Source of the DNA: Burkholderia sp. GAS332
GTDB taxonomy: Bacteria; Pseudomonadota; Gammaproteobacteria; Burkholderiales; Burkholderiaceae
Direction of reading: 5' to 3'
Length of the DNA: 64,000 nt
Assembly (NCBI GenBank): GCA_900142905.1
Contig: FSRV01000002.1
Location: 3,100,001-3,164,000 of the forward strand
Shown: one piece after another, positions 1 through 64,000 of the stretch
Numbering within the stretch: position 1 is the stretch's first letter
Layout: the number at the start of each line of letters is the position of its first letter
Program-made: the position numbers and the translations under genes
Notes under the pieces: model-generated
What the model was told of the DNA's origin: nothing
Databases searched by the model: none
What the model saw: only the letters and a program-made list of their open reading frames with translations

Positions 1-147
1 CGCGGCCATGCGGTGCAACGCGGCGTTCAGCCAATGTGTGCCGGCCAGCATCGCCGCTTCGATCTGCATCTCGACGTCTTCCGCACTGCATTTTCGCAAC
101 GAGTTCTCGATGCGCCCGGCGGCGGCGATGTGTTGTTCAATGTTCAT
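1..147 (-). CDS. Hypothetical protein, N-terminal part only (runs off window start)
   Basis: Minus-strand reading of 49 codons open to the window edge, starting at ATG 147-145. It begins MNIEQHIAAAGRIE and contains AAMLAGTHWLNAALH. It is clearly paralogous to the protein just upstream (137-598), which has AGMTGGTHAVNAALH at the same place, so the two are tandem duplicates. The start codon overlaps the end of the upstream gene by 11 bases, which suggests translational coupling. I do not recognise the family. The conserved GTHxxNAALH block is the only handle. The C-terminus is outside the window. Confidence 0.6.
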   Translation of the reverse strand, partial: MNIEQHIAAAGRIENSLRKCSAEDVEMQIEAAMLAGTHWLNAALHRMAA

Positions 148-598
148 GCAACGCTCCTTCCATCCGCTCATTCAACAGACGAAAACACACCCGCAAGGCC
201 TTGTCGCATTCCGCCACGATCGCAGCCGTCGGTGCGACACCCTCGCGTACACAGGGGTCGCGATACTGCTCCACGACTTCCATCAGATGCATCATCGACA
301 CGATGTCTTCGGGCACGGGCGCCTCGACAACAGGCCGGCCCACATGCAGCACATCCCCTAAAGGACGAAAGGCAGCTTGCAACGTGCCATCCGGCTGAGG
401 AACGAGGTAAACCCCTGGCTGCGCCGCGTAGACGTCGTCGGCAGCGGTGATCCCCGCGTGGTGCAGTGCTGCATTGACGGCATGGGTGCCGCCCGTCATA
501 CCGGCCCAGAACCACAACTCGAAATCGTCCAGCGGATCGAAGCGCGCACGCAGCGCTTCCAGTCTGGCGATCTTCTCCAGATGCGACTTCACGTTCAT
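137..598 (-). CDS. Hypothetical protein with GTHxxNAALH motif, divergent from UxaA operon
   Basis: 153 residues, probably cytosolic, no signal peptide or membrane segment. I chose the ATG at 598-596 because AAGGAGAT lies 5-6 bases upstream; a longer reading from 625 has no such site. Residues 1-50 (MNVKSHLEKIARLEALR...GTHAVNAALHHAGIT) align with the next gene downstream, so this is the first of a paralogous pair. The rest carries no motif I know. It is transcribed away from the UxaA-lyase operon, and the shared 226-bp promoter region holds three copies of a palindrome. It may therefore be co-regulated with 2-hydroxyacid catabolism. Function unknown. Confidence 0.6.
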   Translation of the reverse strand: MNVKSHLEKIARLEALRARFDPLDDFELWFWAGMTGGTHAVNAALHHAGITAADDVYAAQPGVYLVPQPDGTLQAAFRPLGDVLHVGRPVVEAPVPEDIVSMMHLMEVVEQYRDPCVREGVAPTAAIVAECDKALRVCFRLLNERMEGALHEH

Positions 599-681
599 CG
601 GAAATCTCCTTGTCCGTACGCCCACCGTGTTTCATTGCGTGGTTTGAAAGATAGACGGCGGTCACCCACAAGTCAACAACT

Positions 682-691
682 TCTATATAGG
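682..691. promoter_or_regulatory. Candidate operator copy 1 (TCTATATAGG)
   Basis: First of three near-identical short palindromes (core CTATATAG at 683-690) in the divergent promoter region. Copy 2 has its core 24 bp further on. The likely ligand is the GntR protein encoded at 2278-2982, an inference from position only. Confidence 0.45.
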
Positions 692-705
692 AGTAATTAG
701 AAACA

Positions 706-715
706 CCTATATAGG
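706..715. promoter_or_regulatory. Candidate operator copy 2 (CCTATATAGG)
   Basis: Perfect 10-bp palindrome within CACCTATATAGGAC. Same core as copies 1 and 3. It lies upstream of the forward promoter and within range of the divergent minus-strand promoter, so it could act on both directions. Confidence 0.5.
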
Positions 716-766
716 ACATTCGGCACCCGATCTATTCTCTGGCTCATGGATTAAGGAATATTCGGC

Positions 767-795
767 TTGACTAACCATGCCTCTGATCCTACATT
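767..795 (+). promoter_or_regulatory. Candidate sigma-70 promoter of the UxaA operon
   Basis: TTGACT (767-772), a 17-bp spacer, then TACATT (790-795). Expected transcription start is near 802, giving a leader of about 23 nt before the ATG at 825. Operator copy 3 (806-815) would lie immediately downstream of the start site, a classic repression position. Confidence 0.45.
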
Positions 796-805
796 TAGAT
801 CAACA

Positions 806-815
806 CCTATATAGG
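806..815. promoter_or_regulatory. Candidate operator copy 3 (CCTATATAGG) overlapping RBS
   Basis: Perfect palindrome in CACCTATATAGGAG. Its right half contributes to the TAGGAG ribosome-binding site of the gene at 825, so protein bound here would block initiation. It is 100 bp from copy 2. Confidence 0.5.
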
Positions 816-824
816 AGCTAGACA

Positions 825-1115
825 ATGCCCCGTGCGATCGTACTCAACCCGTCAGACAATGTCGCCACACTGCTCGATCCCGGAAGGGTCGGCGACGCCT
901 GCGTTCTTCAGGGTGAACGCTCAGGTGAGGTCACGCTGTGGCAGGACGTGCCATTCGGGCACAAGGTCTGCATTGCGCCGACCCCTGGTGGCGCGGCGAT
1001 CCTCAAATACGGCCAGGTCATCGGCACCGCTCGCACGTCGCTGACACTCGGCGAACATGCACATGTACACAACATCGACTCGACCCGCGCACGCGGCGAT
1101 CTGAATACGAGGTAA
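825..1115 (+). CDS. UxaA-family hydrolase, small SAF-domain subunit
   Basis: 96 residues, a complete SAF domain as found at the N-terminus of altronate and galactarate dehydratases and as the separate small subunit of split enzymes such as SuyA ((2R)-sulfolactate sulfo-lyase). Visible features are DNVATLLDP near the start, DVPFGHKVCI in the middle (the HK pair is typical of the domain), and GEHAHVHNIDS near the end. The 4-bp gap to the large subunit supports a two-chain enzyme. Substrate cannot be fixed from sequence. An Ldh-type dehydrogenase downstream suits either sulfolactate or a sugar-acid/hydroxyacid substrate. Confidence 0.85.
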   Translation: MPRAIVLNPSDNVATLLDPGRVGDACVLQGERSGEVTLWQDVPFGHKVCIAPTPGGAAILKYGQVIGTARTSLTLGEHAHVHNIDSTRARGDLNTR

Positions 1116-1119
1116 GCAG

Positions 1120-2271
1120 ATGAAAACATTTCTCGGTTACCGGCGCGCAAATGGCACCGTCGGCGTGCGCAACTGGGTCGCAATCATTTCCGTCATGGAC
1201 AATTGCAACCCTGTGACCCGGACGATTGCCAACTCGGTTGACGGCACGATTCCCGTCACCACGCTGTTCGTGCGGGGCCAATACGGTGCGGATCTCGACT
1301 TCGCCTACGAGTCGCTCGCCGGACTCGGACGTAATCCCAACATTGCAGCCGTCCTCGTTGTCGGACTCGAGGAATCGTCGACAGAGGACGTCGCCTCGCG
1401 CATACGCGATACCGGCAAGCCCGTCGACACCGTGCACCTCCAACCGCACGGCACGATTCACTGTATCGCCGAAGGCACACGCAAGGCGTTGCGGCTCTCG
1501 ATCGCCGCCTCGAGCCTGCGGCGCGAGCCGTGCCCGATGTCGGAACTCATCGTGGGCGTCGAGTGCGGCGGCTCCGATACGACGTCCGGTCTCAGCTGCA
1601 ATCCGACCATTGGGCGAATGGCGGACCGTTTGATTGCGGAAGGCGGCACCGTCATCATTTCCGAAACGTCGGAGTTCATCGGCGCGGAACATCTGTTCGC
1701 CGCGCGGGCAGCAGATGAATCCGTCAGAGCGGCGTTCGTCGACGCGGTCAAGAAGATGGAACACGCCGCGATTGACCGCGGCGTGGACATGCGCGAGTCG
1801 CAACCGTCGCCGGATAACAAGCGCGGTGGGCTGACCACCGTCGAGGAAAAAGCGCTTGGCGCGATGGCCAAGGCCGGTTCGACCCCGCTTGTCGGCGTGC
1901 TTCGATACGGCGAGGCGCCCCAACGCAAGGGACTTCATTTCATGGATGCGCCTGCCGCTGCCGTCGAAAACCTGACCGCGCTCGCCGCCGGCGGATGCCA
2001 GCTCACGTTTTTCGGCACGGGCGTCGGGAACCCCATCGGCAACATGGTCGCGCCCACCGTCAAGGTGTGTGGCAACATCCATACTCTGCAGACGATGGCG
2101 GACAATATCGATTTCGACGCCAGTGGCATTCTCGAACAGGGAATGAAAATTTCGGATCTAGGAGACCGGCTGTATGACTATGCAACGGACGTGGCATCGG
2201 GCACGCGTCTCGCCAGCGAAGTGCTCGATGTACGTGAAACTGCCGTCAGCCGGTTTGAACGCAGTCTCTAA
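1120..2271 (+). CDS. UxaA-family hydrolase, large catalytic subunit
   Basis: 383 residues, matching the C-terminal catalytic part of altronate dehydratase and SuyB-type lyases. Conserved blocks: FLGYRRANGTVGVRN at the start, GVECGGSDTTSGLSCNP at about 145-161, a SETSEFIGAEH block, and a C-terminal FGTGVGNPIGNMVAPTVKVCGN segment. The family performs metal- or Fe-S-assisted elimination of water (or sulfite in SuyAB) from a 2,3-substituted acid to give a 2-oxo or enol acid. Cys in the GVECGG block and in KVCGN are candidate ligands. It is followed after 6 bp by the GntR gene. Dehydratase versus sulfo-lyase activity is open. Confidence 0.85.
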   Translation: MKTFLGYRRANGTVGVRNWVAIISVMDNCNPVTRTIANSVDGTIPVTTLFVRGQYGADLDFAYESLAGLGRNPNIAAVLVVGLEESSTEDVASRIRDTGKPVDTVHLQPHGTIHCIAEGTRKALRLSIAASSLRREPCPMSELIVGVECGGSDTTSGLSCNPTIGRMADRLIAEGGTVIISETSEFIGAEHLFAARAADESVRAAFVDAVKKMEHAAIDRGVDMRESQPSPDNKRGGLTTVEEKALGAMAKAGSTPLVGVLRYGEAPQRKGLHFMDAPAAAVENLTALAAGGCQLTFFGTGVGNPIGNMVAPTVKVCGNIHTLQTMADNIDFDASGILEQGMKISDLGDRLYDYATDVASGTRLASEVLDVRETAVSRFERSL

Positions 2272-2277
2272 GAGAAC

Positions 2278-2982
2278 ATGACAAAACTATCCATGGTGTC
2301 GGAAGCGATCATCCGGCACATCGAATCCGGGTCATTGCGCGAAGGTGACCGCCTGCCCTCCGAGGGCGACCTCGCAGCGAGCCATGGCGTGAGCGTCGGG
2401 ACGGTGCAGAAAGCGCTCGTCCAACTCGTGCACTCCGGGCTCATCACCCGCGAGCAGGGGCGGGGCACGTTCGTGTCGGGCTCGCGCGTCGCGCCCGCCG
2501 ACGTGCGCTATCTGCGCTTTCGCGATGCGGATGGCAACGACCTTCCCTCCTATGTTCATGCACGCTCGGTGAAGCGCCTGAAACGCAAGGGGCCATGGTC
2601 CGAGTTCCTCGGAGGCGACGGCTTCGTGCGCATCGAGCGTGTCATCAGCGTGGGTGGTCGGTTCGATCTCTACAGCGAATTCTGGCTGAGGGAGGAGGAT
2701 TTCGCCGAGCTTGGCGGTGTGGACCGGGCCGCGCTGGAAAAGAATCTGCGCGAACTCGTCGCCCAACGGCTGTCACTGCCAACGCTGCGGGTAGACCAAT
2801 GGATCCAGTTCGGCAAGCTGCCAGCCGCAGTGGCAAACGAACTGAGCATCGACCCGAACGAGCCCGGGTTCATCATGGAATTGCGCGGCTACACGCTGCG
2901 CAACCGGCCGCTCTACTACCAGTCGATCTATTCCGGGCCGTTTTCCGAACGGCTCATCATCACGCGAGAGAATGCGCAATGA
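2278..2982 (+). CDS. GntR-family transcriptional regulator (HutC-like)
   Basis: 234 residues. The N-terminal winged helix covers about residues 1-70 (IRHIESGSLREGDRLPSE, then GVSVGTVQKALVQLV and REQGRGTFV). A UTRA-type ligand-binding domain follows to the end (FVRIERVISVGGRFDLYSEFWL, ... YYQSIYSGPFSERLIITRE). It sits inside the operon between the lyase and the dehydrogenase and overlaps the latter by 4 bp (ATGA). It probably represses the operon through the CCTATATAGG sites upstream of 825, with a pathway acid as inducer. That assignment is inferred from position. Confidence 0.88.
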   Translation: MTKLSMVSEAIIRHIESGSLREGDRLPSEGDLAASHGVSVGTVQKALVQLVHSGLITREQGRGTFVSGSRVAPADVRYLRFRDADGNDLPSYVHARSVKRLKRKGPWSEFLGGDGFVRIERVISVGGRFDLYSEFWLREEDFAELGGVDRAALEKNLRELVAQRLSLPTLRVDQWIQFGKLPAAVANELSIDPNEPGFIMELRGYTLRNRPLYYQSIYSGPFSERLIITRENAQ

Positions 2983-3992
2983 GTGCTCGCCTGCTTCCCG
3001 ATGCCCTCGAAAGCTGGACGTCAGCGGTTTTCGAAACGTGTAATGTGCCACCCGCACAGGCCGCCGAAGCCGCATCGGTGCTGGTTCGCAGCGAACTGCG
3101 CGGCTACGGCACGCACGGCATGACACGCCTCGCTTCCTACGTCGAGCGGCTTCAGTCAGACGCATTCAACCCGCTGCCCACTATCACGAACAGGGTTTTC
3201 CCCGGTGGCATCGTGGTCGACGCGGACGGCGCGATGGGCCAGCTGGCGGGTCCGTACGCGGTTCGGCTCGGGCTCGACGCGCTGAAGACGAGCGCCTCAG
3301 TACTGATCGTCATCCAGACATGCGGCCATCTGGGCGCGCTGGGCATCCACACCCTGCTCGCCGCAGAGGGCGGCGCCTTCAGCATGATGGGCCAGCACAC
3401 ACCGCCCGCGCTCGCGATGGAGGGATTCCGCGGGGCGGCCATCGGACACAACCCGATCGCATTCGGCTGTCCGCGGCCTGGGCACACACCGATTGTTTTT
3501 GACGTAGCCTGCAGCGTCGCTGCACGTGGACACATCCTCCTTGCCGCGCGCGACGGCGAGCCGATTCCGGAGGGCTGGGCGCTCGATGCCGAAGGGCAAC
3601 CGACAACCGACGCGAAGCGCGCACTCGGTGGCTCTCTGCTCCCCATGGGCGGGCACAAGGGTATCGGCATCGCGATGATGGTCGAATGCCTGGCGGGTGC
3701 GTTGACGGCGGCCGCCCCTGCACCCGCCCCGCAGCGGCGCGCTGCGATGCAAGGTGCGTTTCTTTGGCTCGTACGGCCTGAACAATACGCTGAGCAGCCT
3801 GCTTTCGGAGATTACATGAACGACTGGACCGAGACATACCGTGCAGCAGGCGGCGACGGCGCAAGGCTGCCGGGCGAACGCGGCGACACGCTGGAGCGGC
3901 GGGCACGCGAAGAAGGCGTGACATTGCCCGCGTCTATCGCGGAGGAACTGCGTGCCCTCGGCGATCGCTTACGCGTGAGCTTTCCCGGGTAG
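2979..3992 (+). CDS. Ldh/ComC-family NAD(P)-dependent 2-hydroxyacid dehydrogenase
   Basis: 337 residues, the LDH2/MDH2 oxidoreductase fold (malate/L-lactate/sulfolactate/ureidoglycolate dehydrogenases). Start is the ATG overlapping the GntR stop. Diagnostic features: RGYGTHGMTRL with His46 as candidate proton donor, TCGHLGALG for nucleotide binding, GHNPIAFGCPRPGHTPIVFDVACS, and a late GGHKGIGIAMMVE block. It interconverts a 2-hydroxyacid and a 2-oxoacid with NAD(P). Beside a UxaA-family lyase and a 2-oxoacid oxidoreductase it would feed the oxoacid pool. ComC-like (2R)-sulfolactate dehydrogenase is one possible role. Confidence 0.85.
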   Translation: MSARLLPDALESWTSAVFETCNVPPAQAAEAASVLVRSELRGYGTHGMTRLASYVERLQSDAFNPLPTITNRVFPGGIVVDADGAMGQLAGPYAVRLGLDALKTSASVLIVIQTCGHLGALGIHTLLAAEGGAFSMMGQHTPPALAMEGFRGAAIGHNPIAFGCPRPGHTPIVFDVACSVAARGHILLAARDGEPIPEGWALDAEGQPTTDAKRALGGSLLPMGGHKGIGIAMMVECLAGALTAAAPAPAPQRRAAMQGAFLWLVRPEQYAEQPAFGDYMNDWTETYRAAGGDGARLPGERGDTLERRAREEGVTLPASIAEELRALGDRLRVSFPG

Positions 3993-4073
3993 GGACCACA
4001 CGCTCCGGCATTGCGGCGATCTAGCCAAACCATTTAGCGATCCTTATTACAAATATCGACGAGACACTCTCCT

Positions 4074-7000
4074 ATGAATGCCCCTCTTACAGAAGCGACC
4101 CGTAAGGCCATGGAAGTCGTCACGCTCGACGACAAATACACACTTGAAACGGGGCGCGCCTTCATGAACGGCACGCACGCGCTCGTGCGTCTGCCGCTCA
4201 TGCAACGCCGGCGCGATGAGCGAGCCGGACACAACACCGCGGCGTTCATCTCCGGCTACCGCGGCTCACCCCTAGGTGGCTACGACCAGGCGCTCTGGCA
4301 GGCGAAAAAACTTCTGGCCGAGCAGCATGTCGTATTCAAGCCTGGCGTCAATGAAGAACTCGGTGCCACGGCGGTGTGGGGCTCGCAGCAATTGGAGTTC
4401 GACGCTGCCAGCAAGAAGTACGACGGGGTGTTCGGCATCTGGTATGGCAAAGGCCCGGGCGTCGACCGGAGTGCCGACGCGCTCAAGCATGCGAATCTTG
4501 CAGGCACCGCACCGCTTGGCGGCGTGATCGCGCTGGCAGGCGACGATCACGTGTCGAAAAGCAGCACACTCGCGCATCAGAGCGACCACACTTTCATCGC
4601 CTGCGGCCTGCCGGTGTTCTTCCCCGCCAACGTGCAGGACATCCTGGACCTCGGCGTGCACGCGTTCGCGATGAGCCGCTACAGTAGTCTGTGGGCCGGC
4701 ATGAAGACAGTGCAGGAGGTCGTCGAAGCAGCGTCTTCTGTGCTCACGGATGCCCACCGCATTCAGACAGTGATTCCGAACGACTTCGTGATCCCGCAAG
4801 GAGGCATGCATATTCGCTGGCCGGACGATCCGCTCGTACAGGAAGCGCGCATGATGGAGTACAAGTGGCCTGCCGCGCTCGCGTACATCCGCGCGAACCG
4901 CCTGAACCACAGCGTCATCGAAGGACCCAATGACCGTTTCGGAATCGTCGCAAGCGGCAAGGCGTATAGCGATACGCGCCAGGCGCTGCTCGACCTCGGT
5001 CTCGACGACGCGCAATGCCGCGCACTCGGCATCCGGTTGCACAAGATCAGCGTCGTGTGGCCGCTCGAACCCACAAGCGTTCGGGAATTCGCGCGCGGTC
5101 TGCGCGAAATCCTCGTGGTCGAAGAGAAGCGCCCGCTCGTGGAACAGCAGCTGAAGGACGAGCTTTACCATTACCCCGCCGACACACGTCCGGTCATTGT
5201 CGGCAAATACCATGAAGCCGGCGCGGACCATCCCGGCGGCGAATGGAGCCACCGCGCGCCTGGCGAGGACTGGCTGTTACGCGCGAAGGCAGATCTTTCC
5301 CCCGCGCAGATCGCGAAGGCCATTGCGGCTCGCCTGAAGCGGCTCGGCGTGCCAGCGGACATCGCGGCGCGCATGGATCGCCGCCTCGCGGAGATCCATG
5401 CCAGAGAATGCGCAGTCAGTCTGGTCACGGGCGATTCCGAACGGAAACCCTGGTTCTGCCCGGGTTGCCCGCACAACACGAGCACCCGCGTGCCTGAGGG
5501 TTCGCAAGCCACAGCGGGTATCGGATGCCACGGCATGGTGACCTGGATGGACCGCTCAACCACTTCGTGGTCCCAGATGGGCGGAGAAGGCGTTGCATGG
5601 ATGGGGCAGGCACCGTTCAGCCGCCGCAACCACATGTTCGCGAACATCGGCGACGGCACTTACAACCATTCTGGCCTGCTTGCCATCCGTCAATCGATCC
5701 ATGCAGGCGTGAACATCACGTACAAGGTTCTGTTTAACAGCGCAGTTGCGATGACTGGCGGCCAGCCCGTCGACGGCCAGCTCGACGTGCCTGCCATGAC
5801 CTGCGAGTTGGCGGCCGAGGGCGCCAAACGCATCGTCGTGGTGACGGACGATCCTGACAAATATGCCGCGGCGACCGGCCTGGCAACGGGTGTGACGGTA
5901 CGCCATCGCGACGAACTCGACGCTGTCCAGCGCGAACTCCGGGACGTGCCAGGCGCCACGGTCATCATTTATGACCAGATGTGCGCCACGAAAAAGCGCC
6001 GCGAGCGCAAGCGCGGCACGATGCCTGAACCCGACAAGCATGTGGTCATCAACGAACTGGTGTGCGAAGGGTGTGGCGATTGCGGCGTGGAGAGCAACTG
6101 TGTTGCGGTCCAGCCGCTCGAAACCGAGTTTGGGCGCAAGCGGCAGATCAATCAGAACACCTGCAACAAAGACTTTTCATGCGTGAAGGGCTTCTGCCCG
6201 AGCTTCGTCACGGTCGAAGGCGGACGGCTTCGAAAGCCTGAAGCCGCGCGCAAGGTGACGCTCGCCGACATGTTGCCACTACCGGAACCGCAACTGCCCG
6301 ATGCCGCCATCGCGCGCCGTATCGTGGTGGCAGGCGTGGGTGGCACCGGGATTGTCACGATCGGCCAGGTGCTTGGCATGGCCGCGCATCTCGAAGGCAA
6401 GAGCGTGATCACGCAAGACGCGACCGGCATGGCTCAGATGGGTGGCGCGACCTGGAGCCACATCCAGATTGCGGATCAGGACGACGCCCTGCATGCTGCG
6501 CGGGTCGATGTGGCGATGGCGGACCTGGTGCTTGCCTGCGATATGGTCGTCGGTTCGCAAAAGTCCACGCTCTCGATGATGCAGCCCGGTCGGACCTTCG
6601 TTGTGCTCAACAGCCACGTCACGTCGACCGCCGCGTTCGTGCGCAATCCTGACTGGAAAGCGCCAGGTGACGAGGCAATGGCGGCGATCGCCCGTGGCGT
6701 CGCGCCCGGACAGATGGGTGTTTTCGATGCCGAACTGAGCGCGACGCAATTGCTCGGGCAGTCGATCTACTCCAATCTGATGCTGCTCGGGTATGCGTGG
6801 CAGAAAGGCCGCGTGCCGCTGACGCGGGAGTCGCTGATGCGTGCAATCGAGCTGAACGGTGTGCAGGTCGAAAACAACAAGGCGGCCTTTGAATGGGGAC
6901 GGCACTGCGCACACGACCTCGCGAGCGTGCCGGTGCGCGATGCCAATGCGCAGGTGATCCAGATCACCAAAAAGCCGTCGCTCAACGAACTCATCAGCAA

Positions 7001-7655
7001 GCGTGCCGCATTTCTCACGCAATACCAGAACCCGTCATACGCCGCTCGCTATGAAGCGTTCGTTGATCAGGTGCGCACCGCGGAATCGCGGTTCGGCAGC
7101 CACCGCCTGGCCGAAACAGTAGCGCGCTACCTGTTCAAGCTGATGGCGTACAAGGACGAGTATGAAGTTGCGCGCCTGCACACCGACGCCGCGTTCACCG
7201 CAAGCGTAGGATCGATGTTCGAGGGCGACGTCCGCCTCGTGCACCACCTGGCACCGCCGCTCTTCGCGAAGCGCAACGCGAACGGTGAACCCGTCAAGCG
7301 TCCGTTCGGGTCCTGGGTTCGCCGGGCCTTCCGTGGGCTTGCTGCATTGAAAGTGCTGCGCGGCACCCCATTCGACCCGTTCGGCCGTACAGAGGAACGC
7401 CGCACGGAGCGTCAACTCATCAGCGAGTACCGCGCGTGCATCGCGGAAGTTCTGAAGGGGCTCTCTGAGGAGAATTTTCCCGTTGCGCTCGAGATTGCCA
7501 GCGTCCCGGAAGGCATTCGAGGATATGGTCACGTCAAGGCGCGCAATCTCGCGGCGGTGCGCGTACGGTGGGAGCAACTCATGCAGCGATGGCGCGATCC
7601 GGCTTCGCAGGCTCACAACCAGGAGCATGATGTCCTCGATCGGATGACCCGGTAA
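4074..7655 (+). CDS. Fused indolepyruvate/2-oxoacid:ferredoxin oxidoreductase
   Basis: 1,193 residues, the single-chain bacterial form of IorA-IorB. Order: pyruvate-oxidoreductase alpha-type domain near the start (SGYRGSPLGGYDQALW), thiamine-diphosphate domain at about 470-600 (WFCPGCPHNTSTR, GEGVAWMG, NIGDGTYNHSGLLA), a 4Fe-4S cysteine segment at about 660-715 (CEGCGDCGVESNC, CNKDFSCVKGFCPS), a gamma domain (VVAGVGGTGIVTIGQVLG) from about 745, and a C-terminal DUF6537-type tail. The family decarboxylates a 2-oxoacid onto CoA, passing electrons to an acceptor. Aryl- or branched oxoacids are the usual guess. It is third in a lyase-dehydrogenase-oxidoreductase chain, 81 bp after the dehydrogenase. 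Confidence 0.9.
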   Translation: MNAPLTEATRKAMEVVTLDDKYTLETGRAFMNGTHALVRLPLMQRRRDERAGHNTAAFISGYRGSPLGGYDQALWQAKKLLAEQHVVFKPGVNEELGATAVWGSQQLEFDAASKKYDGVFGIWYGKGPGVDRSADALKHANLAGTAPLGGVIALAGDDHVSKSSTLAHQSDHTFIACGLPVFFPANVQDILDLGVHAFAMSRYSSLWAGMKTVQEVVEAASSVLTDAHRIQTVIPNDFVIPQGGMHIRWPDDPLVQEARMMEYKWPAALAYIRANRLNHSVIEGPNDRFGIVASGKAYSDTRQALLDLGLDDAQCRALGIRLHKISVVWPLEPTSVREFARGLREILVVEEKRPLVEQQLKDELYHYPADTRPVIVGKYHEAGADHPGGEWSHRAPGEDWLLRAKADLSPAQIAKAIAARLKRLGVPADIAARMDRRLAEIHARECAVSLVTGDSERKPWFCPGCPHNTSTRVPEGSQATAGIGCHGMVTWMDRSTTSWSQMGGEGVAWMGQAPFSRRNHMFANIGDGTYNHSGLLAIRQSIHAGVNITYKVLFNSAVAMTGGQPVDGQLDVPAMTCELAAEGAKRIVVVTDDPDKYAAATGLATGVTVRHRDELDAVQRELRDVPGATVIIYDQMCATKKRRERKRGTMPEPDKHVVINELVCEGCGDCGVESNCVAVQPLETEFGRKRQINQNTCNKDFSCVKGFCPSFVTVEGGRLRKPEAARKVTLADMLPLPEPQLPDAAIARRIVVAGVGGTGIVTIGQVLGMAAHLEGKSVITQDATGMAQMGGATWSHIQIADQDDALHAARVDVAMADLVLACDMVVGSQKSTLSMMQPGRTFVVLNSHVTSTAAFVRNPDWKAPGDEAMAAIARGVAPGQMGVFDAELSATQLLGQSIYSNLMLLGYAWQKGRVPLTRESLMRAIELNGVQVENNKAAFEWGRHCAHDLASVPVRDANAQVIQITKKPSLNELISKRAAFLTQYQNPSYAARYEAFVDQVRTAESRFGSHRLAETVARYLFKLMAYKDEYEVARLHTDAAFTASVGSMFEGDVRLVHHLAPPLFAKRNANGEPVKRPFGSWVRRAFRGLAALKVLRGTPFDPFGRTEERRTERQLISEYRACIAEVLKGLSEENFPVALEIASVPEGIRGYGHVKARNLAAVRVRWEQLMQRWRDPASQAHNQEHDVLDRMTR

Positions 7656-7834
7656 CACAGCAACGTGCCCCCGGTTGGGCGAAACCGCTTCGCAGGCTCG
7701 ACCGGCCCGGCACGACGAAGGAAACGAGCGGTCTCGCACCACAACGCGAGCCGCACACCCGGTACCGCAGCACCGTTCCAATCCGCCAAAGAGCGGGCAA
7801 ACACTGGCGCCGCCAGACAATTCAGGAGACATCG

Positions 7835-9160
7835 ATGTCCAACCAACGCAGCGCCTCTCATGCGCCAGCACGTCCAGGCGCTTCGAGCAGATCCGTATCC
7901 CGGCCACTCTCCAAACCGGGGACGATCGCCGCGATCACAATCGGCAGCGGTCTGGAACTGTACGACTCCGTTGTGTACAACTTTTTCGCCACACTTATCG
8001 GCCCGATGTATTTTCCTGTCAGCGACCGGTACGGCCAGCTATTGCTGTCGTTCGCCGCATTCGGCCTCGGTTACGTGATGCGGCCGATCGGCGGACTGGT
8101 GATCGGCGCTTACGCGGACCGGGTTGGACGCAAGCCCGCGGTGATACTCACGCTGTGGCTGATGGCTATCAGCGCTGCGCTTCTCGTGTTGACGCCGACA
8201 TACGCGCAGATCGGTCTATTCGCGCCCATCCTGATGACGGTTGCCCGCCTCCTTCAGGGTTTTGCGATCGGCGGCGAAATGGGGCCGGCGAGCGCCATGC
8301 TGCTGGAGTACGCAGACGAGAAGTCGCGTGGCTTCTACACGAGCTGGCAACCATTCAGCCAGGGGCTCGCAGCGGTCTTTGCCGCACTCGTTGCGCTGTC
8401 GTTGACCAACGTTCTCACGCCATCCGCCCTAGGCTCCTGGGGCTGGCGGATGGCGTTCGTGATCGGCGCGCTCGTGATCCCCGTCAGCGTGATGATCCGC
8501 AGTCGCCTCGACGAAACGCTCGTGCCGAAGAAGTGGGGAGAGCGTGATGCCGGCACCCATCGTCAGCTGGTGAAAGAGCATTGGCGCGAGTTACTCGCAA
8601 GCGTGCTTCTGATGATTGGTCTCGCGTCCGCCGTGCACGTGGTCGTGTTCTATCTTCCCAATTACGCCGCGATCCAACTGCACATTCCACTCTCCCAGTC
8701 GATCTGGGCCGGTTTAGTCGGCTCCCTCGTGCTCATGCTTCTCTCCCCGCTATCGGGTTGGCTCAGCGATCGCTGCGGCCGCCGTACTGTTGTCTGGTGG
8801 TCACGGGTGGCGCTACTGGTCATGATTTATCCGGCTTTCGCCTTCCTGAATAACCATCCTTCATTGCCCTGCCTGTTGGCAGTGGCAACCTGTCTAGCCG
8901 TGCCCATGGCAATGACCTCGCCATCAACCCTCGTGCTGGTGAGCGAAGTGTTGCCTCAGCGGCTCCGCGCCACGGGGCTGTCCTTCAGCTATTACGCGGC
9001 GGTCGTGGTGTTCGGCAGTTTTTCCCAGTTTTCATCGACGCTGCTGATTCATTTGACCCACGACGCCAACGCACCCGCGTACTACATCATCGGATGCGGC
9101 CTGTTGTCGCTGATCGGTCTGGCGATGGTGCGAGAGACGTTGGGCCGGCGACTGAAATAG
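7835..9160 (+). CDS. MFS transporter, metabolite:H+ symporter type
   Basis: 441 residues, 12 predicted membrane segments, inner membrane. The signature of metabolite:H+ symporters (citrate, shikimate, ketoglutarate carriers) is present: GLELYDSVVYNFF in TM1, RPIGGLVIGAYADRVGRK between TM2 and TM3, and RLLQGFAIGGEMGPASAMLLEYA in TM4. RBS AGGAGA precedes the ATG. It follows the oxidoreductase gene by 179 bp, and no clear promoter or terminator lies between. It probably imports the organic acid that the upstream enzymes degrade. It is closely similar in design to the MFS proteins at 11586 and 63239. Confidence 0.9.
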   Translation: MSNQRSASHAPARPGASSRSVSRPLSKPGTIAAITIGSGLELYDSVVYNFFATLIGPMYFPVSDRYGQLLLSFAAFGLGYVMRPIGGLVIGAYADRVGRKPAVILTLWLMAISAALLVLTPTYAQIGLFAPILMTVARLLQGFAIGGEMGPASAMLLEYADEKSRGFYTSWQPFSQGLAAVFAALVALSLTNVLTPSALGSWGWRMAFVIGALVIPVSVMIRSRLDETLVPKKWGERDAGTHRQLVKEHWRELLASVLLMIGLASAVHVVVFYLPNYAAIQLHIPLSQSIWAGLVGSLVLMLLSPLSGWLSDRCGRRTVVWWSRVALLVMIYPAFAFLNNHPSLPCLLAVATCLAVPMAMTSPSTLVLVSEVLPQRLRATGLSFSYYAAVVVFGSFSQFSSTLLIHLTHDANAPAYYIIGCGLLSLIGLAMVRETLGRRLK

Positions 9161-9187
9161 GCTGCTGCGTCATCGCAGTCAGTTTGC

Positions 9188-9219
9188 AACGCCGCGTGGC
9201 AGCAAGCCTCCGCGGCGTT
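9188..9219. terminator. Hairpin between convergent genes
   Basis: AACGCCGCG (9188-9196) pairs perfectly with CGCGGCGTT (9211-9219) across a 14-nt loop. It lies between the MFS gene ending at 9160 and the LysR gene ending at 9252 from the other side. There is no U-run, so efficiency is uncertain; it could serve both strands. Confidence 0.4.
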
Positions 9220-9251
9220 GGCGATTGAGTGGCGAGTTCACTAACGAAAAC

Positions 9252-10220
9252 CTAGCGGCCTCTCATCGCCTGAATGAGTTGCTTCCATAGAGCCTCGGCC
9301 GCAGGCGACAGGCGCCCGCCCACGCGTCTTATCACCTGACTATTGAATTCGCGCGCGATGGGATGGTCGATTTCCAGCGACACCAGTTTTCCCGCTTCCA
9401 GATAGACCTTGGCTGCATCGGTCGACATGAAAGCCACCCCTAACCCGGCCGCCGCGATCGCTTGCGCGGCCGAGAATTGATCGCACCGATACGACGGCGT
9501 TAGATTGAGTCGCTCGGCACGCAGGATCGAGTCGACGTATTGTTGAACGTTGTAGTGGGCGGGCATGAAAATCAGGCGCTCGCCCTGTAACTGCTTGAAG
9601 CGGATAGTCCGTTGAGCCGCCAGCGGATGACGCGGACTCACGAGCGCGCAAAACGGTGCCGCACGGAACGTGCGAGTCCGTATCGCAGGGTCGTTGCCTC
9701 CGCCCGTGCAAAGCCCGAGATCGACGTCGCCGTCACGCACCATGGTGACAATTTCCGTAGTCGTGCCGCTGCGCAGTTCGATCATGATGTCGGGGAATTG
9801 AACGCTGAATGGTTCAAGCACGGTCGCAATCAGTGTCTCCATGCGACCCTGTCCAACACCGACGCCCAGCCGCCCGCGTCGCAGCCCCCGATAGTCTTCC
9901 AGTTGGGCGAGCATCTGGGCGTCGCGCCGGCAACTTTCACGGTAATGCTCAACCAGGCCGAGGCCGACTTCGGTCAGCGCCACGCGCCGGCCACGTCGCT
10001 CAAGCACCGTGACGCCGTGCTCGCGCTCAAGCTGCGACACCTGCCGGCTGATGACGGACGCGTTAATGCCCAGGGCGTCCGCCGCAGCCCGTACGCCGCC
10101 GTGAATCTCAATCTCGTGCAGATACCGCAAACTGCGGGTGGTCAGCGTATTAGGACCACTCTCACGAGGTTCTTCAGCGCCATTCTTCATAGGAAAATAT
10201 GTTGACATCCAAGTCAACAT
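9252..10220 (-). CDS. LysR-family transcriptional regulator
   Basis: 322 residues from the outermost ATG; ATGs at 10208 and 10190 are possible and none has a strong Shine-Dalgarno. The HTH is at about residues 28-88 (RSLRYLHEIEIHGGVRAAADALGINASVISRQVSQLEREHG, then VTVLERRGRRVALTEVG). A substrate-binding effector domain follows (GRLGVGVGQGRMETL, DVDLGLCTGG). It is divergent from the M20 amidohydrolase-MFS pair at 10304, with 83 bp between, and probably controls that operon. Confidence 0.88.
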   Translation of the reverse strand: MLTWMSTYFPMKNGAEEPRESGPNTLTTRSLRYLHEIEIHGGVRAAADALGINASVISRQVSQLEREHGVTVLERRGRRVALTEVGLGLVEHYRESCRRDAQMLAQLEDYRGLRRGRLGVGVGQGRMETLIATVLEPFSVQFPDIMIELRSGTTTEIVTMVRDGDVDLGLCTGGGNDPAIRTRTFRAAPFCALVSPRHPLAAQRTIRFKQLQGERLIFMPAHYNVQQYVDSILRAERLNLTPSYRCDQFSAAQAIAAAGLGVAFMSTDAAKVYLEAGKLVSLEIDHPIAREFNSQVIRRVGGRLSPAAEALWKQLIQAMRGR

Positions 10221-10303
10221 TATCCGCCCAAGAACGTCATTGATCGTGGATTTTCGAGTTGGGATACTGATTTATCGGACCCACTCACCTTCACCTGGCG
10301 AAT

Positions 10304-11497
10304 ATGCGATCAACCTCTACGTTGTGCACCCTCGATGAAACAACGGATCTCGCAGCGGAGCTGAAAGATATTCGTCATCATTTGCACCAGCATCCGGAAC
10401 TGGCCTACAAGGAGTTTCAGACCTCGGATTTCGTCGCAGAAACGCTTGAGCGTTGGGGTTACGAAGTGACACGCGGCCTCGCCGGAACAGGGATGGTGGC
10501 GTCGCTAAAAGCCGGGTTGTCAAGCCGCGCGGTCGCCGTCCGCGCGGATATGGACGCGCTGAAGATCGCCGAGCAAACCGGCTTGCCCTATGCCAGTGTC
10601 GCGCCGGGGCAGATGCACGCGTGCGGTCACGACGGTCACACGACGATGGCGCTCGGCGCGGCCTGTCATCTTGCGCGCACACGCCGGTTCGACGGCACCG
10701 TTCATCTGGTGTTTCAACCCGCCGAGGAGATTGGTGGTTCGGACAGCGGCGCAAAACGGATGATTGCCGATGGCTTGTTCGAGCGGTTTCCATGCGATGC
10801 GATTTTCGGCTTGCACAATCATCCGGGCTATCCTGCTGGCACCTTCATGTTCCGCAGTGGCCCGTTCATGTCGGCCTCCGACATCGTAGACATCGTCATA
10901 CGCGGGCGCAGTGGCCATGCGGCACGCCCCCACCTGGCGGTCGATCCGGTGATGACAGGTGCCATGCTGGTCGTCGCGCTTCAGACGGTCGTATCGCGCA
11001 ACGTCGATCCCATGCAGACGGCCGTTGTGACCGTGGGGGCATTCAACGCTGGACACGCCGCTAATGCGATCCCTGAAACAGCCAACCTGCGCCTGAGCGT
11101 GCGATCGTTCGATGCGAAGGTGCGTAAGCAACTTGAGACACGCATCCGCGCACTGGCGCACTCAGTTGCGGAAGGTCATGGTGCAGAGGTTGAGATCAAC
11201 TACGTTGCCGGTTACCCGACAGTCATCAACAGCGAAGCGGAGACTGAACTCGCTGCGCAAGTGGCGCGAGAGCTGGTGGGCGATGCATGCGTCATCGATC
11301 CCTTCGACCGCATAGCCGGCAGCGAAGACTTCGCGTACTACCTGCAACGCAAGCCGGGATGCTTCCTGCGCCTGGGAAATGGCGAAGGCGTACCCATGCT
11401 GCACAACGCGTCCTACGACTTCAATGACCAGAACCTGACCGTAGGCGCGGCCTACTGGACTCGACTGGTCGAACGCTTTCTCGCGCCAGGTCAATAA
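10304..11497 (+). CDS. M20 family amidohydrolase (hippurate hydrolase-like)
   Basis: 397 residues, cytosolic metallopeptidase of the M20D/IAA-amino acid hydrolase group. Metal ligands are in MHACGHDGH (Cys107, His109), VFQPAEE (Glu141/142) and the dimerisation-domain SGHAARPH. A C-terminal AGSEDFAYY block follows. It opens with RHHLHQHPELAYKEF, typical of the family. It hydrolyses N-acyl or N-aroyl amino acids to the acid plus amino acid; hippurate-like substrates are the usual assignment but are not proven here. It shares an operon with the MFS transporter starting 88 bp downstream, under the divergent LysR. Confidence 0.9.
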   Translation: MRSTSTLCTLDETTDLAAELKDIRHHLHQHPELAYKEFQTSDFVAETLERWGYEVTRGLAGTGMVASLKAGLSSRAVAVRADMDALKIAEQTGLPYASVAPGQMHACGHDGHTTMALGAACHLARTRRFDGTVHLVFQPAEEIGGSDSGAKRMIADGLFERFPCDAIFGLHNHPGYPAGTFMFRSGPFMSASDIVDIVIRGRSGHAARPHLAVDPVMTGAMLVVALQTVVSRNVDPMQTAVVTVGAFNAGHAANAIPETANLRLSVRSFDAKVRKQLETRIRALAHSVAEGHGAEVEINYVAGYPTVINSEAETELAAQVARELVGDACVIDPFDRIAGSEDFAYYLQRKPGCFLRLGNGEGVPMLHNASYDFNDQNLTVGAAYWTRLVERFLAPGQ

Positions 11498-11585
11498 GCA
11501 TCCGCTAATAGCACAAAAAAGAACCGTCCCGCGTGGCGCCACGCCGGGGCGGCACTTCGGAAACACCCGAATCAGGAGCCAAAGA

Positions 11586-12881
11586 ATGTCAGCCACCTCT
11601 CCATCGACTGCCACGTCCACATCCACGTCCCGAGCCACTTCCGCAACCCGGATCGTGATTGCCGCGACCGTCGGCAACCTTCTCGAGTTTTACGACTTTA
11701 CGGTCTACAGTTTCTTCACTTTGACGATCGCCAAAGTGTTTTTCCCGGCGAACGATCCGGTTGTCTCCACGCTACTCGCGCTTTCTGCGTTCGCCATCGG
11801 ATTTCTGGCTCGCCCGCTCGGTGGCTTCGTGCTCGGTCACTATGCCGACAAGCGGGGGCGTCGCGCGGCACTGACTTTGACCATCTTTCTGATGGCAATT
11901 GGCTCGGCAGTCATTGGACTGGTACCCAGCTATGCATCGATCGGATTGGCCGCGCCTGTGCTGGTCATCGCTGCCCGCCTGTTGCAAGGCTTCGCCCAAG
12001 GCGGCGAGTTTGGTGCGGCTACCGCGACCTTGCTGGAGACCGGGTCGGATGGCGCCCGCGGCTTTCGCGCAAGCTGGCAGCTCGCCAGCCAAGGCGCTGC
12101 TGCACTCCTCGGCTCCGGCACGGCCGCACTGCTCACCTATTCGCTGACGACCAGCCAACTGCTGGAATGGGGATGGCGCGTGCCGTTCCTGATCGGTACG
12201 CTAATCATGCCGGTTGGTATCTATTTGCGCAGGCATGTGGTCGACGAGCCGCTACAGGCGCACGGACAAAAGACCGCCGTTTTTGACCCGGCGCTGGTGC
12301 GTAAATGGTTTCTTGTCGTCTTCACCATCATGGGCACCACGGTCGCCACGTATGTGCTGATCTACTACATTCCGATCTACTCAACCCAATATCTCAAGCT
12401 GCCGCACAAGCTTTCGATGCTGACCTCGATCGGCGCTGCCATCTGCTCGTTGGTCTTGTGTCCGCTATGGGGCGCGCTCTCCGATGCGCTGCAGCGCCGC
12501 AAGCCGCTGATCGTGTATGGACGCCTTGCGCTTATCGTTCTCCTCTATCCCGCATTCTGGTTGATGAACCAGTTTCCGACACTACCGATTGTCGTCTGCA
12601 TGGTGGTCATCATGATGTTCTTTTACACGATGGGCTCCGCGCCTGCCTATGCGCTCATGCCCGAGAACTTTCCCAAGCATGCGCGCGCTGGCTATCTGGG
12701 CAGTGCATACGCCGTAGCCGTGGCGGTGTTTGGTGGCACAGCTCAACTTGTGGCGGCCTGGTTGATCAAGGTGACCGGGAGCGTGATGGCGCCCGCCTGG
12801 TACATGATCGCGTGCCTCGTGATTTCCCTGCTCGCGGCATGCATGCTCACCGAGACCGGCCGCGCAAACTTGCCACAATAG
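11586..12881 (+). CDS. MFS transporter, metabolite:H+ symporter type
   Basis: 431 residues, 12 TM helices. Key motifs are NLLEFYDFTVYSFF, RPLGGFVLGHYADKRGRRAAL and RLLQGFAQGGEFGAATATLLE. The first 20 residues are a Ser/Thr/Ala-rich cytosolic tail. RBS CAGGAG precedes the ATG. Together with the upstream amidohydrolase this suggests import of an N-acyl amino acid or related aromatic amide followed by hydrolysis. The 88-bp gap contains a GC-rich palindrome (CGTGGCGCCACG) that may form a weak attenuating hairpin. Confidence 0.9.
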   Translation: MSATSPSTATSTSTSRATSATRIVIAATVGNLLEFYDFTVYSFFTLTIAKVFFPANDPVVSTLLALSAFAIGFLARPLGGFVLGHYADKRGRRAALTLTIFLMAIGSAVIGLVPSYASIGLAAPVLVIAARLLQGFAQGGEFGAATATLLETGSDGARGFRASWQLASQGAAALLGSGTAALLTYSLTTSQLLEWGWRVPFLIGTLIMPVGIYLRRHVVDEPLQAHGQKTAVFDPALVRKWFLVVFTIMGTTVATYVLIYYIPIYSTQYLKLPHKLSMLTSIGAAICSLVLCPLWGALSDALQRRKPLIVYGRLALIVLLYPAFWLMNQFPTLPIVVCMVVIMMFFYTMGSAPAYALMPENFPKHARAGYLGSAYAVAVAVFGGTAQLVAAWLIKVTGSVMAPAWYMIACLVISLLAACMLTETGRANLPQ

Positions 12882-12895
12882 TGGCGTGGCCGCGA

Positions 12896-13020
12896 TCACG
12901 ATTTGCACTCCCCTTCCGCAGTTAGACGGATGCCGCGCGGCCCGCGTTCGAACAGCGACGCGCCGAAATGATGCTCGAGCTTCTTCAGGTGGTGTGTCAC
13001 ATGTCCATCGGGACAGGCCA
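12896..13020 (-). pseudogene. LysR-family DNA-binding domain remnant
   Basis: On the minus strand, HVTHHLKKLEHHFGASLF then ERGPRGIRLTAEGE (about 13003 down to 12899) matches the recognition helix and wing of LysR proteins of the GcvA type. It ends at a stop right after GECKS, and no effector domain follows. The reading frame extends upstream to 13156 but that part no longer resembles LysR. I read this as a decayed fragment left between the MFS and TetR genes. Confidence 0.55.
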
Positions 13021-13168
13021 GAATGCTGTGACGGGGTCTCCACCCGAGGCACGCCAATACCATCTGCAATCCAAATCTTCGGCGGCGGACGCATTGCCAA
13101 CCGCTAAAGTCCGTCATCCCAATGCCTGTAGAATCGGAGTTATTGCTCACTTTCAAACAGACAGAATC

Positions 13169-13822
13169 GTGACAACGAAGAGGCGCCCTTCACTCAAGCC
13201 GCGAAAGATCCCGCAGCAATCCCGCGCCGAACACACCGTCGCCGCGATTCTGGAGGCAGCAGCCGGTATTCTGGAAATCCGCGGCATGGAGGGGTTGAAT
13301 ACCAACCTCGTTGCCCAGCGCGCGGGGGTCAGCGTCGGCACGCTTTACCAATACTTCCCAAACAAGGATGCGCTCATCGTCGCGCTCTGTCTGCGGGAGG
13401 GCGCCGTGTTCTACGCCGAGGCCGAGGGCGCGCTGAACGAGCCGACGGGGCAGACGGCATTGAAATACCTGATTACCGTCTCGGTGCGCCAGCAACTGCG
13501 CCGCCCGGCACTGGCACGCGCGCTCGATTTCGAGGAGGGGCGCCCTGTCATCGCCAAAGAACTGGCCACCACTAAGGCCGCTTTTCATGGATTGGTGCAG
13601 CAGATTCTATCTCGTACCGATATCCCGCCGCAGCCCAGCATGGAGATCGCGACGGAGGATGTCCTCGCCATCTTGCGTGCCATCATAGATGCGGCAGGAG
13701 AGCGCGGTGAGGTACGCCGTGCCGCACTGGAACATCGCGTTGGACGCGCGCTATCTGGCTACCTCGGCATCACCGATTGCCCACCTGAAACGTCGCCAGC
13801 GCGACCTAAGCGGTCACGCTAG
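13169..13822 (+). CDS. TetR/AcrR-family transcriptional regulator
   Basis: 217 residues from GTG 13169. The frame is open further upstream, but that part overlaps the LysR remnant on the other strand and lacks family similarity, so I start at the GTG just before the basic KRRPSLKPRK stretch. HTH at about residues 17-63: ILEAAAGILEIRGMEGLNTN, then VAQRAGVSVGTLYQYFPNKDAL. A helical ligand domain fills the rest. No strong RBS is visible. Target unknown; it could control the VOC gene downstream. Confidence 0.82.
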   Translation: MTTKRRPSLKPRKIPQQSRAEHTVAAILEAAAGILEIRGMEGLNTNLVAQRAGVSVGTLYQYFPNKDALIVALCLREGAVFYAEAEGALNEPTGQTALKYLITVSVRQQLRRPALARALDFEEGRPVIAKELATTKAAFHGLVQQILSRTDIPPQPSMEIATEDVLAILRAIIDAAGERGEVRRAALEHRVGRALSGYLGITDCPPETSPARPKRSR

Positions 13823-14125
13823 CCGGCGGCGGCTGTCCGCTTTCAAATCATTCGATTTCGCGTTCCCAGCACGGCACCCCAATGCGGAGCCAGATCCTGG
13901 CACGTTCAAAATGCGAGTAAGTACTCGTTTCGATGCTGGGCTCGACGCGCAAACCCACGCCTGCAAGGGTTCCGAAGCCAGGTGAACCCGCACGGCTAAA
14001 GCGAGTTTTAAAATCGAGCAATCGCTCGCAAAATTCGTTTCATGGCGCATCCCCCGGAAGGCACGACTGAACAGGACCGGATCGGCGAGCGCCTGCACAG
14101 TAACCGACATCTTGTGAGATCTATC

Positions 14126-14527
14126 ATGACACTTCATCAGCAAGCCAAGCTCAATCACCTGAGCTTTCCTACCGTCAACGTTGCCGAAACAGCTGCGTTC
14201 TTCGAAAAATATCTCGGCTGCGAGATTGTTGCGACCGGCCAGAACTGCCTGCTCAAGCGTAACGACTTCGACATTGTCCTCGAGCACGTCGAGGAGGAGG
14301 CGCCGGTCTGGCCGAAGAACTTCCATTTCGGCCTGGAAGTCGACACGCTGGAACACGTCCAGATGCTCTACCAGGAATTCCTCGAAGGCGGTGTTCAGAT
14401 GGAAACGGAAGTATTCAACAACACGCGCGGATCGCGATTTTTCTGTCGCGCACCGGGTGGCGTGCTGATCGAGGTCAACACGCGTGAGGACATGCAGCAA
14501 CAGGACCAGTGGCAGAAACTCTTTTAA
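14126..14527 (+). CDS. VOC-family (glyoxalase/dioxygenase fold) protein
   Basis: 133 residues from ATG 14126; an in-frame ATG at 14042 would add 28 unconserved residues. A single VOC module: LNHLSFPTVNVAETAAFFEKYLG at the start, NFHFGLEVDTLEHV in the middle (His is a candidate metal ligand), and RFFCRAPGGVLIEVNT at the end (terminal Glu ligand). The family includes glyoxalase I, fosfomycin/bleomycin resistance proteins and extradiol dioxygenases; the exact activity cannot be read. It lies between TetR and a convergent LysR gene. Confidence 0.82.
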   Translation: MTLHQQAKLNHLSFPTVNVAETAAFFEKYLGCEIVATGQNCLLKRNDFDIVLEHVEEEAPVWPKNFHFGLEVDTLEHVQMLYQEFLEGGVQMETEVFNNTRGSRFFCRAPGGVLIEVNTREDMQQQDQWQKLF

Positions 14528-14561
14528 CAAGAGACGCGATCGCAGACTGGAAGCTACCGTT

Positions 14562-15509
14562 TCACAGGCGCTGCCGTTCCCGACATAGAGTTAGCACCAG
14601 TTGCCGGAGCCAACGATGAACAGGATCGACCTCTAAACGAGGATGCCACATCTGCGATACGGTAATCTCCTCGGTCTTCACGGGAAGTTCGAAGGCGTAG
14701 GGGGTGGCAGACTCGGTGGCGGATGCGGATGCGGGCAACGCTTGCGGTTCAAGCTGATTGCCCATAAGCGACGCGGGCACGAGCGCGATCAAGTCGGACG
14801 CTCGCGCCACAGCGAGCGCGGCGGGAAAACTCGGCACGACGGCGACAACCGTTCGTTCCAGCCCCAAAGCGGCCAGCGCCTCGTCAACCGGTCCGTTTGT
14901 GCGACCGCGTCGTGAAGCGACGACATGGCCGAAGGCCGTGTACCGCTCAGCCGTCACCTCACGCTCCATCGCGAGAGGATGGCCTTGCCTGACAACACCA
15001 ACAAAGCGATCCCGGAACAAGGCCTGCACGCGAACTTCCGGCCCCATTTCGCTCAACACACCGATCTCAAGATCAGCGGAGCCGTCTCGCAGATACGTTG
15101 CCGTCTTCTCAAGCTTGGGCGCAAAACGCAAACGCACGCGTGGTGCAACCGCGGTTGCCGCAGCGATCAGTGAAGCGCCGAAAGCCTCGACAAAACCGTC
15201 GTTGGCGCGAATGGTAAAGGTTCGCTGCAACGTTGAATAATCCGGTTCCGTCGTTGAGGGACGCAGTACGGCACGTGCCTCATGAACCGCATTCTGAGTG
15301 CGTTGACGCAGTGCCTCCGCATGGGGTGTCAATACCATACCGCGCCCCGCCCTAACCAATAACGGGTCACCGGTCACCTCGCGAAGCCGGGTTAAGGTCC
15401 GGCTCATTGCCGAGGCACTCAATCCCAGTCGACGCGCAGCACCGACTACGCTGCCATCGGCAAGCAATACGTCGAGCGCAATGAGTAAATTCAAATCGGC
15501 GTCTGGCAT
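14562..15509 (-). CDS. LysR-family transcriptional regulator
   Basis: 315 residues from the ATG at 15509 (MPDADLNLLIALDVLL), the usual LysR start; an upstream ATG at 15539 is possible. HTH at about 6-64 (DGSVVGAARRLGLSASAMSR, then REVTGDPLLVRAGRGMVLT), of the group with a DLNLL start that includes NodD/PA0218-like proteins. The effector domain has ADLEIGVL and a LIALVPASL segment. It is divergent from the SDR gene at 15683, with 173 bp between, and probably regulates it. Confidence 0.88.
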   Translation of the reverse strand: MPDADLNLLIALDVLLADGSVVGAARRLGLSASAMSRTLTRLREVTGDPLLVRAGRGMVLTPHAEALRQRTQNAVHEARAVLRPSTTEPDYSTLQRTFTIRANDGFVEAFGASLIAAATAVAPRVRLRFAPKLEKTATYLRDGSADLEIGVLSEMGPEVRVQALFRDRFVGVVRQGHPLAMEREVTAERYTAFGHVVASRRGRTNGPVDEALAALGLERTVVAVVPSFPAALAVARASDLIALVPASLMGNQLEPQALPASASATESATPYAFELPVKTEEITVSQMWHPRLEVDPVHRWLRQLVLTLCRERQRL

Positions 15510-15682
15510 GCCTGATCGTAGCATCATCCGGCGAGACATGGCGTTTGACGCACGTTATAAGTGCAACTGCTGCGTCTTCCGCCATGTCTCGGGCATCGAT
15601 ATATTCCATGTATCGACTCTTGACCGAACGCGTGATACATCAACGCCACGTTTCATTGGGTCTCACTGACAGGGAGCTTCCC

Positions 15683-16387
15683 ATGCAAGACAACTCTCCG
15701 CAGAAAACCGTCCTCCTCATCGGTGCCTCCCGCGGCCTCGGATTCGCCATGGTCGAGGAATACCTCAAGCGCGGCTGGCGAGTGATTGCCACCGGGAGGG
15801 AGGGCTCAATCGAAAAGCTGCACCAACGCTCGGAAAGCACCCAAGGTGCCCTGGAAGTTGAAGCAGTCGATATCACGATTCCCGATCAGGTCGCTGCATT
15901 ACACGGTCGTCTTAAGGATCGACGAGTGGATGTGCTTTTCGTGAATGCGGGCGTCAAGAACAACGATGGTGAAACGATCGCCGATGTCTCGACCGAGGAA
16001 TTTGTGCGCGTCATGGTGACGAACGCGCTAAGTCCGATGAGGGTCATCGAGGCGTTTCAGGACCTCGTGCGGCCGACCGGAACAATCGGTGTCATGTCGT
16101 CCGGTCAGGGTAGCCTCACCAACAACACTAACGGCAATTACGAGGTCTACCGGGGCAGCAAGGCCGCGCTCAACATGCTCATGCGCAGCTTTGCGGCGCG
16201 CCACCAGAGCGACCCGAGAACCTTGCTATTGATGGCGCCTGGCTGGGTCAGGACGGACATGGGCGGTCCTGAAGCGCGCCTGAGCATCGAGGAAAGTATC
16301 CCGAACTTGCTGAACACGATCGAGGCTTACGAAGGGCGCTCCGGATTGCATTATCTGGACTACCTGGGAAGAGTCGTTCCCTGGTGA
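15683..16387 (+). CDS. Short-chain dehydrogenase/reductase (SDR)
   Basis: 234 residues. RBS AGGGAG is placed correctly before ATG 15683, so upstream in-frame extension is not coding. NAD(P)-binding motif GASRGLG at residues 14-20, NAG motif (FVNAGVKN), active-site Ser in MSSGQGS, and YRGSK as the YxxxK pair. Shorter than classical SDRs (about 250) and similar to CsgA/sniffer-like members. Substrate unknown. Paired with the divergent LysR at 14562-15509. Confidence 0.85.
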   Translation: MQDNSPQKTVLLIGASRGLGFAMVEEYLKRGWRVIATGREGSIEKLHQRSESTQGALEVEAVDITIPDQVAALHGRLKDRRVDVLFVNAGVKNNDGETIADVSTEEFVRVMVTNALSPMRVIEAFQDLVRPTGTIGVMSSGQGSLTNNTNGNYEVYRGSKAALNMLMRSFAARHQSDPRTLLLMAPGWVRTDMGGPEARLSIEESIPNLLNTIEAYEGRSGLHYLDYLGRVVPW

Positions 16388-16410
16388 GCGACGACGAAAG
16401 TTTCAAAGTC

Positions 16411-16450
16411 GCGGCAGTTCCTGCCGTCCACGTACGACAGGAACTGCCGC
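16411..16450. terminator. Strong 13-bp hairpin between convergent genes
   Basis: GCGGCAGTTCCTG (16411-16423) pairs perfectly with CAGGAACTGCCGC (16438-16450), loop of 14 nt. It lies between the SDR stop (16387) and the dehydrogenase stop (16463 on the minus strand), so it can end transcription from both sides, though no U-run follows on either strand. Confidence 0.6.
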
Positions 16451-16462
16451 AGACACCACAAC

Positions 16463-17956
16463 CTATCCCAGCCGCACAATCGTCGACTTCAACTCCGTGT
16501 ATTTCTCAAGCGCATGCAGGGACTTGTCGCGGCCGTTGCCCGACTGCTTGTATCCGCCGAACGGAAAGTTCATGTCGTCGGCCCCTTCGTTGTAACCGTT
16601 GATCCAGACTGTTCCTGCGCGCAGACGTCTCGCCACCTCGTGCGCAGTCGTCAAATCGCCAGACCACACGGCAGCTGCGAGCCCGTATTCGGTGTCGTTC
16701 GCGATGTGCACCGCTTCGTCGACATGATCGAACGCGATAACGGACAGCACCGGCCCGAAGATTTCTTCGCGGGCAATTTTCGCGTCTCGCTGGACTTCGA
16801 ACACGGTCGGCTCGACATAGAAGCCGCCGCTTTCCTCCCTGACGCGCGCCCCGCCCGTCACGAGCCGGCCTTCCCGGCGACCTGCGTCGATATAAGCCGC
16901 TACGCGCTCGAACTGCATGCGATCGACGATGGGTCCCATCGTCACGGACGGATCGAGCGGATGACCCGGCACATAGGCACGGGCAGCGGCGGCCACCTTC
17001 GCGACGAATGCGTCCTTGATATCCCGGTGCACGAGGAGCCGCGAGCCGGCCGTACACACCTGGCCCATATTGAAGAAAATCGCGTCGGCGGCTGCCTTCG
17101 CTGCGCGATCGAGATCGGGGCAATCGGCCAGCACGATATTCGGTGACTTGCCCCCCAGTTCGAGCCACACGCGCTTCAGGTTGGATAGCGCCGCGCCTTC
17201 CATGATCTGCTTTCCGGTTCTCGTCGAGCCGGTGAACGCGATGCAGTCGACATCGTGGTGGAGCGCGAGCAACCTGCCCGGCTCGCCGCCACCCGGCACG
17301 ACGTTGAAGACACCGGGTGGCAGGCCTGCCTCGTGCGCCAAGCGGGCGACGCGAATGGCGGTGAGCGGCGATTTTTCCGACGGTTTGAGCACCACACTGT
17401 TGCCGGCGGCAAGCGCCGGGGCGAACTTCCACGCCGCCATCAGGAGCGGAAAGTTCCACGGCACCACCGCAGCGACGACACCAACGGGCTCACGCGTCAC
17501 AAGTCCGACGAGATGATGGTCGGTCGGCACGACCTCACCGCCCATCTTGTCGATCGCCTCGGCATACCATTCGACGCAGTGCGCAGCGGCCGGCACGTCA
17601 ATGGCCGTCGTATCGCCGATCGGCTTGCCCGCGTCGAGCGTCTCGAGCAAGGCCAGCTCCTCGAGGTGCTCACGCATCAAGGCAGTCCAGCGCAGCAGCA
17701 CGGCCTTGCGATCGCGTGGATTCATGCCCGCCCAGGTCTGCGTGTCGAATGCCCGCCGGGCGGCCGTCACAGCCGCGTCGACATCCGCATCGCCGCAGTC
17801 GGCGACCTGGACAAGCACACGGCCATCGATCGGACTCACACAGGCGAAGGTCCTTTCGCTGTGCGCGTGGCGCAGCGCGCCATCGATAAACGCACGCCCT
17901 TCGAATTTCATGACGGCGGCTTCATTCTGCCAGTCCAAGAACGTTTTCTTATTCAT
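16463..17956 (-). CDS. puuC: Gamma-glutamyl-gamma-aminobutyraldehyde dehydrogenase-like ALDH
   Basis: 497 residues, the usual PuuC length, ending in the very PuuC-like SGNGRDKSLHALEKYTELK. Start ATG 17956 gives the PuuC-type N-terminus NKKTFLDWQNEA. Catalytic Glu266 in LELGGKSPN and Cys301 in GQVCTAGS; NAD-binding FTGSTRTGKQ and PWNFPLL are intact. It oxidises an amino-aldehyde to the acid with NAD(P). It is last in the minus-strand polyamine unit, 82 bp after the amidase. With the PuuB-like oxidase and Pot transporter this fits putrescine or related amine breakdown. Confidence 0.88.
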   Translation of the reverse strand: MNKKTFLDWQNEAAVMKFEGRAFIDGALRHAHSERTFACVSPIDGRVLVQVADCGDADVDAAVTAARRAFDTQTWAGMNPRDRKAVLLRWTALMREHLEELALLETLDAGKPIGDTTAIDVPAAAHCVEWYAEAIDKMGGEVVPTDHHLVGLVTREPVGVVAAVVPWNFPLLMAAWKFAPALAAGNSVVLKPSEKSPLTAIRVARLAHEAGLPPGVFNVVPGGGEPGRLLALHHDVDCIAFTGSTRTGKQIMEGAALSNLKRVWLELGGKSPNIVLADCPDLDRAAKAAADAIFFNMGQVCTAGSRLLVHRDIKDAFVAKVAAAARAYVPGHPLDPSVTMGPIVDRMQFERVAAYIDAGRREGRLVTGGARVREESGGFYVEPTVFEVQRDAKIAREEIFGPVLSVIAFDHVDEAVHIANDTEYGLAAAVWSGDLTTAHEVARRLRAGTVWINGYNEGADDMNFPFGGYKQSGNGRDKSLHALEKYTELKSTIVRLG

Positions 17957-18038
17957 CAGGATACCTATTTGACATTCTGTTTGTCCGGTACAACGCTCGC
18001 GGTCGATCAACTGAGCGGCGCTGCACCCGAGCTTCCGC

Positions 18039-19469
18039 TTATCCCGCGCGACGCGCCGCCGCACCGACTGGATCGATCGGCGTGCAAGTTCCCGCGCGCG
18101 CCTCGATCGCTTCGCCCGCAGCGAGGCACAGCGCCTCCTGGAAGCGGCCAGCGACGAGCTGCACGCCCATCGGCACGCCGTCGCGCACGCCGGTCGGCAC
18201 AGACAGCCCCGGCAGTCCGAGCAGCGCGGTCGCAAGCAGCGGGCTCTGCATGTCGACGATGCGCCGCATCGCGTCATCGCCGCGCTGATCCTCGTCGATC
18301 GCGAACGGCTGCGCGCACGAGACTGGCATCAGCAGCAACGGATAGCGCTCGAAGAAGCGCTGCCAGTCCCGCAACAGACCGGTGCGCCGCGCCAGACCGT
18401 TCATATAGCCGGCCAGATCGAGCGGCGCGGCAAGCCGGCGCTGGCTGGCAAACGCAGTCCGGATCGTTTCGTCGCCATGCTGCATGATGATGTCGCCAAG
18501 CCCGCTCCTCGCTTCGTTAGTGACGAGGTCCAGCCACAGTGCACACGCTTCGGTCATCTGCGGCGGGACGGCTTCTTCGACGATGCAACCCGCGTCCTCG
18601 AGCCAGCCCGCCGCCTGCCGGATCGCGTCGACGACCGCGGCATCGGAGCGAACACCCGGCAGCTCCGCACAAACAGCGACACGCACCGGAAACGGCGCGC
18701 GGTGGCTAACCGGCGTGACCGGCATCCACCACGCGTCACGCGGATCGCCGCCCGCCATCGCCTCGAGCGCAATGCGCAGATCACCGACCGTTCTCGCCAG
18801 CGGCCCCTGCACCGACGCGAGCTGGACCGCAAGCGTCCGGTCCTTCGTCTGGGTTGGGTTGTACGCCGGTACGCGACCCGTGCTTGGCCTCAGTCCCGCG
18901 ACGCCGCATGCGTATGCGGGATAGCGGATCGAGCCGCCGAGGTCGTTGCCGTGCGCAATCGCGCCGATGCCTGCGGCCACCGCAGCCGCAGCCCCGCCGC
19001 TGGAGCCGCCCGGCGTCAGGTCCGCGTTCCACGGGTTCAGCGTGCGGCCATGCAGATCGTTGTCGGTGAACCAGCGATAGGAAAACGCCGGCGCGTTGCT
19101 GCGGCCGATCACGATCGCGCCGGCCTTGCGCAGGTTCGCAACCACCGGGCTGTCCTCGCCGGCGACGAGATCCTTGAACGCGCTCACGCCGTTGGTGGTC
19201 GCGCGGCCAGCCATGTCGACATTGATTTTGACCGTCACCGGCACGCCGTGCAGCGGACCGACCGGCTCGCGCCGCGCGATCGCCGCGTCGGCCTGCGACG
19301 CGGCCAGCATCGCGCTGTCGGCCAGCACGTCGACAATGGCGTTGATGCCGGGATTCACATCCGCGAGCCGCTGCAGGCAGCTCTCTGTGAGTTCCGTCGA
19401 CGACACGTCGCGCCGCGCGACGCGCTCGACCATTTCCGTAGCGCTCAGACGCCACAATTCCTGAGTCAT
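18039..19469 (-). CDS. Amidase signature-family amidase
   Basis: 476 residues, cytosolic. The Ser-cisSer-Lys triad is present: Lys in PVTVKINVD, cis-Ser in the GGSSGGAAAA signature and nucleophile Ser in GNDLGGSIRYPA. Start ATG 19469 has AGGAG a few bases upstream. It hydrolyses a C-N amide bond; family members act on aryl, acyl or glutamyl amides. In this operon it sits between a cupin and PuuC. In the Puu pathway an amide must be cleaved after PuuC (PuuD does it in E. coli), and no PuuD-type class-I amidotransferase is present here, so this amidase is a candidate substitute. That role is inferred. Confidence 0.85.
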   Translation of the reverse strand: MTQELWRLSATEMVERVARRDVSSTELTESCLQRLADVNPGINAIVDVLADSAMLAASQADAAIARREPVGPLHGVPVTVKINVDMAGRATTNGVSAFKDLVAGEDSPVVANLRKAGAIVIGRSNAPAFSYRWFTDNDLHGRTLNPWNADLTPGGSSGGAAAAVAAGIGAIAHGNDLGGSIRYPAYACGVAGLRPSTGRVPAYNPTQTKDRTLAVQLASVQGPLARTVGDLRIALEAMAGGDPRDAWWMPVTPVSHRAPFPVRVAVCAELPGVRSDAAVVDAIRQAAGWLEDAGCIVEEAVPPQMTEACALWLDLVTNEARSGLGDIIMQHGDETIRTAFASQRRLAAPLDLAGYMNGLARRTGLLRDWQRFFERYPLLLMPVSCAQPFAIDEDQRGDDAMRRIVDMQSPLLATALLGLPGLSVPTGVRDGVPMGVQLVAGRFQEALCLAAGEAIEARAGTCTPIDPVGAAARRAG

Positions 19470-19521
19470 GTCCTGCTCCTGGTTGATCTCGATGATTGAC
19501 GTTGCAAGTCGAGCCGCTGCG

Positions 19522-19902
19522 CTACGCGTGCGACGGGTCGGCTTGCGGGGCATGCGACGCGTATATCTTCCTGCACGCCTCCACCACCTCCCAGGTGCCG
19601 CGAAAGCCCGAGGGAATCACGAAGCGATCCCCGGCGCGCAGCACCTTTTCGTTTCCCTGCGTATCACGCACGATCGCCATCCCACTCAACATCTCGCAGT
19701 ACTCCGATTCGTCGTACTCGATCGTCCAATGACCGGGCGTGCTCTCCCAGATACCGGAGCTGAACTGTCCGCAAGGACTGATGTAGTGACGCGTGAGCGT
19801 CTGCATCGGATTGCCGGCCAGCAGCAATCCGCGCGGTACGCGAGACTGGGTCAGTTCCGCCGGGTCCCGCATCAGGTCGACAATATTCGTAATGTCTGTC
19901 AT
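19522..19902 (-). CDS. Small cupin-domain protein
   Basis: 126 residues. ATG 19902 chosen over 19923 because GGAGG lies at the right distance. One cupin barrel of the ethanolamine/ureidoglycine cupin type: SSGIWESTPGHWTIEYDESEY carries the first motif, and VLRAGDRFVIPSGFRGTWEV the second. The metal-ligand pattern is partial (few His). Such cupins commonly accompany puuB-like oxidases; function unproven. Lies between puuB-like and amidase genes with 73- and 52-bp gaps. Confidence 0.8.
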   Translation of the reverse strand: MTDITNIVDLMRDPAELTQSRVPRGLLLAGNPMQTLTRHYISPCGQFSSGIWESTPGHWTIEYDESEYCEMLSGMAIVRDTQGNEKVLRAGDRFVIPSGFRGTWEVVEACRKIYASHAPQADPSHA

Positions 19903-19975
19903 GAACGCCTCCAAAATGTGCAATGTTCTATTCAGGTCAGGTGCCGCGCGGCCGGACGAACCAACCGGCGCCGGC

Positions 19976-21268
19976 TCAAAACGCGTCCATCATCCGGTGC
20001 CAGGTCATCGCGAGCATCAGCATCGGTGTACGCAGCAAACGCCCGCCCGGGAAGTCGCGGTGCCGGATCTTGCCGAACAGGTCGAAACGGGCGGCTTGCG
20101 CATCGATGGCTTCCGCGATCAGCCGGCCCGCGAGCCCCGTGACGTTCACGCCGTGCCCGGAGAACCCCTGCGCGAAATACACGGTCGGCTCGAGGCGGCC
20201 GAAATGCGGCGCGCGATTCATCGTCGCGTCGACGAACCCGCCCCACGCGTAGTCGATCTTCGCATCGGCGAGCTGCGGAAACGTCTTCAACATATCCCGT
20301 CGCATCGCGGCGGCGAGCTCGCGCGGCGCGCGAGTCGAGCAGCTTGCCTTGCCACCCCACAGCATCCGGCGGTCTTTCGTCATCCGAAAATAGTCGAGCG
20401 CTGCGTTGCAGTCGCTGATCGCCACGTCCGTTGGCATCGTGTCGCTCGCCCTCGCCTCGCCGAGCGGTTCGGTCGCAATCAGGTAGGTCGCCACGGGCAT
20501 GATCTTGCGCGCAAGCGCGGGTGCGAGCCGGCCGAGATAGGCGTTGCACGCGAGCACCACGTAGCGCGCGTCCACCCGCCCACGCGCGCACGTGACCTGA
20601 TGGCCTTGCGCGGTCTTCCCGATTGCGTGCGCGCTCGTGTCTTCGTGGATCGACACCCCCGCGTCGCGCGCCGCGCGCGCCAGACCGAGTGTGTAGTTGA
20701 GTGGATGCAGATGACCGCTGCCGGCATAGTGAAGCCCGCCCAGATAGCGATCCGAAGCAACGAAGCCGCGCATCTCGTCACGCTCGACATACCGGTACCC
20801 GCGATAGCCGAAGCGCGACTCAGCGGCGTCCCGCCAGTCACGCAGCGCGTCGACGTGGCGAGGCTTGTTGGCCGCGGTCAGGTAGCCGAACGTCAAGTCG
20901 CAATCGATCTGGTGTTTCGCGACCCGCTCCTTGACGATCTCCACCGACTCGAGCCCCATCGCCCAGATGCGCTGCACGTCCTCTTCCGGCATGTGCGACG
21001 AGAACGTATCGATGCCACACGAATAGCCCGCGATCAGTTGGCCGCCGTTGCGGCCGCTCGCGCCCCAGCCGATCTTCGACGCCTCGAGCAGCACGACCGA
21101 ATAGCCGCGTTCCGCGAGATTGAGCGCGGTGGACAGGCCAGTGAGTCCGCCGCCGATCACGCAGACGTCAGCGGATACCGTCGCATCGAGCGGCGGATAG
21201 CAGGTCCGATCGTTCGCGGTGGCTGCGTAATAGGACGGGACATGTGCTTGATTTTCGAACTTGAGCAT
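19976..21268 (-). CDS. puuB: FAD-dependent amine oxidase, gamma-glutamylputrescine oxidase-like
   Basis: 430 residues, DAO superfamily. FAD dinucleotide-binding motif VCVIGGGLTGLSTALNLAERG at about 36-56, then LLEASKIGWGASGRNGGQL, the RNGG signature of PuuB/OrdL oxidases. C-terminal FSGHGVNVTGLAGRLIAEAI is the second FAD-contact region. It oxidises a primary or gamma-glutamylated amine to the aldehyde with H2O2. Followed by cupin, amidase and PuuC-like dehydrogenase. PuuA, the ligase that makes the glutamylated substrate, is not in this window, so the true substrate may differ from gamma-glutamylputrescine. Confidence 0.85.
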   Translation of the reverse strand: MLKFENQAHVPSYYAATANDRTCYPPLDATVSADVCVIGGGLTGLSTALNLAERGYSVVLLEASKIGWGASGRNGGQLIAGYSCGIDTFSSHMPEEDVQRIWAMGLESVEIVKERVAKHQIDCDLTFGYLTAANKPRHVDALRDWRDAAESRFGYRGYRYVERDEMRGFVASDRYLGGLHYAGSGHLHPLNYTLGLARAARDAGVSIHEDTSAHAIGKTAQGHQVTCARGRVDARYVVLACNAYLGRLAPALARKIMPVATYLIATEPLGEARASDTMPTDVAISDCNAALDYFRMTKDRRMLWGGKASCSTRAPRELAAAMRRDMLKTFPQLADAKIDYAWGGFVDATMNRAPHFGRLEPTVYFAQGFSGHGVNVTGLAGRLIAEAIDAQAARFDLFGKIRHRDFPGGRLLRTPMLMLAMTWHRMMDAF

Positions 21269-21325
21269 GACAAAGCCTTGCGACCGGCGGCGGCCCTGTT
21301 TCCTCAGGCCGGCGCCGGCATCGCA

Positions 21326-22870
21326 TCAAAAGGAGTAGATGAACTGTGCGGCTAACAGGTCGTTCGACTTCGCATACGAACCGTCATTGCGTAGGAACAC
21401 CTGATGGCTCGCCCAATCGTGCCGGTACTCGACCTTCACCGTGATCTGCTGGGTCGGATAGAACAGCAGGTCGAGCGCCGCGTCCTGGCGGGTCGCGCCC
21501 TTACACTCGAAGCCGTGGTTGCTGGATGCCGACAGGCAATTCACGTCGATGCCGAAGCCGTTATACGGATCCATCCCATTGCCGTTCAGGGCGACCCCGC
21601 CCCCGCCGCCCCCATTCTTGCTGTCGACCAGCAGGTCGTAGCGGGCGGTCACGCCCATCCGCCCGACCACCGGCAGCCTGAACTTCCGATGCGCGAGCAG
21701 CGACAGTCCGTACCACTGCGCCTGGCCGCCGTTCCACGCGCCATTCTGCTGCTGGCCGTAGTCGATTTCGGCGTTGTACTGAACGTCGGCCAGCGTGTAG
21801 GTCGCATCGGCTTCGGTGAAGAAGAAGGTGCCGTAGCCGTTCGGCGCCTGGCCGCCCCAGCCGTAGCTGACCGAACCTGTCGTCGGGTTGATCGCACTCG
21901 GCAGCGTCTCCCGGCCGATGGCGAACGAGCCGCCCACGTCGAGTTGGCTGCCGCGGAAATAGTCGACCCGCGCGGTGAACGTCGGCATGCGGTTGCTGGT
22001 CGTGATCGGGTCGCCGAGGGCGTTCGTGCCCGTCTGCGTCACCGAGCCGGCGGTGCGGAACTGTTCGTTGCCGAGCAGGAATTTCCACGCCCATTGGTCA
22101 CCGGTGTAGTTAACGCCGGCGCCGATCGAGCTACCCGGATCCGAGAAGTCGTACAGCAGGTTGTGCGTGAGCGTCAGCATCTGGTTGGACTGCTGCATCT
22201 CATAGCCGCTCAGCCCCGGCATCAGGCCGGCGACGACCGACGTGGTCGTCGTCAGCGGCACCGTCGCGATCGCGGTGTTCAGAATGTTGAGCCCGCTGTC
22301 GCCGTGTTCGTTCATCAGATACATGCCGGCGCCGCGGTTCGGCATCAAGGTCACTTCGGCGGAGGGCGCCATCGGGCCAACGCCGAAGGTCTTCTTGATG
22401 TCGAGGTACAGATCGCCGAACGTGCTGTTGTAGTACTGGTACGCGTTCTCGTGGTTCGCGAACTGGAACGACGACGTGCCCGCTGCACGGTTATACAGAT
22501 AGGTGGGATCGATGTAGCCGGTCACCGACAGCCCCGCGATCGGGCCGGTCTGGGCCGCGTCGGTCAACGCATCGACTTTCAGTTGCTGGCTCGCCGCCTG
22601 CTGCTTCAACTCAGTGACGTCGTCGTTGGTCAGCACCGCCGGTGCCTGGCCGTAGTCCGCCGACGACGGATCAACCGCGGCCGCTGCCGTGCTCGCCGGC
22701 GCCGGCTTGGCAACGGGCTTCGCGGCAAGCTGCGACTGCAGCCCCTTGACCTCCTGCTGCAGCGTGGCGAGCTGCTGTTGCAGCGCCTTGATCTGATCGC
22801 CGGTCGGGCTCGCTGCGGCCAACCCCGGCAGCACCCCGGCCACCAGCGCGCTGATTAACCTCTTCTTCAT
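21326..22870 (-). CDS. DUF3138-family outer-membrane beta-barrel protein
   Basis: 514 residues. Signal peptide MKKRLISALVAGVLPGLAAA, then a coiled-coil heptad segment (residues 24-50, DQIKALQQQLATLQQEV), an Ala/Pro linker, and a long stretch of alternating beta strands ending in aromatic F (FIYSF), the usual barrel terminus. I recall this architecture as DUF3138, common in Burkholderiales. Its position between the ABC permease and PuuB-like genes suggests an outer-membrane channel for the amine substrate. Channel activity is inferred. Confidence 0.75.
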   Translation of the reverse strand: MKKRLISALVAGVLPGLAAASPTGDQIKALQQQLATLQQEVKGLQSQLAAKPVAKPAPASTAAAAVDPSSADYGQAPAVLTNDDVTELKQQAASQQLKVDALTDAAQTGPIAGLSVTGYIDPTYLYNRAAGTSSFQFANHENAYQYYNSTFGDLYLDIKKTFGVGPMAPSAEVTLMPNRGAGMYLMNEHGDSGLNILNTAIATVPLTTTTSVVAGLMPGLSGYEMQQSNQMLTLTHNLLYDFSDPGSSIGAGVNYTGDQWAWKFLLGNEQFRTAGSVTQTGTNALGDPITTSNRMPTFTARVDYFRGSQLDVGGSFAIGRETLPSAINPTTGSVSYGWGGQAPNGYGTFFFTEADATYTLADVQYNAEIDYGQQQNGAWNGGQAQWYGLSLLAHRKFRLPVVGRMGVTARYDLLVDSKNGGGGGGVALNGNGMDPYNGFGIDVNCLSASSNHGFECKGATRQDAALDLLFYPTQQITVKVEYRHDWASHQVFLRNDGSYAKSNDLLAAQFIYSF

Positions 22871-22916
22871 GAAACGTCTCCTTGTTGTTCGTTACTTAGA
22901 TGGATGCGGTGAGGGA

Positions 22917-23828
22917 TCAGACCGATGTGTAACGCCCAATCGGAGCACTGGTGGGACGTGTCGCCGCGGCGACAGCTTCGCCATCCGAATCGGGCGGCGT
23001 AGCCCATGCGCGCGCATCACGCGCCAAGCGGCGCTCGCGTGCCAGCATCACGCTATTCACAACGACGACGCCGATCGTCACGATCGTGATAAACATCGTT
23101 GCGAGCGCATTCATTTCTGGATTCAGGCCGAGGCGCACGCGTGAGAACACGACGAGCGGCAGCGTGGTGGAACCCGGACCGGACAGGAACGCGGACAGGA
23201 TCACGTCGTCGATCGACACGGTGAACGCGAGCAGCCAGCCGGAGACCAAGGCCTGCGAGATCAGCGGCAGCGTGATCACGAAGAACACCTTCCACGGTTT
23301 TGCACCAAGGTCGAGTGCCGCTTCCTCGATCGAGCGGTCGAGGTCCCTTACCCGCGACTGCACGATGACCGCGACGAACGACAGGCACAGCATCACGTGG
23401 CCGATCCAGATCGTCAGCACGCCGCGACCGGCAGGCCAGCCGAACATCTGCTGCATAGCGACGAACAGCAGCAGCAGCGAGATGCCCTGGATCACCTCGG
23501 GGATCACCAGCGGCGCGTTGATCATCGCCGCATAGAACGTGAAGCCGCGAAAGCGCCCCATGCGGGCGAGCACGAAACCCGCCCAGGTGCCAATCGCGAC
23601 CGACGCGCACGCGGTCAGAAGCGCGATCTTCAGCGACAGCCACGCGGCGGTCAGCAACTCGTCGTCGTGCAGCAGCGCGCCGTACCACTTCAGCGAGAAT
23701 CCGGACCAGACGGTCACGAGCTTCGACGCGTTGAACGAATAGACCACCAAGCTGATGATCGGGATATAGAGGAACAGGAACCCAACGGTCAGCACGCTGG
23801 CGGACAGGATGCGATTCGGTTTGATCAT
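22917..23828 (-). CDS. potI: Polyamine ABC transporter permease (PotI-like)
   Basis: 303 residues, about six TM helices. The permease EAA loop is at EEAALDLGAKPWKVFFVITLP. Start ATG 23828 overlaps the stop of the other permease (ATGA). The long upstream extension in this frame is a shadow of the PotH-like gene. The C-terminal tail (about 30 residues, charged) is cytosolic. Works with the PotH-like partner, PotG ATPase and PotF binding protein to import putrescine or a similar amine. Confidence 0.9.
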   Translation of the reverse strand: MIKPNRILSASVLTVGFLFLYIPIISLVVYSFNASKLVTVWSGFSLKWYGALLHDDELLTAAWLSLKIALLTACASVAIGTWAGFVLARMGRFRGFTFYAAMINAPLVIPEVIQGISLLLLFVAMQQMFGWPAGRGVLTIWIGHVMLCLSFVAVIVQSRVRDLDRSIEEAALDLGAKPWKVFFVITLPLISQALVSGWLLAFTVSIDDVILSAFLSGPGSTTLPLVVFSRVRLGLNPEMNALATMFITIVTIGVVVVNSVMLARERRLARDARAWATPPDSDGEAVAAATRPTSAPIGRYTSV

Positions 23829-24784
23829 TTCCGGGCCTGCTCCTCGAGCTGGTAGTACTGGAACACGGCCATCGGCACGAGAAGCAACAGCACCATCGCC
23901 ACCGTCACTGCGGACGCCATCGGCCAGTCCATGTTGTTGAAGAACTCGTCCCACATCACGCGGCCGAGCATCAGCGTGTTCGCGCCACCGAGCAGTTCTG
24001 GAATCACGTATTCGCCAACCGCCGGGATAAAGACCAGCAGGCTGCCCGCGATGATTCCGTTCTTCGACAACGGCAACGTGATGCGCCAGAACGCAGTCCA
24101 TGGCGTTGCGCCGAGGTCGTGGGCGGCTTCGAGCAGCGTCATGTCCATCTTCACGAGATGCGCGTAGAGCGGCATCACCATGAACGGGAGGTACGAATAC
24201 ACCATCCCGATGTAGACGCCCGCATCGGTGTGATAGAGACGCAGCGGCGAATGAATCATGCCGATGGCCAGCAGCGTGTGATTGAGCAGGCCGTCGTCTT
24301 TCAGAAGGCCGATCCATGCGTACACACGGATCAGGAACGACGTCCAGAACGGCAGCATCACGGCCATCATCAGCAGGTTCCGGCGCGCCGACGCCGAGCG
24401 CGCGATGAAGTACGCGATCGGGTAACCGAACACCAGGCACAGCAGCGTCGAGCGCGACGCCATGTTCAGCGAACTGATGTAGGTGTTCACGTACAGGTCG
24501 TCGTGCAGCAACAGCGCGTAGTGCTTCAGGGACAGCACCACATGCACCATGCCGGCCTCCACGCGTGCCAGCGCGGTGTAGGGCGGGATGCCGAGCATCA
24601 GGTCGGCGAAGCTGATTTTCAGCACCAGCACGAATGGCAGCGCGAAGAACACCGTGAGCCACAGAAACGGCACGCCGATCACGACGCCGCGGCCGGACGG
24701 CAGGAAGCGCGCCAGCCACGCCACACGATTGCCGGTCCCGTCCGGCACGGCCGCACGGGCTGGGGTGAGGATGGAAGTCTTCAT
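23825..24784 (-). CDS. potH: Polyamine ABC transporter permease (PotH-like)
   Basis: 319 residues, TM segments from residue 35 on, EAA loop LLEAAHDLGATPWTAFWRITLP. Start ATG 24784 overlaps the ATPase stop by 4 bp, and its own stop overlaps PotI, so the three are tightly coupled. The N-terminal 30 residues are hydrophilic, as in PotH. A DDGLLN motif follows TM3. Inner-membrane channel partner of PotI. Confidence 0.9.
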   Translation of the reverse strand: MKTSILTPARAAVPDGTGNRVAWLARFLPSGRGVVIGVPFLWLTVFFALPFVLVLKISFADLMLGIPPYTALARVEAGMVHVVLSLKHYALLLHDDLYVNTYISSLNMASRSTLLCLVFGYPIAYFIARSASARRNLLMMAVMLPFWTSFLIRVYAWIGLLKDDGLLNHTLLAIGMIHSPLRLYHTDAGVYIGMVYSYLPFMVMPLYAHLVKMDMTLLEAAHDLGATPWTAFWRITLPLSKNGIIAGSLLVFIPAVGEYVIPELLGGANTLMLGRVMWDEFFNNMDWPMASAVTVAMVLLLLVPMAVFQYYQLEEQARK

Positions 24785-25932
24785 TGCGTCAGCACCACCG
24801 CGCTAGCCGGCGACCAGTAGACGAACACGTCGTCGTTGTAGGACGGCGCACCCTCGCTCATCAGGTGCGAGCTGGAGAGATTCGCCACGACCGTTTTGCC
24901 ACCCGGCAGGCGCACGTGATACAGCGAATAGCTGCCCATGTACGCGACATTCGAGACCACGCCGCGCGCCCAGTTGTGCGGCGTCGACGGCTTGTCGAGC
25001 GACACCTTCACGCGTTCCGGACGCACCGAGATGCCGACCGGCATGCCGAGCGGACCGGTAATGCCATGGCTCACGTAGATTTGCGATTCGAGGTCTTCGC
25101 TTTCGACGAAGATGTGATCCGGTTCATCCGCGACCACGGTGCCTTCGAACAGGTTGGTCGAGCCGATGAACTCCGCCGAGAAGCGGCTATTTGGAAACTC
25201 GTACACCTGGCTGGGCGAGCCGATCTGCACAATGCGGCCTTCGCTCATCACCGCGATGCGGCCTGCCATCGTCATCGCTTCTTCCTGATCGTGGGTGACC
25301 ATCACGCAGGTCACGTCGACTTTCGCGATGATGTTGACCAGCTCAAGCTGGGTTTTCTGGCGGATCTGTTTGTCGAGCGCGGACATGGGTTCATCGAGCA
25401 GCAGCAGCTTGGGCCGTTTGACGAGCGAACGGGCCAGCGCCACACGCTGCTGCTGGCCGCCGGAGAGCTGATGCGGTTTGCGCTGCGCATACTTGCTCAT
25501 CTGCACGAGATTGAGCACATCGGCAACGCGTTCCTTGATCTCGTTCTTCGGCGTGCCTTCCTGCTTGAGGCCGAAGGCGATATTCGCTTCGACCGTCATA
25601 TGCGGGAACAGCGCGTACGACTGGAACATCATGTTGACCGGCCGCTTGTACGGCGGCATCGCAGCGAGGTCTTCGCCGTCGACGAAGATGCGCCCAGACG
25701 TCACCGTCTCGAGCCCTGCAAGCATGCGCAGGAGCGTGGACTTGCCGCAGCCGGAGCTGCCGAGCAGCGCGAACAGTTCGTTCTTCGCGATGCTCAGGTT
25801 GACGTTGTCGACGGCGGCGCTGTCGCCGAATTTCTTCACGACGTTTTCGATCCGCACGAACGCGTCGTGCGCGATCCGGTTGCCGTGGCGAGCGCCGGCC
25901 GAAACCGGCGCGTCGAGCAGGATGGGGGTCAT
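24781..25932 (-). CDS. potG: Polyamine ABC transporter ATPase (PotG-like)
   Basis: 383 residues. Walker A GSSGCGKST, Q-loop FQSYALFPHMT, signature LSGGQQQRVALARSL, Walker B LLLLDEP with MSALD, and H-loop VMVTHDQEEAM. A C-terminal TOBE-type regulatory domain from about 270 carries VSVRPERVKVSL. Start ATG 25932 has GAGGAGG seven bases upstream; an upstream ATG at 25971 overlaps potF and lacks such a site. It drives amine import. Confidence 0.92.
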   Translation of the reverse strand: MTPILLDAPVSAGARHGNRIAHDAFVRIENVVKKFGDSAAVDNVNLSIAKNELFALLGSSGCGKSTLLRMLAGLETVTSGRIFVDGEDLAAMPPYKRPVNMMFQSYALFPHMTVEANIAFGLKQEGTPKNEIKERVADVLNLVQMSKYAQRKPHQLSGGQQQRVALARSLVKRPKLLLLDEPMSALDKQIRQKTQLELVNIIAKVDVTCVMVTHDQEEAMTMAGRIAVMSEGRIVQIGSPSQVYEFPNSRFSAEFIGSTNLFEGTVVADEPDHIFVESEDLESQIYVSHGITGPLGMPVGISVRPERVKVSLDKPSTPHNWARGVVSNVAYMGSYSLYHVRLPGGKTVVANLSSSHLMSEGAPSYNDDVFVYWSPASAVVLTQ

Positions 25933-25943
25933 GGTCGTCCTCC

Positions 25944-27065
25944 TCAACCGCCGGACTTCAAGCGCAGCCACAGACGGTTCTGCAAGCGCGTGATATCGGC
26001 ACTGATCGGCATCGCGAGCGACATTTTGGCGAGCACGCTGTCAGGCACGTAGACGTCCGGATCCGCCGAGATCTCCGGCTTCACGAAGGGGCGCGCGGCC
26101 TTGTTCGCGGTCGGGTAGGCAATCTCGTTGGTGATGGCCGCGTTGACCTTCGGATCCTCGATGTAGTTGATCCACTTCAACGCCGCCTCGGGATTGGGCG
26201 CATCCTTCGGGATTGCCATCGCGTCGAACCACAGCAGGCCGCCTTCCTTCGGATTCACGTAGCGGATCTCGTACCCGTGCTTCGCCTCGACCGAGCGCCG
26301 CCGCGCGAGGCTGACGTCGCCCGACCAGCCGAGCGCCACGCACACGTCGTTGTTCGCGAGATCGTCCGCATAGCCCAGCGAGCTGAACTGCGTGATGTAC
26401 GGACGAATCGTCTTCAGCACCTCGTAGGCCGCCTGATAGTCCGCCGGGTTCTTGCTTTCCGGATCCTTACCCATGTACTGCAGCACCGCCGCGAATACCG
26501 CGTCCGGCGCGTCGAGCAGCGACACGCCGCAGCCTTTCAGCTTCGACACGTTCGTCGGATCGAACAGGAGCGCCCAGCTGTCGGTCGGCGCGTTGTCACC
26601 CAGCCGCTTCCTGACAGCCTCGACGTTGTAGCCGAACCCCGTCGTGCCCCACGCCCACGGCACGCCGTACTGGTTGCCCGGGTCGGCCGTCGCCATCATC
26701 TTCATCAGCACCGGGTCGAGGTTCGCCAGGTTCGGGATCTTCGACTTGTCGAGCTTCTGGTAAACGCCCGCCTGGATCTGCCGCGCGAGGTAGTTCGAGG
26801 TCGGCACGACGATGTCGTAGCCGGAACTGCCGGTGAGCAGCTTGGTCTGCAGCGTGTCGTCGCTGTCATAGCTGTCGTAGCGCACCTTGATACCGCTCTG
26901 CTTCTCAAAGTTCGGCACCGTGTCCTGTGCGATGTACTCGGACCAGTTGTAAACGTTCAGATTGGTGTCGCCGGCCTGGACGGGCTGGCTCGCCGCGAAC
27001 ACGAGGCCAGCTGATGCGGCGAGCGCGATTCTGATAACCGGGCAGCGACGAAAACGGGCACGCAT
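25944..27065 (-). CDS. potF: Periplasmic polyamine-binding protein (PotF-like)
   Basis: 373 residues, first gene of the nine-gene minus-strand unit. Start ATG 27065 with GGAGAT upstream. Signal peptide to about residue 31 (ALAASAGLVFAASQPVQA). The PotD/PotF mature start DTNLNVYNWSEYIAQDTVPNFEKQSG is plain, with DSYDSDD and VPTSNYLARQ further on, regions that line the amine pocket in PotF. It binds a polyamine in the periplasm and delivers it to the permeases. Confidence 0.92.
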   Translation of the reverse strand: MRARFRRCPVIRIALAASAGLVFAASQPVQAGDTNLNVYNWSEYIAQDTVPNFEKQSGIKVRYDSYDSDDTLQTKLLTGSSGYDIVVPTSNYLARQIQAGVYQKLDKSKIPNLANLDPVLMKMMATADPGNQYGVPWAWGTTGFGYNVEAVRKRLGDNAPTDSWALLFDPTNVSKLKGCGVSLLDAPDAVFAAVLQYMGKDPESKNPADYQAAYEVLKTIRPYITQFSSLGYADDLANNDVCVALGWSGDVSLARRRSVEAKHGYEIRYVNPKEGGLLWFDAMAIPKDAPNPEAALKWINYIEDPKVNAAITNEIAYPTANKAARPFVKPEISADPDVYVPDSVLAKMSLAMPISADITRLQNRLWLRLKSGG

Positions 27066-27256
27066 AGGTAATCTCCAGGTAGTGTGAGTCGGCCGCTCCG
27101 CTCGATGCGGATGCCACCGATAAGCAAGGTCGTTAAAGCGTCGCGAGGCGATCGTCGACGTGCAGAGAGAAAGTTGGGCAACGGGTCTTTGTTTCAGCTT
27201 GTCGAGCACTGTAAAGACCGCGGTACGCGTCGTCTGTCCCGGGATTAAAGGACAAG

Positions 27257-27273
27257 CGTCATCGTCGATGACG
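27257..27273. promoter_or_regulatory. Inverted repeat in pot/LuxR divergent promoter
   Basis: CGTCATCG-T-CGATGACG, a perfect 8-bp inverted repeat with a one-base centre. It lies in the 293-bp region between potF (start 27065) and the LuxR gene (27359). It is a candidate regulator site, possibly for the LuxR protein. No other copy was noticed. Confidence 0.35.
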
Positions 27274-27358
27274 GCGGTTTGGGTGCATTCCCGTGTAGGC
27301 AGGGGGAATTTGTCGTGGTACGAGTAGCGCCACCCAGAAATCATCGAGAACAGAAGTT

Positions 27359-28201
27359 ATGAACGCCGCGCCTCCCTCCCCGGATCTCCAGCTCAGTCAG
27401 GTCGCGTTCGTGACCGAGACGTTGGGCGACATCGCGCAGGCTGTCGGCGCTCCGCAGTTCCTTCAGGTCGTGTATGAAAGTCTCGTGCGCTTCGTCGATT
27501 TCGACGCGGTGCATCTGGATTACGACCGTGTGTCGCCGTCCGGACAGCGCAGCATCGGCTGGATTGGCAGCTTCGGTCGCGATCGTGAGCTCGTCGAGCA
27601 GGTGATGCGGCACTACTACGGGAGCTATGCGAGCGAGGACGCGACCTACGAGGGAATCGCAGACAAGCGCGACGTGCATTTGATCCAGATCTCCGCGCAG
27701 AAGGTGGCGAGCGAGCTCCGGCATCTGTTCTTCGACATCGGCAACATTCACGATGAATGCGTGGTCGCAGGCGTAACGAACGGCACGCGATACTCGATCT
27801 CCATGGCACGCTCACGGCGCCTGCCGTCGTTTTCGCTGAAAGAATTGAGCCTGCTGAAGCAGTTCGCGCACGTCGTGCTGCCGCTGGCGGCGATACACAA
27901 GCGCTTGATCGGCGCGATCTCGCCGGACGACGGCCGCCAGGATACGTCGGACAACAACCTGCTCGCGCAGTGGCTACCGCACTTGCACAGCAAGCTGACG
28001 GCGCGCGAAACGCACGTATGCTCGTCGTTCATTCAGGGGATGACGACGCCGGCCATCGCCCAATCGATGGGACTGAAGCCCTCGACCGTCGAGACTTATG
28101 CGAAGCGGGCGTTCGCCAAGCTCGGCGTCGATTCGCGGCGGCAGTTGATGGCGCTCGTCTTGAAGAACGCACCGCTGCGACATGACAGCGATGGCGTGTA
28201 G
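27359..28201 (+). CDS. LuxR-type HTH transcriptional regulator
   Basis: 280 residues. C-terminal LuxR HTH at about 212-272: LTARETHVCSSFIQGMTTPA, then IAQSMGLKPSTVETYAKRAFAKLGV. The N-terminal 200 residues look like a GAF/PAS-type sensor without AHL-binding landmarks that I can see. Divergent from the Pot/Puu operon and probably its regulator, taking the role PuuR has in E. coli. Confidence 0.85.
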   Translation: MNAAPPSPDLQLSQVAFVTETLGDIAQAVGAPQFLQVVYESLVRFVDFDAVHLDYDRVSPSGQRSIGWIGSFGRDRELVEQVMRHYYGSYASEDATYEGIADKRDVHLIQISAQKVASELRHLFFDIGNIHDECVVAGVTNGTRYSISMARSRRLPSFSLKELSLLKQFAHVVLPLAAIHKRLIGAISPDDGRQDTSDNNLLAQWLPHLHSKLTARETHVCSSFIQGMTTPAIAQSMGLKPSTVETYAKRAFAKLGVDSRRQLMALVLKNAPLRHDSDGV

Positions 28202-28255
28202 GAGAGCCTGATGAGGAGCGGGTGTCTACCCCGCTTCCCTGCACCCGCTTGCCGC

Positions 28256-29680
28256 TCAGGCGTCGGCAGCAGGCCCATTCGACCAGCCGCCGCCCAGCGC
28301 CCGGTACAGCGCGATCGCATTCGTCAAACGCAGCTGCTTCAGGCGGATCAGCTCCTGCCCCGATTCGTACAGGCTGCGCTGTGCGTCGAGCAGCTCGAGA
28401 TAGGTCGCGACGCCGCTGCTGTAACGGCGCTCCGCGAGACGCATGCGTTCGCTGTCCGCTGCATACACGGCCTTCTGGGCGTCGAGTTGGACTTCGATCT
28501 GATCACGCGCCGCTAACGCATCGGACACCTCACGGAATGCAGTCTGAATGGACTTCTCGTAGTCGACGACCGCGATGTTCTTACGCACGGTGGCCAGATC
28601 GAGATTCGCGCGATTGCGTCCGCCGCTGAAGATCGGCAACGTCAGTTGCGGCGCAAACGACCACACGCCGCTGCCGCCTGCAAAGAGACGCGAGAAGCTG
28701 TCGCTGACCGAGCCGACTTCGGTGGTGAGGCGCAGGCTCGGAAAGAACGCCGCGCGCGCCGCGCCGATATTCGCGTTGGCGGCCTTCAGATGCGCTTCGG
28801 CCTGACGGATATCGGGCCGTCGCGCCAGCAGATCCGACGAGAGACCGGCGGCCACGGGCGTCATCGTCAGATCGTCGAGCACGGGCGTCGTGCGCGGCAC
28901 ATCCACCGCGAAGTCGCCCAGCAGCAACTGCAATGCGCTTGCGGCCTGCGTGCGTTCGCGCGCCAGCGCGGCCTGCGACGCACGCGCCGATTGGACCAGC
29001 ATCTCGGCCGTGCGCAATTCGATGGCGGTGCTCATGCCCACGCCGTAACGGCGCCTGGTCAGTGCATAGATGCCCTCGCGCGCTTCGAGCGTGCGTTGCG
29101 CCAGTTGCTCCTGATCGTACAGTGCGCGCTCGGCGACATACGCCGATGCGACCTCCGCAATCAGGCTGATCTGCGCGGCGCGCTGCGCTTCCTCGCTCGC
29201 GAAATATTCAGCCAGCGCAGCGTCCGACAGGCTCTTCACCCGGCCGAACAGATCCAACTCGAACGACGTGACACCGAGCGCCGCCCGATACTGGCTCGCG
29301 ACCACGTTTTCTCCGAGCATTGGATCGACCGTGCGGCCGCGGCTGTAGCTCGCGGTACCGTCAACGGAAGGCAGCCGCTCGGCGAACTGGATGCCATGCA
29401 GCGCACGCGCTTCCTGCACGCGCAGCGTGGCCGCCCGCAGATCGCGGTTGTTCGCGAGCGAGACTTCGATCAAATGGCCCAGCACCGGATCGGTGAAATA
29501 GCCACGCCAGTCGTCGAGATTCGTTACGCCTGCGTTGGTTTGCGTCGCGGTGGGCGTACCCGGGTAGACGGCGGGCACGGGCGCCTGCGGCCGCTGATAC
29601 ACCGGCGCCATCGAGCAGCCTGCGAGCGCCACGGCCAGCGCGCTCAATGCGAGGCCCTGCGTCAAAACGCGATTCATCAC
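28256..29680 (-). CDS. RND efflux outer-membrane factor (OprM/NodT family)
   Basis: 474 residues. Lipoprotein signal ALAVALAGCSMAPVYQRP (lipobox LAGC). Two OEP repeats (NNRDLRAATLRVQEARALHG, ... ARRPDIRQAEAHLKAANANIGAARAAFFPSL) typical of OprM/OprA. It forms the trimeric outer-membrane duct for the RND pump. Start overlaps the pump stop by 4 bp. Last gene of the operon. Confidence 0.92.
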   Translation of the reverse strand: MMNRVLTQGLALSALAVALAGCSMAPVYQRPQAPVPAVYPGTPTATQTNAGVTNLDDWRGYFTDPVLGHLIEVSLANNRDLRAATLRVQEARALHGIQFAERLPSVDGTASYSRGRTVDPMLGENVVASQYRAALGVTSFELDLFGRVKSLSDAALAEYFASEEAQRAAQISLIAEVASAYVAERALYDQEQLAQRTLEAREGIYALTRRRYGVGMSTAIELRTAEMLVQSARASQAALARERTQAASALQLLLGDFAVDVPRTTPVLDDLTMTPVAAGLSSDLLARRPDIRQAEAHLKAANANIGAARAAFFPSLRLTTEVGSVSDSFSRLFAGGSGVWSFAPQLTLPIFSGGRNRANLDLATVRKNIAVVDYEKSIQTAFREVSDALAARDQIEVQLDAQKAVYAADSERMRLAERRYSSGVATYLELLDAQRSLYESGQELIRLKQLRLTNAIALYRALGGGWSNGPAADA

Positions 29681-32600
29681 TTCATCTCCAACGTGTTCGT
29701 TGCGGACGGCTTCTGTCGCCGGCGCTTGCCGACGTTGAACACCCGCCCGACGACCACGAAAAACAGCGGCACCATGAAAATGGCGAGCACAGTCGCGCTG
29801 ATAACGCCACCGAGCACACCGGTGCCGATCGCCACCTGCGCACCGGACGCCGCACCCGACGCGAACGCGAGCGGCAGCACGCCGACGCCGAACGCGAGCG
29901 ACGTCATCACGATCGGCCGCAGCCGCAAGCGCGCGGCCTCGAGCGTCGCGTCGACGAGCGTCATGCCTGCGCCGTACAGGTCCTTCGCCACCTCGACGAT
30001 CAGGATGGCGTTCTTCGCCGACAGGCCGATCGTCGCGATCAAACCGACCTTGAAATAGATATCGTTCGGCATGCCGCGCAACGTCACGCCCAGCACTGCG
30101 CCGATCACGCCGAGCGGCACGACGAGGATGACCGCGAGCGGAATCGACCAGCTTTCATAGAGCGCCGCGAGCGCGAGGAACACAATCAGCACCGACAGGG
30201 CGAACAGTGCGGGCGCCTGCGAACCCGACAACCGCTCTTCGAACGATTGCCCCGACCAGTCGAAGCCGATCCCCGCGGGCAGCTTGCCCGCGAGCGCTTC
30301 CATCACCTGCATCGCCTCGCCGCTGCTATGCCCTGCCGCGGCCGCCCCGTTCAACGTGAACGACGGATAGCCGTTGTAACGCGTGAGTTGCGGCGGACCC
30401 GCGCGCCATTGCAGCGTGACGAACGCCGACAGCGGCACCATCTCGCCCGCTGCGTTGCGCACGCGCAGCTTGCGCACGTCGTTGATGTCGACGCGATCCC
30501 GGCCATCCGCCTGCACGATCACCCGCCGCACCTGGCTGCCGTGCATGAAGTCGCCGATGTAATCGGAGCCGAACATGACCGCGAGCGTCGTATTGATCTC
30601 GTCCATCGTCACGCCCATTGCCGCAGCTTTGTTGCGGTCGATGTCGAGATGGATCTGCGGCGCGTCATGCTCGCCGGCGAACATCAGGTCGGTGATCGCG
30701 GACTGTTTGGCGCCTTCGGCCAGCAGCCGGTCGCGCGCCGCCACCAGCGCCGTATAGCCGACGCCGCCACGATCCTGCAGACGGAAGTCGAAGCCGCTCG
30801 ACGAGCCGAGATCCGGCAGCGCCGGCGAATTCATCGCAAACACCGTGACATTCGGCGTGCCGGCAAAGCGCTGGTTCACGCGCTCGACGATCGCCTGCAC
30901 ATGAGCATTGGCGTCTTTGCGTTCCTTCCAGTTCTTCAGCGTCGCGAAGATCATGCCGCTGCTCGGACCGCTGCCGTAGAGACTGAAACCGCCGACTGCA
31001 TACGAATAGGCGACCGGTTCCTTGTCGAGCAGATAGCGCTCCACTTCCTTGATACTCTGGATCGTCTCGTTCATCGGCGTGCCCTGCGGGCGCATCACCA
31101 TGATCATGAAGTTGCCCTGGTCTTCGTCGGGCAGGAACGCCGTCGGCAGGCGCAGGAACAGCACGGCCACCGCCGCGCCGATCGCCGCGTACAGCACGAC
31201 CCAGCGCACCGGCTTCTTCAGGATCTTCGCGACCGTAGCGTGATAGCGGCCCGTTGCGCGCGCGAACATCCGGTTGAACCAGCCGAAAAAGCCGGTCTTC
31301 TCGTGGTGGTCGCCGGCAATCGGCTTGAGCAGCGTCGCGCACAGCGCGGGTGTCAGCGACAGCGCGAGGAACGCGGAGAAGCCGATCGACACGGCCAGCG
31401 ACAACGCAAATTGCCGATAGATGTTGCCCACCGCGCCGCTGAAAAACGCCATCGGCACGAACACTGAAATCAGCACCACCGTGATGCCGATGATGGCGCC
31501 GCTGATCTGCCCCATCGCCTTCACTGTCGCCTCGTAGGGCGAGAGCCCCTCCTCGGCCATGATCCGCTCGACGTTCTCGACCACGACGATCGCATCGTCG
31601 ACGAGAATGCCGATGGCGAGCACCATGCCGAACATCGTCAGCACGTTGATCGAGAAGCCGAGGCTGAGCATCACGGCGAACGTGCCGAGCAAAGCGATCG
31701 GCACGACCAGCGTCGGAATCAACGTCGCGCGGATGTTCTGCATGAACAGATACATCACGAGGAACACGAGGACGCCCGCCTCGATCAGCGTGCTCACCAC
31801 CTTCTGGATTGAGATCTGCACGAACGACGCCGTCTCGTACGGAATCTGATAGCTCACGCCAGGCGGAAAATACTTCGCCAGCTGATCCATCGTGGCACGC
31901 ACGCGCTTGACGGTCGCGACCGCGTTCGAGCCTGGCGCCATCTTGATCGCCATGCCGGTCGCGGTCTTGCCGTTGACGCGCGACGTGAACGAATAGTCGC
32001 TGCCGCCGAACTCCACGCGCGCCACGTCGCGCAGATACAGCGACGAGCCGTCGGGGCGCGTGCGCAACGCGATGCCGCCGAATTCCTCGGGCGTGCGCAA
32101 CTGTCCGTCCGCAAGCACGGTTGCGCTGATCGGCGCCGAAGACGGAACCGCCTGGTTGCCGATATCGCCGACCGTCACGCGCGCGTTGTGGCTGCGGATC
32201 GCCGTCACCAGATCGGTTGCGGTGAGGTTGAGCGACGTCATCCGGGTCGGGTCGGGCCAGATGCGCAGCGCGTACTCCGCGCCCCAGAACTGCACCTTGC
32301 CGACGCCTTCCACACGCCGCAGCGCCTGCACGACATTCGCCGACGCGAGTTCGCCGAGCTGCACTTCGCTCATCCGGCCATCGTCAGACGTGAGCGTCAC
32401 GACGAGCTGAATATTGTCCGCCGCTTTCTCGACGGAAACGCCGTCGCGCCGCACCGGCTCGGGCAGACGCGCCTCGACGGTCTTCAGGCGGTTCTGCACT
32501 TCAACGGCGGCCAGATCCGGGTTGACGCCCTGCTTGAACGTGAGCGTGATCGACGCCGACCCCGCACTGCTGGTCGCCGACGTGTACATCAGGCCAGGTG

Positions 32601-32814
32601 CGCCATTCATCTCGCGTTCGATCACCGCGGTCACCGATTCCTCGACGACCTGCGCGGACGCTCCGGGATAGTTCGCCCAGATGTTGATGACGGGCGGCGC
32701 AATATCCGGGTACTGCGCAACCGGCAGCGCGCGGATCGCGAAGATGCCGCCGAGCATGATGAGCAACGAGATCACCCACGCAAACACGGGGCGATCGATA
32801 AAGAAACGAGCCAT
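29677..32814 (-). CDS. RND multidrug efflux pump, AcrB/MexB (HAE1) type
   Basis: 1,045 residues, full HAE1 length. MARFFIDRPVFAWVISLLIML start, proton-relay Asp pair in GILVDDAIVVVENV (TM4), SAKNAILIVEVAKD with the TM10 Lys, and G-rich FSGAVGNIYRQFA. Large periplasmic loops between TM1-2 and TM7-8 fit the porter and docking domains. It exports hydrophobic or amphiphilic drugs by proton antiport. By layout (adaptor-pump-OMF with divergent TetR) it resembles Burkholderia AmrAB-OprA or BpeAB-OprB; which one is not decided here. Confidence 0.94.
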   Translation of the reverse strand: MARFFIDRPVFAWVISLLIMLGGIFAIRALPVAQYPDIAPPVINIWANYPGASAQVVEESVTAVIEREMNGAPGLMYTSATSSAGSASITLTFKQGVNPDLAAVEVQNRLKTVEARLPEPVRRDGVSVEKAADNIQLVVTLTSDDGRMSEVQLGELASANVVQALRRVEGVGKVQFWGAEYALRIWPDPTRMTSLNLTATDLVTAIRSHNARVTVGDIGNQAVPSSAPISATVLADGQLRTPEEFGGIALRTRPDGSSLYLRDVARVEFGGSDYSFTSRVNGKTATGMAIKMAPGSNAVATVKRVRATMDQLAKYFPPGVSYQIPYETASFVQISIQKVVSTLIEAGVLVFLVMYLFMQNIRATLIPTLVVPIALLGTFAVMLSLGFSINVLTMFGMVLAIGILVDDAIVVVENVERIMAEEGLSPYEATVKAMGQISGAIIGITVVLISVFVPMAFFSGAVGNIYRQFALSLAVSIGFSAFLALSLTPALCATLLKPIAGDHHEKTGFFGWFNRMFARATGRYHATVAKILKKPVRWVVLYAAIGAAVAVLFLRLPTAFLPDEDQGNFMIMVMRPQGTPMNETIQSIKEVERYLLDKEPVAYSYAVGGFSLYGSGPSSGMIFATLKNWKERKDANAHVQAIVERVNQRFAGTPNVTVFAMNSPALPDLGSSSGFDFRLQDRGGVGYTALVAARDRLLAEGAKQSAITDLMFAGEHDAPQIHLDIDRNKAAAMGVTMDEINTTLAVMFGSDYIGDFMHGSQVRRVIVQADGRDRVDINDVRKLRVRNAAGEMVPLSAFVTLQWRAGPPQLTRYNGYPSFTLNGAAAAGHSSGEAMQVMEALAGKLPAGIGFDWSGQSFEERLSGSQAPALFALSVLIVFLALAALYESWSIPLAVILVVPLGVIGAVLGVTLRGMPNDIYFKVGLIATIGLSAKNAILIVEVAKDLYGAGMTLVDATLEAARLRLRPIVMTSLAFGVGVLPLAFASGAASGAQVAIGTGVLGGVISATVLAIFMVPLFFVVVGRVFNVGKRRRQKPSATNTLEMK

Positions 32815-32932
32815 TGCGGCCTCTGATCAGTTAGGTTGGACCGCGGCGGCGGGCGCTGACAGCGCCGCGCGGTTCATCGACGCGTTTTTTCACGCGTGCT
32901 GCGTGCGTGACTACGTATGCGATACACGCTTG

Positions 32933-34102
32933 TTACGTGTTCGCTGCGGTCTTCGCATCGGTCTGCGATTCGGTAGCGCGTTCGCGCGGTTTGACGACGG
33001 CGCCTGGCTCCAGCGTCGCGGCGTTTTCCACCACGACGCGCTCGCCGCCCTTGAGGCCGCTAGTCACGAGCCAGTTGCGCCCTTTGAGCTCGTTGACCTG
33101 CACGGGCACCACCGCAACCTTGCCCGCCGCATCGACGACCTTGACCGACGCCTCATCGGCGGTGCGGCTCACGGCGTCGCGCGGCACGGCGATCACAGCG
33201 GTATCGATGGCGCGATCCAGCGTGATCCGCACATACGCACCAGGCAGCAGCTCGCGCCGCGGATTGGGAAACAGCGCGCGCATCGCGACGGTATCCGTGC
33301 CGGGGTCGACGGCTAGGTCGGTGAAGAGCAGCGTGCCCGTCTGGATGTATTCGCTGCCGTCAGGCAGCGTCAGACGCACCTTGACGTCCTTTTGCGCGAC
33401 ACCCTTCACGCGGCCCGTATCGATCGCGCGGCGCAGTGCGGCGACATCCGCGGCAGGTTGCGAGAAGTTCACGTAGATCGGATCGATCTGCTCGACCGTG
33501 GTCAACGGCGTAGCCGAATCCTGGCCAACCAGCGCGCCTTCGGTCACCAACGCGCGCCGGGCGCGGCCGTCGATCGGCGCCGTAACGGTGGCGTAACTCA
33601 GCTGAAGCCGGGCACGCTCGAGTTCCGCACGTGCGGACGCGACTTCGGCCTTCGCCTGCCGCTCCTCGGTCAAGGCCTCGGTGTGATCGCGTTCGCTGAC
33701 GGCGTGGTCCGTCACGAGATCGTCATAGCGCTTGCGCTTGTCGGTCGCGCCGAGCGCATTGGCTTCGGCGCGCGCGAGCGAACCGGCGGCCACGTCGCGC
33801 GCGGCCTTCAGCGGCGCAGGATCGATGCGGAACAGCGGCGCGTTCTTGTGCACCTCCTGCCCTTCCTCATAGAGGCGCGCCGTCACGATGCCGGCCACAC
33901 GCGCCCGCACTTCCGCCTGCCGGTATGCTTCGAGCCGGCCCGGCAGTTCGACCGTCAAGGGCGCCGCCGACGGCCGGACCGTAACAACCGCGACTTCCTG
34001 CGGTTGCGCCGCCGCTTCGCTTGCTTCGGAATGCCCCTTGCCACATCCGGCGAGCAGCGTAACGACCGCGAGGGCCAACAGGATGGAACGCGTGGTCTTC
34101 AT
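32933..34102 (-). CDS. RND efflux periplasmic adaptor (membrane fusion protein)
   Basis: 389 residues. Lipoprotein signal LLALAVVTLLAGCGKG. A biotinyl-lipoyl-like half (VELPGRLEAYRQAEVRARVAGIV), an alpha-helical hairpin about 100-165 (rich in Ala/Glu/Arg), the return half with ITAPIDGRARR-type sequence (TVTAPIDGRARRALV), then beta-barrel and membrane-proximal domains. Links the pump at 29677 to the outer-membrane factor. First gene of the operon, 118 bp before the pump. Confidence 0.92.
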   Translation of the reverse strand: MKTTRSILLALAVVTLLAGCGKGHSEASEAAAQPQEVAVVTVRPSAAPLTVELPGRLEAYRQAEVRARVAGIVTARLYEEGQEVHKNAPLFRIDPAPLKAARDVAAGSLARAEANALGATDKRKRYDDLVTDHAVSERDHTEALTEERQAKAEVASARAELERARLQLSYATVTAPIDGRARRALVTEGALVGQDSATPLTTVEQIDPIYVNFSQPAADVAALRRAIDTGRVKGVAQKDVKVRLTLPDGSEYIQTGTLLFTDLAVDPGTDTVAMRALFPNPRRELLPGAYVRITLDRAIDTAVIAVPRDAVSRTADEASVKVVDAAGKVAVVPVQVNELKGRNWLVTSGLKGGERVVVENAATLEPGAVVKPRERATESQTDAKTAANT

Positions 34103-34182
34103 GTGAATCCTTTCTGTCGGGACGGATACCGCCGATGGGTTGCCATCGCCTCGTCCAGCGGTCCGCTTAAGGCGATCGATTA

Positions 34183-34202
34183 TAATCAGTCATGTCTGAT
34201 TA
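34183..34202. promoter_or_regulatory. Palindromic operator between efflux operon and tetR
   Basis: TAATCAG-TCATGT-CTGATTA, a perfect 7-bp inverted repeat with 6-bp spacer, the usual form of a TetR/AcrR operator. A TATAAT hexamer (34180-34185) overlaps its left arm, so binding would block a promoter directly. It sits 81 bp before the adaptor start on the minus strand and 62 bp before tetR on the plus strand. Confidence 0.55.
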
Positions 34203-34263
34203 AATAAAGCACGTGATGGGCAACTGTCGCATCCAGACGACAGCTAATTGAAAGGGAGGGCAA

Positions 34264-34920
34264 ATGGCCCGCAAGACGAAAGTGGAATCGCAGAACACGC
34301 GCAACGGCATCCTCGATGCCGCCGAGTTGGTGTTTCTGGAAAAAGGCGTCGCGCAAACCGCGATGGCCGACATTGCGGATGCAGCGGGTATCTCGCGCGG
34401 CGCGGTCTATGGTCACTACAAGAACAAGATCGACGTCTGCCTTGCCATGTGCGATCGGGCGTTCGCGCGCGCCGCTGAGGGTTTCGAACTGGTCGAGGAT
34501 GGGCCGGTGCTCGAAACGCTTCGCCAGGCGGCGCTGCACTATCTGCGGCAATGTGTGGAGTCGGGTTCGGTGCAGCGGGTGCTCGAGATCCTGTACATGA
34601 AGTGCGAGCAGAGCGAGGAAAACGCGCCGCTGCTGCGCCGCCGTACGCTCTATGACAAGCAGACGCTACGCATTACGACCGCGCTGCTGCGGCGCGCGGT
34701 GGCCAGCGGCGAACTGCCGGCCACACTCGACCTGCACCTTGCGAGCGTGTATTTCCAGTCGCTGCTGGAAGGCATTTTCGGCTCGATGGTGTGGACCGAC
34801 CGGTTGCACGGCGCGCGCTGGGAAGACGTCGACGCGCTACTGCTCGCCGGCATCGATACCCTGCACTATTCGACTCGGTTAAGCCGGCAAAGTCAGCCCG
34901 ATCAGCAGACCGGGAAGTGA
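34264..34920 (+). CDS. TetR/AcrR-family repressor of the RND pump
   Basis: 218 residues. HTH at about 12-58: NGILDAAELVFLEKGVAQTA, then IADAAGISRGAVYGHYKNKID. The C-terminal ligand domain resembles AcrR/TtgR/AmrR. Divergent from the efflux operon, with a palindrome in between. Probably represses the pump and itself, released by drugs. RBS GGGAGGG is just upstream of ATG. Confidence 0.9.
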   Translation: MARKTKVESQNTRNGILDAAELVFLEKGVAQTAMADIADAAGISRGAVYGHYKNKIDVCLAMCDRAFARAAEGFELVEDGPVLETLRQAALHYLRQCVESGSVQRVLEILYMKCEQSEENAPLLRRRTLYDKQTLRITTALLRRAVASGELPATLDLHLASVYFQSLLEGIFGSMVWTDRLHGARWEDVDALLLAGIDTLHYSTRLSRQSQPDQQTGK

Positions 34921-34948
34921 TAGCGCACGCCGGCTTCAGTGAAGCGCG

Positions 34949-35857
34949 CTACTCCGCCCTGAATATCGCCGATGCCTCCTTCAAGCAATCGATAAAGTGC
35001 AGTGCCGCAGGCGTAAGACGTGCGCCGCGCCGCGCGATGATCGCGACGGTTAGCTGAGGCAACGGTTCCTGCAATGTCAACGCCTTGATGCCGTGCCGCT
35101 TGAATTCGATGTCGACAAGCGGCTTGGCGAACACGCTCAAAACATTGGTGTGAGCGACGAGTCCGAGTGCCACCGAGAAAGAAGGACATCGAATGATGCG
35201 TTTAGGTCTCGCCATGCCATTCGGCTGAAAAATCGACCGCGTCAGATCATCGCCACCAGCGCCATACAATGGCATGCACCACTGTTCATCGTGGATCTCT
35301 CGCAGCGAGCGGGCACGGACCCGCGGATGCCGGTTTCTGGCACCGACCACGAAGACCGAACGGAAGAGTGGAATGTAAGTGAACTCACCGTCGGCTTCGT
35401 CTGGCTCTTCCAGCAAATGAGTGACGATGAAATCGAGCGTACCGTCGCGCAGCCTGGCAAACCCGAACGTATGGCTTCCCTCGCTGAAACTGACCGTGGC
35501 TTCGGGCAGGCTGCGCGTAAATGCTTCAAAAGCAGCCGGCAGAATCGTGAACGCGACGGTCGGACTAACAGAGATCGATACCGATCCAGTCGTCCCGTGC
35601 TTGATCTGCTCAATCTCGTCGCGCGTGCGGCGCATCTCTTCTACCAATAGCCGGGCGCGGGCTTCGAATGCCTTGCCGTACTCCGTCAGTTCAATGCCCT
35701 TCACGCTTCGCGTGATCAATGGAACACCGAAATCGAGTTCGAGTTCGCGTACGACTCGGGTGACTGCCGGCTGCGTCAAGCCCAGTGCACGCGCCGCACC
35801 ACGAATCGTCGTATGTTGGGTCACCGCAAGAAACGCGTTGAGCTGGTTAAGTTTCAT
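34949..35857 (-). CDS. LysR-family transcriptional regulator
   Basis: 302 residues from ATG 35857 (MKLNQLNAFLAV), the conventional LysR start; no clear RBS. HTH: TTIRGAARALGLTQPAVTRV, then LELDFGVPLITRSVKGIELT. Effector domain with LRDGTLDFIVTHL and a SVFVVGARNRHP segment; it resembles the CysB/TdcA-like and 'abg' regulators in length. Divergent from the M20 hydrolase at 36073 and probably its regulator. Confidence 0.88.
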   Translation of the reverse strand: MKLNQLNAFLAVTQHTTIRGAARALGLTQPAVTRVVRELELDFGVPLITRSVKGIELTEYGKAFEARARLLVEEMRRTRDEIEQIKHGTTGSVSISVSPTVAFTILPAAFEAFTRSLPEATVSFSEGSHTFGFARLRDGTLDFIVTHLLEEPDEADGEFTYIPLFRSVFVVGARNRHPRVRARSLREIHDEQWCMPLYGAGGDDLTRSIFQPNGMARPKRIIRCPSFSVALGLVAHTNVLSVFAKPLVDIEFKRHGIKALTLQEPLPQLTVAIIARRGARLTPAALHFIDCLKEASAIFRAE

Positions 35858-36072
35858 GGGCGCGGGAGATGAAAGCAAAAAGTTATCAAGGTGAAATATT
35901 TTTTGTCTTTTGTTTATCAATCCCAGTATATACGCTTACCTCCAGAGCCATTCGCAGCGGCATGGATCCGCGCAGTCCATTCAGGTTCTCTCGAAACATC
36001 TTCCGCCCGGTTCTCGACCCAAGCTGTCTCGCGGGCGCAATCAACTTTTTCAAACTTAGGGAAGTGACCAGC

Positions 36073-37296
36073 ATGATCAGCGTGAATCAGGACAGGCTCT
36101 GGCGTTCGTTGATGGACATGGCGATGATCGGGGCGACGGCCAAAGGCGGTAACTGCCGCCTGGCGCTGACAGACGAGGAGGTACAGGGCCGGCGCCTCTT
36201 TATGCAATGGTGTGAAGAAGCCGGATGCGAGCTTCGCATCGACCCAATCGGCAATATTTTTGCGCGCAGGAACGGCACCCAGAAAGACGCCCCGCCCGTG
36301 ATGTGTGGAAGTCATCTTGACACGCAACCTGCGGGTGGTCGCTTTGACGGGGTATACGGGGTATTGGCGGGCCTCGAAGTGATCCGGACTTTGAACGAAC
36401 TTGACGTCAGTACCCGGTATCCCATCGAAGTCGTTGCCTGGACCAACGAAGAGGGCTCGCGCTTCACACCGGGCATGATGGGCTCCGCTGTGTACAGCGG
36501 GAAACTCGACATTGACGTCGCGCGCGCACGCCCCTGCATGCAAACCGGCGTACTTCTGGGTGACGAGTTGCGACGTACCGGATTCGCCGGCACTGCGACT
36601 TCTGCCCAGTTGCCCAAAGCCTATTTCGAGGCGCATATTGAGCAAGGACCAATACTGGAAAATGCCAATCTTCCGATTGGCGTGGTAACCGGTGCCCAAG
36701 GCATCTACGAGCTGGAAGTCACCATTGTGGGGTTCGAATCCCATGCTGGCACGACGCCTATGAGTTTGCGCAAGGATGCATTGGAAGCCGCCGCAAATAT
36801 GATTGCGTCCATCCTTAACCTCGGACACAGAATTGATCCCGACGCGCGCGTGACGGTGGGACACATCGATTGTTATCCGAATTCGCCAAGCACGATACCC
36901 GGCAAAGTCGTCTTCAGCATTGATGTACGGCACCCGCAGCAACCGATGCTCCAAACGCTTGTAGCCGAAATCGAGACTATCTGCGCCCAACGGGCCGTGA
37001 CCCACGGCACGCGTGTCGACGTACAAACGGTTGCGGCCTATGAACCCGTCGCCTTCGACGTTCAGTGTGTCCAACGCGTACGGCACGCGACGTCATCGCT
37101 GGGTTATCCCGCCATGGATATTTGCAGCGGAGCAGGCCACGATGCGGTCAACCTGTCGTATGTCGCGCCCACCGCAATGATTTTTGTGCCCTGCAAAGCC
37201 GGACTGAGTCACAACGAGTTGGAAGATGCTGATCCCGTGCATCTGGCGCAAGGCGCGTCGGTGCTGGCCAATGTGCTTCTAGACGAGGCTAGGTAA
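36073..37296 (+). CDS. M20 Zn-dependent N-carbamoyl amino acid / allantoate hydrolase
   Basis: 407 residues. Start ATG 36073, with the conserved VNQDRLWRSLMDMAMIGAT opening. Metal sites in CGSHLDTQPAGGRFDGVYG, WTNEEGSRF and EAHIEQGPILE; C-terminal SGAGHDAVNLS carries the last His. These are signatures of the hydantoinase/carbamoylase group (beta-ureidopropionase, allantoate amidohydrolase, L-carbamoylase), which releases NH3 and CO2 from a carbamoyl or ureido group. Which substrate is used is not decided. Alone in its transcription unit, divergent from LysR. Confidence 0.88.
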   Translation: MISVNQDRLWRSLMDMAMIGATAKGGNCRLALTDEEVQGRRLFMQWCEEAGCELRIDPIGNIFARRNGTQKDAPPVMCGSHLDTQPAGGRFDGVYGVLAGLEVIRTLNELDVSTRYPIEVVAWTNEEGSRFTPGMMGSAVYSGKLDIDVARARPCMQTGVLLGDELRRTGFAGTATSAQLPKAYFEAHIEQGPILENANLPIGVVTGAQGIYELEVTIVGFESHAGTTPMSLRKDALEAAANMIASILNLGHRIDPDARVTVGHIDCYPNSPSTIPGKVVFSIDVRHPQQPMLQTLVAEIETICAQRAVTHGTRVDVQTVAAYEPVAFDVQCVQRVRHATSSLGYPAMDICSGAGHDAVNLSYVAPTAMIFVPCKAGLSHNELEDADPVHLAQGASVLANVLLDEAR

Positions 37297-37371
37297 GCTG
37301 AAAGGGGTGCGTTCGGTGCGCGGCTGCCCGCAAGTCGGCAGTACCTGTCGGCCACATACCAGCGCGAGCCC

Positions 37372-38040
37372 TCAACGCCGGTGGGCAAGCGAACGCACCA
37401 GCCAGTCACCCGTCATCTGCACGGCCTGCACCAGCACGATAAGCACCACGACCGTGGCGGCCATGACCTGATTGTTGAAGCGTTGATAGCCGTAGCGGAT
37501 CGCCAGGTCGCCGAGCCCGCCGCCGCCCACCACACCCGCCATCGACGAAAAGCCGATCAGCATCACCACTGTCAGCGTCAGCCCCGCCAGCAGCGACGGA
37601 AACGCCTCGGGCAGCAGCACTTTCTGGATCACGTGACGTGCGGTGCCGCCCATTGCGACCACCGCCTCGACGCGGCCACGGTCGATCTCGTCAAGCGCCG
37701 CCTCGACGACGCGCGCAAAGAACGGAATCGCACCGATCGATAGCGGCACAACCGCCGCCGAACTGCCCAGCGTCGTCCCGACGATGGCGCGCGTCAGCGG
37801 AATCAGCGCGATCAGCAACACGACGAACGGCACCGACCGGCCAACGTTGACAATCGCGCCGAGCACCGCCCCGAGGCGCGGCGCATCGAGTGCGCCGTGG
37901 CTCCGCGTGACGAACAACAGCACACCGAGCGGCAAGCCGATCACGAGGGTAACGAGCGCCGCCAGCGCGACCATATAAAGCGTTTGCGCCGTTCCATTGA
38001 GCACCAGCGGCACGATGTCGGTCCATGCATCAAGATTCAT
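37372..38040 (-). CDS. metI: Methionine ABC transporter permease
   Basis: 222 residues, five TM segments. EAA loop [23 protein letters not shown] and the [26 protein letters not shown] block are the MetI signature. Starts ATG 38040, overlapping the metN stop by 4 bp. Last gene of the operon. Confidence 0.92.
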
Positions 38041-39023
38041 ACGCGCTCCGCCCTCACCCCGCGATCGTTCAGAAACGCCAGCACGCCGCCGAAATCGAGG
38101 CCGCCTTCCGGCGCCTGGAAGCCGACCCGCAGACGGCCGACACGCTGCCCGCCGATGGCTTCAACGCCGCCGCCCAGCAGCGTCACACCGATCGAATGCT
38201 CGTGCGCCAGCTTGCTGAGCACGGGTGAGGCTTCGACGGTATCGGTGAAGGTCAACTCGGCAACCGCGCCATGCCCCTGCGACAGACCTGCACACGCGGG
38301 CAACAACGACCTGCCGAGACGCGATGCGGGGTTGCCCAGCAAAGCCGCCAGCGGCCCGGCCTCGACCACCTTGCCGGCTTCCAGCAAGGCGGCCGAATCG
38401 CAGATCGACTTGACGACATCGAGTTCGTGCGTAATCAGCACGATCGTCACGCCAAGACGCTCGTTCACGTCGCGCAGCAACGCGAGGATCTGCTGGGTGG
38501 TTTCCGAATCGAGCGCGCTGGTCGCTTCATCGCACAGCAGGCAGGACGGCTGCGCCGCCAGCGCCCGCGCGATCCCGACGCGCTGCTTCTGACCGCCAGA
38601 CAACTGCGAAGGAAATGCGTGCGCCTTGTCGGCGAGCCCGACCAGTTCGAGCAGTTCGGTGACCCGCCGCGCACGTTCGGCGCGCTTCATCCCGACGATC
38701 TCCAGCGGCACCGCGACGTTGTCGGCGACATTACGCGCATGCAGCAGATGAAAGTGCTGAAAGATCATGCCGATGCGTTGCCGCTGCCGCCTAAGCGCAG
38801 CAGCGGGCAGCGTCGTCAGCTCTTCGCCGTCCACCCACACGCGTCCCGAGGTGGGGCGCTCCAGCAGATTCAGGCAGCGAATCAGCGTGCTCTTGCCCGC
38901 GCCGCTGCGCCCGACAATGCCAAAGATCGAACCGTCGGCAATCTCCAGCGAGACGCCGTCGAGCGCGGTGAACTCGCCGCTGCCCGAGCGGTAGACCTTG
39001 CGCAAATCCTCAACGCGGATCAC
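38037..39023 (-). CDS. metN: Methionine ABC transporter ATPase
   Basis: 328 residues. GTG start at 39023 overlapping the metQ stop (GTGA). Walker [11 protein letters not shown]-loop FQHFHLL, signature [15 protein letters not shown], Walker [14 protein letters not shown]-loop [15 protein letters not shown]-terminal NIL/ACT-like regulatory domain (about 245-328, [20 protein letters not shown]) allows feedback by methionine. Confidence 0.93.
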
Positions 39024-39856
39024 GCGCCGCTCCCAGCTGAGTGCACCGGAATCACCGAGCCGCGATAGTGGTCGAGGATAAACTTCGCGACTTGTGGCGA
39101 GTTGAGTACGGCCGCGAGACGCTTGATCCGCGGATCGTTCGCCAGCTGCGGCGTGGTCACAACCACGTTCGCGTACGGATTGCCTTCGACCTTTTCGAGG
39201 CCGAGCGCATCTTTGGCGGGAACGAGCCCCGCTTCCAGCGCGTAGTTGCCGTTGATCACAGCGAGATCGACGTCGTCGAGCGAACGCGGCAGTTGCGGCG
39301 ACTCGATCTCGATGATCTTCAGATGCTTCGGATTGGACACGATGTCGCGCGGCGTCGCGAGACTCGCTTCGCTGCCGGAGATACCCGGCTTCAGTTTGAT
39401 CAGGCCTTGTGCCTGCAGCAGAAAGAGCGCGCGGCTCAGGTTCGTCACGTTGTTCGGCACGGCCACCGAGCCGCCGTCCGGCACCTGCGCGAAACTCTTA
39501 TGCTTGTGCGAATAGACGCCGAGCGGCTCGATATGCACGGTCGCAGCCACCGCGAACTTCTGGCCGAGCGCCTGCTCCTGCGAATGCAGATACGGCACGT
39601 GCTGGAAATAGTTCGCATCGACGTCGCCGTGCGCGAGCAGTTCGTTCGGATTCACGCCGTTCGCCACCTCGATCACGTTCAGCTTCAGATCGGGGGCGAT
39701 CTTTTGCACGTAGGCCAGGATTTCGGCGTGCGGCACCGCGTCGGCGGCCACGCGCAGCGGTGGCGCATCGGCTGCGCTCACGTGGGCGGCAAAGGTGAAG
39801 GGCAACACGGCAAAGGCCGCGCTACGGACAAGGCGGATCATCACTGAACGGAGCAT
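39020..39856 (-). CDS. metQ: Methionine-binding protein (MetQ/NlpA family)
   Basis: 278 residues from ATG 39856, with CAGGA upstream; ATGs at 39916 and 39841 are alternatives. Signal sequence ends at AAHVSA, and no lipobox Cys is visible, so it may be a soluble periplasmic protein rather than the usual lipoprotein. NlpA features are [25 protein letters not shown] and [23 protein letters not shown]. The ligand may be methionine, its sulfoxide or an analogue. Confidence 0.88.
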
Positions 39857-39940
39857 GGAGGTCCTGGCGCTAGAAAGGTTGAACGACGCGCAGCTGGCGG
39901 CCGCGCGTAAAGACATCGCAAGAAACCGGTTTAACTGGGC

Positions 39941-40981
39941 TTAGGCGGGCTGTGCGCCGAGCACATCCTGGTAGTGACGCTGCGCGACATCCGGATGCGA
40001 GCGCAAGCGCCCCTTCAGATAGTTCGGGCCGACGTCATGAAACAGCGGATTGTCGGGATCGCTGGCCGGACCGCGCGCCTGGGCCGCAAGGGCCGGCGGC
40101 AAACTCAACAGCGGCACCGTCGCGTCGAGCCGCGCGCCGAGAAAGAACGCGATCGACAAGCGCTCGCTGCCTACCGGTGGACTCACCACGCGATGCACGG
40201 TGGCACGCAGATAGCCATTGGTGGCCAGCTCCAGCAATTCGCCGATATTCACGACGAAGGTGCCCGGCAGCGGCACGGCGTCGATCCACTGACCGTCGTC
40301 GGTGGCGACTTGCAGGCCGGCTTGCCGGTCCTGCAGCAGAAAGCTCAAGAAGCTCGAATCCTTGTGCGAGCCGACACCCTGATCGCTCCTTGTCACCTCG
40401 CGACCCGGGTAGCGAATGATCTTGATGTGCTCGTTCGGCGTCTCGCCGTAGACAGGTTCGAACGCGTCTTCCGGTTGCTCGAGCGCCGCGGCGAACGCGC
40501 CAAGCAAACGGATCGCCACGCGCGTCAATTCCGCTTGCCAGCGCAACAGCACGGGTTTCAGTTCGGGCAGCGTGCCCGGCCATTGATTCGGGCCTTGCAG
40601 ACGGGTCCATACCGGCACGCCGTCACCCTGCGCAATCGGCGGCCGCTCGGCGCCGATATCGAACTGCTCGCGCCAATCGGGCTGGCCGCGCGTCAGCTCG
40701 CCGCCGGCCCGCGTATAGCCGCGAAACTGCGGGGAGCGCACCATATCGAGCGCGCGCTTTTCCGCTTCGGGTAGCAGAAAGAAGCGCCGCGACAGCGCCT
40801 GTACCGAGTCGATCAATGTCGCGTCGACGCCATGGCCGCGCAAATAGAAAAAACCGATATCGCGTGCGGCGTGGCGCAGATTCGCCAGAAAGACGGCGCG
40901 CACCTCGGCGTCGCCGTGATCGAATTGCGCCAGATCGAGAATCGGCAACGCCGTCGCGGTGATGCTGTTTGCCTCGGTCAT
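39941..40981 (-). CDS. Isopenicillin N synthase-family Fe(II)/2-oxoglutarate oxygenase
   Basis: 346 residues. Iron ligands His206 and Asp208 (GSHKDSS) and His263 (TVHRVV), with Arg274 in RLSIAFF binding the cosubstrate carboxylate. The DIOX_N domain is at the front (LPILDLAQF, GFFYLRGHG). Start ATG 40981 is inside a longer frame; the upstream part has no family similarity. Upstream of metQNI in the same direction (84 bp to metQ), so probably co-transcribed. It may oxidise a sulfur compound or hydroxylate an amino acid; the actual reaction is unknown. Confidence 0.85.
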   Translation of the reverse strand: MTEANSITATALPILDLAQFDHGDAEVRAVFLANLRHAARDIGFFYLRGHGVDATLIDSVQALSRRFFLLPEAEKRALDMVRSPQFRGYTRAGGELTRGQPDWREQFDIGAERPPIAQGDGVPVWTRLQGPNQWPGTLPELKPVLLRWQAELTRVAIRLLGAFAAALEQPEDAFEPVYGETPNEHIKIIRYPGREVTRSDQGVGSHKDSSFLSFLLQDRQAGLQVATDDGQWIDAVPLPGTFVVNIGELLELATNGYLRATVHRVVSPPVGSERLSIAFFLGARLDATVPLLSLPPALAAQARGPASDPDNPLFHDVGPNYLKGRLRSHPDVAQRHYQDVLGAQPA

Positions 40982-41260
40982 GAAGTCTTGCCTTGCAGGG
41001 AATGCCAGGCGATCCGGCGGGCACATGCATGCCACGGACGTGCTTCACTTCGCTTCGCGTCGCACAGCTGGCCGGATTCGCCGATTTCAAAAAATGTCTG
41101 AAACTGCGAATCGATGCTATCAGCGGCGTTGAATGCGGCAAACCAACAAATCACGCTTTCGATATGCGTGAATTATCGTGATGTGGCGCAGTGTCCTGGC
41201 TTAGTGTCCTCCGCCACCGGCCGCACTGGGATCGGTCCTGACCGGCGTGGTGAACCAGAG
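40982..41260. other. Intergenic region, no gene seen
   Basis: About 280 bp between the oxygenase start (minus strand) and the SDR stop. It must hold the promoter of the oxygenase-metQNI operon. I saw no clear riboswitch-like pairing, operator palindrome or copy of the sulfonation-cluster element. Confidence 0.5.
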
Positions 41261-42037
41261 TCAGGCCGGCGCTCCCGGCAAGCCGGCGTAGTAGCTCCCC
41301 GCCGCCATACCGCCATCAACGGACAACTCGCTGCCATTGCAATAGGACGCCTCGTCGCTAGCGAGGAACAGCGTCGCCCGGGCAATCTCGTCCGGTTCGC
41401 CGACCCGTTGCATCGGCACGTGTTTATAGGCCTTGTTGACCTCTTCGACCGGTGCCCCACCCGGATTCGACATCAGCGTGTTGACCCCACCGGGATGAAT
41501 CGAGTTCACACGCACACCATGGTGACCGAGCTCGAGCGCAGCGACCTTGGTCAGCCCACGCACACCCCATTTGCTCGACACATAGGCCGCAAGCGCGTTG
41601 ACACCACGCAACCCGTCAACCGACGAAATGTTGACGATCGAGCCGGCCCGCTGGGTCTTCATGACAGTCGCGACCGTGCGAATGCCCAGGAAGGTGCCGA
41701 CGAGGTTGATCGAAACGGCGCGCTCGAAGTCACGTTTGGACAGCGCGGTGATCTCGCCGAACACGAGCACGGCTGCGTTGTTGACAAGCACATCGATTCG
41801 TTCAAATTTTCTGAGCGTTGCCGCGACGAGGGACTCCCAATTTGCTTCGTCGCTGACATCGAGACGCATGAAACAGGCTGCGTCCCCCAGTTCGCGTGCG
41901 AGTGCCTCGCCCTCCGCTTCCAACACATCGGCGATGACCACTCGCGCCCCTTCCTGCGCGAAGAGGCGGCACGTCTGTTCGCCCATGCCGCGGGCACCGC
42001 CGGTGACAATAGCGACCTTGTTTGCAAGACGACCCAT
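41261..42037 (-). CDS. Short-chain dehydrogenase/reductase
   Basis: 258 residues. AAGGAG precedes ATG 42037. Cofactor motif GGARGMGEQ, NNAAVLVFGE, Ser in NISSVDG, YVSSK catalytic pair, and C-terminal CNGSELSVDGGMAAG: a classical NAD(P) SDR of the 3-beta/20-beta-hydroxysteroid or cyclohexanol dehydrogenase kind. It follows the NTF2-like gene at 42274 with a decayed SDR fragment in between, and is probably co-transcribed with it. Likely part of the sulfonation cluster: it would oxidise or make the hydroxyl group. Confidence 0.85.
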   Translation of the reverse strand: MGRLANKVAIVTGGARGMGEQTCRLFAQEGARVVIADVLEAEGEALARELGDAACFMRLDVSDEANWESLVAATLRKFERIDVLVNNAAVLVFGEITALSKRDFERAVSINLVGTFLGIRTVATVMKTQRAGSIVNISSVDGLRGVNALAAYVSSKWGVRGLTKVAALELGHHGVRVNSIHPGGVNTLMSNPGGAPVEEVNKAYKHVPMQRVGEPDEIARATLFLASDEASYCNGSELSVDGGMAAGSYYAGLPGAPA

Positions 42038-42158
42038 GATGAAGCTTCTCCTTTTCTGACTGGCTGAGCGCGTCGCTGCAAAGGGAACGCGCAAGCCAGG
42101 TTGATGTGGTTGTAGTACCGGGATTTCGGAATCAGTGCACGCATACGCCCGCGAGGCG

Positions 42159-42273
42159 TCAACCCCAGTAGGCCTGCCCGCCATCGAGGGGCAGTGTCGC
42201 GCCGGTCAGGGTAGCTGGCGTTGTCCATATCCAGCGCGAAGCCGACGCCGTGGCGTCCGTTCCCTGAGCGGGT
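42159..42273 (-). pseudogene. SDR C-terminal remnant
   Basis: On the minus strand one frame reads TLTGATLPLDGGQAYWG then a stop, the standard end of an SDR (TGATLPVDGG). The preceding NASY motif that should join it lies in another frame, so there is at least one frameshift. No SDR body is left upstream, since the NTF2-like gene begins at once. This is the tail of a lost third SDR next to the intact one at 41261. Confidence 0.5.
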
Positions 42274-42798
42274 CTACGCCTGATTTTCCGGGTCGTCGAC
42301 GAGTGCCGGTGCGCTTCGGCCCGCGAACAGAATCTTCGCCATGCCATCGGCGAGATCCATTGCCAGCGTCGACGTCACGACGCAACGCGTCGCAGCGATC
42401 TTCCAAACGCCATCGAGCTTGCGATATTCGTCCTCGTAGTACGCGCCGAGCTGCGTGACCACGCGATCACGCGTGTTGATGAGGTAGTAGAACAATCCCC
42501 AGGTGCCGCGTGCCGTCGTGTCGTCGACGAGCGCAATCTGCGGATTCGCTCCGTGATGCATTTCGACGATATGGTCGTGGCAGCCGAGTCGCTCGAACAC
42601 GTCGACCAGTTGATCGCGGTCGCTGAACACGCCGATACGCCCGTAGTCGATCAGCACCTTGCCCGGCGCGAAGCAGTCGCGCACCCCCTGCGGGTCCTTC
42701 CGGTCACAGCAAAAGAAGTAACGCGCCTTCAGGCTGCGGATCGCCTCCGTGTCTTCGAGCCTGCGCAGCCGCGCCTCCAGCTGGTCCATTGCCGTCAT
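42274..42798 (-). CDS. NTF2/SnoaL-like protein
   Basis: 174 residues, ATG 42798 with GGAG seven bases before. The SnoaL_4-type pattern is LEDTEAIRSLKARYFFCCDRKDPQGVRDCF, then EMHHGANPQI and YYEDEYRKLDGVWKIAATRCV. The cone-shaped fold binds hydrophobic ligands and often does isomerase, dehydratase or cyclase chemistry. A cluster element (42871-42889) lies 72 bp upstream in the same orientation. Probably cytosolic enzyme in the sulfonation pathway. Confidence 0.82.
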   Translation of the reverse strand: MTAMDQLEARLRRLEDTEAIRSLKARYFFCCDRKDPQGVRDCFAPGKVLIDYGRIGVFSDRDQLVDVFERLGCHDHIVEMHHGANPQIALVDDTTARGTWGLFYYLINTRDRVVTQLGAYYEDEYRKLDGVWKIAATRCVVTSTLAMDLADGMAKILFAGRSAPALVDDPENQA

Positions 42799-42870
42799 GT
42801 AGTCTCCGTGTTCCCTGGGTGATCGAAAGCGATGCCCTTGCGCCAAGTTACAAGTTCCACTGCAAGGCTC

Positions 42871-42889
42871 AATCATCCATTCAGACTAA
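42871..42889 (-). promoter_or_regulatory. Sulfonation-cluster element, copy A
   Basis: Minus strand reads TTAGTCTGAATGGATGATT. Shares TTAGTCYG and the GGAYGA part with copies at 48181 and 48832. It lies 72 bp upstream of the NTF2-like gene, in the same orientation. Confidence 0.5.
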
Positions 42890-43000
42890 CTGTGACGGGA
42901 GCGGGGATCAGGGCTAACCCCATGCCGCCCTCTTACTGCTCTGCAACATAGGCGCTGCGACTGGCGGTCCCGGCCGCCCCCCAGACACCCAAGGTTTCCC

Positions 43001-43019
43001 CCTAATTCAATCGGACTAA
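43001..43019 (-). promoter_or_regulatory. Sulfonation-cluster element, copy B
   Basis: Minus strand reads TTAGTCCGATTGAATTAGG. The left half is conserved, the right half is weaker. It is 112 bp upstream of copy A in the same orientation, so may be an upstream site for the 42798 gene. Confidence 0.4.
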
Positions 43020-43038
43020 GACCCGGCAAATCGGCGGT

Positions 43039-43057
43039 GCTAGCCTGAGTCCATACA
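43039..43057 (+). promoter_or_regulatory. Sulfonation-cluster element, copy F (weak)
   Basis: CTAGCCTGAGTCCATACAA; keeps TAGnCTGA but the right half is poor. It lies 70 bp upstream of the exported-peptide gene in the right orientation, the same distance as the strong copies. Confidence 0.3.
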
Positions 43058-43127
43058 AAATCATCGCTCTGCCGCGCCCCGGAATGGCCGCGCAAGACGA
43101 ACCCTGGCTGAACTGGACGGAGACACC

Positions 43128-43352
43128 ATGAAACGCATTTCCCGAAAACTCAGTGTCGTTGGCGGATGTACGGTCGCGTTGTTGGCGCTCGGCGGCTTCG
43201 TGCGCACGCATGCAGGCGATGCCAGTTCGGACAATGGCGCGCGCGCGGCAGCCTACGCCAACCTGGACCCGACCAGTTGCTCGCTAAACTGTCCGATCGT
43301 CAGCCGGAATCAATTGGGTATGGGCGCGCTCAATACGCTCGCGGCGCATTGA
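43128..43352 (+). CDS. Small exported peptide, unknown function
   Basis: 74 residues. RBS GGAG sits 6-7 bp before ATG. A basic start (MKRISRK) and hydrophobic core (VALLALGGF) form a Sec signal peptide, with likely cleavage near RTHA. The remaining ~44 residues hold two cysteines (CSLNC), a single Tyr flanked by AAAY-ANLD, and no known domain. It is the only small secreted protein in the sulfonation cluster and has a weak copy of the shared element upstream. It does not resemble any family I can name. Confidence 0.6.
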   Translation: MKRISRKLSVVGGCTVALLALGGFVRTHAGDASSDNGARAAAYANLDPTSCSLNCPIVSRNQLGMGALNTLAAH

Positions 43353-43399
43353 TTCGATCGATCGCGGTCTACGCCATAGCGCGCGACCACAATGGGGGG

Positions 43400-43425
43400 C
43401 GCATCGGCCTGTTCGGTCCGATGCG
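43400..43425. terminator. Hairpin between convergent genes
   Basis: CGCATCGG (43400-43407) pairs with CCGATGCG (43418-43425) over a 10-nt loop. It lies between the exported-peptide stop (43352) and the DHH gene stop (43430, minus strand). No U-run. Confidence 0.45.
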
Positions 43426-43429
43426 TCGT

Positions 43430-44470
43430 TCAGGGCATCCGAAAAGCCGTCTCGAAGCGCGCGATGAACTGCTCGCATTCTGTCTCCGGCAGATGATTGA
43501 TCCCCGCCGCCCGCTTTCTGCCGCCGCCGGTGTCGAAGCCGCGGCAGAAATCATCGGCGCCCAGCGCTTTGCCCGCCGGCACCCGCACGCTCACGACGAA
43601 GCCGCCATCGGACTTCGGCGATAGGACAGCGAGCGCGCTGTCCGGCCGCGTTTGCATCAGTTCGTTGGCAAGCACCCCGGTTGCGCGCCGCGCCCACGCT
43701 TCGTGAGGAAGCCTGACCAGTGTGGCACCGCTCACCTCCCGTTCGGGACGCAGTGCACGCGCCTTCCCCATATCTTCACGATAGCCTTCGCACAACGCCG
43801 CGAAAACGTGGGTGTCCCGCATGAAATCGCTCGGGTCGGCGAACGGTAGTATCGCCTCGGCCAATACGGCAGGGTCGAAGTGCAGGTCGTCGACGGTTTC
43901 GCCGTAGGCGTTGTAGTTCAGGTGACGTCCCAGTTGCGCGAGCGAGGCAACGGTTTCGGGTGCGAGTCCATACGCGTGAGCGAGCGCCTGGCCGAGCTGC
44001 GGCAGCTCATCGCCGAAGGCCGCGACGATGGCCCAACGGACATGTCGTCCACCCAGGTAGCCGTTGACAATCGAGCTGGTGCACACGTCGGCCGCGGTGT
44101 TGATATGGGCGTCGAAGCCCGGATGAGCCGGCAAATCGCCCGCAAAATGATGGTCGAAATACCGGACCTGCGCGCCGGTCCGCAACAGACGGTTGACGTC
44201 CTCACCGTTCTGTTCGTGCGAGACGTCGAGGACGGTGACCTGGTCGCCGCGACCGGCTTCGATACGCCGCAACAACTGGATGTCGCGCTTGACGCCGGTG
44301 ACCAGCACGGCCTGCGGCGCCTCGGCGAGCCGCAACTGTTGCAGCGCGCAGAGTCCGTCCGCGTCGCCGTTGAAGGCGAAGAAGTGAGTCGCAGTGGCGG
44401 CTGTGCGCGAATCATCCGCGCCCGCAGCGCCGCTGCGCTGATGCTGATCCGTGACGAAATGCTGGGTCAC
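43430..44470 (-). CDS. DHH-family phosphoesterase
   Basis: 346 residues, GTG start at 44470 with GGAGA upstream. Motif I FNGDADG (33-39), motif II LDVS (81-84), DHH motif FDHH (105-108), and a C-terminal DHHA1-like GGGRKRAAG (315-323) in which the usual His of GGGH is Arg. The family holds RecJ, NrnA-type oligoribonuclease/PAP phosphatases and exopolyphosphatases. As the last gene of an operon with a PAPS-dependent sulfotransferase, it is a good candidate for hydrolysing the inhibitory product adenosine 3',5'-bisphosphate. The family is seen; the substrate is inferred. The substitutions at motif I and GGGH may mark a separate subfamily. Confidence 0.8.
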   Translation of the reverse strand: MTQHFVTDQHQRSGAAGADDSRTAATATHFFAFNGDADGLCALQQLRLAEAPQAVLVTGVKRDIQLLRRIEAGRGDQVTVLDVSHEQNGEDVNRLLRTGAQVRYFDHHFAGDLPAHPGFDAHINTAADVCTSSIVNGYLGGRHVRWAIVAAFGDELPQLGQALAHAYGLAPETVASLAQLGRHLNYNAYGETVDDLHFDPAVLAEAILPFADPSDFMRDTHVFAALCEGYREDMGKARALRPEREVSGATLVRLPHEAWARRATGVLANELMQTRPDSALAVLSPKSDGGFVVSVRVPAGKALGADDFCRGFDTGGGRKRAAGINHLPETECEQFIARFETAFRMP

Positions 44471-44493
44471 AGTGTGTCTCCAAACGGGTTAAG

Positions 44494-45285
44494 TCAAGGC
44501 ATGAAGTCGCCGCCGTTGGCGTCGAGTGTCGCACCGGTGATGACCTTCGCGTAGTCGGACACCAGAAATAGTGCCGCTTTTGCGCAGTCGTCGTCGGTCG
44601 GAATGTGTCCAAGCGCGATATTCGCTGCGATCGGCGCGATAATCTGCTCCTGCGGCACATTGTAGGCTGCCGCCGCCTGCCGGACATGCTCCTGCACCGG
44701 CGCGCCCCACATCCAGCCCATGTGGATGCTGTTGGCCCGGATCCCATGCGGCCCAAGTTCTCGCGCGAGATACTTGACCGCCACCGCCAGCGCGCCTTTG
44801 GACGCCGCATAGCCCGATTCGCCCGGAAACGGCTTGCGCACCGCCTGCGTGTTGATCATGACGATCGCGCCGCTGCCGCGCTGTTTCATGTGCGGCACCA
44901 CTTCCAGCGTCAGGTTCATGGTGCCGAACACGTTGGTGTCGAACACCGAGCGCCAGCCGTCCAGATCGGCCTCTTCGATCGGCTCGGGGAATTTCCCGTG
45001 CACAAATGCGCTGTTCACCAACGCGTCAATCCGGCCGAACCGCCCGATCGCCTGGTCGGCCAGGTGCTTGCATTGCTGCCTGTCGGTAATGTCCGCCGTC
45101 ACCTTCAGCACCTGACAATCGACGCCCAATTCGCGGATCCGCTGTTCCGCCTCATCCAGTTTCGCCGCGGTACGGGCGGCGGCGACAACCGCGTGCGCAC
45201 CCTCGCGCGCGGCCTCGACGGCAAGCTTGATACCGAGGCCCGGACCGATGCCCGATACCACGACGACCTTGTTTCTCATGAGCAT
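44494..45285 (-). CDS. Short-chain dehydrogenase/reductase
   Basis: 263 residues. AAGGGAG precedes ATG 45285; the stop of the NTF2-like gene lies one base away. Cofactor motif SGIGPGLG, NSAFVHG in place of NNAG, YAASK catalytic pair; the active-site Ser is replaced by Thr in MINTQAV. Ends TGATLDANGGDFMP. NAD(P)-dependent oxidation or reduction of an alcohol or ketone is expected. Operon with NTF2-like, sulfotransferase, DUF1214 and DHH genes. Confidence 0.85.
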   Translation of the reverse strand: MLMRNKVVVVSGIGPGLGIKLAVEAAREGAHAVVAAARTAAKLDEAEQRIRELGVDCQVLKVTADITDRQQCKHLADQAIGRFGRIDALVNSAFVHGKFPEPIEEADLDGWRSVFDTNVFGTMNLTLEVVPHMKQRGSGAIVMINTQAVRKPFPGESGYAASKGALAVAVKYLARELGPHGIRANSIHMGWMWGAPVQEHVRQAAAAYNVPQEQIIAPIAANIALGHIPTDDDCAKAALFLVSDYAKVITGATLDANGGDFMP

Positions 45286-45286
45286 G

Positions 45287-45727
45287 TCAAAGACTCCCTT
45301 GATAGTTATAGGAGTAGCAAAATTCCAGGCAGCGGTTTTGGATGCGCCAGCCGTCGCCGGTGCGCACCAGTTCATCCGCGTACCAGATACCGAAGAACAT
45401 CACCTTCTCACTGCCATCGGGCTGCCGCATCACCATCGGGTTGTGGCACATCGTGCGGGCAGTCGCCGTCGCGCCTTGCAGCGCGATGCTGATATTGCCC
45501 ATCATGTGCTGGCTGCGCGGAAACTGCGGCAGTGCCTTGGCCAGAAACTGCCTGGCCTCTTCGAGCGTGCAAAGCGGGCCGCCGGTCGCGCGGTAGTCGA
45601 TCACGGCGTCGGCGGTGAAAATGCGATCCAGCGCGGCAAAATCGCGGGCATCGATCGCTGTGCCGTAATCAATCAGTAAATCGGAGATGTCGGCCCGGTC
45701 GAGCAGGGACTGCAAATCGCGCGGCAT
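45287..45727 (-). CDS. NTF2/SnoaL-like protein
   Basis: 146 residues. SnoaL_4 pattern: DISDLLIDYGTAIDARDFAALDRIF, QHMMGNISIAL, FFGIWYADELVRTGDGWRIQ. Similar in fold to the protein at 42274 and, like it, followed by an SDR gene, so the cluster has two NTF2-SDR pairs. Probably a hydrophobic-ligand enzyme such as an isomerase or dehydratase. Gap of 78 bp from the sulfotransferase. Confidence 0.82.
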   Translation of the reverse strand: MPRDLQSLLDRADISDLLIDYGTAIDARDFAALDRIFTADAVIDYRATGGPLCTLEEARQFLAKALPQFPRSQHMMGNISIALQGATATARTMCHNPMVMRQPDGSEKVMFFGIWYADELVRTGDGWRIQNRCLEFCYSYNYQGSL

Positions 45728-45805
45728 GACTTTCCTGTGTGTGTCGATGATGAGTGGGCGTTATGAATGCGAACGCACCGCGCTGGCTGCTCGGGGAACC
45801 GAGCA

Positions 45806-47017
45806 TTAAGGTGCCGTGGTTACGCCCGGCAAAATATGACGCTCACGGTACGGCGCAAAGTCGCGTTCAAGCTGTTCCACGCTCAGCCCGAACTCCGCGA
45901 GCGTGTAGTCGTGTACGGCGCGCTTGTCACGGCTGTTGTGCGACAGCCATGCCTTCATCGCGTCGCGGACATCGTCCGTAAACGACATGCCGGCAAAGCG
46001 ATACACCCGCTCGATCACGCCGAACGGATCGGTCACGGTGTCCTCGAAACGGATGTCGAGAAAACACCCGGCCGGCAGCGCGGCGCGCACCGCCATCGCG
46101 TGGTGAACAGCGCGCCTCATTTGCGCGGACCACTGCCCGCCGACCACTTTGGCGTCCGGTGCGTCGGCAAACATTTTCCACAGGGTGTGCGCCATGCTGG
46201 CCATCGACGGAATCGTCATGCTCGGATCGCGGTGGGTGAGCACCACCTTTGCGCGCGGGAAAACCTTGAACAGGCGTTCGAGCGTATGCAGATGCTGCGG
46301 TGTCTTGAGTATCCATCGCTGCGCATCCGGCACGCCGCGTTGCCGCTTTTGCCATTGCAGGAACTGCAGCATCTTTTTCAGGTATTCATAGACGGAGGTC
46401 TGGTCCTGCTGCGCGAGCCACGCCGTGTACGTTGGGACGTTCGCATACGAGTCCATTGCGCACATGAACGAGTGCTCCATCAGCATGAACTCTTCGTCCG
46501 GCTGCATCGCATCGAGTGGGTGAATCGCAAGAATCTGCGGGATGTATTGGATCATCTGCTCGACCTCCGCACAGGCCGAGGCGATGCGCGACGCGGGATG
46601 CTCGACCGCTTCACCCGGCAACGGCGCCGGGTAGCGCGTTTCCCACCAGGCCGCTGAGTAGAAGCGTGGGTCGACGGCCAGCATGCGTTGCAGCAGCGTG
46701 GTGCCGGTCCGCGGCAAGCCGACAATGACAAGCGGATCATCGATCGGCTGCGTGAGGATCTCGGGATAACGCCGGCAATAGTCTTCGATGACCAGCCGGT
46801 TGACCAGTTGCGCCAGCATCTTGCCGTGCAACAGCGCCTCGCCTTGCCGCGACAGGTTGGCCTCGCGGGTCAGCGAATCGATCAAGACGTGAAGCGCTTC
46901 ACGATAGTTGCCGGCGCCGAAATCGGTCAGGCCTCCCGAGCGTTCGATCGCCAGCGCCAACAGGCTGTCTGCGTCGAGGCGGGTTACGATGGTTGCGGTG
47001 CTTGCGTCGGTCGTCAT
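45806..47017 (-). CDS. PAPS-dependent sulfotransferase (Stf family)
   Basis: 403 residues, cytosolic. The 5'-phosphosulfate loop LPRTGTT is at 101-107 and the 3'-phosphate site THRDPSMTIPS at 261-271, with LKTPQHL just before it. Length and the N-terminal helical part fit the Sulfotransfer_3-type bacterial enzymes (mycobacterial Stf relatives). It transfers a sulfuryl group from PAPS to a hydroxyl of a small molecule, yielding PAP. Overlaps DUF1214 by 4 bp. The genes to make PAPS (cysD, cysNC) lie 2 kb away, divergent. Acceptor unknown. Confidence 0.88.
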   Translation of the reverse strand: MTTDASTATIVTRLDADSLLALAIERSGGLTDFGAGNYREALHVLIDSLTREANLSRQGEALLHGKMLAQLVNRLVIEDYCRRYPEILTQPIDDPLVIVGLPRTGTTLLQRMLAVDPRFYSAAWWETRYPAPLPGEAVEHPASRIASACAEVEQMIQYIPQILAIHPLDAMQPDEEFMLMEHSFMCAMDSYANVPTYTAWLAQQDQTSVYEYLKKMLQFLQWQKRQRGVPDAQRWILKTPQHLHTLERLFKVFPRAKVVLTHRDPSMTIPSMASMAHTLWKMFADAPDAKVVGGQWSAQMRRAVHHAMAVRAALPAGCFLDIRFEDTVTDPFGVIERVYRFAGMSFTDDVRDAMKAWLSHNSRDKRAVHDYTLAEFGLSVEQLERDFAPYRERHILPGVTTAP

Positions 47018-48123
47018 GCCGCCTCCTCAAGCGCTTCGAGTTTGACGACCCGTGCAACCGGATGAACCGTCTGCGCGGCGCCCACCCAGCGCCAGCACAT
47101 CGTGCCATTGCGGTGCCCCGCCGTGTCGAGCCAATTGGGCTTGCCAGGATTGCGCGTGCTCAGGATCAGCGTGACGCCGCCATTGGCGTCGTAGTGCGCA
47201 GAATGTTTGTTGATGCAGATGGTGTGGTGCCGGTAGTCGAGCGATTCCATCCAGTAGTTGTTGATCTGCAGGTTCCAGAAGTCGCATTCGGGTAGGGATG
47301 CCGCCTCGATCACCAGCGCCTCGTCGTCGGCGAGGGTCCAGTACGAGTGGTAGTAGAAGATGTTCGGATCGCCGCCCACGGCCTGGCACACCGCCTGATC
47401 GGCGGGCGGCAACTGGTTGGCGTGGCGCTGATAACCTTCCGCCCAATTCGCGAAGAGACGTGCGGTGTTCTCGACGAAACTGCCCGCGCGCAACAGGCCG
47501 GTGTGCAGCGTGGCGGGATCGAGCGCAGCCGGCTTGTCCGTCGAACCGATGCGCTCGATCTTCAGTTGGGCGGGCTTCTCCGACTTGCGATCGAGAAACG
47601 TCTGCCGCGCGATCAGCGCGTTGGTGCCCGGCTCCATACGTACCCAGTTGCCTTCGTGCGGCCGTTGGCTCAGCACGATTTCAAAACTGCCGTCCGCCTC
47701 GACCGCCAGATGGTTGGCATCGATAAAACCGGTCTGGGTCATCTTACCGTCGGTCTCGTAGCCACCCTTCTGCGTCCCGAAGCTCAAATACGCCACCGTG
47801 CCGCGCTGGCCGGAAACCCGATAGTCATGTGCGCCGTTCAGGCGTGCATATTGGTAGAGATTGTCCGGGTTATCTGCGCCGATCTTCGCGGTTTCGTGCG
47901 ATGGCGAGAAGAAGCCGGGGAAATCCGCGTCCGCGAATTCCACATGCATTTCAAGCGCAATTCGCAAGAGCCGGCTCAGATAACGAAAGCCCTCCGTGCG
48001 GGTCAGCGCGTCGCTGGGCGCCTCCGCCCGGAGAATCTGCTGGCCGCTGCGTTTTAGTGTTTCGCAGAAATCGGCCCATGCCTGGCCGGAAAGAAGCTGT
48101 TCTTCACTGGAATGTGCTGCCAT
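47014..48123 (-). CDS. DUF1214-domain protein
   Basis: 369 residues, no signal peptide, so cytosolic. ATG 48123 has GGAGA upstream; a longer frame to 48162 lacks support. C-terminal DUF1214 domain: YHSYWTLADDEALVIEA, then CDFWNLQINNYWMESLDYRHHTICINKHSA, and GKPNWLDTAGHRNGTMCWRWVGA. DUF1214 has no defined activity; the rich His/Trp/Tyr set suggests a ligand-binding or catalytic site. It leads the minus-strand operon DUF1214-sulfotransferase-NTF2-SDR-DHH. An element copy is 57 bp upstream. Confidence 0.8.
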   Translation of the reverse strand: MAAHSSEEQLLSGQAWADFCETLKRSGQQILRAEAPSDALTRTEGFRYLSRLLRIALEMHVEFADADFPGFFSPSHETAKIGADNPDNLYQYARLNGAHDYRVSGQRGTVAYLSFGTQKGGYETDGKMTQTGFIDANHLAVEADGSFEIVLSQRPHEGNWVRMEPGTNALIARQTFLDRKSEKPAQLKIERIGSTDKPAALDPATLHTGLLRAGSFVENTARLFANWAEGYQRHANQLPPADQAVCQAVGGDPNIFYYHSYWTLADDEALVIEAASLPECDFWNLQINNYWMESLDYRHHTICINKHSAHYDANGGVTLILSTRNPGKPNWLDTAGHRNGTMCWRWVGAAQTVHPVARVVKLEALEEAA

Positions 48124-48180
48124 GCCGGGTCTCCGTCGTGTCCTTGAAAGCACACGATACAAGTGGACGAATCCCGCGCT

Positions 48181-48199
48181 CTTCGTCCGACCGGACTAA
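48181..48199 (-). promoter_or_regulatory. Sulfonation-cluster element, copy C
   Basis: Minus strand TTAGTCCGGTCGGACGAAG, identical to copy D at 18 of 19 positions. It lies 57 bp upstream of the DUF1214 gene and points towards it. Forms a divergent pair with copy E, 36 bp centre to centre. Confidence 0.65.
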
Positions 48200-48216
48200 C
48201 CTGGGTTTACCCGCCA

Positions 48217-48235
48217 ATAGTCCACCTGGACGAAG
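48217..48235 (+). promoter_or_regulatory. Sulfonation-cluster element, copy E
   Basis: ATAGTCCACCTGGACGAAG; shares TAGTC and GGACGAAG with C and D. Oriented towards the SRPBCC gene, 74 bp upstream of its start. With copy C it covers both divergent promoters. Confidence 0.55.
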
Positions 48236-48309
48236 AACGCAACGGCCCACCCCTGACAGGATGATCGCGCGCGACAACGTGCAACAACCCGCTTTCCAAG
48301 GAGTCTTAT

Positions 48310-48795
48310 ATGTCCAGTCAGCAAAACATGGTGACATCGATCAAGGTCGAAATCGATGCGCCTGCGTCGCTTGTGTGGGACGTGCTCACCGATCTCGCCC
48401 AGTATCCGCAATGGAATCCGTACACGGTCAAGGTTGAATCGACGCTCAAGATGGGCGAACCGGTCAACCTGTTCCTGCCGAACCCTGCCGCGCCTGGCGA
48501 ACTGCTCCACGTGATCGAGCATTTGGTGGCATTCGACCGCCCGACGCTGCTGTCGTGGGAAATGATCCCTTCAGCCGGCAACCCGGATGCGGCGCGCCGC
48601 GACCAGGTGATCGAAGCCACAGGCGAGGCAAGCTGTACTTACTATTCGACTGACCTGTTTCTAGGGCCGACGGCGCCGGTCGTGATGGCCACGCACGGCG
48701 AATGGGTGCGCCTGGGTTTTGACGCGGTCGCGCGCAGCCTGAAAGTACGGGCCGAGTCGCTCTACCAGGCCGCACGCGCGACGCAGCCGGGCTAG
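48310..48795 (+). CDS. SRPBCC-domain protein
   Basis: 161 residues with AAGGAG before ATG. Bet v1-like/polyketide-cyclase fold: SIKVEIDAPASLVWDVLTDLAQYPQWNPYT, then VIEHLVAFDRPTLLSWEM. This superfamily binds hydrophobic ligands (steroids, polyketides, aromatic rings) in a deep cavity. Divergent from the sulfotransferase operon and preceded by element copy E, so it belongs with the cluster; it may bind or transfer the pathway intermediate. Confidence 0.85.
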   Translation: MSSQQNMVTSIKVEIDAPASLVWDVLTDLAQYPQWNPYTVKVESTLKMGEPVNLFLPNPAAPGELLHVIEHLVAFDRPTLLSWEMIPSAGNPDAARRDQVIEATGEASCTYYSTDLFLGPTAPVVMATHGEWVRLGFDAVARSLKVRAESLYQAARATQPG

Positions 48796-48831
48796 TCCTT
48801 TCATACGGACAAACCACGCCCCATGCGTTTT

Positions 48832-48850
48832 TTAGTCTGGTCGGACGAAG
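48832..48850 (+). promoter_or_regulatory. Sulfonation-cluster element, copy D
   Basis: TTAGTCTGGTCGGACGAAG, 18/19 identical to copy C. 90 bp upstream of cysD in the same orientation. Confidence 0.65.
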
Positions 48851-48940
48851 AATCCATCTGCACCGAACCAGTACTGTCTCCTTCATGCGCGGCCCCTCAT
48901 CTTCGTCACGGGGCCCAGCAAAACGACAAGGAGACTCACG

Positions 48941-49837
48941 ATGTTGACCCACTTGGAGCGTCTGGAAGCAGAGAGCATCCACATCATGCGCGAGGTGGTG
49001 GCCGAATGCGAAAACCCGGTGATGCTGTACTCGATCGGCAAGGACAGCTCGGTCATGCTGCATCTCGCGATGAAAGCGTTCTATCCCGCCAAGCCCCCCT
49101 TTGCGCTGTTGCACGTCGATACGACGTGGAAATTCCGCGAGATGATTGCATTTCGCGACCAGACCGTCGAGCGACTCGATCTTGAACTGCTGGTCCATAT
49201 CAACCCTGAGGGTGTCGAGCAAAACATCAATCCGTTCACACACGGCTCGGCGGTGCATACGGACATCTGGAAGACGCAGGGTCTGAAACAGGCGCTCGAC
49301 CACCATGGATTCGATGCTGCCTTCGGCGGAGCGCGCCGCGACGAAGAGAAATCGCGCGCCAAGGAACGCATTTTCTCGATCCGCTCCGAACAGCACCGCT
49401 GGGACCCGAAGATGCAGCGCCCCGAACTCTGGCACCTGTACAACGCGCGCAAGCGCAAGGGTGAAAGCATCCGCGTGTTCCCGATCTCGAACTGGACCGA
49501 GCTAGACATCTGGCAGTACATCTACCTGAACGAGATTCCGATCGTGCCGTTGTACTTCGCGAAGGAGCGTCCGGTGGTCAAGCGTGACGGCACGCTCATC
49601 ATGGTCGACGACGAACGCATGCCGCTTCAAAAGAACGAAGTACCGGAGATGAAGAAAGTGCGTTTCCGCACGCTCGGCTGCTACCCGCTCACCGGCGCGA
49701 TCGAGAGCGAGGCCGATACGTTGACCGGCATCATCCAGGAAATGCTGCTGGCGAAGACGTCGGAGCGCCAGGGACGGTTGATCGATAGCGATTCAGCCGG
49801 TTCGATGGAAAAGAAGAAACAGGAGGGATATTTCTGA
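48941..49837 (+). CDS. cysD: Sulfate adenylyltransferase subunit 2
   Basis: 298 residues. PP-loop nucleotide site SIGKDSS at 31-37; [18 protein letters not shown] and [11 protein letters not shown] are CysD/NodP hallmarks. With CysN it makes APS from ATP and sulfate. RBS AAGGAG. Its stop overlaps the cysNC start by 1 base (TGATG). No cysH, cysI or cysG reductive genes nearby, so it likely supplies sulfonation rather than cysteine synthesis, as nodP does. Confidence 0.93.
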
Positions 49838-51741
49838 TGGCACACGTTTCCACCATGATTGCCGACGACATCGAGCAGTATCTGTCGACGCATCAAACCA
49901 AAGGGCTGCTGCGCTTCATCACCTGCGGCAGTGTCGACGACGGCAAGAGCACGTTGATTGGCCGGCTGTTGTACGAGTCGAAGATGCTGTTTGAAGATCA
50001 GCTCAGCCAGCTCGAAGCGGATTCGAAAAAAGTCGGCACGCAAGGCGGCGATCTCGACTTCGCGCTGCTGGTCGACGGACTCAGCGCCGAGCGCGAACAG
50101 GGCATCACCATCGACGTCGCTTACCGTTTTTTCTCGACTGAGAAGCGCAAGTTCATCGTCGCCGATACGCCGGGACATGAACAGTACACGCGCAATATGG
50201 TGACCGGCGCTTCCACGGCCGACGTCGCGATCATCCTGATCGATGCGCGCAAAGGCGTATTGACGCAGACGCGCCGCCACAGCTACCTGGTGTCGTTGAT
50301 CGGCATCCGGCGCATCGTGGTGGCGATCAACAAGCTGGACATGGTCGACTACGCGCAAGACGTATTCGATCGAATCGACGCCGAGTATCGCGAGTTTGCC
50401 AGCCAGATCGGGCTGGACAACATCGTCTGCATCCCGATGTCCGCGCTGCGCGGCGACAACGTCACCGAGCCCAGCGCCAACACGCCCTGGTATCAGGGAC
50501 CGGCGCTGATGGAATATCTGGAAGCCGTACCGATCGAAGACGATGCGCAACGCAACAAAGCGTTCCGCCTGCCGGTGCAATGGGTCAACCGGCCTCACCT
50601 GAATTTTCGCGGCTACGCAGGCAACATTGTCTCAGGCAACATCCGTCGCGGCGAACGCATTCGCGTGTTGCCGTCCGGCAAGGAAAGCCGTATCGCGTCG
50701 ATCATCACTGCCACGGGCGAGTGTGACGCGGCAGCGTGCGGACAATCGGTCACGCTGACGCTAGAAGACGAAATCGATGTCAGCCGCGGTGACGTGATCG
50801 CGTGCACCGACGCGCCGCCCGCCGTCGCCGACCAGTTCGAAGCAACCCTCGTCTGGATGAGCGACGAGCCGATGCTGCCAGGCCGTCCTTATCTGCTGAA
50901 GATCGGCACCCGTCTGGTGGGCGCCACCAGTGCGCAGCCCAAGTACAAGATCAACGTCAACACGCTCGAACACCTGGCGGCCCGCACGCTCGATCTCAAC
51001 GAAATCGGCGTGTGCAATCTCAGCCTCGACCGACCGATCGCGTTTGACAGTTACGCCGAGAATCGCGATACCGGCGGCTTTATCGTGATCGACCGGCTGA
51101 CTAACAATACGGTCGGCGCCGGCATGCTGCATTTCGCGTTGCGGCGCTCGCAGAACGTGCATTGGCAGGCCATCGACGTCGATCGCGCGGCGCATGCTGC
51201 ACTCAAGGGCCAAACGCCGCGCATCGCGTGGCTCACGGGTTTATCGGGCGCGGGCAAATCGACCATCGCCAACCTGGTGGAGAAGAAACTGCACGCGCTC
51301 GGCAAACACACCTATCTGCTCGATGGCGACAACGTGCGTCATGGCTTGAACAAGGATCTCGGCTTCTCCGAGGCCGACCGGGTCGAGAATATCCGGCGTG
51401 TCGCCGAGGTGGCGCGCCTGATGACGGACGCAGGCCTGATCACCCTGGTGTCGTTCATTTCGCCCTTCCGTGCCGAGCGCAACATGGCGCGCGCGTTGGC
51501 CGGCGCGGGCGTGTTCGTCGAGATATTCGTGGACACGCCGATCGATGTCGCCGAACAACGCGATCCCAAGGGACTGTACAAGAAAGCGCGGCGCGGCGAA
51601 CTGAAGAACTTCACCGGCATCGATTCGCCGTATGAGCCGCCCGAACAGCCGGAAATCCGCATCGACACCACGACCGACTCGCCCGAGCAGGCAGCGGAGC
51701 GCATCGTGGCGTATTTACTGGGCGACGGCAATCCGCACTAA
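49837..51741 (+). CDS. cysNC: CysN-CysC fusion: sulfate adenylyltransferase subunit 1 / APS kinase
   Basis: 634 residues in two enzymes. GTPase CysN part: P-loop GSVDDGKST (31-39), [18 protein letters not shown]; then beta-barrel domains. APS kinase part from about 455: P-loop GLSGAGKST (468-476), [17 protein letters not shown], and ending [16 protein letters not shown]. The fusion yields PAPS directly from sulfate, as NodQ in rhizobia and RaxQ in Xanthomonas do, and is typically tied to a sulfotransferase. Here the sulfotransferase is 2.8 kb away in the same regulon. Confidence 0.94.
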
Positions 51742-51790
51742 CGACCTCACGCCGTCAGGCTAACGTGTTACCGCTGCGCCGCCCCATCGA

Positions 51791-51809
51791 CTAGATCAAA
51801 CGGACGATG
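51791..51809 (+). promoter_or_regulatory. Sulfonation-cluster element, copy G (diverged)
   Basis: CTAGATCAAACGGACGATG: right half CGGACGA is conserved, left half keeps TAG. 78 bp upstream of the LuxR gene and oriented to it, the same geometry as the strong copies. Would give autoregulation. Confidence 0.35.
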
Positions 51810-51887
51810 TGGGCGGCGCGCACGTTTGTATGATCGTCTCAAACACAAGAAAAAATCTTGAGTCCATGTTCATCGGAGACACCGAAC

Positions 51888-53078
51888 ATGTCGATGGAGA
51901 TGTCGACGGATTGCGACAGTATCGCTTCCGAATACTTTGACGCCGCGGCGCTTGGCCCCCGTCAATTGAGTGCGCTGCTCGGTCTCGTCTATCAGGGGCC
52001 TTTGGAAGCGACGCCGTGGTCGCGCCTGCTGGAATGCATCAGGCAGCAGCTCGACGCGAGTTTTGTCACGCTGGTGCTGCGCAATCCGGCAAGTGACCGG
52101 CCTGGTCTGATCGTCAATGCGTCCTCTTATGGCACGCTATTGCCGGGCGAGCCGTCCTACAGCGAGCACTACTATGCGATGTGCCCCTTTACCACCCTGC
52201 CCGCCGGTCAGGTGCTCACTGCCGACGAGCTGTTCGGCGAACCCGCCTGGTGTGAGCATGAGTTCTATCTGCAATACCTGAAGCCACTCGATCTGCGTTA
52301 TATCCTCGCGGCCAACATCCGCACCGACGACGGCGTGGAATGTGCGTTCTTTGTCAGCCGCGCTCATCGCGGTTGCGACTATGGCCAGGCCGACAAGGCG
52401 TTGATCGCCATTCTCCTGCCTCATCTGAAACGCGCCGTCGATCTGCACTCGACGCTCGACGTTCTCGAATCCGAGCGCACCTTGTACGCGGGCACCATCG
52501 ACCGCATGCTGGTGGGCACCGTGATCCTCGACGAGCATGGCAAAGTCATGAAGAGCAACGGCGCGGCGGACCGTCTGTTTGCGAAGCAGGATGGCATTTA
52601 CATCAGCCACGATGCCTTGCATGCGCACTGCCCACTGGAGAATCGCAAGTTCCAGAAGACAATTCAGTCGGCGATTAACAATCACCTGATCGCCGCTACC
52701 GCACGCGTCGAGGCGACAACACTGTCACGGCCGACAGGTGAAATGCCGCTCAGCGTTCTGATGCGCCCAATTCCGCTCAACTATTGCGCGGAGGACAAGA
52801 GACGGCGGCCCGCCGTCGCCGTCTTCATTCGCGATCCCGCCGGCTCGCCGCAGAATGCGCGCGTCATGCTGCGCAAGTTGTTTCGCCTGACGCCGACCGA
52901 AACGGAACTCGCCCTTCTTCTGGTTGACGGCCTCACACTGGACGAAGCCGCCGATGCGCTAGGCGTCACGAAGAATACGGCGCGAGCGCATTTGCGCGGT
53001 GTATTTGCGAAAACGGGTGCGACACGCCAGGCGGTGCTCGTGAAGACGCTGCTCAATAGCGTCGTTTCGATGGTGTGA
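51888..53078 (+). CDS. LuxR-type regulator with PAS-like sensor
   Basis: 396 residues from ATG 51888, chosen because GGAG is upstream; the frame extends to a TTG at 51858. N-terminal 200 residues are sensor-like, a PAS-like segment at about 205-250 (GTVILDEHGKVMKSNGAADRLF), and the LuxR HTH at the end: RLTPTETELALLLVDGLTLD, then EAADALGVTKNTARAHLRGVFAKTG. No AHL-binding motif seen. It follows cysNC and is the best candidate for the factor reading the 19-bp elements. Regulator role at those sites is inferred. Confidence 0.85.
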   Translation: MSMEMSTDCDSIASEYFDAAALGPRQLSALLGLVYQGPLEATPWSRLLECIRQQLDASFVTLVLRNPASDRPGLIVNASSYGTLLPGEPSYSEHYYAMCPFTTLPAGQVLTADELFGEPAWCEHEFYLQYLKPLDLRYILAANIRTDDGVECAFFVSRAHRGCDYGQADKALIAILLPHLKRAVDLHSTLDVLESERTLYAGTIDRMLVGTVILDEHGKVMKSNGAADRLFAKQDGIYISHDALHAHCPLENRKFQKTIQSAINNHLIAATARVEATTLSRPTGEMPLSVLMRPIPLNYCAEDKRRRPAVAVFIRDPAGSPQNARVMLRKLFRLTPTETELALLLVDGLTLDEAADALGVTKNTARAHLRGVFAKTGATRQAVLVKTLLNSVVSMV

Positions 53079-53139
53079 AACAAGCTGCTGCGGGCGCCCC
53101 TCCGCCAACAGGGAGGCGCCGCAGTCAAGCTTGCACAGC

Positions 53140-54168
53140 TTACTTCAGACGCGCCTGCAACTCGTTGGCAAGCTGCCGGGTTGCGGCTTTGGTCGGCGCG
53201 TCGCCAGCGAGTGCATTGAGCAGGCCAAAGTCGTGGATCGTACCGTTGTAGCGGACCGTGGTGACTTCATCGCCCGCAGCGTCGAGTTTGCGACCATAGG
53301 CCTCGCCTTCATCGCGCAGGACGTCGGACTGCGCTACCTGGATCAGCGCCGGCGGCAGACCCTTCAACTGATCCAGCGAAGCACGCAGCGGTGAAGCGTA
53401 AATCTCGTTCCGCTGCTTCGGATCCTTTGTGTAAGCATCCCAGAACCACTTCATCATCGGCCGGGTCAGGAAATGGCCTTCCGGATAGGCGTTGTACGAG
53501 CCGTCGTTGAAGTTGTTGTCCGTCACCGGCCACATGAGACCTTGAAAGCGGATTGCGGGGCCCTGCTTGTTCTTCGCCATCAGGGAGACGACCGCGGCCA
53601 TATTGCCGCCGACGCTGTTGCCCACTACCGCGAGGCGGCTGCCGTCCACGCCGATTTCATTGCCATGTTCCGCGACCCACTTGGTGGCCGCGTACGCCTG
53701 GTTGATCGCCACCGGGTAACGCGCTTCGGGCGACGGCGTGTAATTGACAAACACCGCGACTGCCCCGGATTGCACGACGAGGTCGCGCACGAGCCGCTCG
53801 TGGGTCTGGAAGTCGCCAAGGATCCAGCCGCCGCCGTGGAAGAACATGAAGACCGGCAACGTACCCGTTGCGCCTTGCGGCCGCACGATCGTGATCGGCA
53901 CAGTGATGCCGTCCTGTTCGATGGTCTTGTTCGACACATCAATGCCGGACAGATCCACCTTGACGCCGTTCTGCGCGCCGATCAGCACCTGGCGCGCCTG
54001 GGCCGGTGTCATCGTGTTGATTGCCGGTCCCGTGCCGCTGTTCAGTGCTTTCAGGAACTGACTGGTCACCAGATCGGGCGATGCCGGTGTTGCCGGGGCT
54101 GCGGCAATGGCGAGCGTGGAACTGACCGCAAGAACGGTGGCGAGCAGCAACGGTTTGAAGGTCTTCAT
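53140..54168 (-). CDS. Exported alpha/beta hydrolase (HSL/acetyl esterase family)
   Basis: 342 residues. Sec signal peptide MKTFKPLLLATVLAVSSTLAIAAA. Oxyanion HGGG (FFHGGGWILGD), nucleophile GNSVGG, acid in QSDVLRDEG and His in GTIHDFG: a complete HSL-family triad. Acts in the periplasm on short-chain or aryl esters. It is 34 bp after ohr in the same direction, so probably one operon with it under TetR. It could also act on products of the nearby sulfonation cluster, but there is no direct sign. Confidence 0.87.
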   Translation of the reverse strand: MKTFKPLLLATVLAVSSTLAIAAAPATPASPDLVTSQFLKALNSGTGPAINTMTPAQARQVLIGAQNGVKVDLSGIDVSNKTIEQDGITVPITIVRPQGATGTLPVFMFFHGGGWILGDFQTHERLVRDLVVQSGAVAVFVNYTPSPEARYPVAINQAYAATKWVAEHGNEIGVDGSRLAVVGNSVGGNMAAVVSLMAKNKQGPAIRFQGLMWPVTDNNFNDGSYNAYPEGHFLTRPMMKWFWDAYTKDPKQRNEIYASPLRASLDQLKGLPPALIQVAQSDVLRDEGEAYGRKLDAAGDEVTTVRYNGTIHDFGLLNALAGDAPTKAATRQLANELQARLK

Positions 54169-54202
54169 GGTTTGTTCCTCGGTGAGTCGGTTGGGCGTGT
54201 GG

Positions 54203-54628
54203 TTAAACGATCGTGAGCGTGACGTCGATGTTGCCGCGGGTGGCGTTCGAGTACGGGCAGACGATGTGCGCCTTGTCGACCAGTGCCTGGGCCGCTTCGC
54301 GTGTCATGCCGGGGAGGGAGATCTTCAATTCGACTTCGATACCGAAGCCGTTCGGGATAGCGCCGATGCCGACGCTGCCGTCAATCGAGACGTCCGCTGG
54401 GAGGGCGACCTTGTCGCGCGCTGCCACGAACTTCATCGCGCCGAGGAAGCAGGCGCTGTAGCCGGCGGCAAACAGCTGCTCGGGATTGGCGCCCTCGCCG
54501 CCCGCACCGCCCAATTCCCTAGGCGTGGTCAACTTGAAGTCGAGATTGCCTGCGGGGACAACCGCACGGCCGTCGCGGCCGCCGGTGGCGTGGGCATGGG
54601 CGCGGTAGAGAACTTTTTCGAGTGACAT
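54203..54628 (-). CDS. ohr: Organic hydroperoxide resistance protein, OsmC/Ohr family
   Basis: 141 residues. Redox cysteines Cys60 ([10 protein letters not shown]) and Cys124 ([13 protein letters not shown]), Arg in AVVP/GRDGRA region, and a C-terminal NIDVTLTIV. It reduces organic and lipid hydroperoxides with dithiol cofactors. Normally regulated by MarR-type OhrR; here the neighbour is a TetR protein and the promoter holds two TetR-like palindromes. Confidence 0.92.
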
Positions 54629-54668
54629 GGTGAAGCTCCTTTAAAAGAGAAAAGCAATCAGGTTTTGC

Positions 54669-54684
54669 TATCTACTACTAGATA
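54669..54684. promoter_or_regulatory. TetR operator copy 1, ohr promoter
   Basis: TATCTACTACTAGATA; 6-bp arms with 4-bp centre. 41 bp upstream of the ohr start on the minus strand. Shares TATCTACT..AGATA with copies 2 and 3. Confidence 0.6.
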
Positions 54685-54727
54685 GATTCAATCACAAAAA
54701 AAACAGATGATTCGACATCACATTCAC

Positions 54728-54763
54728 CCCTCTTGTCTATCTACTCAAAGATAGACAAGAGGG
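54728..54763. promoter_or_regulatory. Long perfect inverted repeat containing TetR operator copy 2
   Basis: CCCTCTTGTCTATCT, 6-bp centre ACTCAA, then the perfect 15-bp complement. It contains TATCTACTCAAAGATA (54739-54754), the same core as copies 1 and 3. The longer arms could also form a hairpin in RNA. It lies upstream of ohr, between ohr and the tetR stop. Confidence 0.65.
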
Positions 54764-54772
54764 CCAAACAAA

Positions 54773-54790
54773 GAGGTGGCTCACCACCTC
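54773..54790 (-). terminator. Terminator of tetR
   Basis: GAGGTGG / CCACCTC, 7-bp stem with 4-nt loop, just after the tetR stop in its direction. On the minus strand it is followed by TTTGTTTGG, a U-rich tail. Confidence 0.6.
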
Positions 54791-54802
54791 AAATCGACTG
54801 CG

Positions 54803-55369
54803 TTATCGCGCAATCCTCACCGAAGCCTCGACATCTTCCAGTCGAGCCTTGGTGTGAAACAGTCGGCTCGCCAGCACACTGCCCTGAAAAGCCGCATAGA
54901 GGGCGCGCGCCGCGTTTTCCGGTTTGCCGTTCACCGCCAGCGTATGTTCCTGCGCGCCTTGCGCCAGAACCTTGGCCAGCCAGCTTTCATTAGCCTTAAA
55001 AAAAGCCTGCACCGCTTGCCGGATGTTATCGGGCAGCGACCCGATATCGGCAGCGAGCATGCCGCACAGGCAGATCTGATCGCCGTTACCCAGGGTCCTG
55101 CCAAACAGCTTTCCGTACTTGTTGAGCTTTGCGTCGGCCGGCAACGAAGCGTCGATTGCGTGGATGGCGTTGAGTACTTCCTTGCTGTACTCGTTGACCG
55201 CTTCCAGCACCAGATCGTCTTTCGACGGAAAGTAGTAATGGATGCTCGAGGTCTTTACGCCAACCAGACTGGACAGATCACGGTAGCTAAACCCGTTGTA
55301 ACCACGCAGCATGATGAGCGTGATTGCATGGTCGAGGATCTGTTCGCGCACTGTCGTTGTCGTTTCCAT
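54803..55369 (-). CDS. TetR/AcrR-family regulator of ohr operon
   Basis: 188 residues. HTH at about 8-55: ILDHAITLIMLRGYNGFSYR, then LSSLVGVKTSSIHYYFPSKDDL. A CLCGMLAADIG segment with two nearby cysteines (about 100-102) could sense electrophiles or oxidants, as NemR-like TetR proteins do. An operator copy sits 12 bp upstream of its start and two more before ohr. It likely represses itself and ohr-esterase. Confidence 0.87.
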   Translation of the reverse strand: METTTTVREQILDHAITLIMLRGYNGFSYRDLSSLVGVKTSSIHYYFPSKDDLVLEAVNEYSKEVLNAIHAIDASLPADAKLNKYGKLFGRTLGNGDQICLCGMLAADIGSLPDNIRQAVQAFFKANESWLAKVLAQGAQEHTLAVNGKPENAARALYAAFQGSVLASRLFHTKARLEDVEASVRIAR

Positions 55370-55380
55370 GGATCGAACTA

Positions 55381-55396
55381 TATCTACTCATAGATA
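55381..55396. promoter_or_regulatory. TetR operator copy 3, tetR promoter
   Basis: TATCTACTCATAGATA, perfect 6-bp arms with CTCA centre. It starts 12 bp from the tetR start codon; binding should block its own transcription. Confidence 0.65.
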
Positions 55397-55587
55397 GACT
55401 GTCAAGCGGCTCCTTCGACTGATTTCGCGTGGGCTGTCGATCCTTGCGATGTCATCATCCCGGACCTGCAAACTGCCTCACATCAGAAGTATGACAATGC
55501 GAAGGTGCGGGTCAACGCACGCGATGCGGCAGATACCACCGGTGAAATCGACTATCAGCACCAGCGCGCGTCTTGGCAACGACGCGA

Positions 55588-56277
55588 CTATGAATTTTTT
55601 CTGTCACCCAGGACAATTTTGTGGATATTCACCGGATACACCCAGTCGCGAGCCTGGCGCTCGATGAGATCCATAAATGCTGGGGGGCCACTGCAGTAGA
55701 TCTGCGTGTTCGCATGGGCCGGGCTCATCGCGTGAGACGTTGTCTGCTCCAATCGGTCAGCATTCAAGCCAAAATGGTGATGAACCCCACCCTCGCTTTT
55801 AAGCGCGTCAAGCTCTTCCCGAAAGACGGCACGTTCAGGTGATCGAGCGAAGTTGTGCAGCTCGAATTTTTGACCTGCCGAGGCAAGCCGATTCGCGATG
55901 CCAGCGATCGATGCGGCGCCAACGCCACCAGCAAAAAGGATGGATCGGGTGCCATCGTCTAAAACAACTGTAGGACTCCGTGGCGTTACGATAAACGCCT
56001 CATCTCCTTGACTCAACGAGATCTCGGCTGTTTCTGTGTCGGTGCCGCGATCCTCCTGTCTCACAGCGATGACATAAGCACGCGGCTGAGACGTAGAACC
56101 GCACAGGGGATATATTCTCTCCTTGCAGATGACATTGTCGTGAACAAGTGTGACGCAAGCGCCATCGTCAAACGACGGAAGCTCCGATCGAGACCTGGTT
56201 TGAAGCTCAACGGCATGGTAACTCTCGGCAAGTTGCCATTTGCGTGTGATGATGACTGGGAGGAGGTTGTCGTGCAT
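55588..56277 (-). CDS. Truncated/degenerate phthalate dioxygenase reductase-like flavoprotein
   Basis: 229 residues. Resembles the FMN/NAD half of VanB/PDR-type reductases: VIITRKWQLAESYHAVEL, ERIYPLCG in place of RQYSL, ILFAGGVGAASIAGIANRL in place of the GGIGITP motif, FARSPERAVF, and YCSGPPAFMDLIE. It stops right after, so the C-terminal 2Fe-2S ferredoxin domain (about 85 residues in the family) is missing, and the next 180 bp do not contain it in any frame. Codon use and base composition are less GC-rich than neighbours. Probably a decaying or transferred gene without its partner oxygenase; it could still make a flavoprotein. Confidence 0.55.
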   Translation of the reverse strand: MHDNLLPVIITRKWQLAESYHAVELQTRSRSELPSFDDGACVTLVHDNVICKERIYPLCGSTSQPRAYVIAVRQEDRGTDTETAEISLSQGDEAFIVTPRSPTVVLDDGTRSILFAGGVGAASIAGIANRLASAGQKFELHNFARSPERAVFREELDALKSEGGVHHHFGLNADRLEQTTSHAMSPAHANTQIYCSGPPAFMDLIERQARDWVYPVNIHKIVLGDRKNS

Positions 56278-56604
56278 GTCTTCTCCAATAGGACCTTCGA
56301 CTTCCGAAATCGGGAGTTCGTCGATGCATGGATTGCATGAGATGGCCGGTCCAGGAAACTGTTCGAAGGACCGCTGAATGTTAGATTCAGGTTAGGGCGC
56401 GAGAAATCCACGAGCAAGCCGTCCAGCGCGCATACCACCTATATAACTACGCTGATAAAGGGTGGCCGTTGGTTTGGTGTCGCAAGGGGTTCCGCTGGTC
56501 GATCCAGCGAAAGCTCGTAGTATTAAGTAAGCGGTCGCCGCATTCTTCAGTTCGAAGATTCGGGTTGTTCAACCGCGCCTCAGGCGCCAAAGTGTGAGTG
56601 CACC
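56278..56604. other. Intergenic region, no gene seen
   Basis: About 330 bp of lower-GC DNA between the truncated reductase and the GH35 gene. Short overlapping frames show no family resemblance. It should hold the GH35 promoter, but I could not identify a convincing one. Confidence 0.5.
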
Positions 56605-58461
56605 GTGAACCTCGAATGCGGCCACGCCTTCTCGTTCAGCCCTGACGGCGAAGACTTCCTGCTCGATGGCGAGCCGTTCCAGATTCGCAGCGGCGAGATG
56701 CACCCGGCCCGCATCCCGCGCGAGTATTGGCAACATCGAATCAGAATGGCCAAGGCGATGGGGATGAACTGCATCGCCTTGTACATCATGTGGAATTACC
56801 ACGAGACGCATCCGGGCGGGTTCGATTTCCACAGCGGCAACCGCGATATCGAGGCCTTCATCCGGCTGTGTCAGTCCGAGGGAATGTGGGTGCTGCTGCG
56901 CCCCGGGCCTTACGTCTGCGCCGAATGGGATCTTGGGGGCCTCCCCTCTTACCTGTTGAGCGATCCGGACATCCAGTTGAGGACCGACTCGGCCACCGAT
57001 GCGCGCTACATGGCGGCGGTGGCTCGCTACATCGAGGAACTGATCCCGCGTATCAAGCCGTTGCTGATCCATCACGGCGGACCGATCCTGATGATCCAGA
57101 TCGAGAATGAATTCGGTTCGTATGCGAGCAATCCGGCTTACCTCGAAGAGCTGAGGCAGCTTTGGCTCAAAGGAGACATAGCAGGGCCGTTCTACACCGA
57201 AGACGGCCTCCCGCAACTCGAACGCAATCGCACCACGGTAACCGGTGGTGCGATTGCGTTGAGCAATGGCGACGCGGCACAAATCGCAACCGTCCGCCGG
57301 GAATTCCCCACGGTGCCCGCGCTAGCCGGTGAGGTGTACCCAGGCTGGCTCACTCATTGGGGCGAACCGGGTTTCGCCGGGACGAACTACGACCTCTCGC
57401 AAATCTTGACCGCGTTCATGCAGTCGAAGCGGTCGTTCAATCTGTATGTCATTCACGGCGGTACGAGCTTTGGTTTCTATGCCGGCGCGAACGTGGATGA
57501 CTCAGGCAACTATCAGCCGGACATCACCAGCTACGACTATTCGGCGCCGATCAACGAACAGGGCATGACGACGCCGAAGTACATGAAGTACCGCGACATC
57601 ATCGGCGGCTACCTATCTGAGCCGTTGCCCGATATACCCGACGCCATCGCCACGCTCGAATGCACGCGCATCGATGCTTTGATGCCAACGCTCTACGCGT
57701 CGATCTGGGACAACCTACCCACGGCACTGCCGCGCGAACAGAGCGTCGAACCACAGTCCTTTGAAAGTTATGGCCAAGCGTTTGGCTTCGCGCTGTACCG
57801 CAAGCAGTTGCAAGAGTATGCGAGCGGTGTGCTGGATATCGGCAGTGTTCATGACTATGCGACGGTTTTTGTCGGCGAACATTACGCGGGCGGCGTGTCG
57901 AGGACACAAATACCACGGGAGTACGCGCAGCCGCTTCACGTAATGCATCGCGCGCCGCTCGCCCTTCCCTTGACGTTGCCGGAGCACGAGTCGAACCGAG
58001 GTGGCCCGGTATCGTTAGAGATCTTCGTGGAGGGCATGGGGCGGGTCAACTTCGGCCCCGCGCTCGTCGACCGTAAAGGACTGCTCGACCCGGTCAGGAT
58101 GAAAATCGCCGATGGGTCGTTCTCCACGCTCGATGGCTGGGAAGTCTTCCCGTTGCCGATGGATGAGACGTTTATCGCCAACCTGAAGGAAAGCTGCACG
58201 AACCCGCTGAAGCCCGGGTTGTTTTTCAAGGCAAGCTTGCTGCTGGATGAAGTCGGCGACACCTGGCTCGACATGAGCAACTGGACCAAGGGCGTCGTCT
58301 GGGTCAACGGGCACAATCTCGGACGCTACTGGAATATCGGTCCGCAAAGGCGCTTGTATTGCCCTGCCCCGTGGCTCGTGCAAGGTGACAACGAGGTGCT
58401 TATCTTCGACTTGCACCAGACCAAGGCGACGCCGATGGAACTGGCGGATACGTTGTCTTAG
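56605..58461 (+). CDS. Glycoside hydrolase family 35 beta-galactosidase
   Basis: 618 residues, GTG start; no signal peptide, so likely cytosolic. GH35 TIM barrel: FQIRSGEMHPARIPREYW, the RPGPYVCAEWDLGGLPSYLL signature, acid/base Glu169 in QIENEFGS, and nucleophile Glu243 in LAGEVYPGWLTHWGE. C-terminal beta-sandwich with WVNGHNLGRYWNIGPQRRLYCP. It hydrolyses terminal beta-galactosides. It is convergent with a GH36-like gene (47 bp between stops), and no transporter for sugars is adjacent. Confidence 0.9.
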   Translation: MNLECGHAFSFSPDGEDFLLDGEPFQIRSGEMHPARIPREYWQHRIRMAKAMGMNCIALYIMWNYHETHPGGFDFHSGNRDIEAFIRLCQSEGMWVLLRPGPYVCAEWDLGGLPSYLLSDPDIQLRTDSATDARYMAAVARYIEELIPRIKPLLIHHGGPILMIQIENEFGSYASNPAYLEELRQLWLKGDIAGPFYTEDGLPQLERNRTTVTGGAIALSNGDAAQIATVRREFPTVPALAGEVYPGWLTHWGEPGFAGTNYDLSQILTAFMQSKRSFNLYVIHGGTSFGFYAGANVDDSGNYQPDITSYDYSAPINEQGMTTPKYMKYRDIIGGYLSEPLPDIPDAIATLECTRIDALMPTLYASIWDNLPTALPREQSVEPQSFESYGQAFGFALYRKQLQEYASGVLDIGSVHDYATVFVGEHYAGGVSRTQIPREYAQPLHVMHRAPLALPLTLPEHESNRGGPVSLEIFVEGMGRVNFGPALVDRKGLLDPVRMKIADGSFSTLDGWEVFPLPMDETFIANLKESCTNPLKPGLFFKASLLLDEVGDTWLDMSNWTKGVVWVNGHNLGRYWNIGPQRRLYCPAPWLVQGDNEVLIFDLHQTKATPMELADTLS

Positions 58462-58508
58462 CGCGAACGCAGCGGGCCGATGGCAGGCATGCGGCCACAT
58501 CCACTTCA

Positions 58509-60470
58509 CTACTCCGCTTCAACGACCGGCAACAGCTCCAGTGTGAGCACTTCGAACGGCGCGAGCTGGACCTCCTGCGGCACATGAGCATCTAGTAAAG
58601 CTGGAATATCGGAAGCTCCTTCACACCAAGTGCTACGTGAATTGAATCGCCCCACCGCCGCAGCCGGCAACTCCAGTTGTCGCCGCAGATCCAGCGTGAA
58701 GCGTTGCGCGCGGCTGTCCGGATTGCGCAGCGTCACGATCGCCTTGTGTTGCGCCCACGCTGCCCAACCGTAGACCGCTTGCCGATCCGGTGCGCCGCCA
58801 ATCCAATGGCTGTCGCGCAGTACGTCGCCGTTCTCGCGCGCCCATCTGGCGGCGTCCGCGAGCACATCCCAGTCGGACTCGGTGAGCAGCGCGGGCGTAA
58901 CGTATAGCTCCTGCAATTGCGTGCCGCTTCCGAAGTAGGAACGCACCTCGTTGGCGAAATCATCGCCTGCCGCCGTGTTGAGACGCGGATTGCACTGCGC
59001 GTAGAGGATGCCGTGCAGCATCAGTGAATTAAGCGGGAAGAGCGGACTGCGTACCACGACGTTGTGATACGTCTGCGCGTCGCGGTATGTGATCCAGCGC
59101 TCGCGGTTGGTGCCGGTTCCCGCCAGATCGTCGTCCCTGCCACCGCGCCAGATGGAGTCCGCGTAGCGTAGCCAGAACGGCGACGGATGCGTCCCTGTCG
59201 TGAGATTGATAAAGGTATCGGGTTTGACCGCGCGGATGTGCTCGATGAGCTGGATCGCCGCGTCCCAATCGCTATCGAAGAGGCTGCCTGGAAACACCCT
59301 GTCGGCGTTGCCTGTCCCGTCGAACTTGAAGTGGTTGATGCCGTCCTCATCAAGCAAGGCCATCACGACTTCATGAAAGCGTCGATAGTAACGCGGCCCC
59401 GATAGCGCGAGTCCGTCATCGATGACCTCGTATCCGGCGACGCGGCCGCGCGTCACGCGCTCTTGTTTCGGCGCTCCATAGCCACCCCACGGGGACAGCC
59501 ATACGCCGGGCGCGGCGCCGTATCGTGCCGCAGCGTCGCGCAGCGGAACGAAGCCATGCGGAAAATCCTTGCTGAAATGCCAGCCGCCGCTAAGGTCGTC
59601 CCAGCCATCGTCGAACAGAAACGAATCGATCTGCACGCCGCGCGCTTCATGCAACTCGCGGCCGATTGCGTCGATGCGTTCCAGCGCCTGCTCCTGCGTG
59701 TACGGCGTGAGGTAGCCAATGTCGCCCCAGCCGTTGTAGTGCAGAAACGGGCGGTAAGGGTGAGCCCGCTCCCGTTCCAGATAGGTGGCGAAGTCGCGCC
59801 GCAACTGGCCGTCGCGCGCTACGCCGGCCACGGCGGAGTAGACCAACGTCCTGTTCTTTTCCAGCGGCAACGCACGTTGCAGAGTAAAGCTGACGTGGTC
59901 GCCGTCCACATGACTTTCCGCCAGCGGCAGCTCGAAGCCCAGATAGAAGTTGCCCGCGATGACAGGCGTGCCCTTCAGTTCACTGCTGGTATGCGCGTCA
60001 TCAGCACGCGCCTCCAGCAATGAAACGACGGGGATATCTTCGTCCTGAAGAAGCGCCGTAATCGCTAGCTGTTCGCGTAGGTATCGTGAGCCTTCGCGCT
60101 GCTCCACACTCCACTCCACCTTTAGACGGGCTTGAGCGTCGACGAGGGTGACACTCACACGTCGGCCGGCAATTCGTTCGGCCAGGCGGGACGCGTGGGG
60201 GTTGGGTGCGAGTGTGGTTTCGTTCACCGGTGGAAGGAGCCTCAACTCGGCCACGCCCACGGCACTTCCGTCAGCGAGCCATAGTGCGAACGGCGCGACG
60301 ATGGGCAGCGTGCGCGCCCCTGCGATATCGATCAGTGAGAAATCGGCGAGACGTTCATTCTTGACCGTCCAGCGCAACGCGAGCGCGTCGTTACCGAATG
60401 AGTAGGCATCGCCCCTCGTTTGGAAGATGGGCATGCCGGCTTGCGTGGGCAAAGTATCGTTGGCGCGCAT
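58509..60470 (-). CDS. GH36-like alpha-galactosidase family protein
   Basis: 653 residues from ATG 60470; a TTG at 60497 is an alternative and RBS support is weak for both. TIM-barrel markers: FLFDDGWDDLSGGWHF, then INHFKFDGTGNADR (candidate nucleophile Asp in KFDG) and YADSIWRGGRDDDLAG (candidate acid/base region). N-terminal beta domain and C-terminal all-beta domain (ELPAAAVGRF ... LAPFEVLTLELLPV). Family members are alpha-galactosidases; related proteins are sometimes annotated 'enterotoxin'. No signal peptide. Convergent partner of the GH35 gene. Confidence 0.75.
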   Translation of the reverse strand: MRANDTLPTQAGMPIFQTRGDAYSFGNDALALRWTVKNERLADFSLIDIAGARTLPIVAPFALWLADGSAVGVAELRLLPPVNETTLAPNPHASRLAERIAGRRVSVTLVDAQARLKVEWSVEQREGSRYLREQLAITALLQDEDIPVVSLLEARADDAHTSSELKGTPVIAGNFYLGFELPLAESHVDGDHVSFTLQRALPLEKNRTLVYSAVAGVARDGQLRRDFATYLERERAHPYRPFLHYNGWGDIGYLTPYTQEQALERIDAIGRELHEARGVQIDSFLFDDGWDDLSGGWHFSKDFPHGFVPLRDAAARYGAAPGVWLSPWGGYGAPKQERVTRGRVAGYEVIDDGLALSGPRYYRRFHEVVMALLDEDGINHFKFDGTGNADRVFPGSLFDSDWDAAIQLIEHIRAVKPDTFINLTTGTHPSPFWLRYADSIWRGGRDDDLAGTGTNRERWITYRDAQTYHNVVVRSPLFPLNSLMLHGILYAQCNPRLNTAAGDDFANEVRSYFGSGTQLQELYVTPALLTESDWDVLADAARWARENGDVLRDSHWIGGAPDRQAVYGWAAWAQHKAIVTLRNPDSRAQRFTLDLRRQLELPAAAVGRFNSRSTWCEGASDIPALLDAHVPQEVQLAPFEVLTLELLPVVEAE

Positions 60471-60677
60471 GGAGAGGCCTGTCTCGAGCAGGAGCAACTT
60501 CCATAGAGTACCGGCAACGGCGCGGCGCGTCCAAGCCGCCCGCTGGGAAATGCAGACCGGCTAAGAGCCAGCGGACGCCCGTGGTTCGATCTTTACTGCG
60601 ACCCGAGCTTCCGGATCAGCACCTCCAGCTGCGTCAAGCCGATCGAGCAATCCGGCAAACGCCCTTCGATGTGCCCG

Positions 60678-60884
60678 TCAGAAGAGCTGAGCGCCGAGCT
60701 CGCGCAGGCTATTCCACTTGACGGTACTGATAAATGGCCGGCCCGTGATGTCGAGCGATTCGATCATCGCCCGTTGTCCGCGCGCTTCGGCAACGACGCG
60801 CACAATGCGCGCGCGGTAGCGCAGCAGCGCCCCGATCGGCGGGCACAACGGTTCCCGGCGAATCCGCAATCGTTTCTTTTCCAT
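60678..60884 (-). CDS. Small conserved-looking hypothetical protein
   Basis: 68 residues, strongly basic at the start (MEKKRLRIRREPLCPP), then GALLRYRARIVRVVAEARGQRAMIESL and a WNSLRELGAQLF end. The pattern suggests a small beta-barrel (SH3/KOW-like), not proven. RBS weak. It is alone between the GH36-like and DUF1254 genes. Unknown function. Confidence 0.4.
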   Translation of the reverse strand: MEKKRLRIRREPLCPPIGALLRYRARIVRVVAEARGQRAMIESLDITGRPFISTVKWNSLRELGAQLF

Positions 60885-61557
60885 ACCGTTATCTAGTTAC
60901 AAATCCAGCCAGTGTCGGAGCCGCAGTACGGTACGGCGTCCCTGGGACAGATGCTACCAGGTTGGCCAGCCGTCGTCCAGGTAGCTTGAAACATGAGGCG
61001 TATTTCTGCATCAAGAGCAGGGATAGGCTTTACCCACGAAGTGCAACCCTATGCTTTACAACAGACCCGACTTCAAGCCGGCTCTGTTGCATCCGGATCC
61101 AACTTTGAAAGACCCAGTTCGACCCACAGCGGTCCGTCGGGTAGTCTTTTTGAGCGACTGAAGTTCGGTTAATCGCGGACACGCGGGCGCTTCCCCGCCA
61201 ATCCACCTTTCGGCGATTGGCTCATTGCCCAATTCCTCAAGCGCCTCAAAGCAATTCCGCATCATGGGTTGACTTCGGTTGCCCCGTCTCTGCGAGGCGT
61301 CCTCGCCTGACTGCTCGATGAGCGGATTCTGACAAAGACTGGCGATGTTCATGAAAGGTACAAGGCGACGTTTAGCGCAAACTATTCGCGGCGATCGATT
61401 GAACTATGCCGAAAGCTGGGCGCAGCTAGAGCTGCGCCCAGCGATAGTGGACTAAGGTCCAATTGAAGAATGCCGCACGGCGCGCAAGACTTTGCTTACT
61501 GCCGGGCCTGATAGCCGGGTTCGAATGATGACCGAGCAGTCTAGGAGACTGACAAAA
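60885..61557. other. Intergenic region, no gene seen
   Basis: Roughly 670 bp. Frames of up to 98 codons exist but none resembles a family or has an RBS. No inverted-repeat ends of an insertion sequence were found. Confidence 0.5.
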
Positions 61558-62970
61558 ATGAAGACCATTACACGCCGAGCATTTGTCAGCAAGATCCCCG
61601 CTGTTCTCGTAGCTCTCCGGTTCGGATCCGCGAGCGCCCAGACAGGCGTCACGCCGGCAGAAGCCCGCGCGATCGCGAGGGACGCCTACATCTACGGTTT
61701 CCCCATTGTCGATAATTACCGGATCCAGTACGCCTACTTCGTGGACAGCACAAACCGGGAGTACAAGGGGCCATGGAACCAGATCTGGAATAGCGCACGG
61801 CTGTTCACGCCCGCAGACAAGGCGATCCAGACTGCCAACACAGACACGCTTTACTCCATGGTTGGCGCGGACCTGCGTAGCGAGCCACTCGTGCTTACGG
61901 TGCCTCCCATGGAGGCGAATCGTTATTTTTCCGTCCAGCTCATCGACTACTACACGCAGAACTTCGCCTACATCGGAACGCGCACGACCGGCAATGGAGG
62001 CGGGACCTTCCTGCTTGCAGGCCCGAACTGGAAAGGCGAGACGCCGACGGGCATTAATAAGGTTTTTCGCTCGGAGACCGAACTGGCGTTCCCAGGATAT
62101 CGCACGCAGCTCTTCAACCCGGGTGACATCGACAATGTGAAGAAGGTGCAGGCTGGCTACAAGGTGCAGACGCTCTCGGCGTTTCTCGGCGAGCCCGCTC
62201 CGCAGGCCGCACCGGCTATTGATTTCATCAAGCCACTCACGCCGGCAGAGCAGAAAACGTCGCCCGAATTTTTTAACGTCCTGAACTTTGTCCTTCAATT
62301 TTGTCCTACGGTTCCTTCAGAAGTCGCGTTGAGGAAGCGCTTCGGGAAGATCGGCATCGGCGCGGGCAAAACGTTCGACGTCACCAACCTCTCGCCCGAG
62401 ATCAAAACTGCTATCGAACAAGGCATGGCCGACGCCTGGGCCGAACGTGCAGCCCTGCAGAAGCGGATCGATGCGCGCGAAGTGAATACCGGCGAGTTTT
62501 TCGGTACGAGGGAGTTTCTGAAGAACAACTACCTCTATCGGATGGCGGGTGCCGTGTACGGCATTTACGGCAATTCGAAGCAGGAAGCGATGTATCCGTC
62601 GTATGCCGTCGATGCGACGGGGCAGAAGCTGGACGGCGCCAATCGCTATACCCTTCGCTTCGCACCGGACAAGTTCCCGCCAGTCAACGCGTTCTGGTCG
62701 CTGACCATGTACGATTTCCCGGCACAACTGATGGTGTCCAATCCGCTGAATCGATACGTCCTCAACTCGCCAATGATGCCGCAGTTCAAGAAGGATGCCG
62801 ATGGCGGGCTGACGCTCTACTTCCAGAGCGAATCCCCCGGTACCGACAAGGAGTCCAACTGGCTGCCGGCACCTAAGGGGCCGTTCCTGCTGGTCATGCG
62901 ACTTTACTGGCCGAAACCGGAGGCACTGGATGGCAAGTGGGTGGCCCCTCCGCTGCAGCGGATTGGATGA
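61558..62970 (+). CDS. DUF1254/DUF1214 exported protein
   Basis: 470 residues; start ATG 61558 with TAGGAG upstream. Twin-arginine signal TRRAFVSK then cleavage near SASAQ, suggesting export folded. DUF1254 domain from about 35 (EARAIARDAYIYGFPIVDNYRI, ... NTDTLYSM) and DUF1214 at about 330-460 (NRYTLRFAPDKFPPVNAFWSLTMYD, ... SNWLPAPKGPFLLVMRLYWPKPE). Function unknown. The DUF1214 gene in the sulfonation cluster is a second, domain-poor cytosolic relative. Confidence 0.88.
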   Translation: MKTITRRAFVSKIPAVLVALRFGSASAQTGVTPAEARAIARDAYIYGFPIVDNYRIQYAYFVDSTNREYKGPWNQIWNSARLFTPADKAIQTANTDTLYSMVGADLRSEPLVLTVPPMEANRYFSVQLIDYYTQNFAYIGTRTTGNGGGTFLLAGPNWKGETPTGINKVFRSETELAFPGYRTQLFNPGDIDNVKKVQAGYKVQTLSAFLGEPAPQAAPAIDFIKPLTPAEQKTSPEFFNVLNFVLQFCPTVPSEVALRKRFGKIGIGAGKTFDVTNLSPEIKTAIEQGMADAWAERAALQKRIDAREVNTGEFFGTREFLKNNYLYRMAGAVYGIYGNSKQEAMYPSYAVDATGQKLDGANRYTLRFAPDKFPPVNAFWSLTMYDFPAQLMVSNPLNRYVLNSPMMPQFKKDADGGLTLYFQSESPGTDKESNWLPAPKGPFLLVMRLYWPKPEALDGKWVAPPLQRIG

Positions 62971-63238
62971 AAGGTGCTGGTGCGTCTAGTCGAAGTCTGA
63001 TGTACCACGTACTGTGCTTCGAAATGAAGCCTGCTCGCCTGCCGAATCGCTGGTCGCCCGCTTTGCGAAGTGGCGACTCGGCGCTCATCAGCAGCCATTC
63101 GCCATCCGACTATGAAGGACTGTTCCTGGCCGGACCCGGTCCGACTCGGACCGAGATCGATCACCGATCGCAGCAGGGATGCGAGAATGCGCTTTCAACG
63201 TGAAACTCATGCGCCATTACTGACGACCTTACAAAAGA

Positions 63239-64000
63239 ATGCTCACGCCTCCCTTCGCGACGTGCGACCAGCCTTCCGGCAATCAAGAAAATCCCCGCGA
63301 GCTTCTCAAAACCGTTGTCGCAGCATCGCTGGTGACTGGTCTCGAAATGTTCGATTTCACCGTTTTCGGATTCTTCGCGGTGATGATCGGAGACCGGTTC
63401 TTCCCGGCGAAAGATCCGATGACTTCATTGCTTTGGGCCGTCGGTACATTCGGCGTCGGCTTTTTCATGCGACCTGTTGGCGCGATGATCATCGGCGCTT
63501 ACGCGGACCGCGTGGGACGCCGCGCAGCGATGACGAGGACCAGCTGGATGATGGCGCTGGGAACCGCCGCGCTCGCCCTGTGCCCGTCGTTTGCCAGCAT
63601 AGGCGTGATTGCGCCGCTCGTTGTCATCACCGCTCGATCGTTGCAGGGCTTTGCCGTCGGCGGCGACATCGGCGTTGCCGCGACTTTCGTGCTGGAGGCG
63701 GGGCCCGTGTCGCGTCGCGGCTATCTGGTCAGTTGGCAGCTCGCTAGCCAGGGCGCGGCCGCGTTGCTGGGCGCAACCCTGGGCGTGCTACTCACCAGTA
63801 CGATGTCACCGGCCGCGCTTGCTTCGTGGGGCTGGCGGATCCCATTCCTGATCGGTCTGCTGATCGCGCCAGTCGGTCTCTACGTTCGCCTTCGGCTTCG
63901 CGATGATCCGATTCCCAGCAACACCGCCAGACATGCCGGCACACCGCTCGCCGAACTGTGTCGCGAACATGGGACGACGATCCTGCTGGCGATGCTGATG
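63239..64000 (+). CDS. MFS transporter, metabolite:H+ symporter type (cut by window end)
   Basis: 254 residues of an open frame reaching the last base. Start ATG 63239, weak RBS. Motifs GLEMFDFTVFGFFAVMIG, RPVGAMIIGAYADRVGRRAAM and RSLQGFAVGGDIGVAATFVLEAG place it with the carriers at 7835 and 11586, at roughly the first six TM helices. Substrate unknown. Confidence 0.85.
   Translation, partial: MLTPPFATCDQPSGNQENPRELLKTVVAASLVTGLEMFDFTVFGFFAVMIGDRFFPAKDPMTSLLWAVGTFGVGFFMRPVGAMIIGAYADRVGRRAAMTRTSWMMALGTAALALCPSFASIGVIAPLVVITARSLQGFAVGGDIGVAATFVLEAGPVSRRGYLVSWQLASQGAAALLGATLGVLLTSTMSPAALASWGWRIPFLIGLLIAPVGLYVRLRLRDDPIPSNTARHAGTPLAELCREHGTTILLAMLM

What the first reader, a model, noticed from the sequence alone, without database searches (positions are those of the whole stretch)
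41261..53078. Self-contained PAPS sulfonation cluster with synthesis, use and possible recycling of PAPS
Seen: cysD and a cysN-cysC fusion (48941-51741), a PAPS-type sulfotransferase with both nucleotide motifs (45806-47017), a DHH phosphoesterase in the same operon, plus two SDRs, two NTF2-like proteins, DUF1214, SRPBCC and a LuxR regulator. Known: fused CysNC genes near sulfotransferases (NodPQ/NodH, RaxPQ/RaxST) serve sulfonation. Inferred: this is a pathway that makes, oxidises and sulfonates a hydrophobic alcohol. No nod, rax or cysteine-synthesis genes accompany it, so the product is probably undescribed.
Basis: partly seen in the sequence, partly recalled or inferred. Interest (0 to 1): 0.88.

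Follow-up and report, generated by a model that had tools for sequence, protein, structure and literature searches.

The report
Steroid-linked PAPS sulfonation gene module
A soil bacterium carries a complete kit to make, use and clean up after the cell's sulfate donor, and the same kit turns up again and again in bacteria that break down steroids, which suggests an overlooked step that attaches sulfate to a steroid.

Summary
Window 41261-53078 holds cysD, a cysN-cysC fusion, a PAPS-type sulfotransferase (ST), DUF1214, two SDRs, two NTF2-like proteins, SRPBCC, LuxR and a DHH phosphoesterase. The ST-DUF1214-SDR-SRPBCC core, usually with cysD/cysNC, recurs in Paraburkholderia, Cupriavidus, Burkholderia, Pseudomonas and Comamonas. 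PAP recycling is well supported: of 58 loci, 21 carry the DHH gene, 28 carry CysQ instead, none both; the DHH model's best match is an archaeal DHH PAP phosphatase (RecJ tied). The host's sulfate assimilation locus lies elsewhere.

The correction concerns the pathway. ST presence predicts KshA (3-ketosteroid 9-alpha-hydroxylase): 31 of 31 other ST+ genomes in a 249-genome family sample and 6 of 6 others in a 234-genome Pseudomonas sample have it (but only 36 of 48 genomes of ST loci). In 14 genomes the two lie 27-48 kb apart; in the window's genome, 565 kb. A Tsukamurella plasmid groups DUF1214-like, SDR, ST, cysD and cysNC, and the mycobacterial counterpart (by inference) lies in the KstR cholesterol regulon. 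So this is most likely a steroid-sulfonation module accompanying steroid catabolism, not biosynthesis of an unknown alcohol. The substrate, and whether sulfation conjugates or activates it, remain unknown.

The parts
47014..48162 (-). DUF1214 protein, first gene of the leftward operon, overlaps ST by 4 bp
   Evidence: Pfam DUF1214 E=4.9e-10; PDB 6ans from Burkholderia cenocepacia, 72% identical in the fold match; in 54 of 58 ST loci
45806..47017 (-). PAPS-dependent sulfotransferase (ST), Sulfotransfer_3
   Evidence: Pfam E=3.5e-43; nearest PDB sequences 2zq5 and 2z6v; PAPS-site residues invariant
45287..45727 (-). NTF2-like SnoaL_4 protein (NTF2b)
   Evidence: Pfam E=6.4e-30; >=50% identity in 7 of 58 loci
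44494..45375 (-). SDR2, PRK07890-type short-chain dehydrogenase; true start probably 45285 or 45279
   Evidence: NF005909 347 bits v cut-off 258; in 55 of 58 ST loci; start candidates
43430..44470 (-). DHH/DHHA1 phosphoesterase, predicted PAP phosphatase
42274..42876 (-). NTF2-like SnoaL_4 protein (NTF2a), peripheral
   Evidence: Pfam E=8.7e-27; >=50% identity in 4 of 58 loci
41261..42184 (-). SDR1, peripheral short-chain dehydrogenase
   Evidence: Pfam adh_short_C2 E=9.1e-66; 97% conserved in L006 and L007, elsewhere only 24-42% SDR matches
48310..48795 (+). SRPBCC protein, first gene of the rightward unit
   Evidence: Pfam Polyketide_cyc2 E=1.1e-10; in 50 of 58 loci
48941..49837 (+). CysD, ATP sulfurylase small subunit
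   Evidence: NF009214 570.6 bits; in 47 of 58 loci
49837..51741 (+). CysN-CysC fusion: GTPase subunit of ATP sulfurylase plus APS kinase
   Evidence: NF004035 1081.6 bits; APS_kinase domain E=7e-69; in 47 of 58 loci
51858..53078 (+). LuxR-type regulator (406 aa, C-terminal HTH)
   Evidence: Pfam GerE E=2.1e-4, just under cut-off; at >=40% identity in 20 of 58 loci, all 20 among the 21 that carry DHH

Best explanation
This is an accessory module of aerobic (9,10-seco) steroid catabolism that sulfonates a steroid or steroid catabolite. CysD and the CysN half make APS from ATP and sulfate, and the CysC half makes PAPS (family-based; sequence shown). An SDR, with the NTF2-like, DUF1214 and SRPBCC proteins, presents or produces a hydroxyl group on the steroid; ST moves the sulfo group from PAPS onto it (inferred). 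The by-product PAP, which inhibits sulfotransferases, is hydrolysed to AMP and phosphate by the DHH protein; relatives use the unrelated enzyme CysQ for the same job (strongly supported, not assayed). A LuxR-type regulator probably switches the module on when steroid is present (inferred). The dedicated PAPS supply and PAP removal suggest substantial flux, so I favour stoichiometric conjugation that keeps a steroid intermediate soluble and contained over a trace signal. Activation of the hydroxyl as a leaving group is the main sub-alternative.
For: Conserved core: of 58 ST loci, SDR2 in 55, DUF1214 in 54, SRPBCC in 50, CysD and CysNC in 47 each (identity thresholds of my own choosing). PAP disposal: DHH in 21, CysQ in 28, both in 0, neither in 9; a representative CysQ (L037) passes the equivalog cut-off, 288 v 228.8 bits. 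In the ST tree, L052 (P. linyingensis) nests among CysQ rows yet carries DHH, LuxR and an unfused CysD, as if the supply/recycling cassette had been exchanged. A DHH homologue also sits between cysC and a sulfotransferase upstream of cysD-cysN in an independent operon (L080). The DHH model matches PAP phosphatase 8a8k best, RecJ-type proteins tied; that enzyme was itself found beside ATP sulfurylase and APS kinase genes and shown to hydrolyse PAP (PMC10322725, passages). Steroid link: 249-genome family sample, ST 32, KshA 37, overlap 32 (excluding the window's genome 31 of 31, Fisher p=1.3e-34); Pseudomonas sample of 234, ST 7, KshA 33, overlap 7 (excluding the centre 6 of 6, p=4.4e-6). ST and KshA lie 27-48 kb apart in 14 of the 32 family genomes. 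In the genus g12 (Burkholderia by inference), 15 of 15 ST+ genomes have KshA against 1 of 13 that keep a close DHH but lack ST. The own genome has a KshA_C protein (E=7.5e-75) near MMPL, DUF1302, DUF1329 and genes for the three meta-cleavage steps known as TesE/F/G (that equation is recalled). A Tsukamurella plasmid has cysNC-cysD-HTH / DUF1214-like-SDR-ST. KstR binds between Rv3531c and Rv3532 (PMC1995591, passages). P. resinovorans and C. necator, species represented here by L021, L013 and L015 (strain identity not checked), grew on testosterone (PMC4810484, passages).
Against: No substrate, expression or activity data. In the window's genome the cluster and KshA are 565 kb apart. KshA at E<=1e-50 was missing from 12 of 48 genomes with ST loci: five Comamonas, Collimonas, Aromatoleum, three Myxococcota or uncultured and two OM60-type; Comamonas and the OM60 clade are listed as predicted steroid degraders in PMC4810484, so their KshA may be too divergent, but this was not tested. 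In a class sample of 360 one genome (G265) has ST at 44% without KshA. Five KshA+ family genomes and 26 of 33 KshA+ Pseudomonas lack ST, so the module is not required for steroid catabolism. The main text of a C. testosteroni steroid transcriptome paper (PMC10637631) does not mention sulfate, cysD or sulfo- terms (term search). Relatedness inflates the Fisher values.
Confidence: 0.66

Rival explanations
1. Sulfation is a catabolic activation: the sulfate ester turns a steroid hydroxyl into a leaving group that another enzyme of the cluster (DUF1214 or an NTF2-like protein) eliminates, much as sulfation primes elimination in curacin biosynthesis (recalled).
For: The module accompanies a degradation pathway, includes PAPS supply and PAP removal suited to high flux, and carries NTF2-like and SRPBCC proteins next to ST. 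No sulfatase family was matched by the scanned cluster genes.
Against: No lyase can be named: DUF1214 clearly matches only structures without an assigned function (6ans, 3u07, 3vb9, 2p3y). No direct data.
Confidence: 0.2
2. One reading: biosynthesis and sulfonation of an undescribed non-steroid hydrophobic alcohol.
For: Two SDRs, NTF2-like and SRPBCC proteins and LuxR also occur in secondary metabolism (recalled); in the window's genome the cluster is not next to steroid genes.
Against: No polyketide synthase, terpene synthase or NRPS domain among the 40 window ORFs scanned with Pfam; complete co-occurrence with KshA in two samples; Tsukamurella and KstR parallels.
Confidence: 0.12
3. General detoxification: a broad-specificity phenol or xenobiotic sulfotransferase with its own PAPS supply, kept by metabolically versatile soil bacteria.
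For: Bacterial phase-II-type sulfotransferases have been proposed (PMC10932419, title and start of abstract in the listing); most hosts have large genomes.
Against: Within genus g12, at broadly similar genome sizes, KshA is in 15 of 15 ST+ genomes but 1 of 13 with DHH and no ST; DUF1214-, SDR- and ST-type genes stay together from Tsukamurella to OM60-type bacteria.
Confidence: 0.12
4. Ordinary redundant sulfate assimilation that happens to sit beside a sulfotransferase.
For: cysD/cysN homologues are common assimilation genes.
Against: The host has a separate cysI-like/cysH/cysD/cysN/cobA locus whose CysH passes the APS-reductase model (288.4 v 235.3 bits) and has CC and CxxC 83 residues apart, so assimilation probably does not need PAPS; the window cluster has no reductase gene.
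Confidence: 0.03

Closest known systems
Bacteroides BT_0416 cholesterol sulfotransferase with PAPS genes (PMC9417993; abstract and passages)
   Same: A bacterial sulfotransferase beside putative PAPS-synthesis genes BT_0411-BT_0415; acts on a steroid; both BT_0412 and BT_0416 are cholesterol-responsive.
   Different: A gut anaerobe, not known as a steroid degrader (recalled). The passages give sulfate import to BT_0412 and PAPS synthesis to BT_0413-BT_0415; they do not state what BT_0411 does, so a PAP phosphatase there is not excluded. Sequence relation of BT_0416 to ST not tested here.
Rv3529c-Rv3530c-Rv3531c of the M. tuberculosis cholesterol/KstR set (PMC6429209 and PMC1995591, passages)
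   Same: Same three-gene set by inference: ST's nearest PDB sequence is 2zq5 (recalled as Stf1/Rv3529c), a Tsukamurella plasmid has DUF1214-like-SDR-ST, and mycobacteria carry 375-aa homologues of that DUF1214-like protein, several named DUF1214 (best 120 listed).
   Different: Listed only as conserved hypothetical protein, possible oxidoreductase and hypothetical protein; role unknown; whether PAPS genes lie beside it was not looked at.
NodPQ/NodH and RaxPQ/RaxST
   Same: CysNC-type PAPS supply placed beside a sulfotransferase (recalled).
   Different: No Nod or Rax partner genes among the scanned window ORFs; steroid-pathway association and a PAP phosphatase candidate in the operon.
MtPAPP, DHH-family PAP phosphatase of Methanothermococcus (PMC10322725, passages; PDB 8a8k)
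   Same: DHH/DHHA1 fold, gene near ATP sulfurylase and APS kinase; best structural match to the window's DHH protein, RecJ tied.
   Different: Archaeal, 11% identity over the structural alignment, serves sulfate reduction rather than sulfonation.

Membership tests
PAPS-dependent sulfotransferase (Sulfotransfer_3) | Family profile above cut-off and both nucleotide-binding motifs | tested here: met
   148.8 v 27 bits; RTGTT and HR...S at least 97% invariant in 67 rows (motif names recalled)
PAPS-dependent sulfotransferase (Sulfotransfer_3) | Transfers sulfo group from PAPS to an acceptor | not testable with these tools
   Needs enzyme assay
DHH/DHHA1 phosphoesterase | DHH motif set, DHHA1 glycine motif and two-domain fold | tested here: met
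   Invariant in 24 of 24; fold matches 8a8k, RecJ, NrnA; Pfam DHHA1 alone is below cut-off and no PDB sequence match was significant
PAP phosphatase | Linked to PAPS-consuming genes and interchangeable with CysQ | tested here: met
   21 DHH, 28 CysQ, 0 both, 9 neither in 58 loci; the host's two Inositol_P proteins miss the CysQ cut-off, 93.8 and 94.4 v 228.8
PAP phosphatase | Hydrolyses PAP to AMP and phosphate | not testable with these tools
   Needs enzyme assay
Steroid-catabolism accessory module | Occurs in genomes with KshA | tested here: met
   31 of 31 and 6 of 6 ST+ genomes in two samples, centres excluded; but 36 of 48 in the locus-based set
Steroid-catabolism accessory module | Physically linked to KshA in this genome | tested here: not met
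   565 kb apart on the same contig; 27-48 kb apart in 14 other genomes
Steroid-catabolism accessory module | Sulfonates a steroid | not testable with these tools
   Needs metabolite data
Nod-factor or Rax sulfation system | Partner genes (nodABC, raxX and others) nearby | tested here: not met
   None among 40 window ORFs scanned with Pfam; the whole window was not scanned
BT_0416-type cholesterol sulfonation cluster | Sulfotransferase orthologous to BT_0416 | not tested
   BT_0416 sequence was not fetched

The most novel reading that the evidence does not exclude
Aerobic steroid degraders from Proteobacteria to Mycobacteriales share an unrecognised sulfonation step: a DUF1214-SDR-sulfotransferase unit attaches a sulfate to a ring-degradation intermediate as a leaving group, so that PAPS is spent in catabolism, and this explains the unassigned Rv3529c-Rv3531c genes of the KstR regulon.
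Probability: 0.2. Interest if true: 0.9.

Novelty: new variant of a known kind. Interest (0 to 1): 0.74.

Why it matters
Bacterial steroid degradation is thought to be well mapped, yet the paper listings seen here (lists partly capped) show no sulfonation step in aerobic degraders. A conserved sulfotransferase module tied to KshA would mean either that degraders tag intermediates with sulfate or that sulfation drives a step of ring breakdown. It gives a specific, testable role to orphan genes, including DUF1214 and three unassigned mycobacterial cholesterol-regulon genes. It also shows a bacterial DHH protein apparently taking the place of CysQ as PAP phosphatase in a sulfonation operon.

Tried and rejected
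Tried without result: sequence search of the DHH protein against PDB (nothing better than E=0.5); curated names for ST, DUF1214, NTF2a, DHH or LuxR in NCBIfam (none); promoter and terminator scan (not above shuffles); the fold of DUF1214 as a clue to chemistry (only relatives without assigned function); a class-wide sample was too sparse, 6 ST and 2 KshA in 360, three of the six ST matches being only 34-37% identical. PDB sequence searches with two L114 ORFs gave nothing; Pfam then named 4554-6143 as DUF1302, while 2351-3316 has no family and may not be a gene. A second look at the C. testosteroni flanks (L044) showed a molybdopterin oxidoreductase, LysR and TctC genes, no steroid gene.

Considered and rejected: the window's APS kinase as the only one in the genome (there are three); steroid genes next to the cluster in this genome (565 kb). 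Papers: searches were searched. In these listings sulfonation by gut bacteria appears (Bacteroides cholesterol sulfotransferase; a bioinformatic study of Sutterella); I saw no paper on a sulfotransferase module in aerobic steroid degraders.

Rows dropped: L057 (stop) from the ST alignment and L053 (split frame) from the tree; L086 from the DUF1214 alignment. Matches that the tool marked with one internal stop (for example G231 ST, G177 and G220 DHH) were counted as present. L008 and L024 were not held and so not searched, and 8 of 58 loci (L006, L007, L032, L053, L054, L057, L060, L062) were not sent.
Full report
What is there. The window lies in contig C2 of a 10.4-Mb, three-contig genome. 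Its nearest relatives by ST are Paraburkholderia solitsugae and P. domus (95 and 94% identity), so the host is a Paraburkholderia or very close (inference). Two divergent units leave a 147-bp gap at 48163-48309. Leftward: DUF1214, ST (4-bp overlap), NTF2b, SDR2, DHH (23 bp), then after 553 bp NTF2a and SDR1. Rightward: SRPBCC, CysD, CysNC, LuxR.

Conservation. A genome scan with ST gave 58 loci. Comparison of the window proteins with them (counted with identity thresholds of my own) gives SDR2 in 55, DUF1214 in 54, SRPBCC in 50, CysD 47, CysNC 47, LuxR 20, NTF2b 7, NTF2a 4. So the core is DUF1214, ST, SDR2 and SRPBCC plus PAPS supply; NTF2a and SDR1 are peripheral. Four loci from Luminiphilus and HTCC2080 (L060-L063; OM60 clade, recalled) have the core without PAPS genes in the DNA held.

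Independence from cysteine synthesis. The genome has a locus with a sulfite/nitrite-reductase-type protein, cysH, cysD, cysN and cobA (L064; cysI is read by eye, no curated cut-off was passed). CysH passes the APS-reductase model TIGR02055 (288.4 v 235.3) and fails both narrower PAPS-reductase models (142.8 v 254.2; 153.2 v 165.1), though it also passes the broad PRK02090 model (293.3 v 154); it has CC at 117 and CxxC at 200 (the motif is recalled as the APS-reductase cluster). Assimilation therefore probably runs through APS and makes no PAP. The two Inositol_P proteins found in the genome miss the CysQ cut-off. The DHH protein is thus the likely PAP phosphatase. The genome has two more APS kinases, one beside a TPR-type sulfotransferase, so PAPS also serves other purposes.

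The steroid link. Ten of the 58 loci hold, within the fetched flanks, a Rieske oxygenase whose best PDB match is 3-ketosteroid 9-alpha-hydroxylase (4qdc, E=7e-103); DUF1329, acyl-CoA dehydrogenase-type, thiolase and MaoC genes also recur there. I used that KshA as a marker. In 249 family genomes ST (E<=1e-60) occurs in 32, KshA (E<=1e-70) in 37, and all 32 ST+ genomes are KshA+; five KshA+ genomes lack ST. Without the window's genome the table is 31, 0, 5, 212 (p=1.3e-34). In 234 Pseudomonas genomes ST occurs in 7, KshA in 33, overlap 7; without the centre 6, 0, 26, 201 (p=4.4e-6). Relatedness inflates these p values. In genus g12 (Burkholderia by its tree neighbour L025), 15 of 15 ST+ genomes have KshA, while of 13 genomes that keep a 66-72% DHH but lack ST only one, G169, does; g12 genomes with neither gene were not counted. 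Four of these 13 have an SDR2 match beside DHH (L066, L068, L096, L097), shortened or in pieces in L066, L096 and L097. This looks like loss of the module together with the steroid pathway. All 32 ST+ genomes have DHH 1.6-4.1 kb away, start to start, and in 14 of them ST and KshA lie 27-48 kb apart.

Exceptions. KshA was found in 36 of 48 genomes of ST loci; the 12 misses are five Comamonas, Collimonas, Aromatoleum, three Myxococcota or uncultured and two OM60-type. PMC4810484 (passages) lists Burkholderia, Comamonas, Cupriavidus, Marinobacterium, Novosphingobium, Pseudomonas, Sphingomonas and the OM60 clade among predicted steroid degraders, says that all four sequenced Comamonas species have the pathway, and reports growth of P. 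resinovorans and C. necator on testosterone; L021 and L013/L015 are those species. A class-wide sample gave one further genome with both genes (G409) and one (G265) with ST alone. The main text of a C. testosteroni steroid transcriptome paper mentions no sulfate, cysD or sulfo- term (PMC10637631), which neither supports nor excludes induction.

In the window's genome the KshA protein (KshA_C E=7.5e-75) lies at C2:2580651, near MMPL, BNR, DUF1302 and DUF1329 proteins and 2-oxopent-4-enoate hydratase, acetaldehyde dehydrogenase and 4-hydroxy-2-oxovalerate aldolase genes (the TesE/F/G reactions, recalled), 565 kb from the cluster.

Beyond Proteobacteria. A Tsukamurella plasmid has cysNC, cysD and an IclR-type regulator on one strand and DUF1214-like, SDR and ST on the other; window proteins match at 31.5 to 49%. 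No SRPBCC or PAP phosphatase is annotated in the 17 kb seen. Mycobacteria carry 375-aa homologues of its DUF1214-like protein. M. tuberculosis Rv3529c, Rv3530c and Rv3531c are listed among cholesterol genes as conserved hypothetical protein, possible oxidoreductase and hypothetical protein (PMC6429209, passages), and KstR binds between Rv3531c and Rv3532 (PMC1995591, passages). That Rv3529c is Stf1 (2zq5) and that the three are the same triad is recall plus inference. Sphingomonad plasmids have CysQ, TonB receptor, SDR and DUF1214 close together, in one case with a steroid Delta-isomerase gene (pNL2), in another in strain ES2-1, recalled as an estradiol degrader.

Mechanism. Shown by sequence: PAPS synthesis enzymes, an intact PAPS-type sulfotransferase, a DHH protein of PAP-phosphatase fold. 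Strongly supported: PAP recycling; association with steroid catabolism. Inferred: that the acceptor is a steroid or steroid catabolite; that SDR2 and the NTF2-like, DUF1214 and SRPBCC proteins prepare it; that LuxR senses steroid (TeiR, a LuxR-type factor required for testosterone degradation, is cited by title in PMC6678751; no sequence comparison made). Open: conjugation or activation.

Verdict. New variant of a known kind (bacterial sulfotransferase with own PAPS supply), with a tie to steroid degradation that these paper searches did not show as reported.

Noticed in passing
L037:4921-6897 and the CysD gene of 27 other loci (L023, L024, L026-L031, L033-L036, L038-L051, L055): In 28 of 28 CysQ-type loci CysD is preceded in frame, without a stop, by 348-404 open codons; nine aligned examples show a conserved HTH-like domain of about 330 aa that looks by eye like an inactivated IS630-type transposase (recalled; Pfam gave no match). 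A transposase-like/CysD fusion would be odd.
   Followed up: partly
L080:8635-14864 (also L075, L082, L084): Independent operon cysC-DHH-sulfotransferase-cysD-cysN in other genera of the same family; read in full only in L080.
   Followed up: partly
L066-L071, L093-L099: Thirteen genomes keep a close DHH gene but lack ST; four show an SDR2 match beside it, mostly in pieces, a likely relic of a lost cluster.
   Followed up: partly
G000:C1:3121130-3122424 (L115:9017-11229): A second sulfotransferase, with TPR repeats, lies directly beside an APS kinase gene in the same genome.
   Followed up: no
G000:C1:4253985-4254434 (L120:7866-8537): A third APS kinase, near a Phos_pyr_kin-type kinase and an acyltransferase; no sulfotransferase among the seven L120 ORFs scanned.
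   Followed up: no
L052:4713-14493: Pseudomonas linyingensis carries the DHH-type PAPS cassette and LuxR although its ST belongs to the CysQ-type clade: a cassette exchange.
   Followed up: partly
window 37372-41035: An NlpA/MetN/MetI-type transporter with a 2-oxoglutarate oxygenase gene sits between the cluster and the M20 peptidase gene, but is absent from the matching places of L006 and L007.
   Followed up: no
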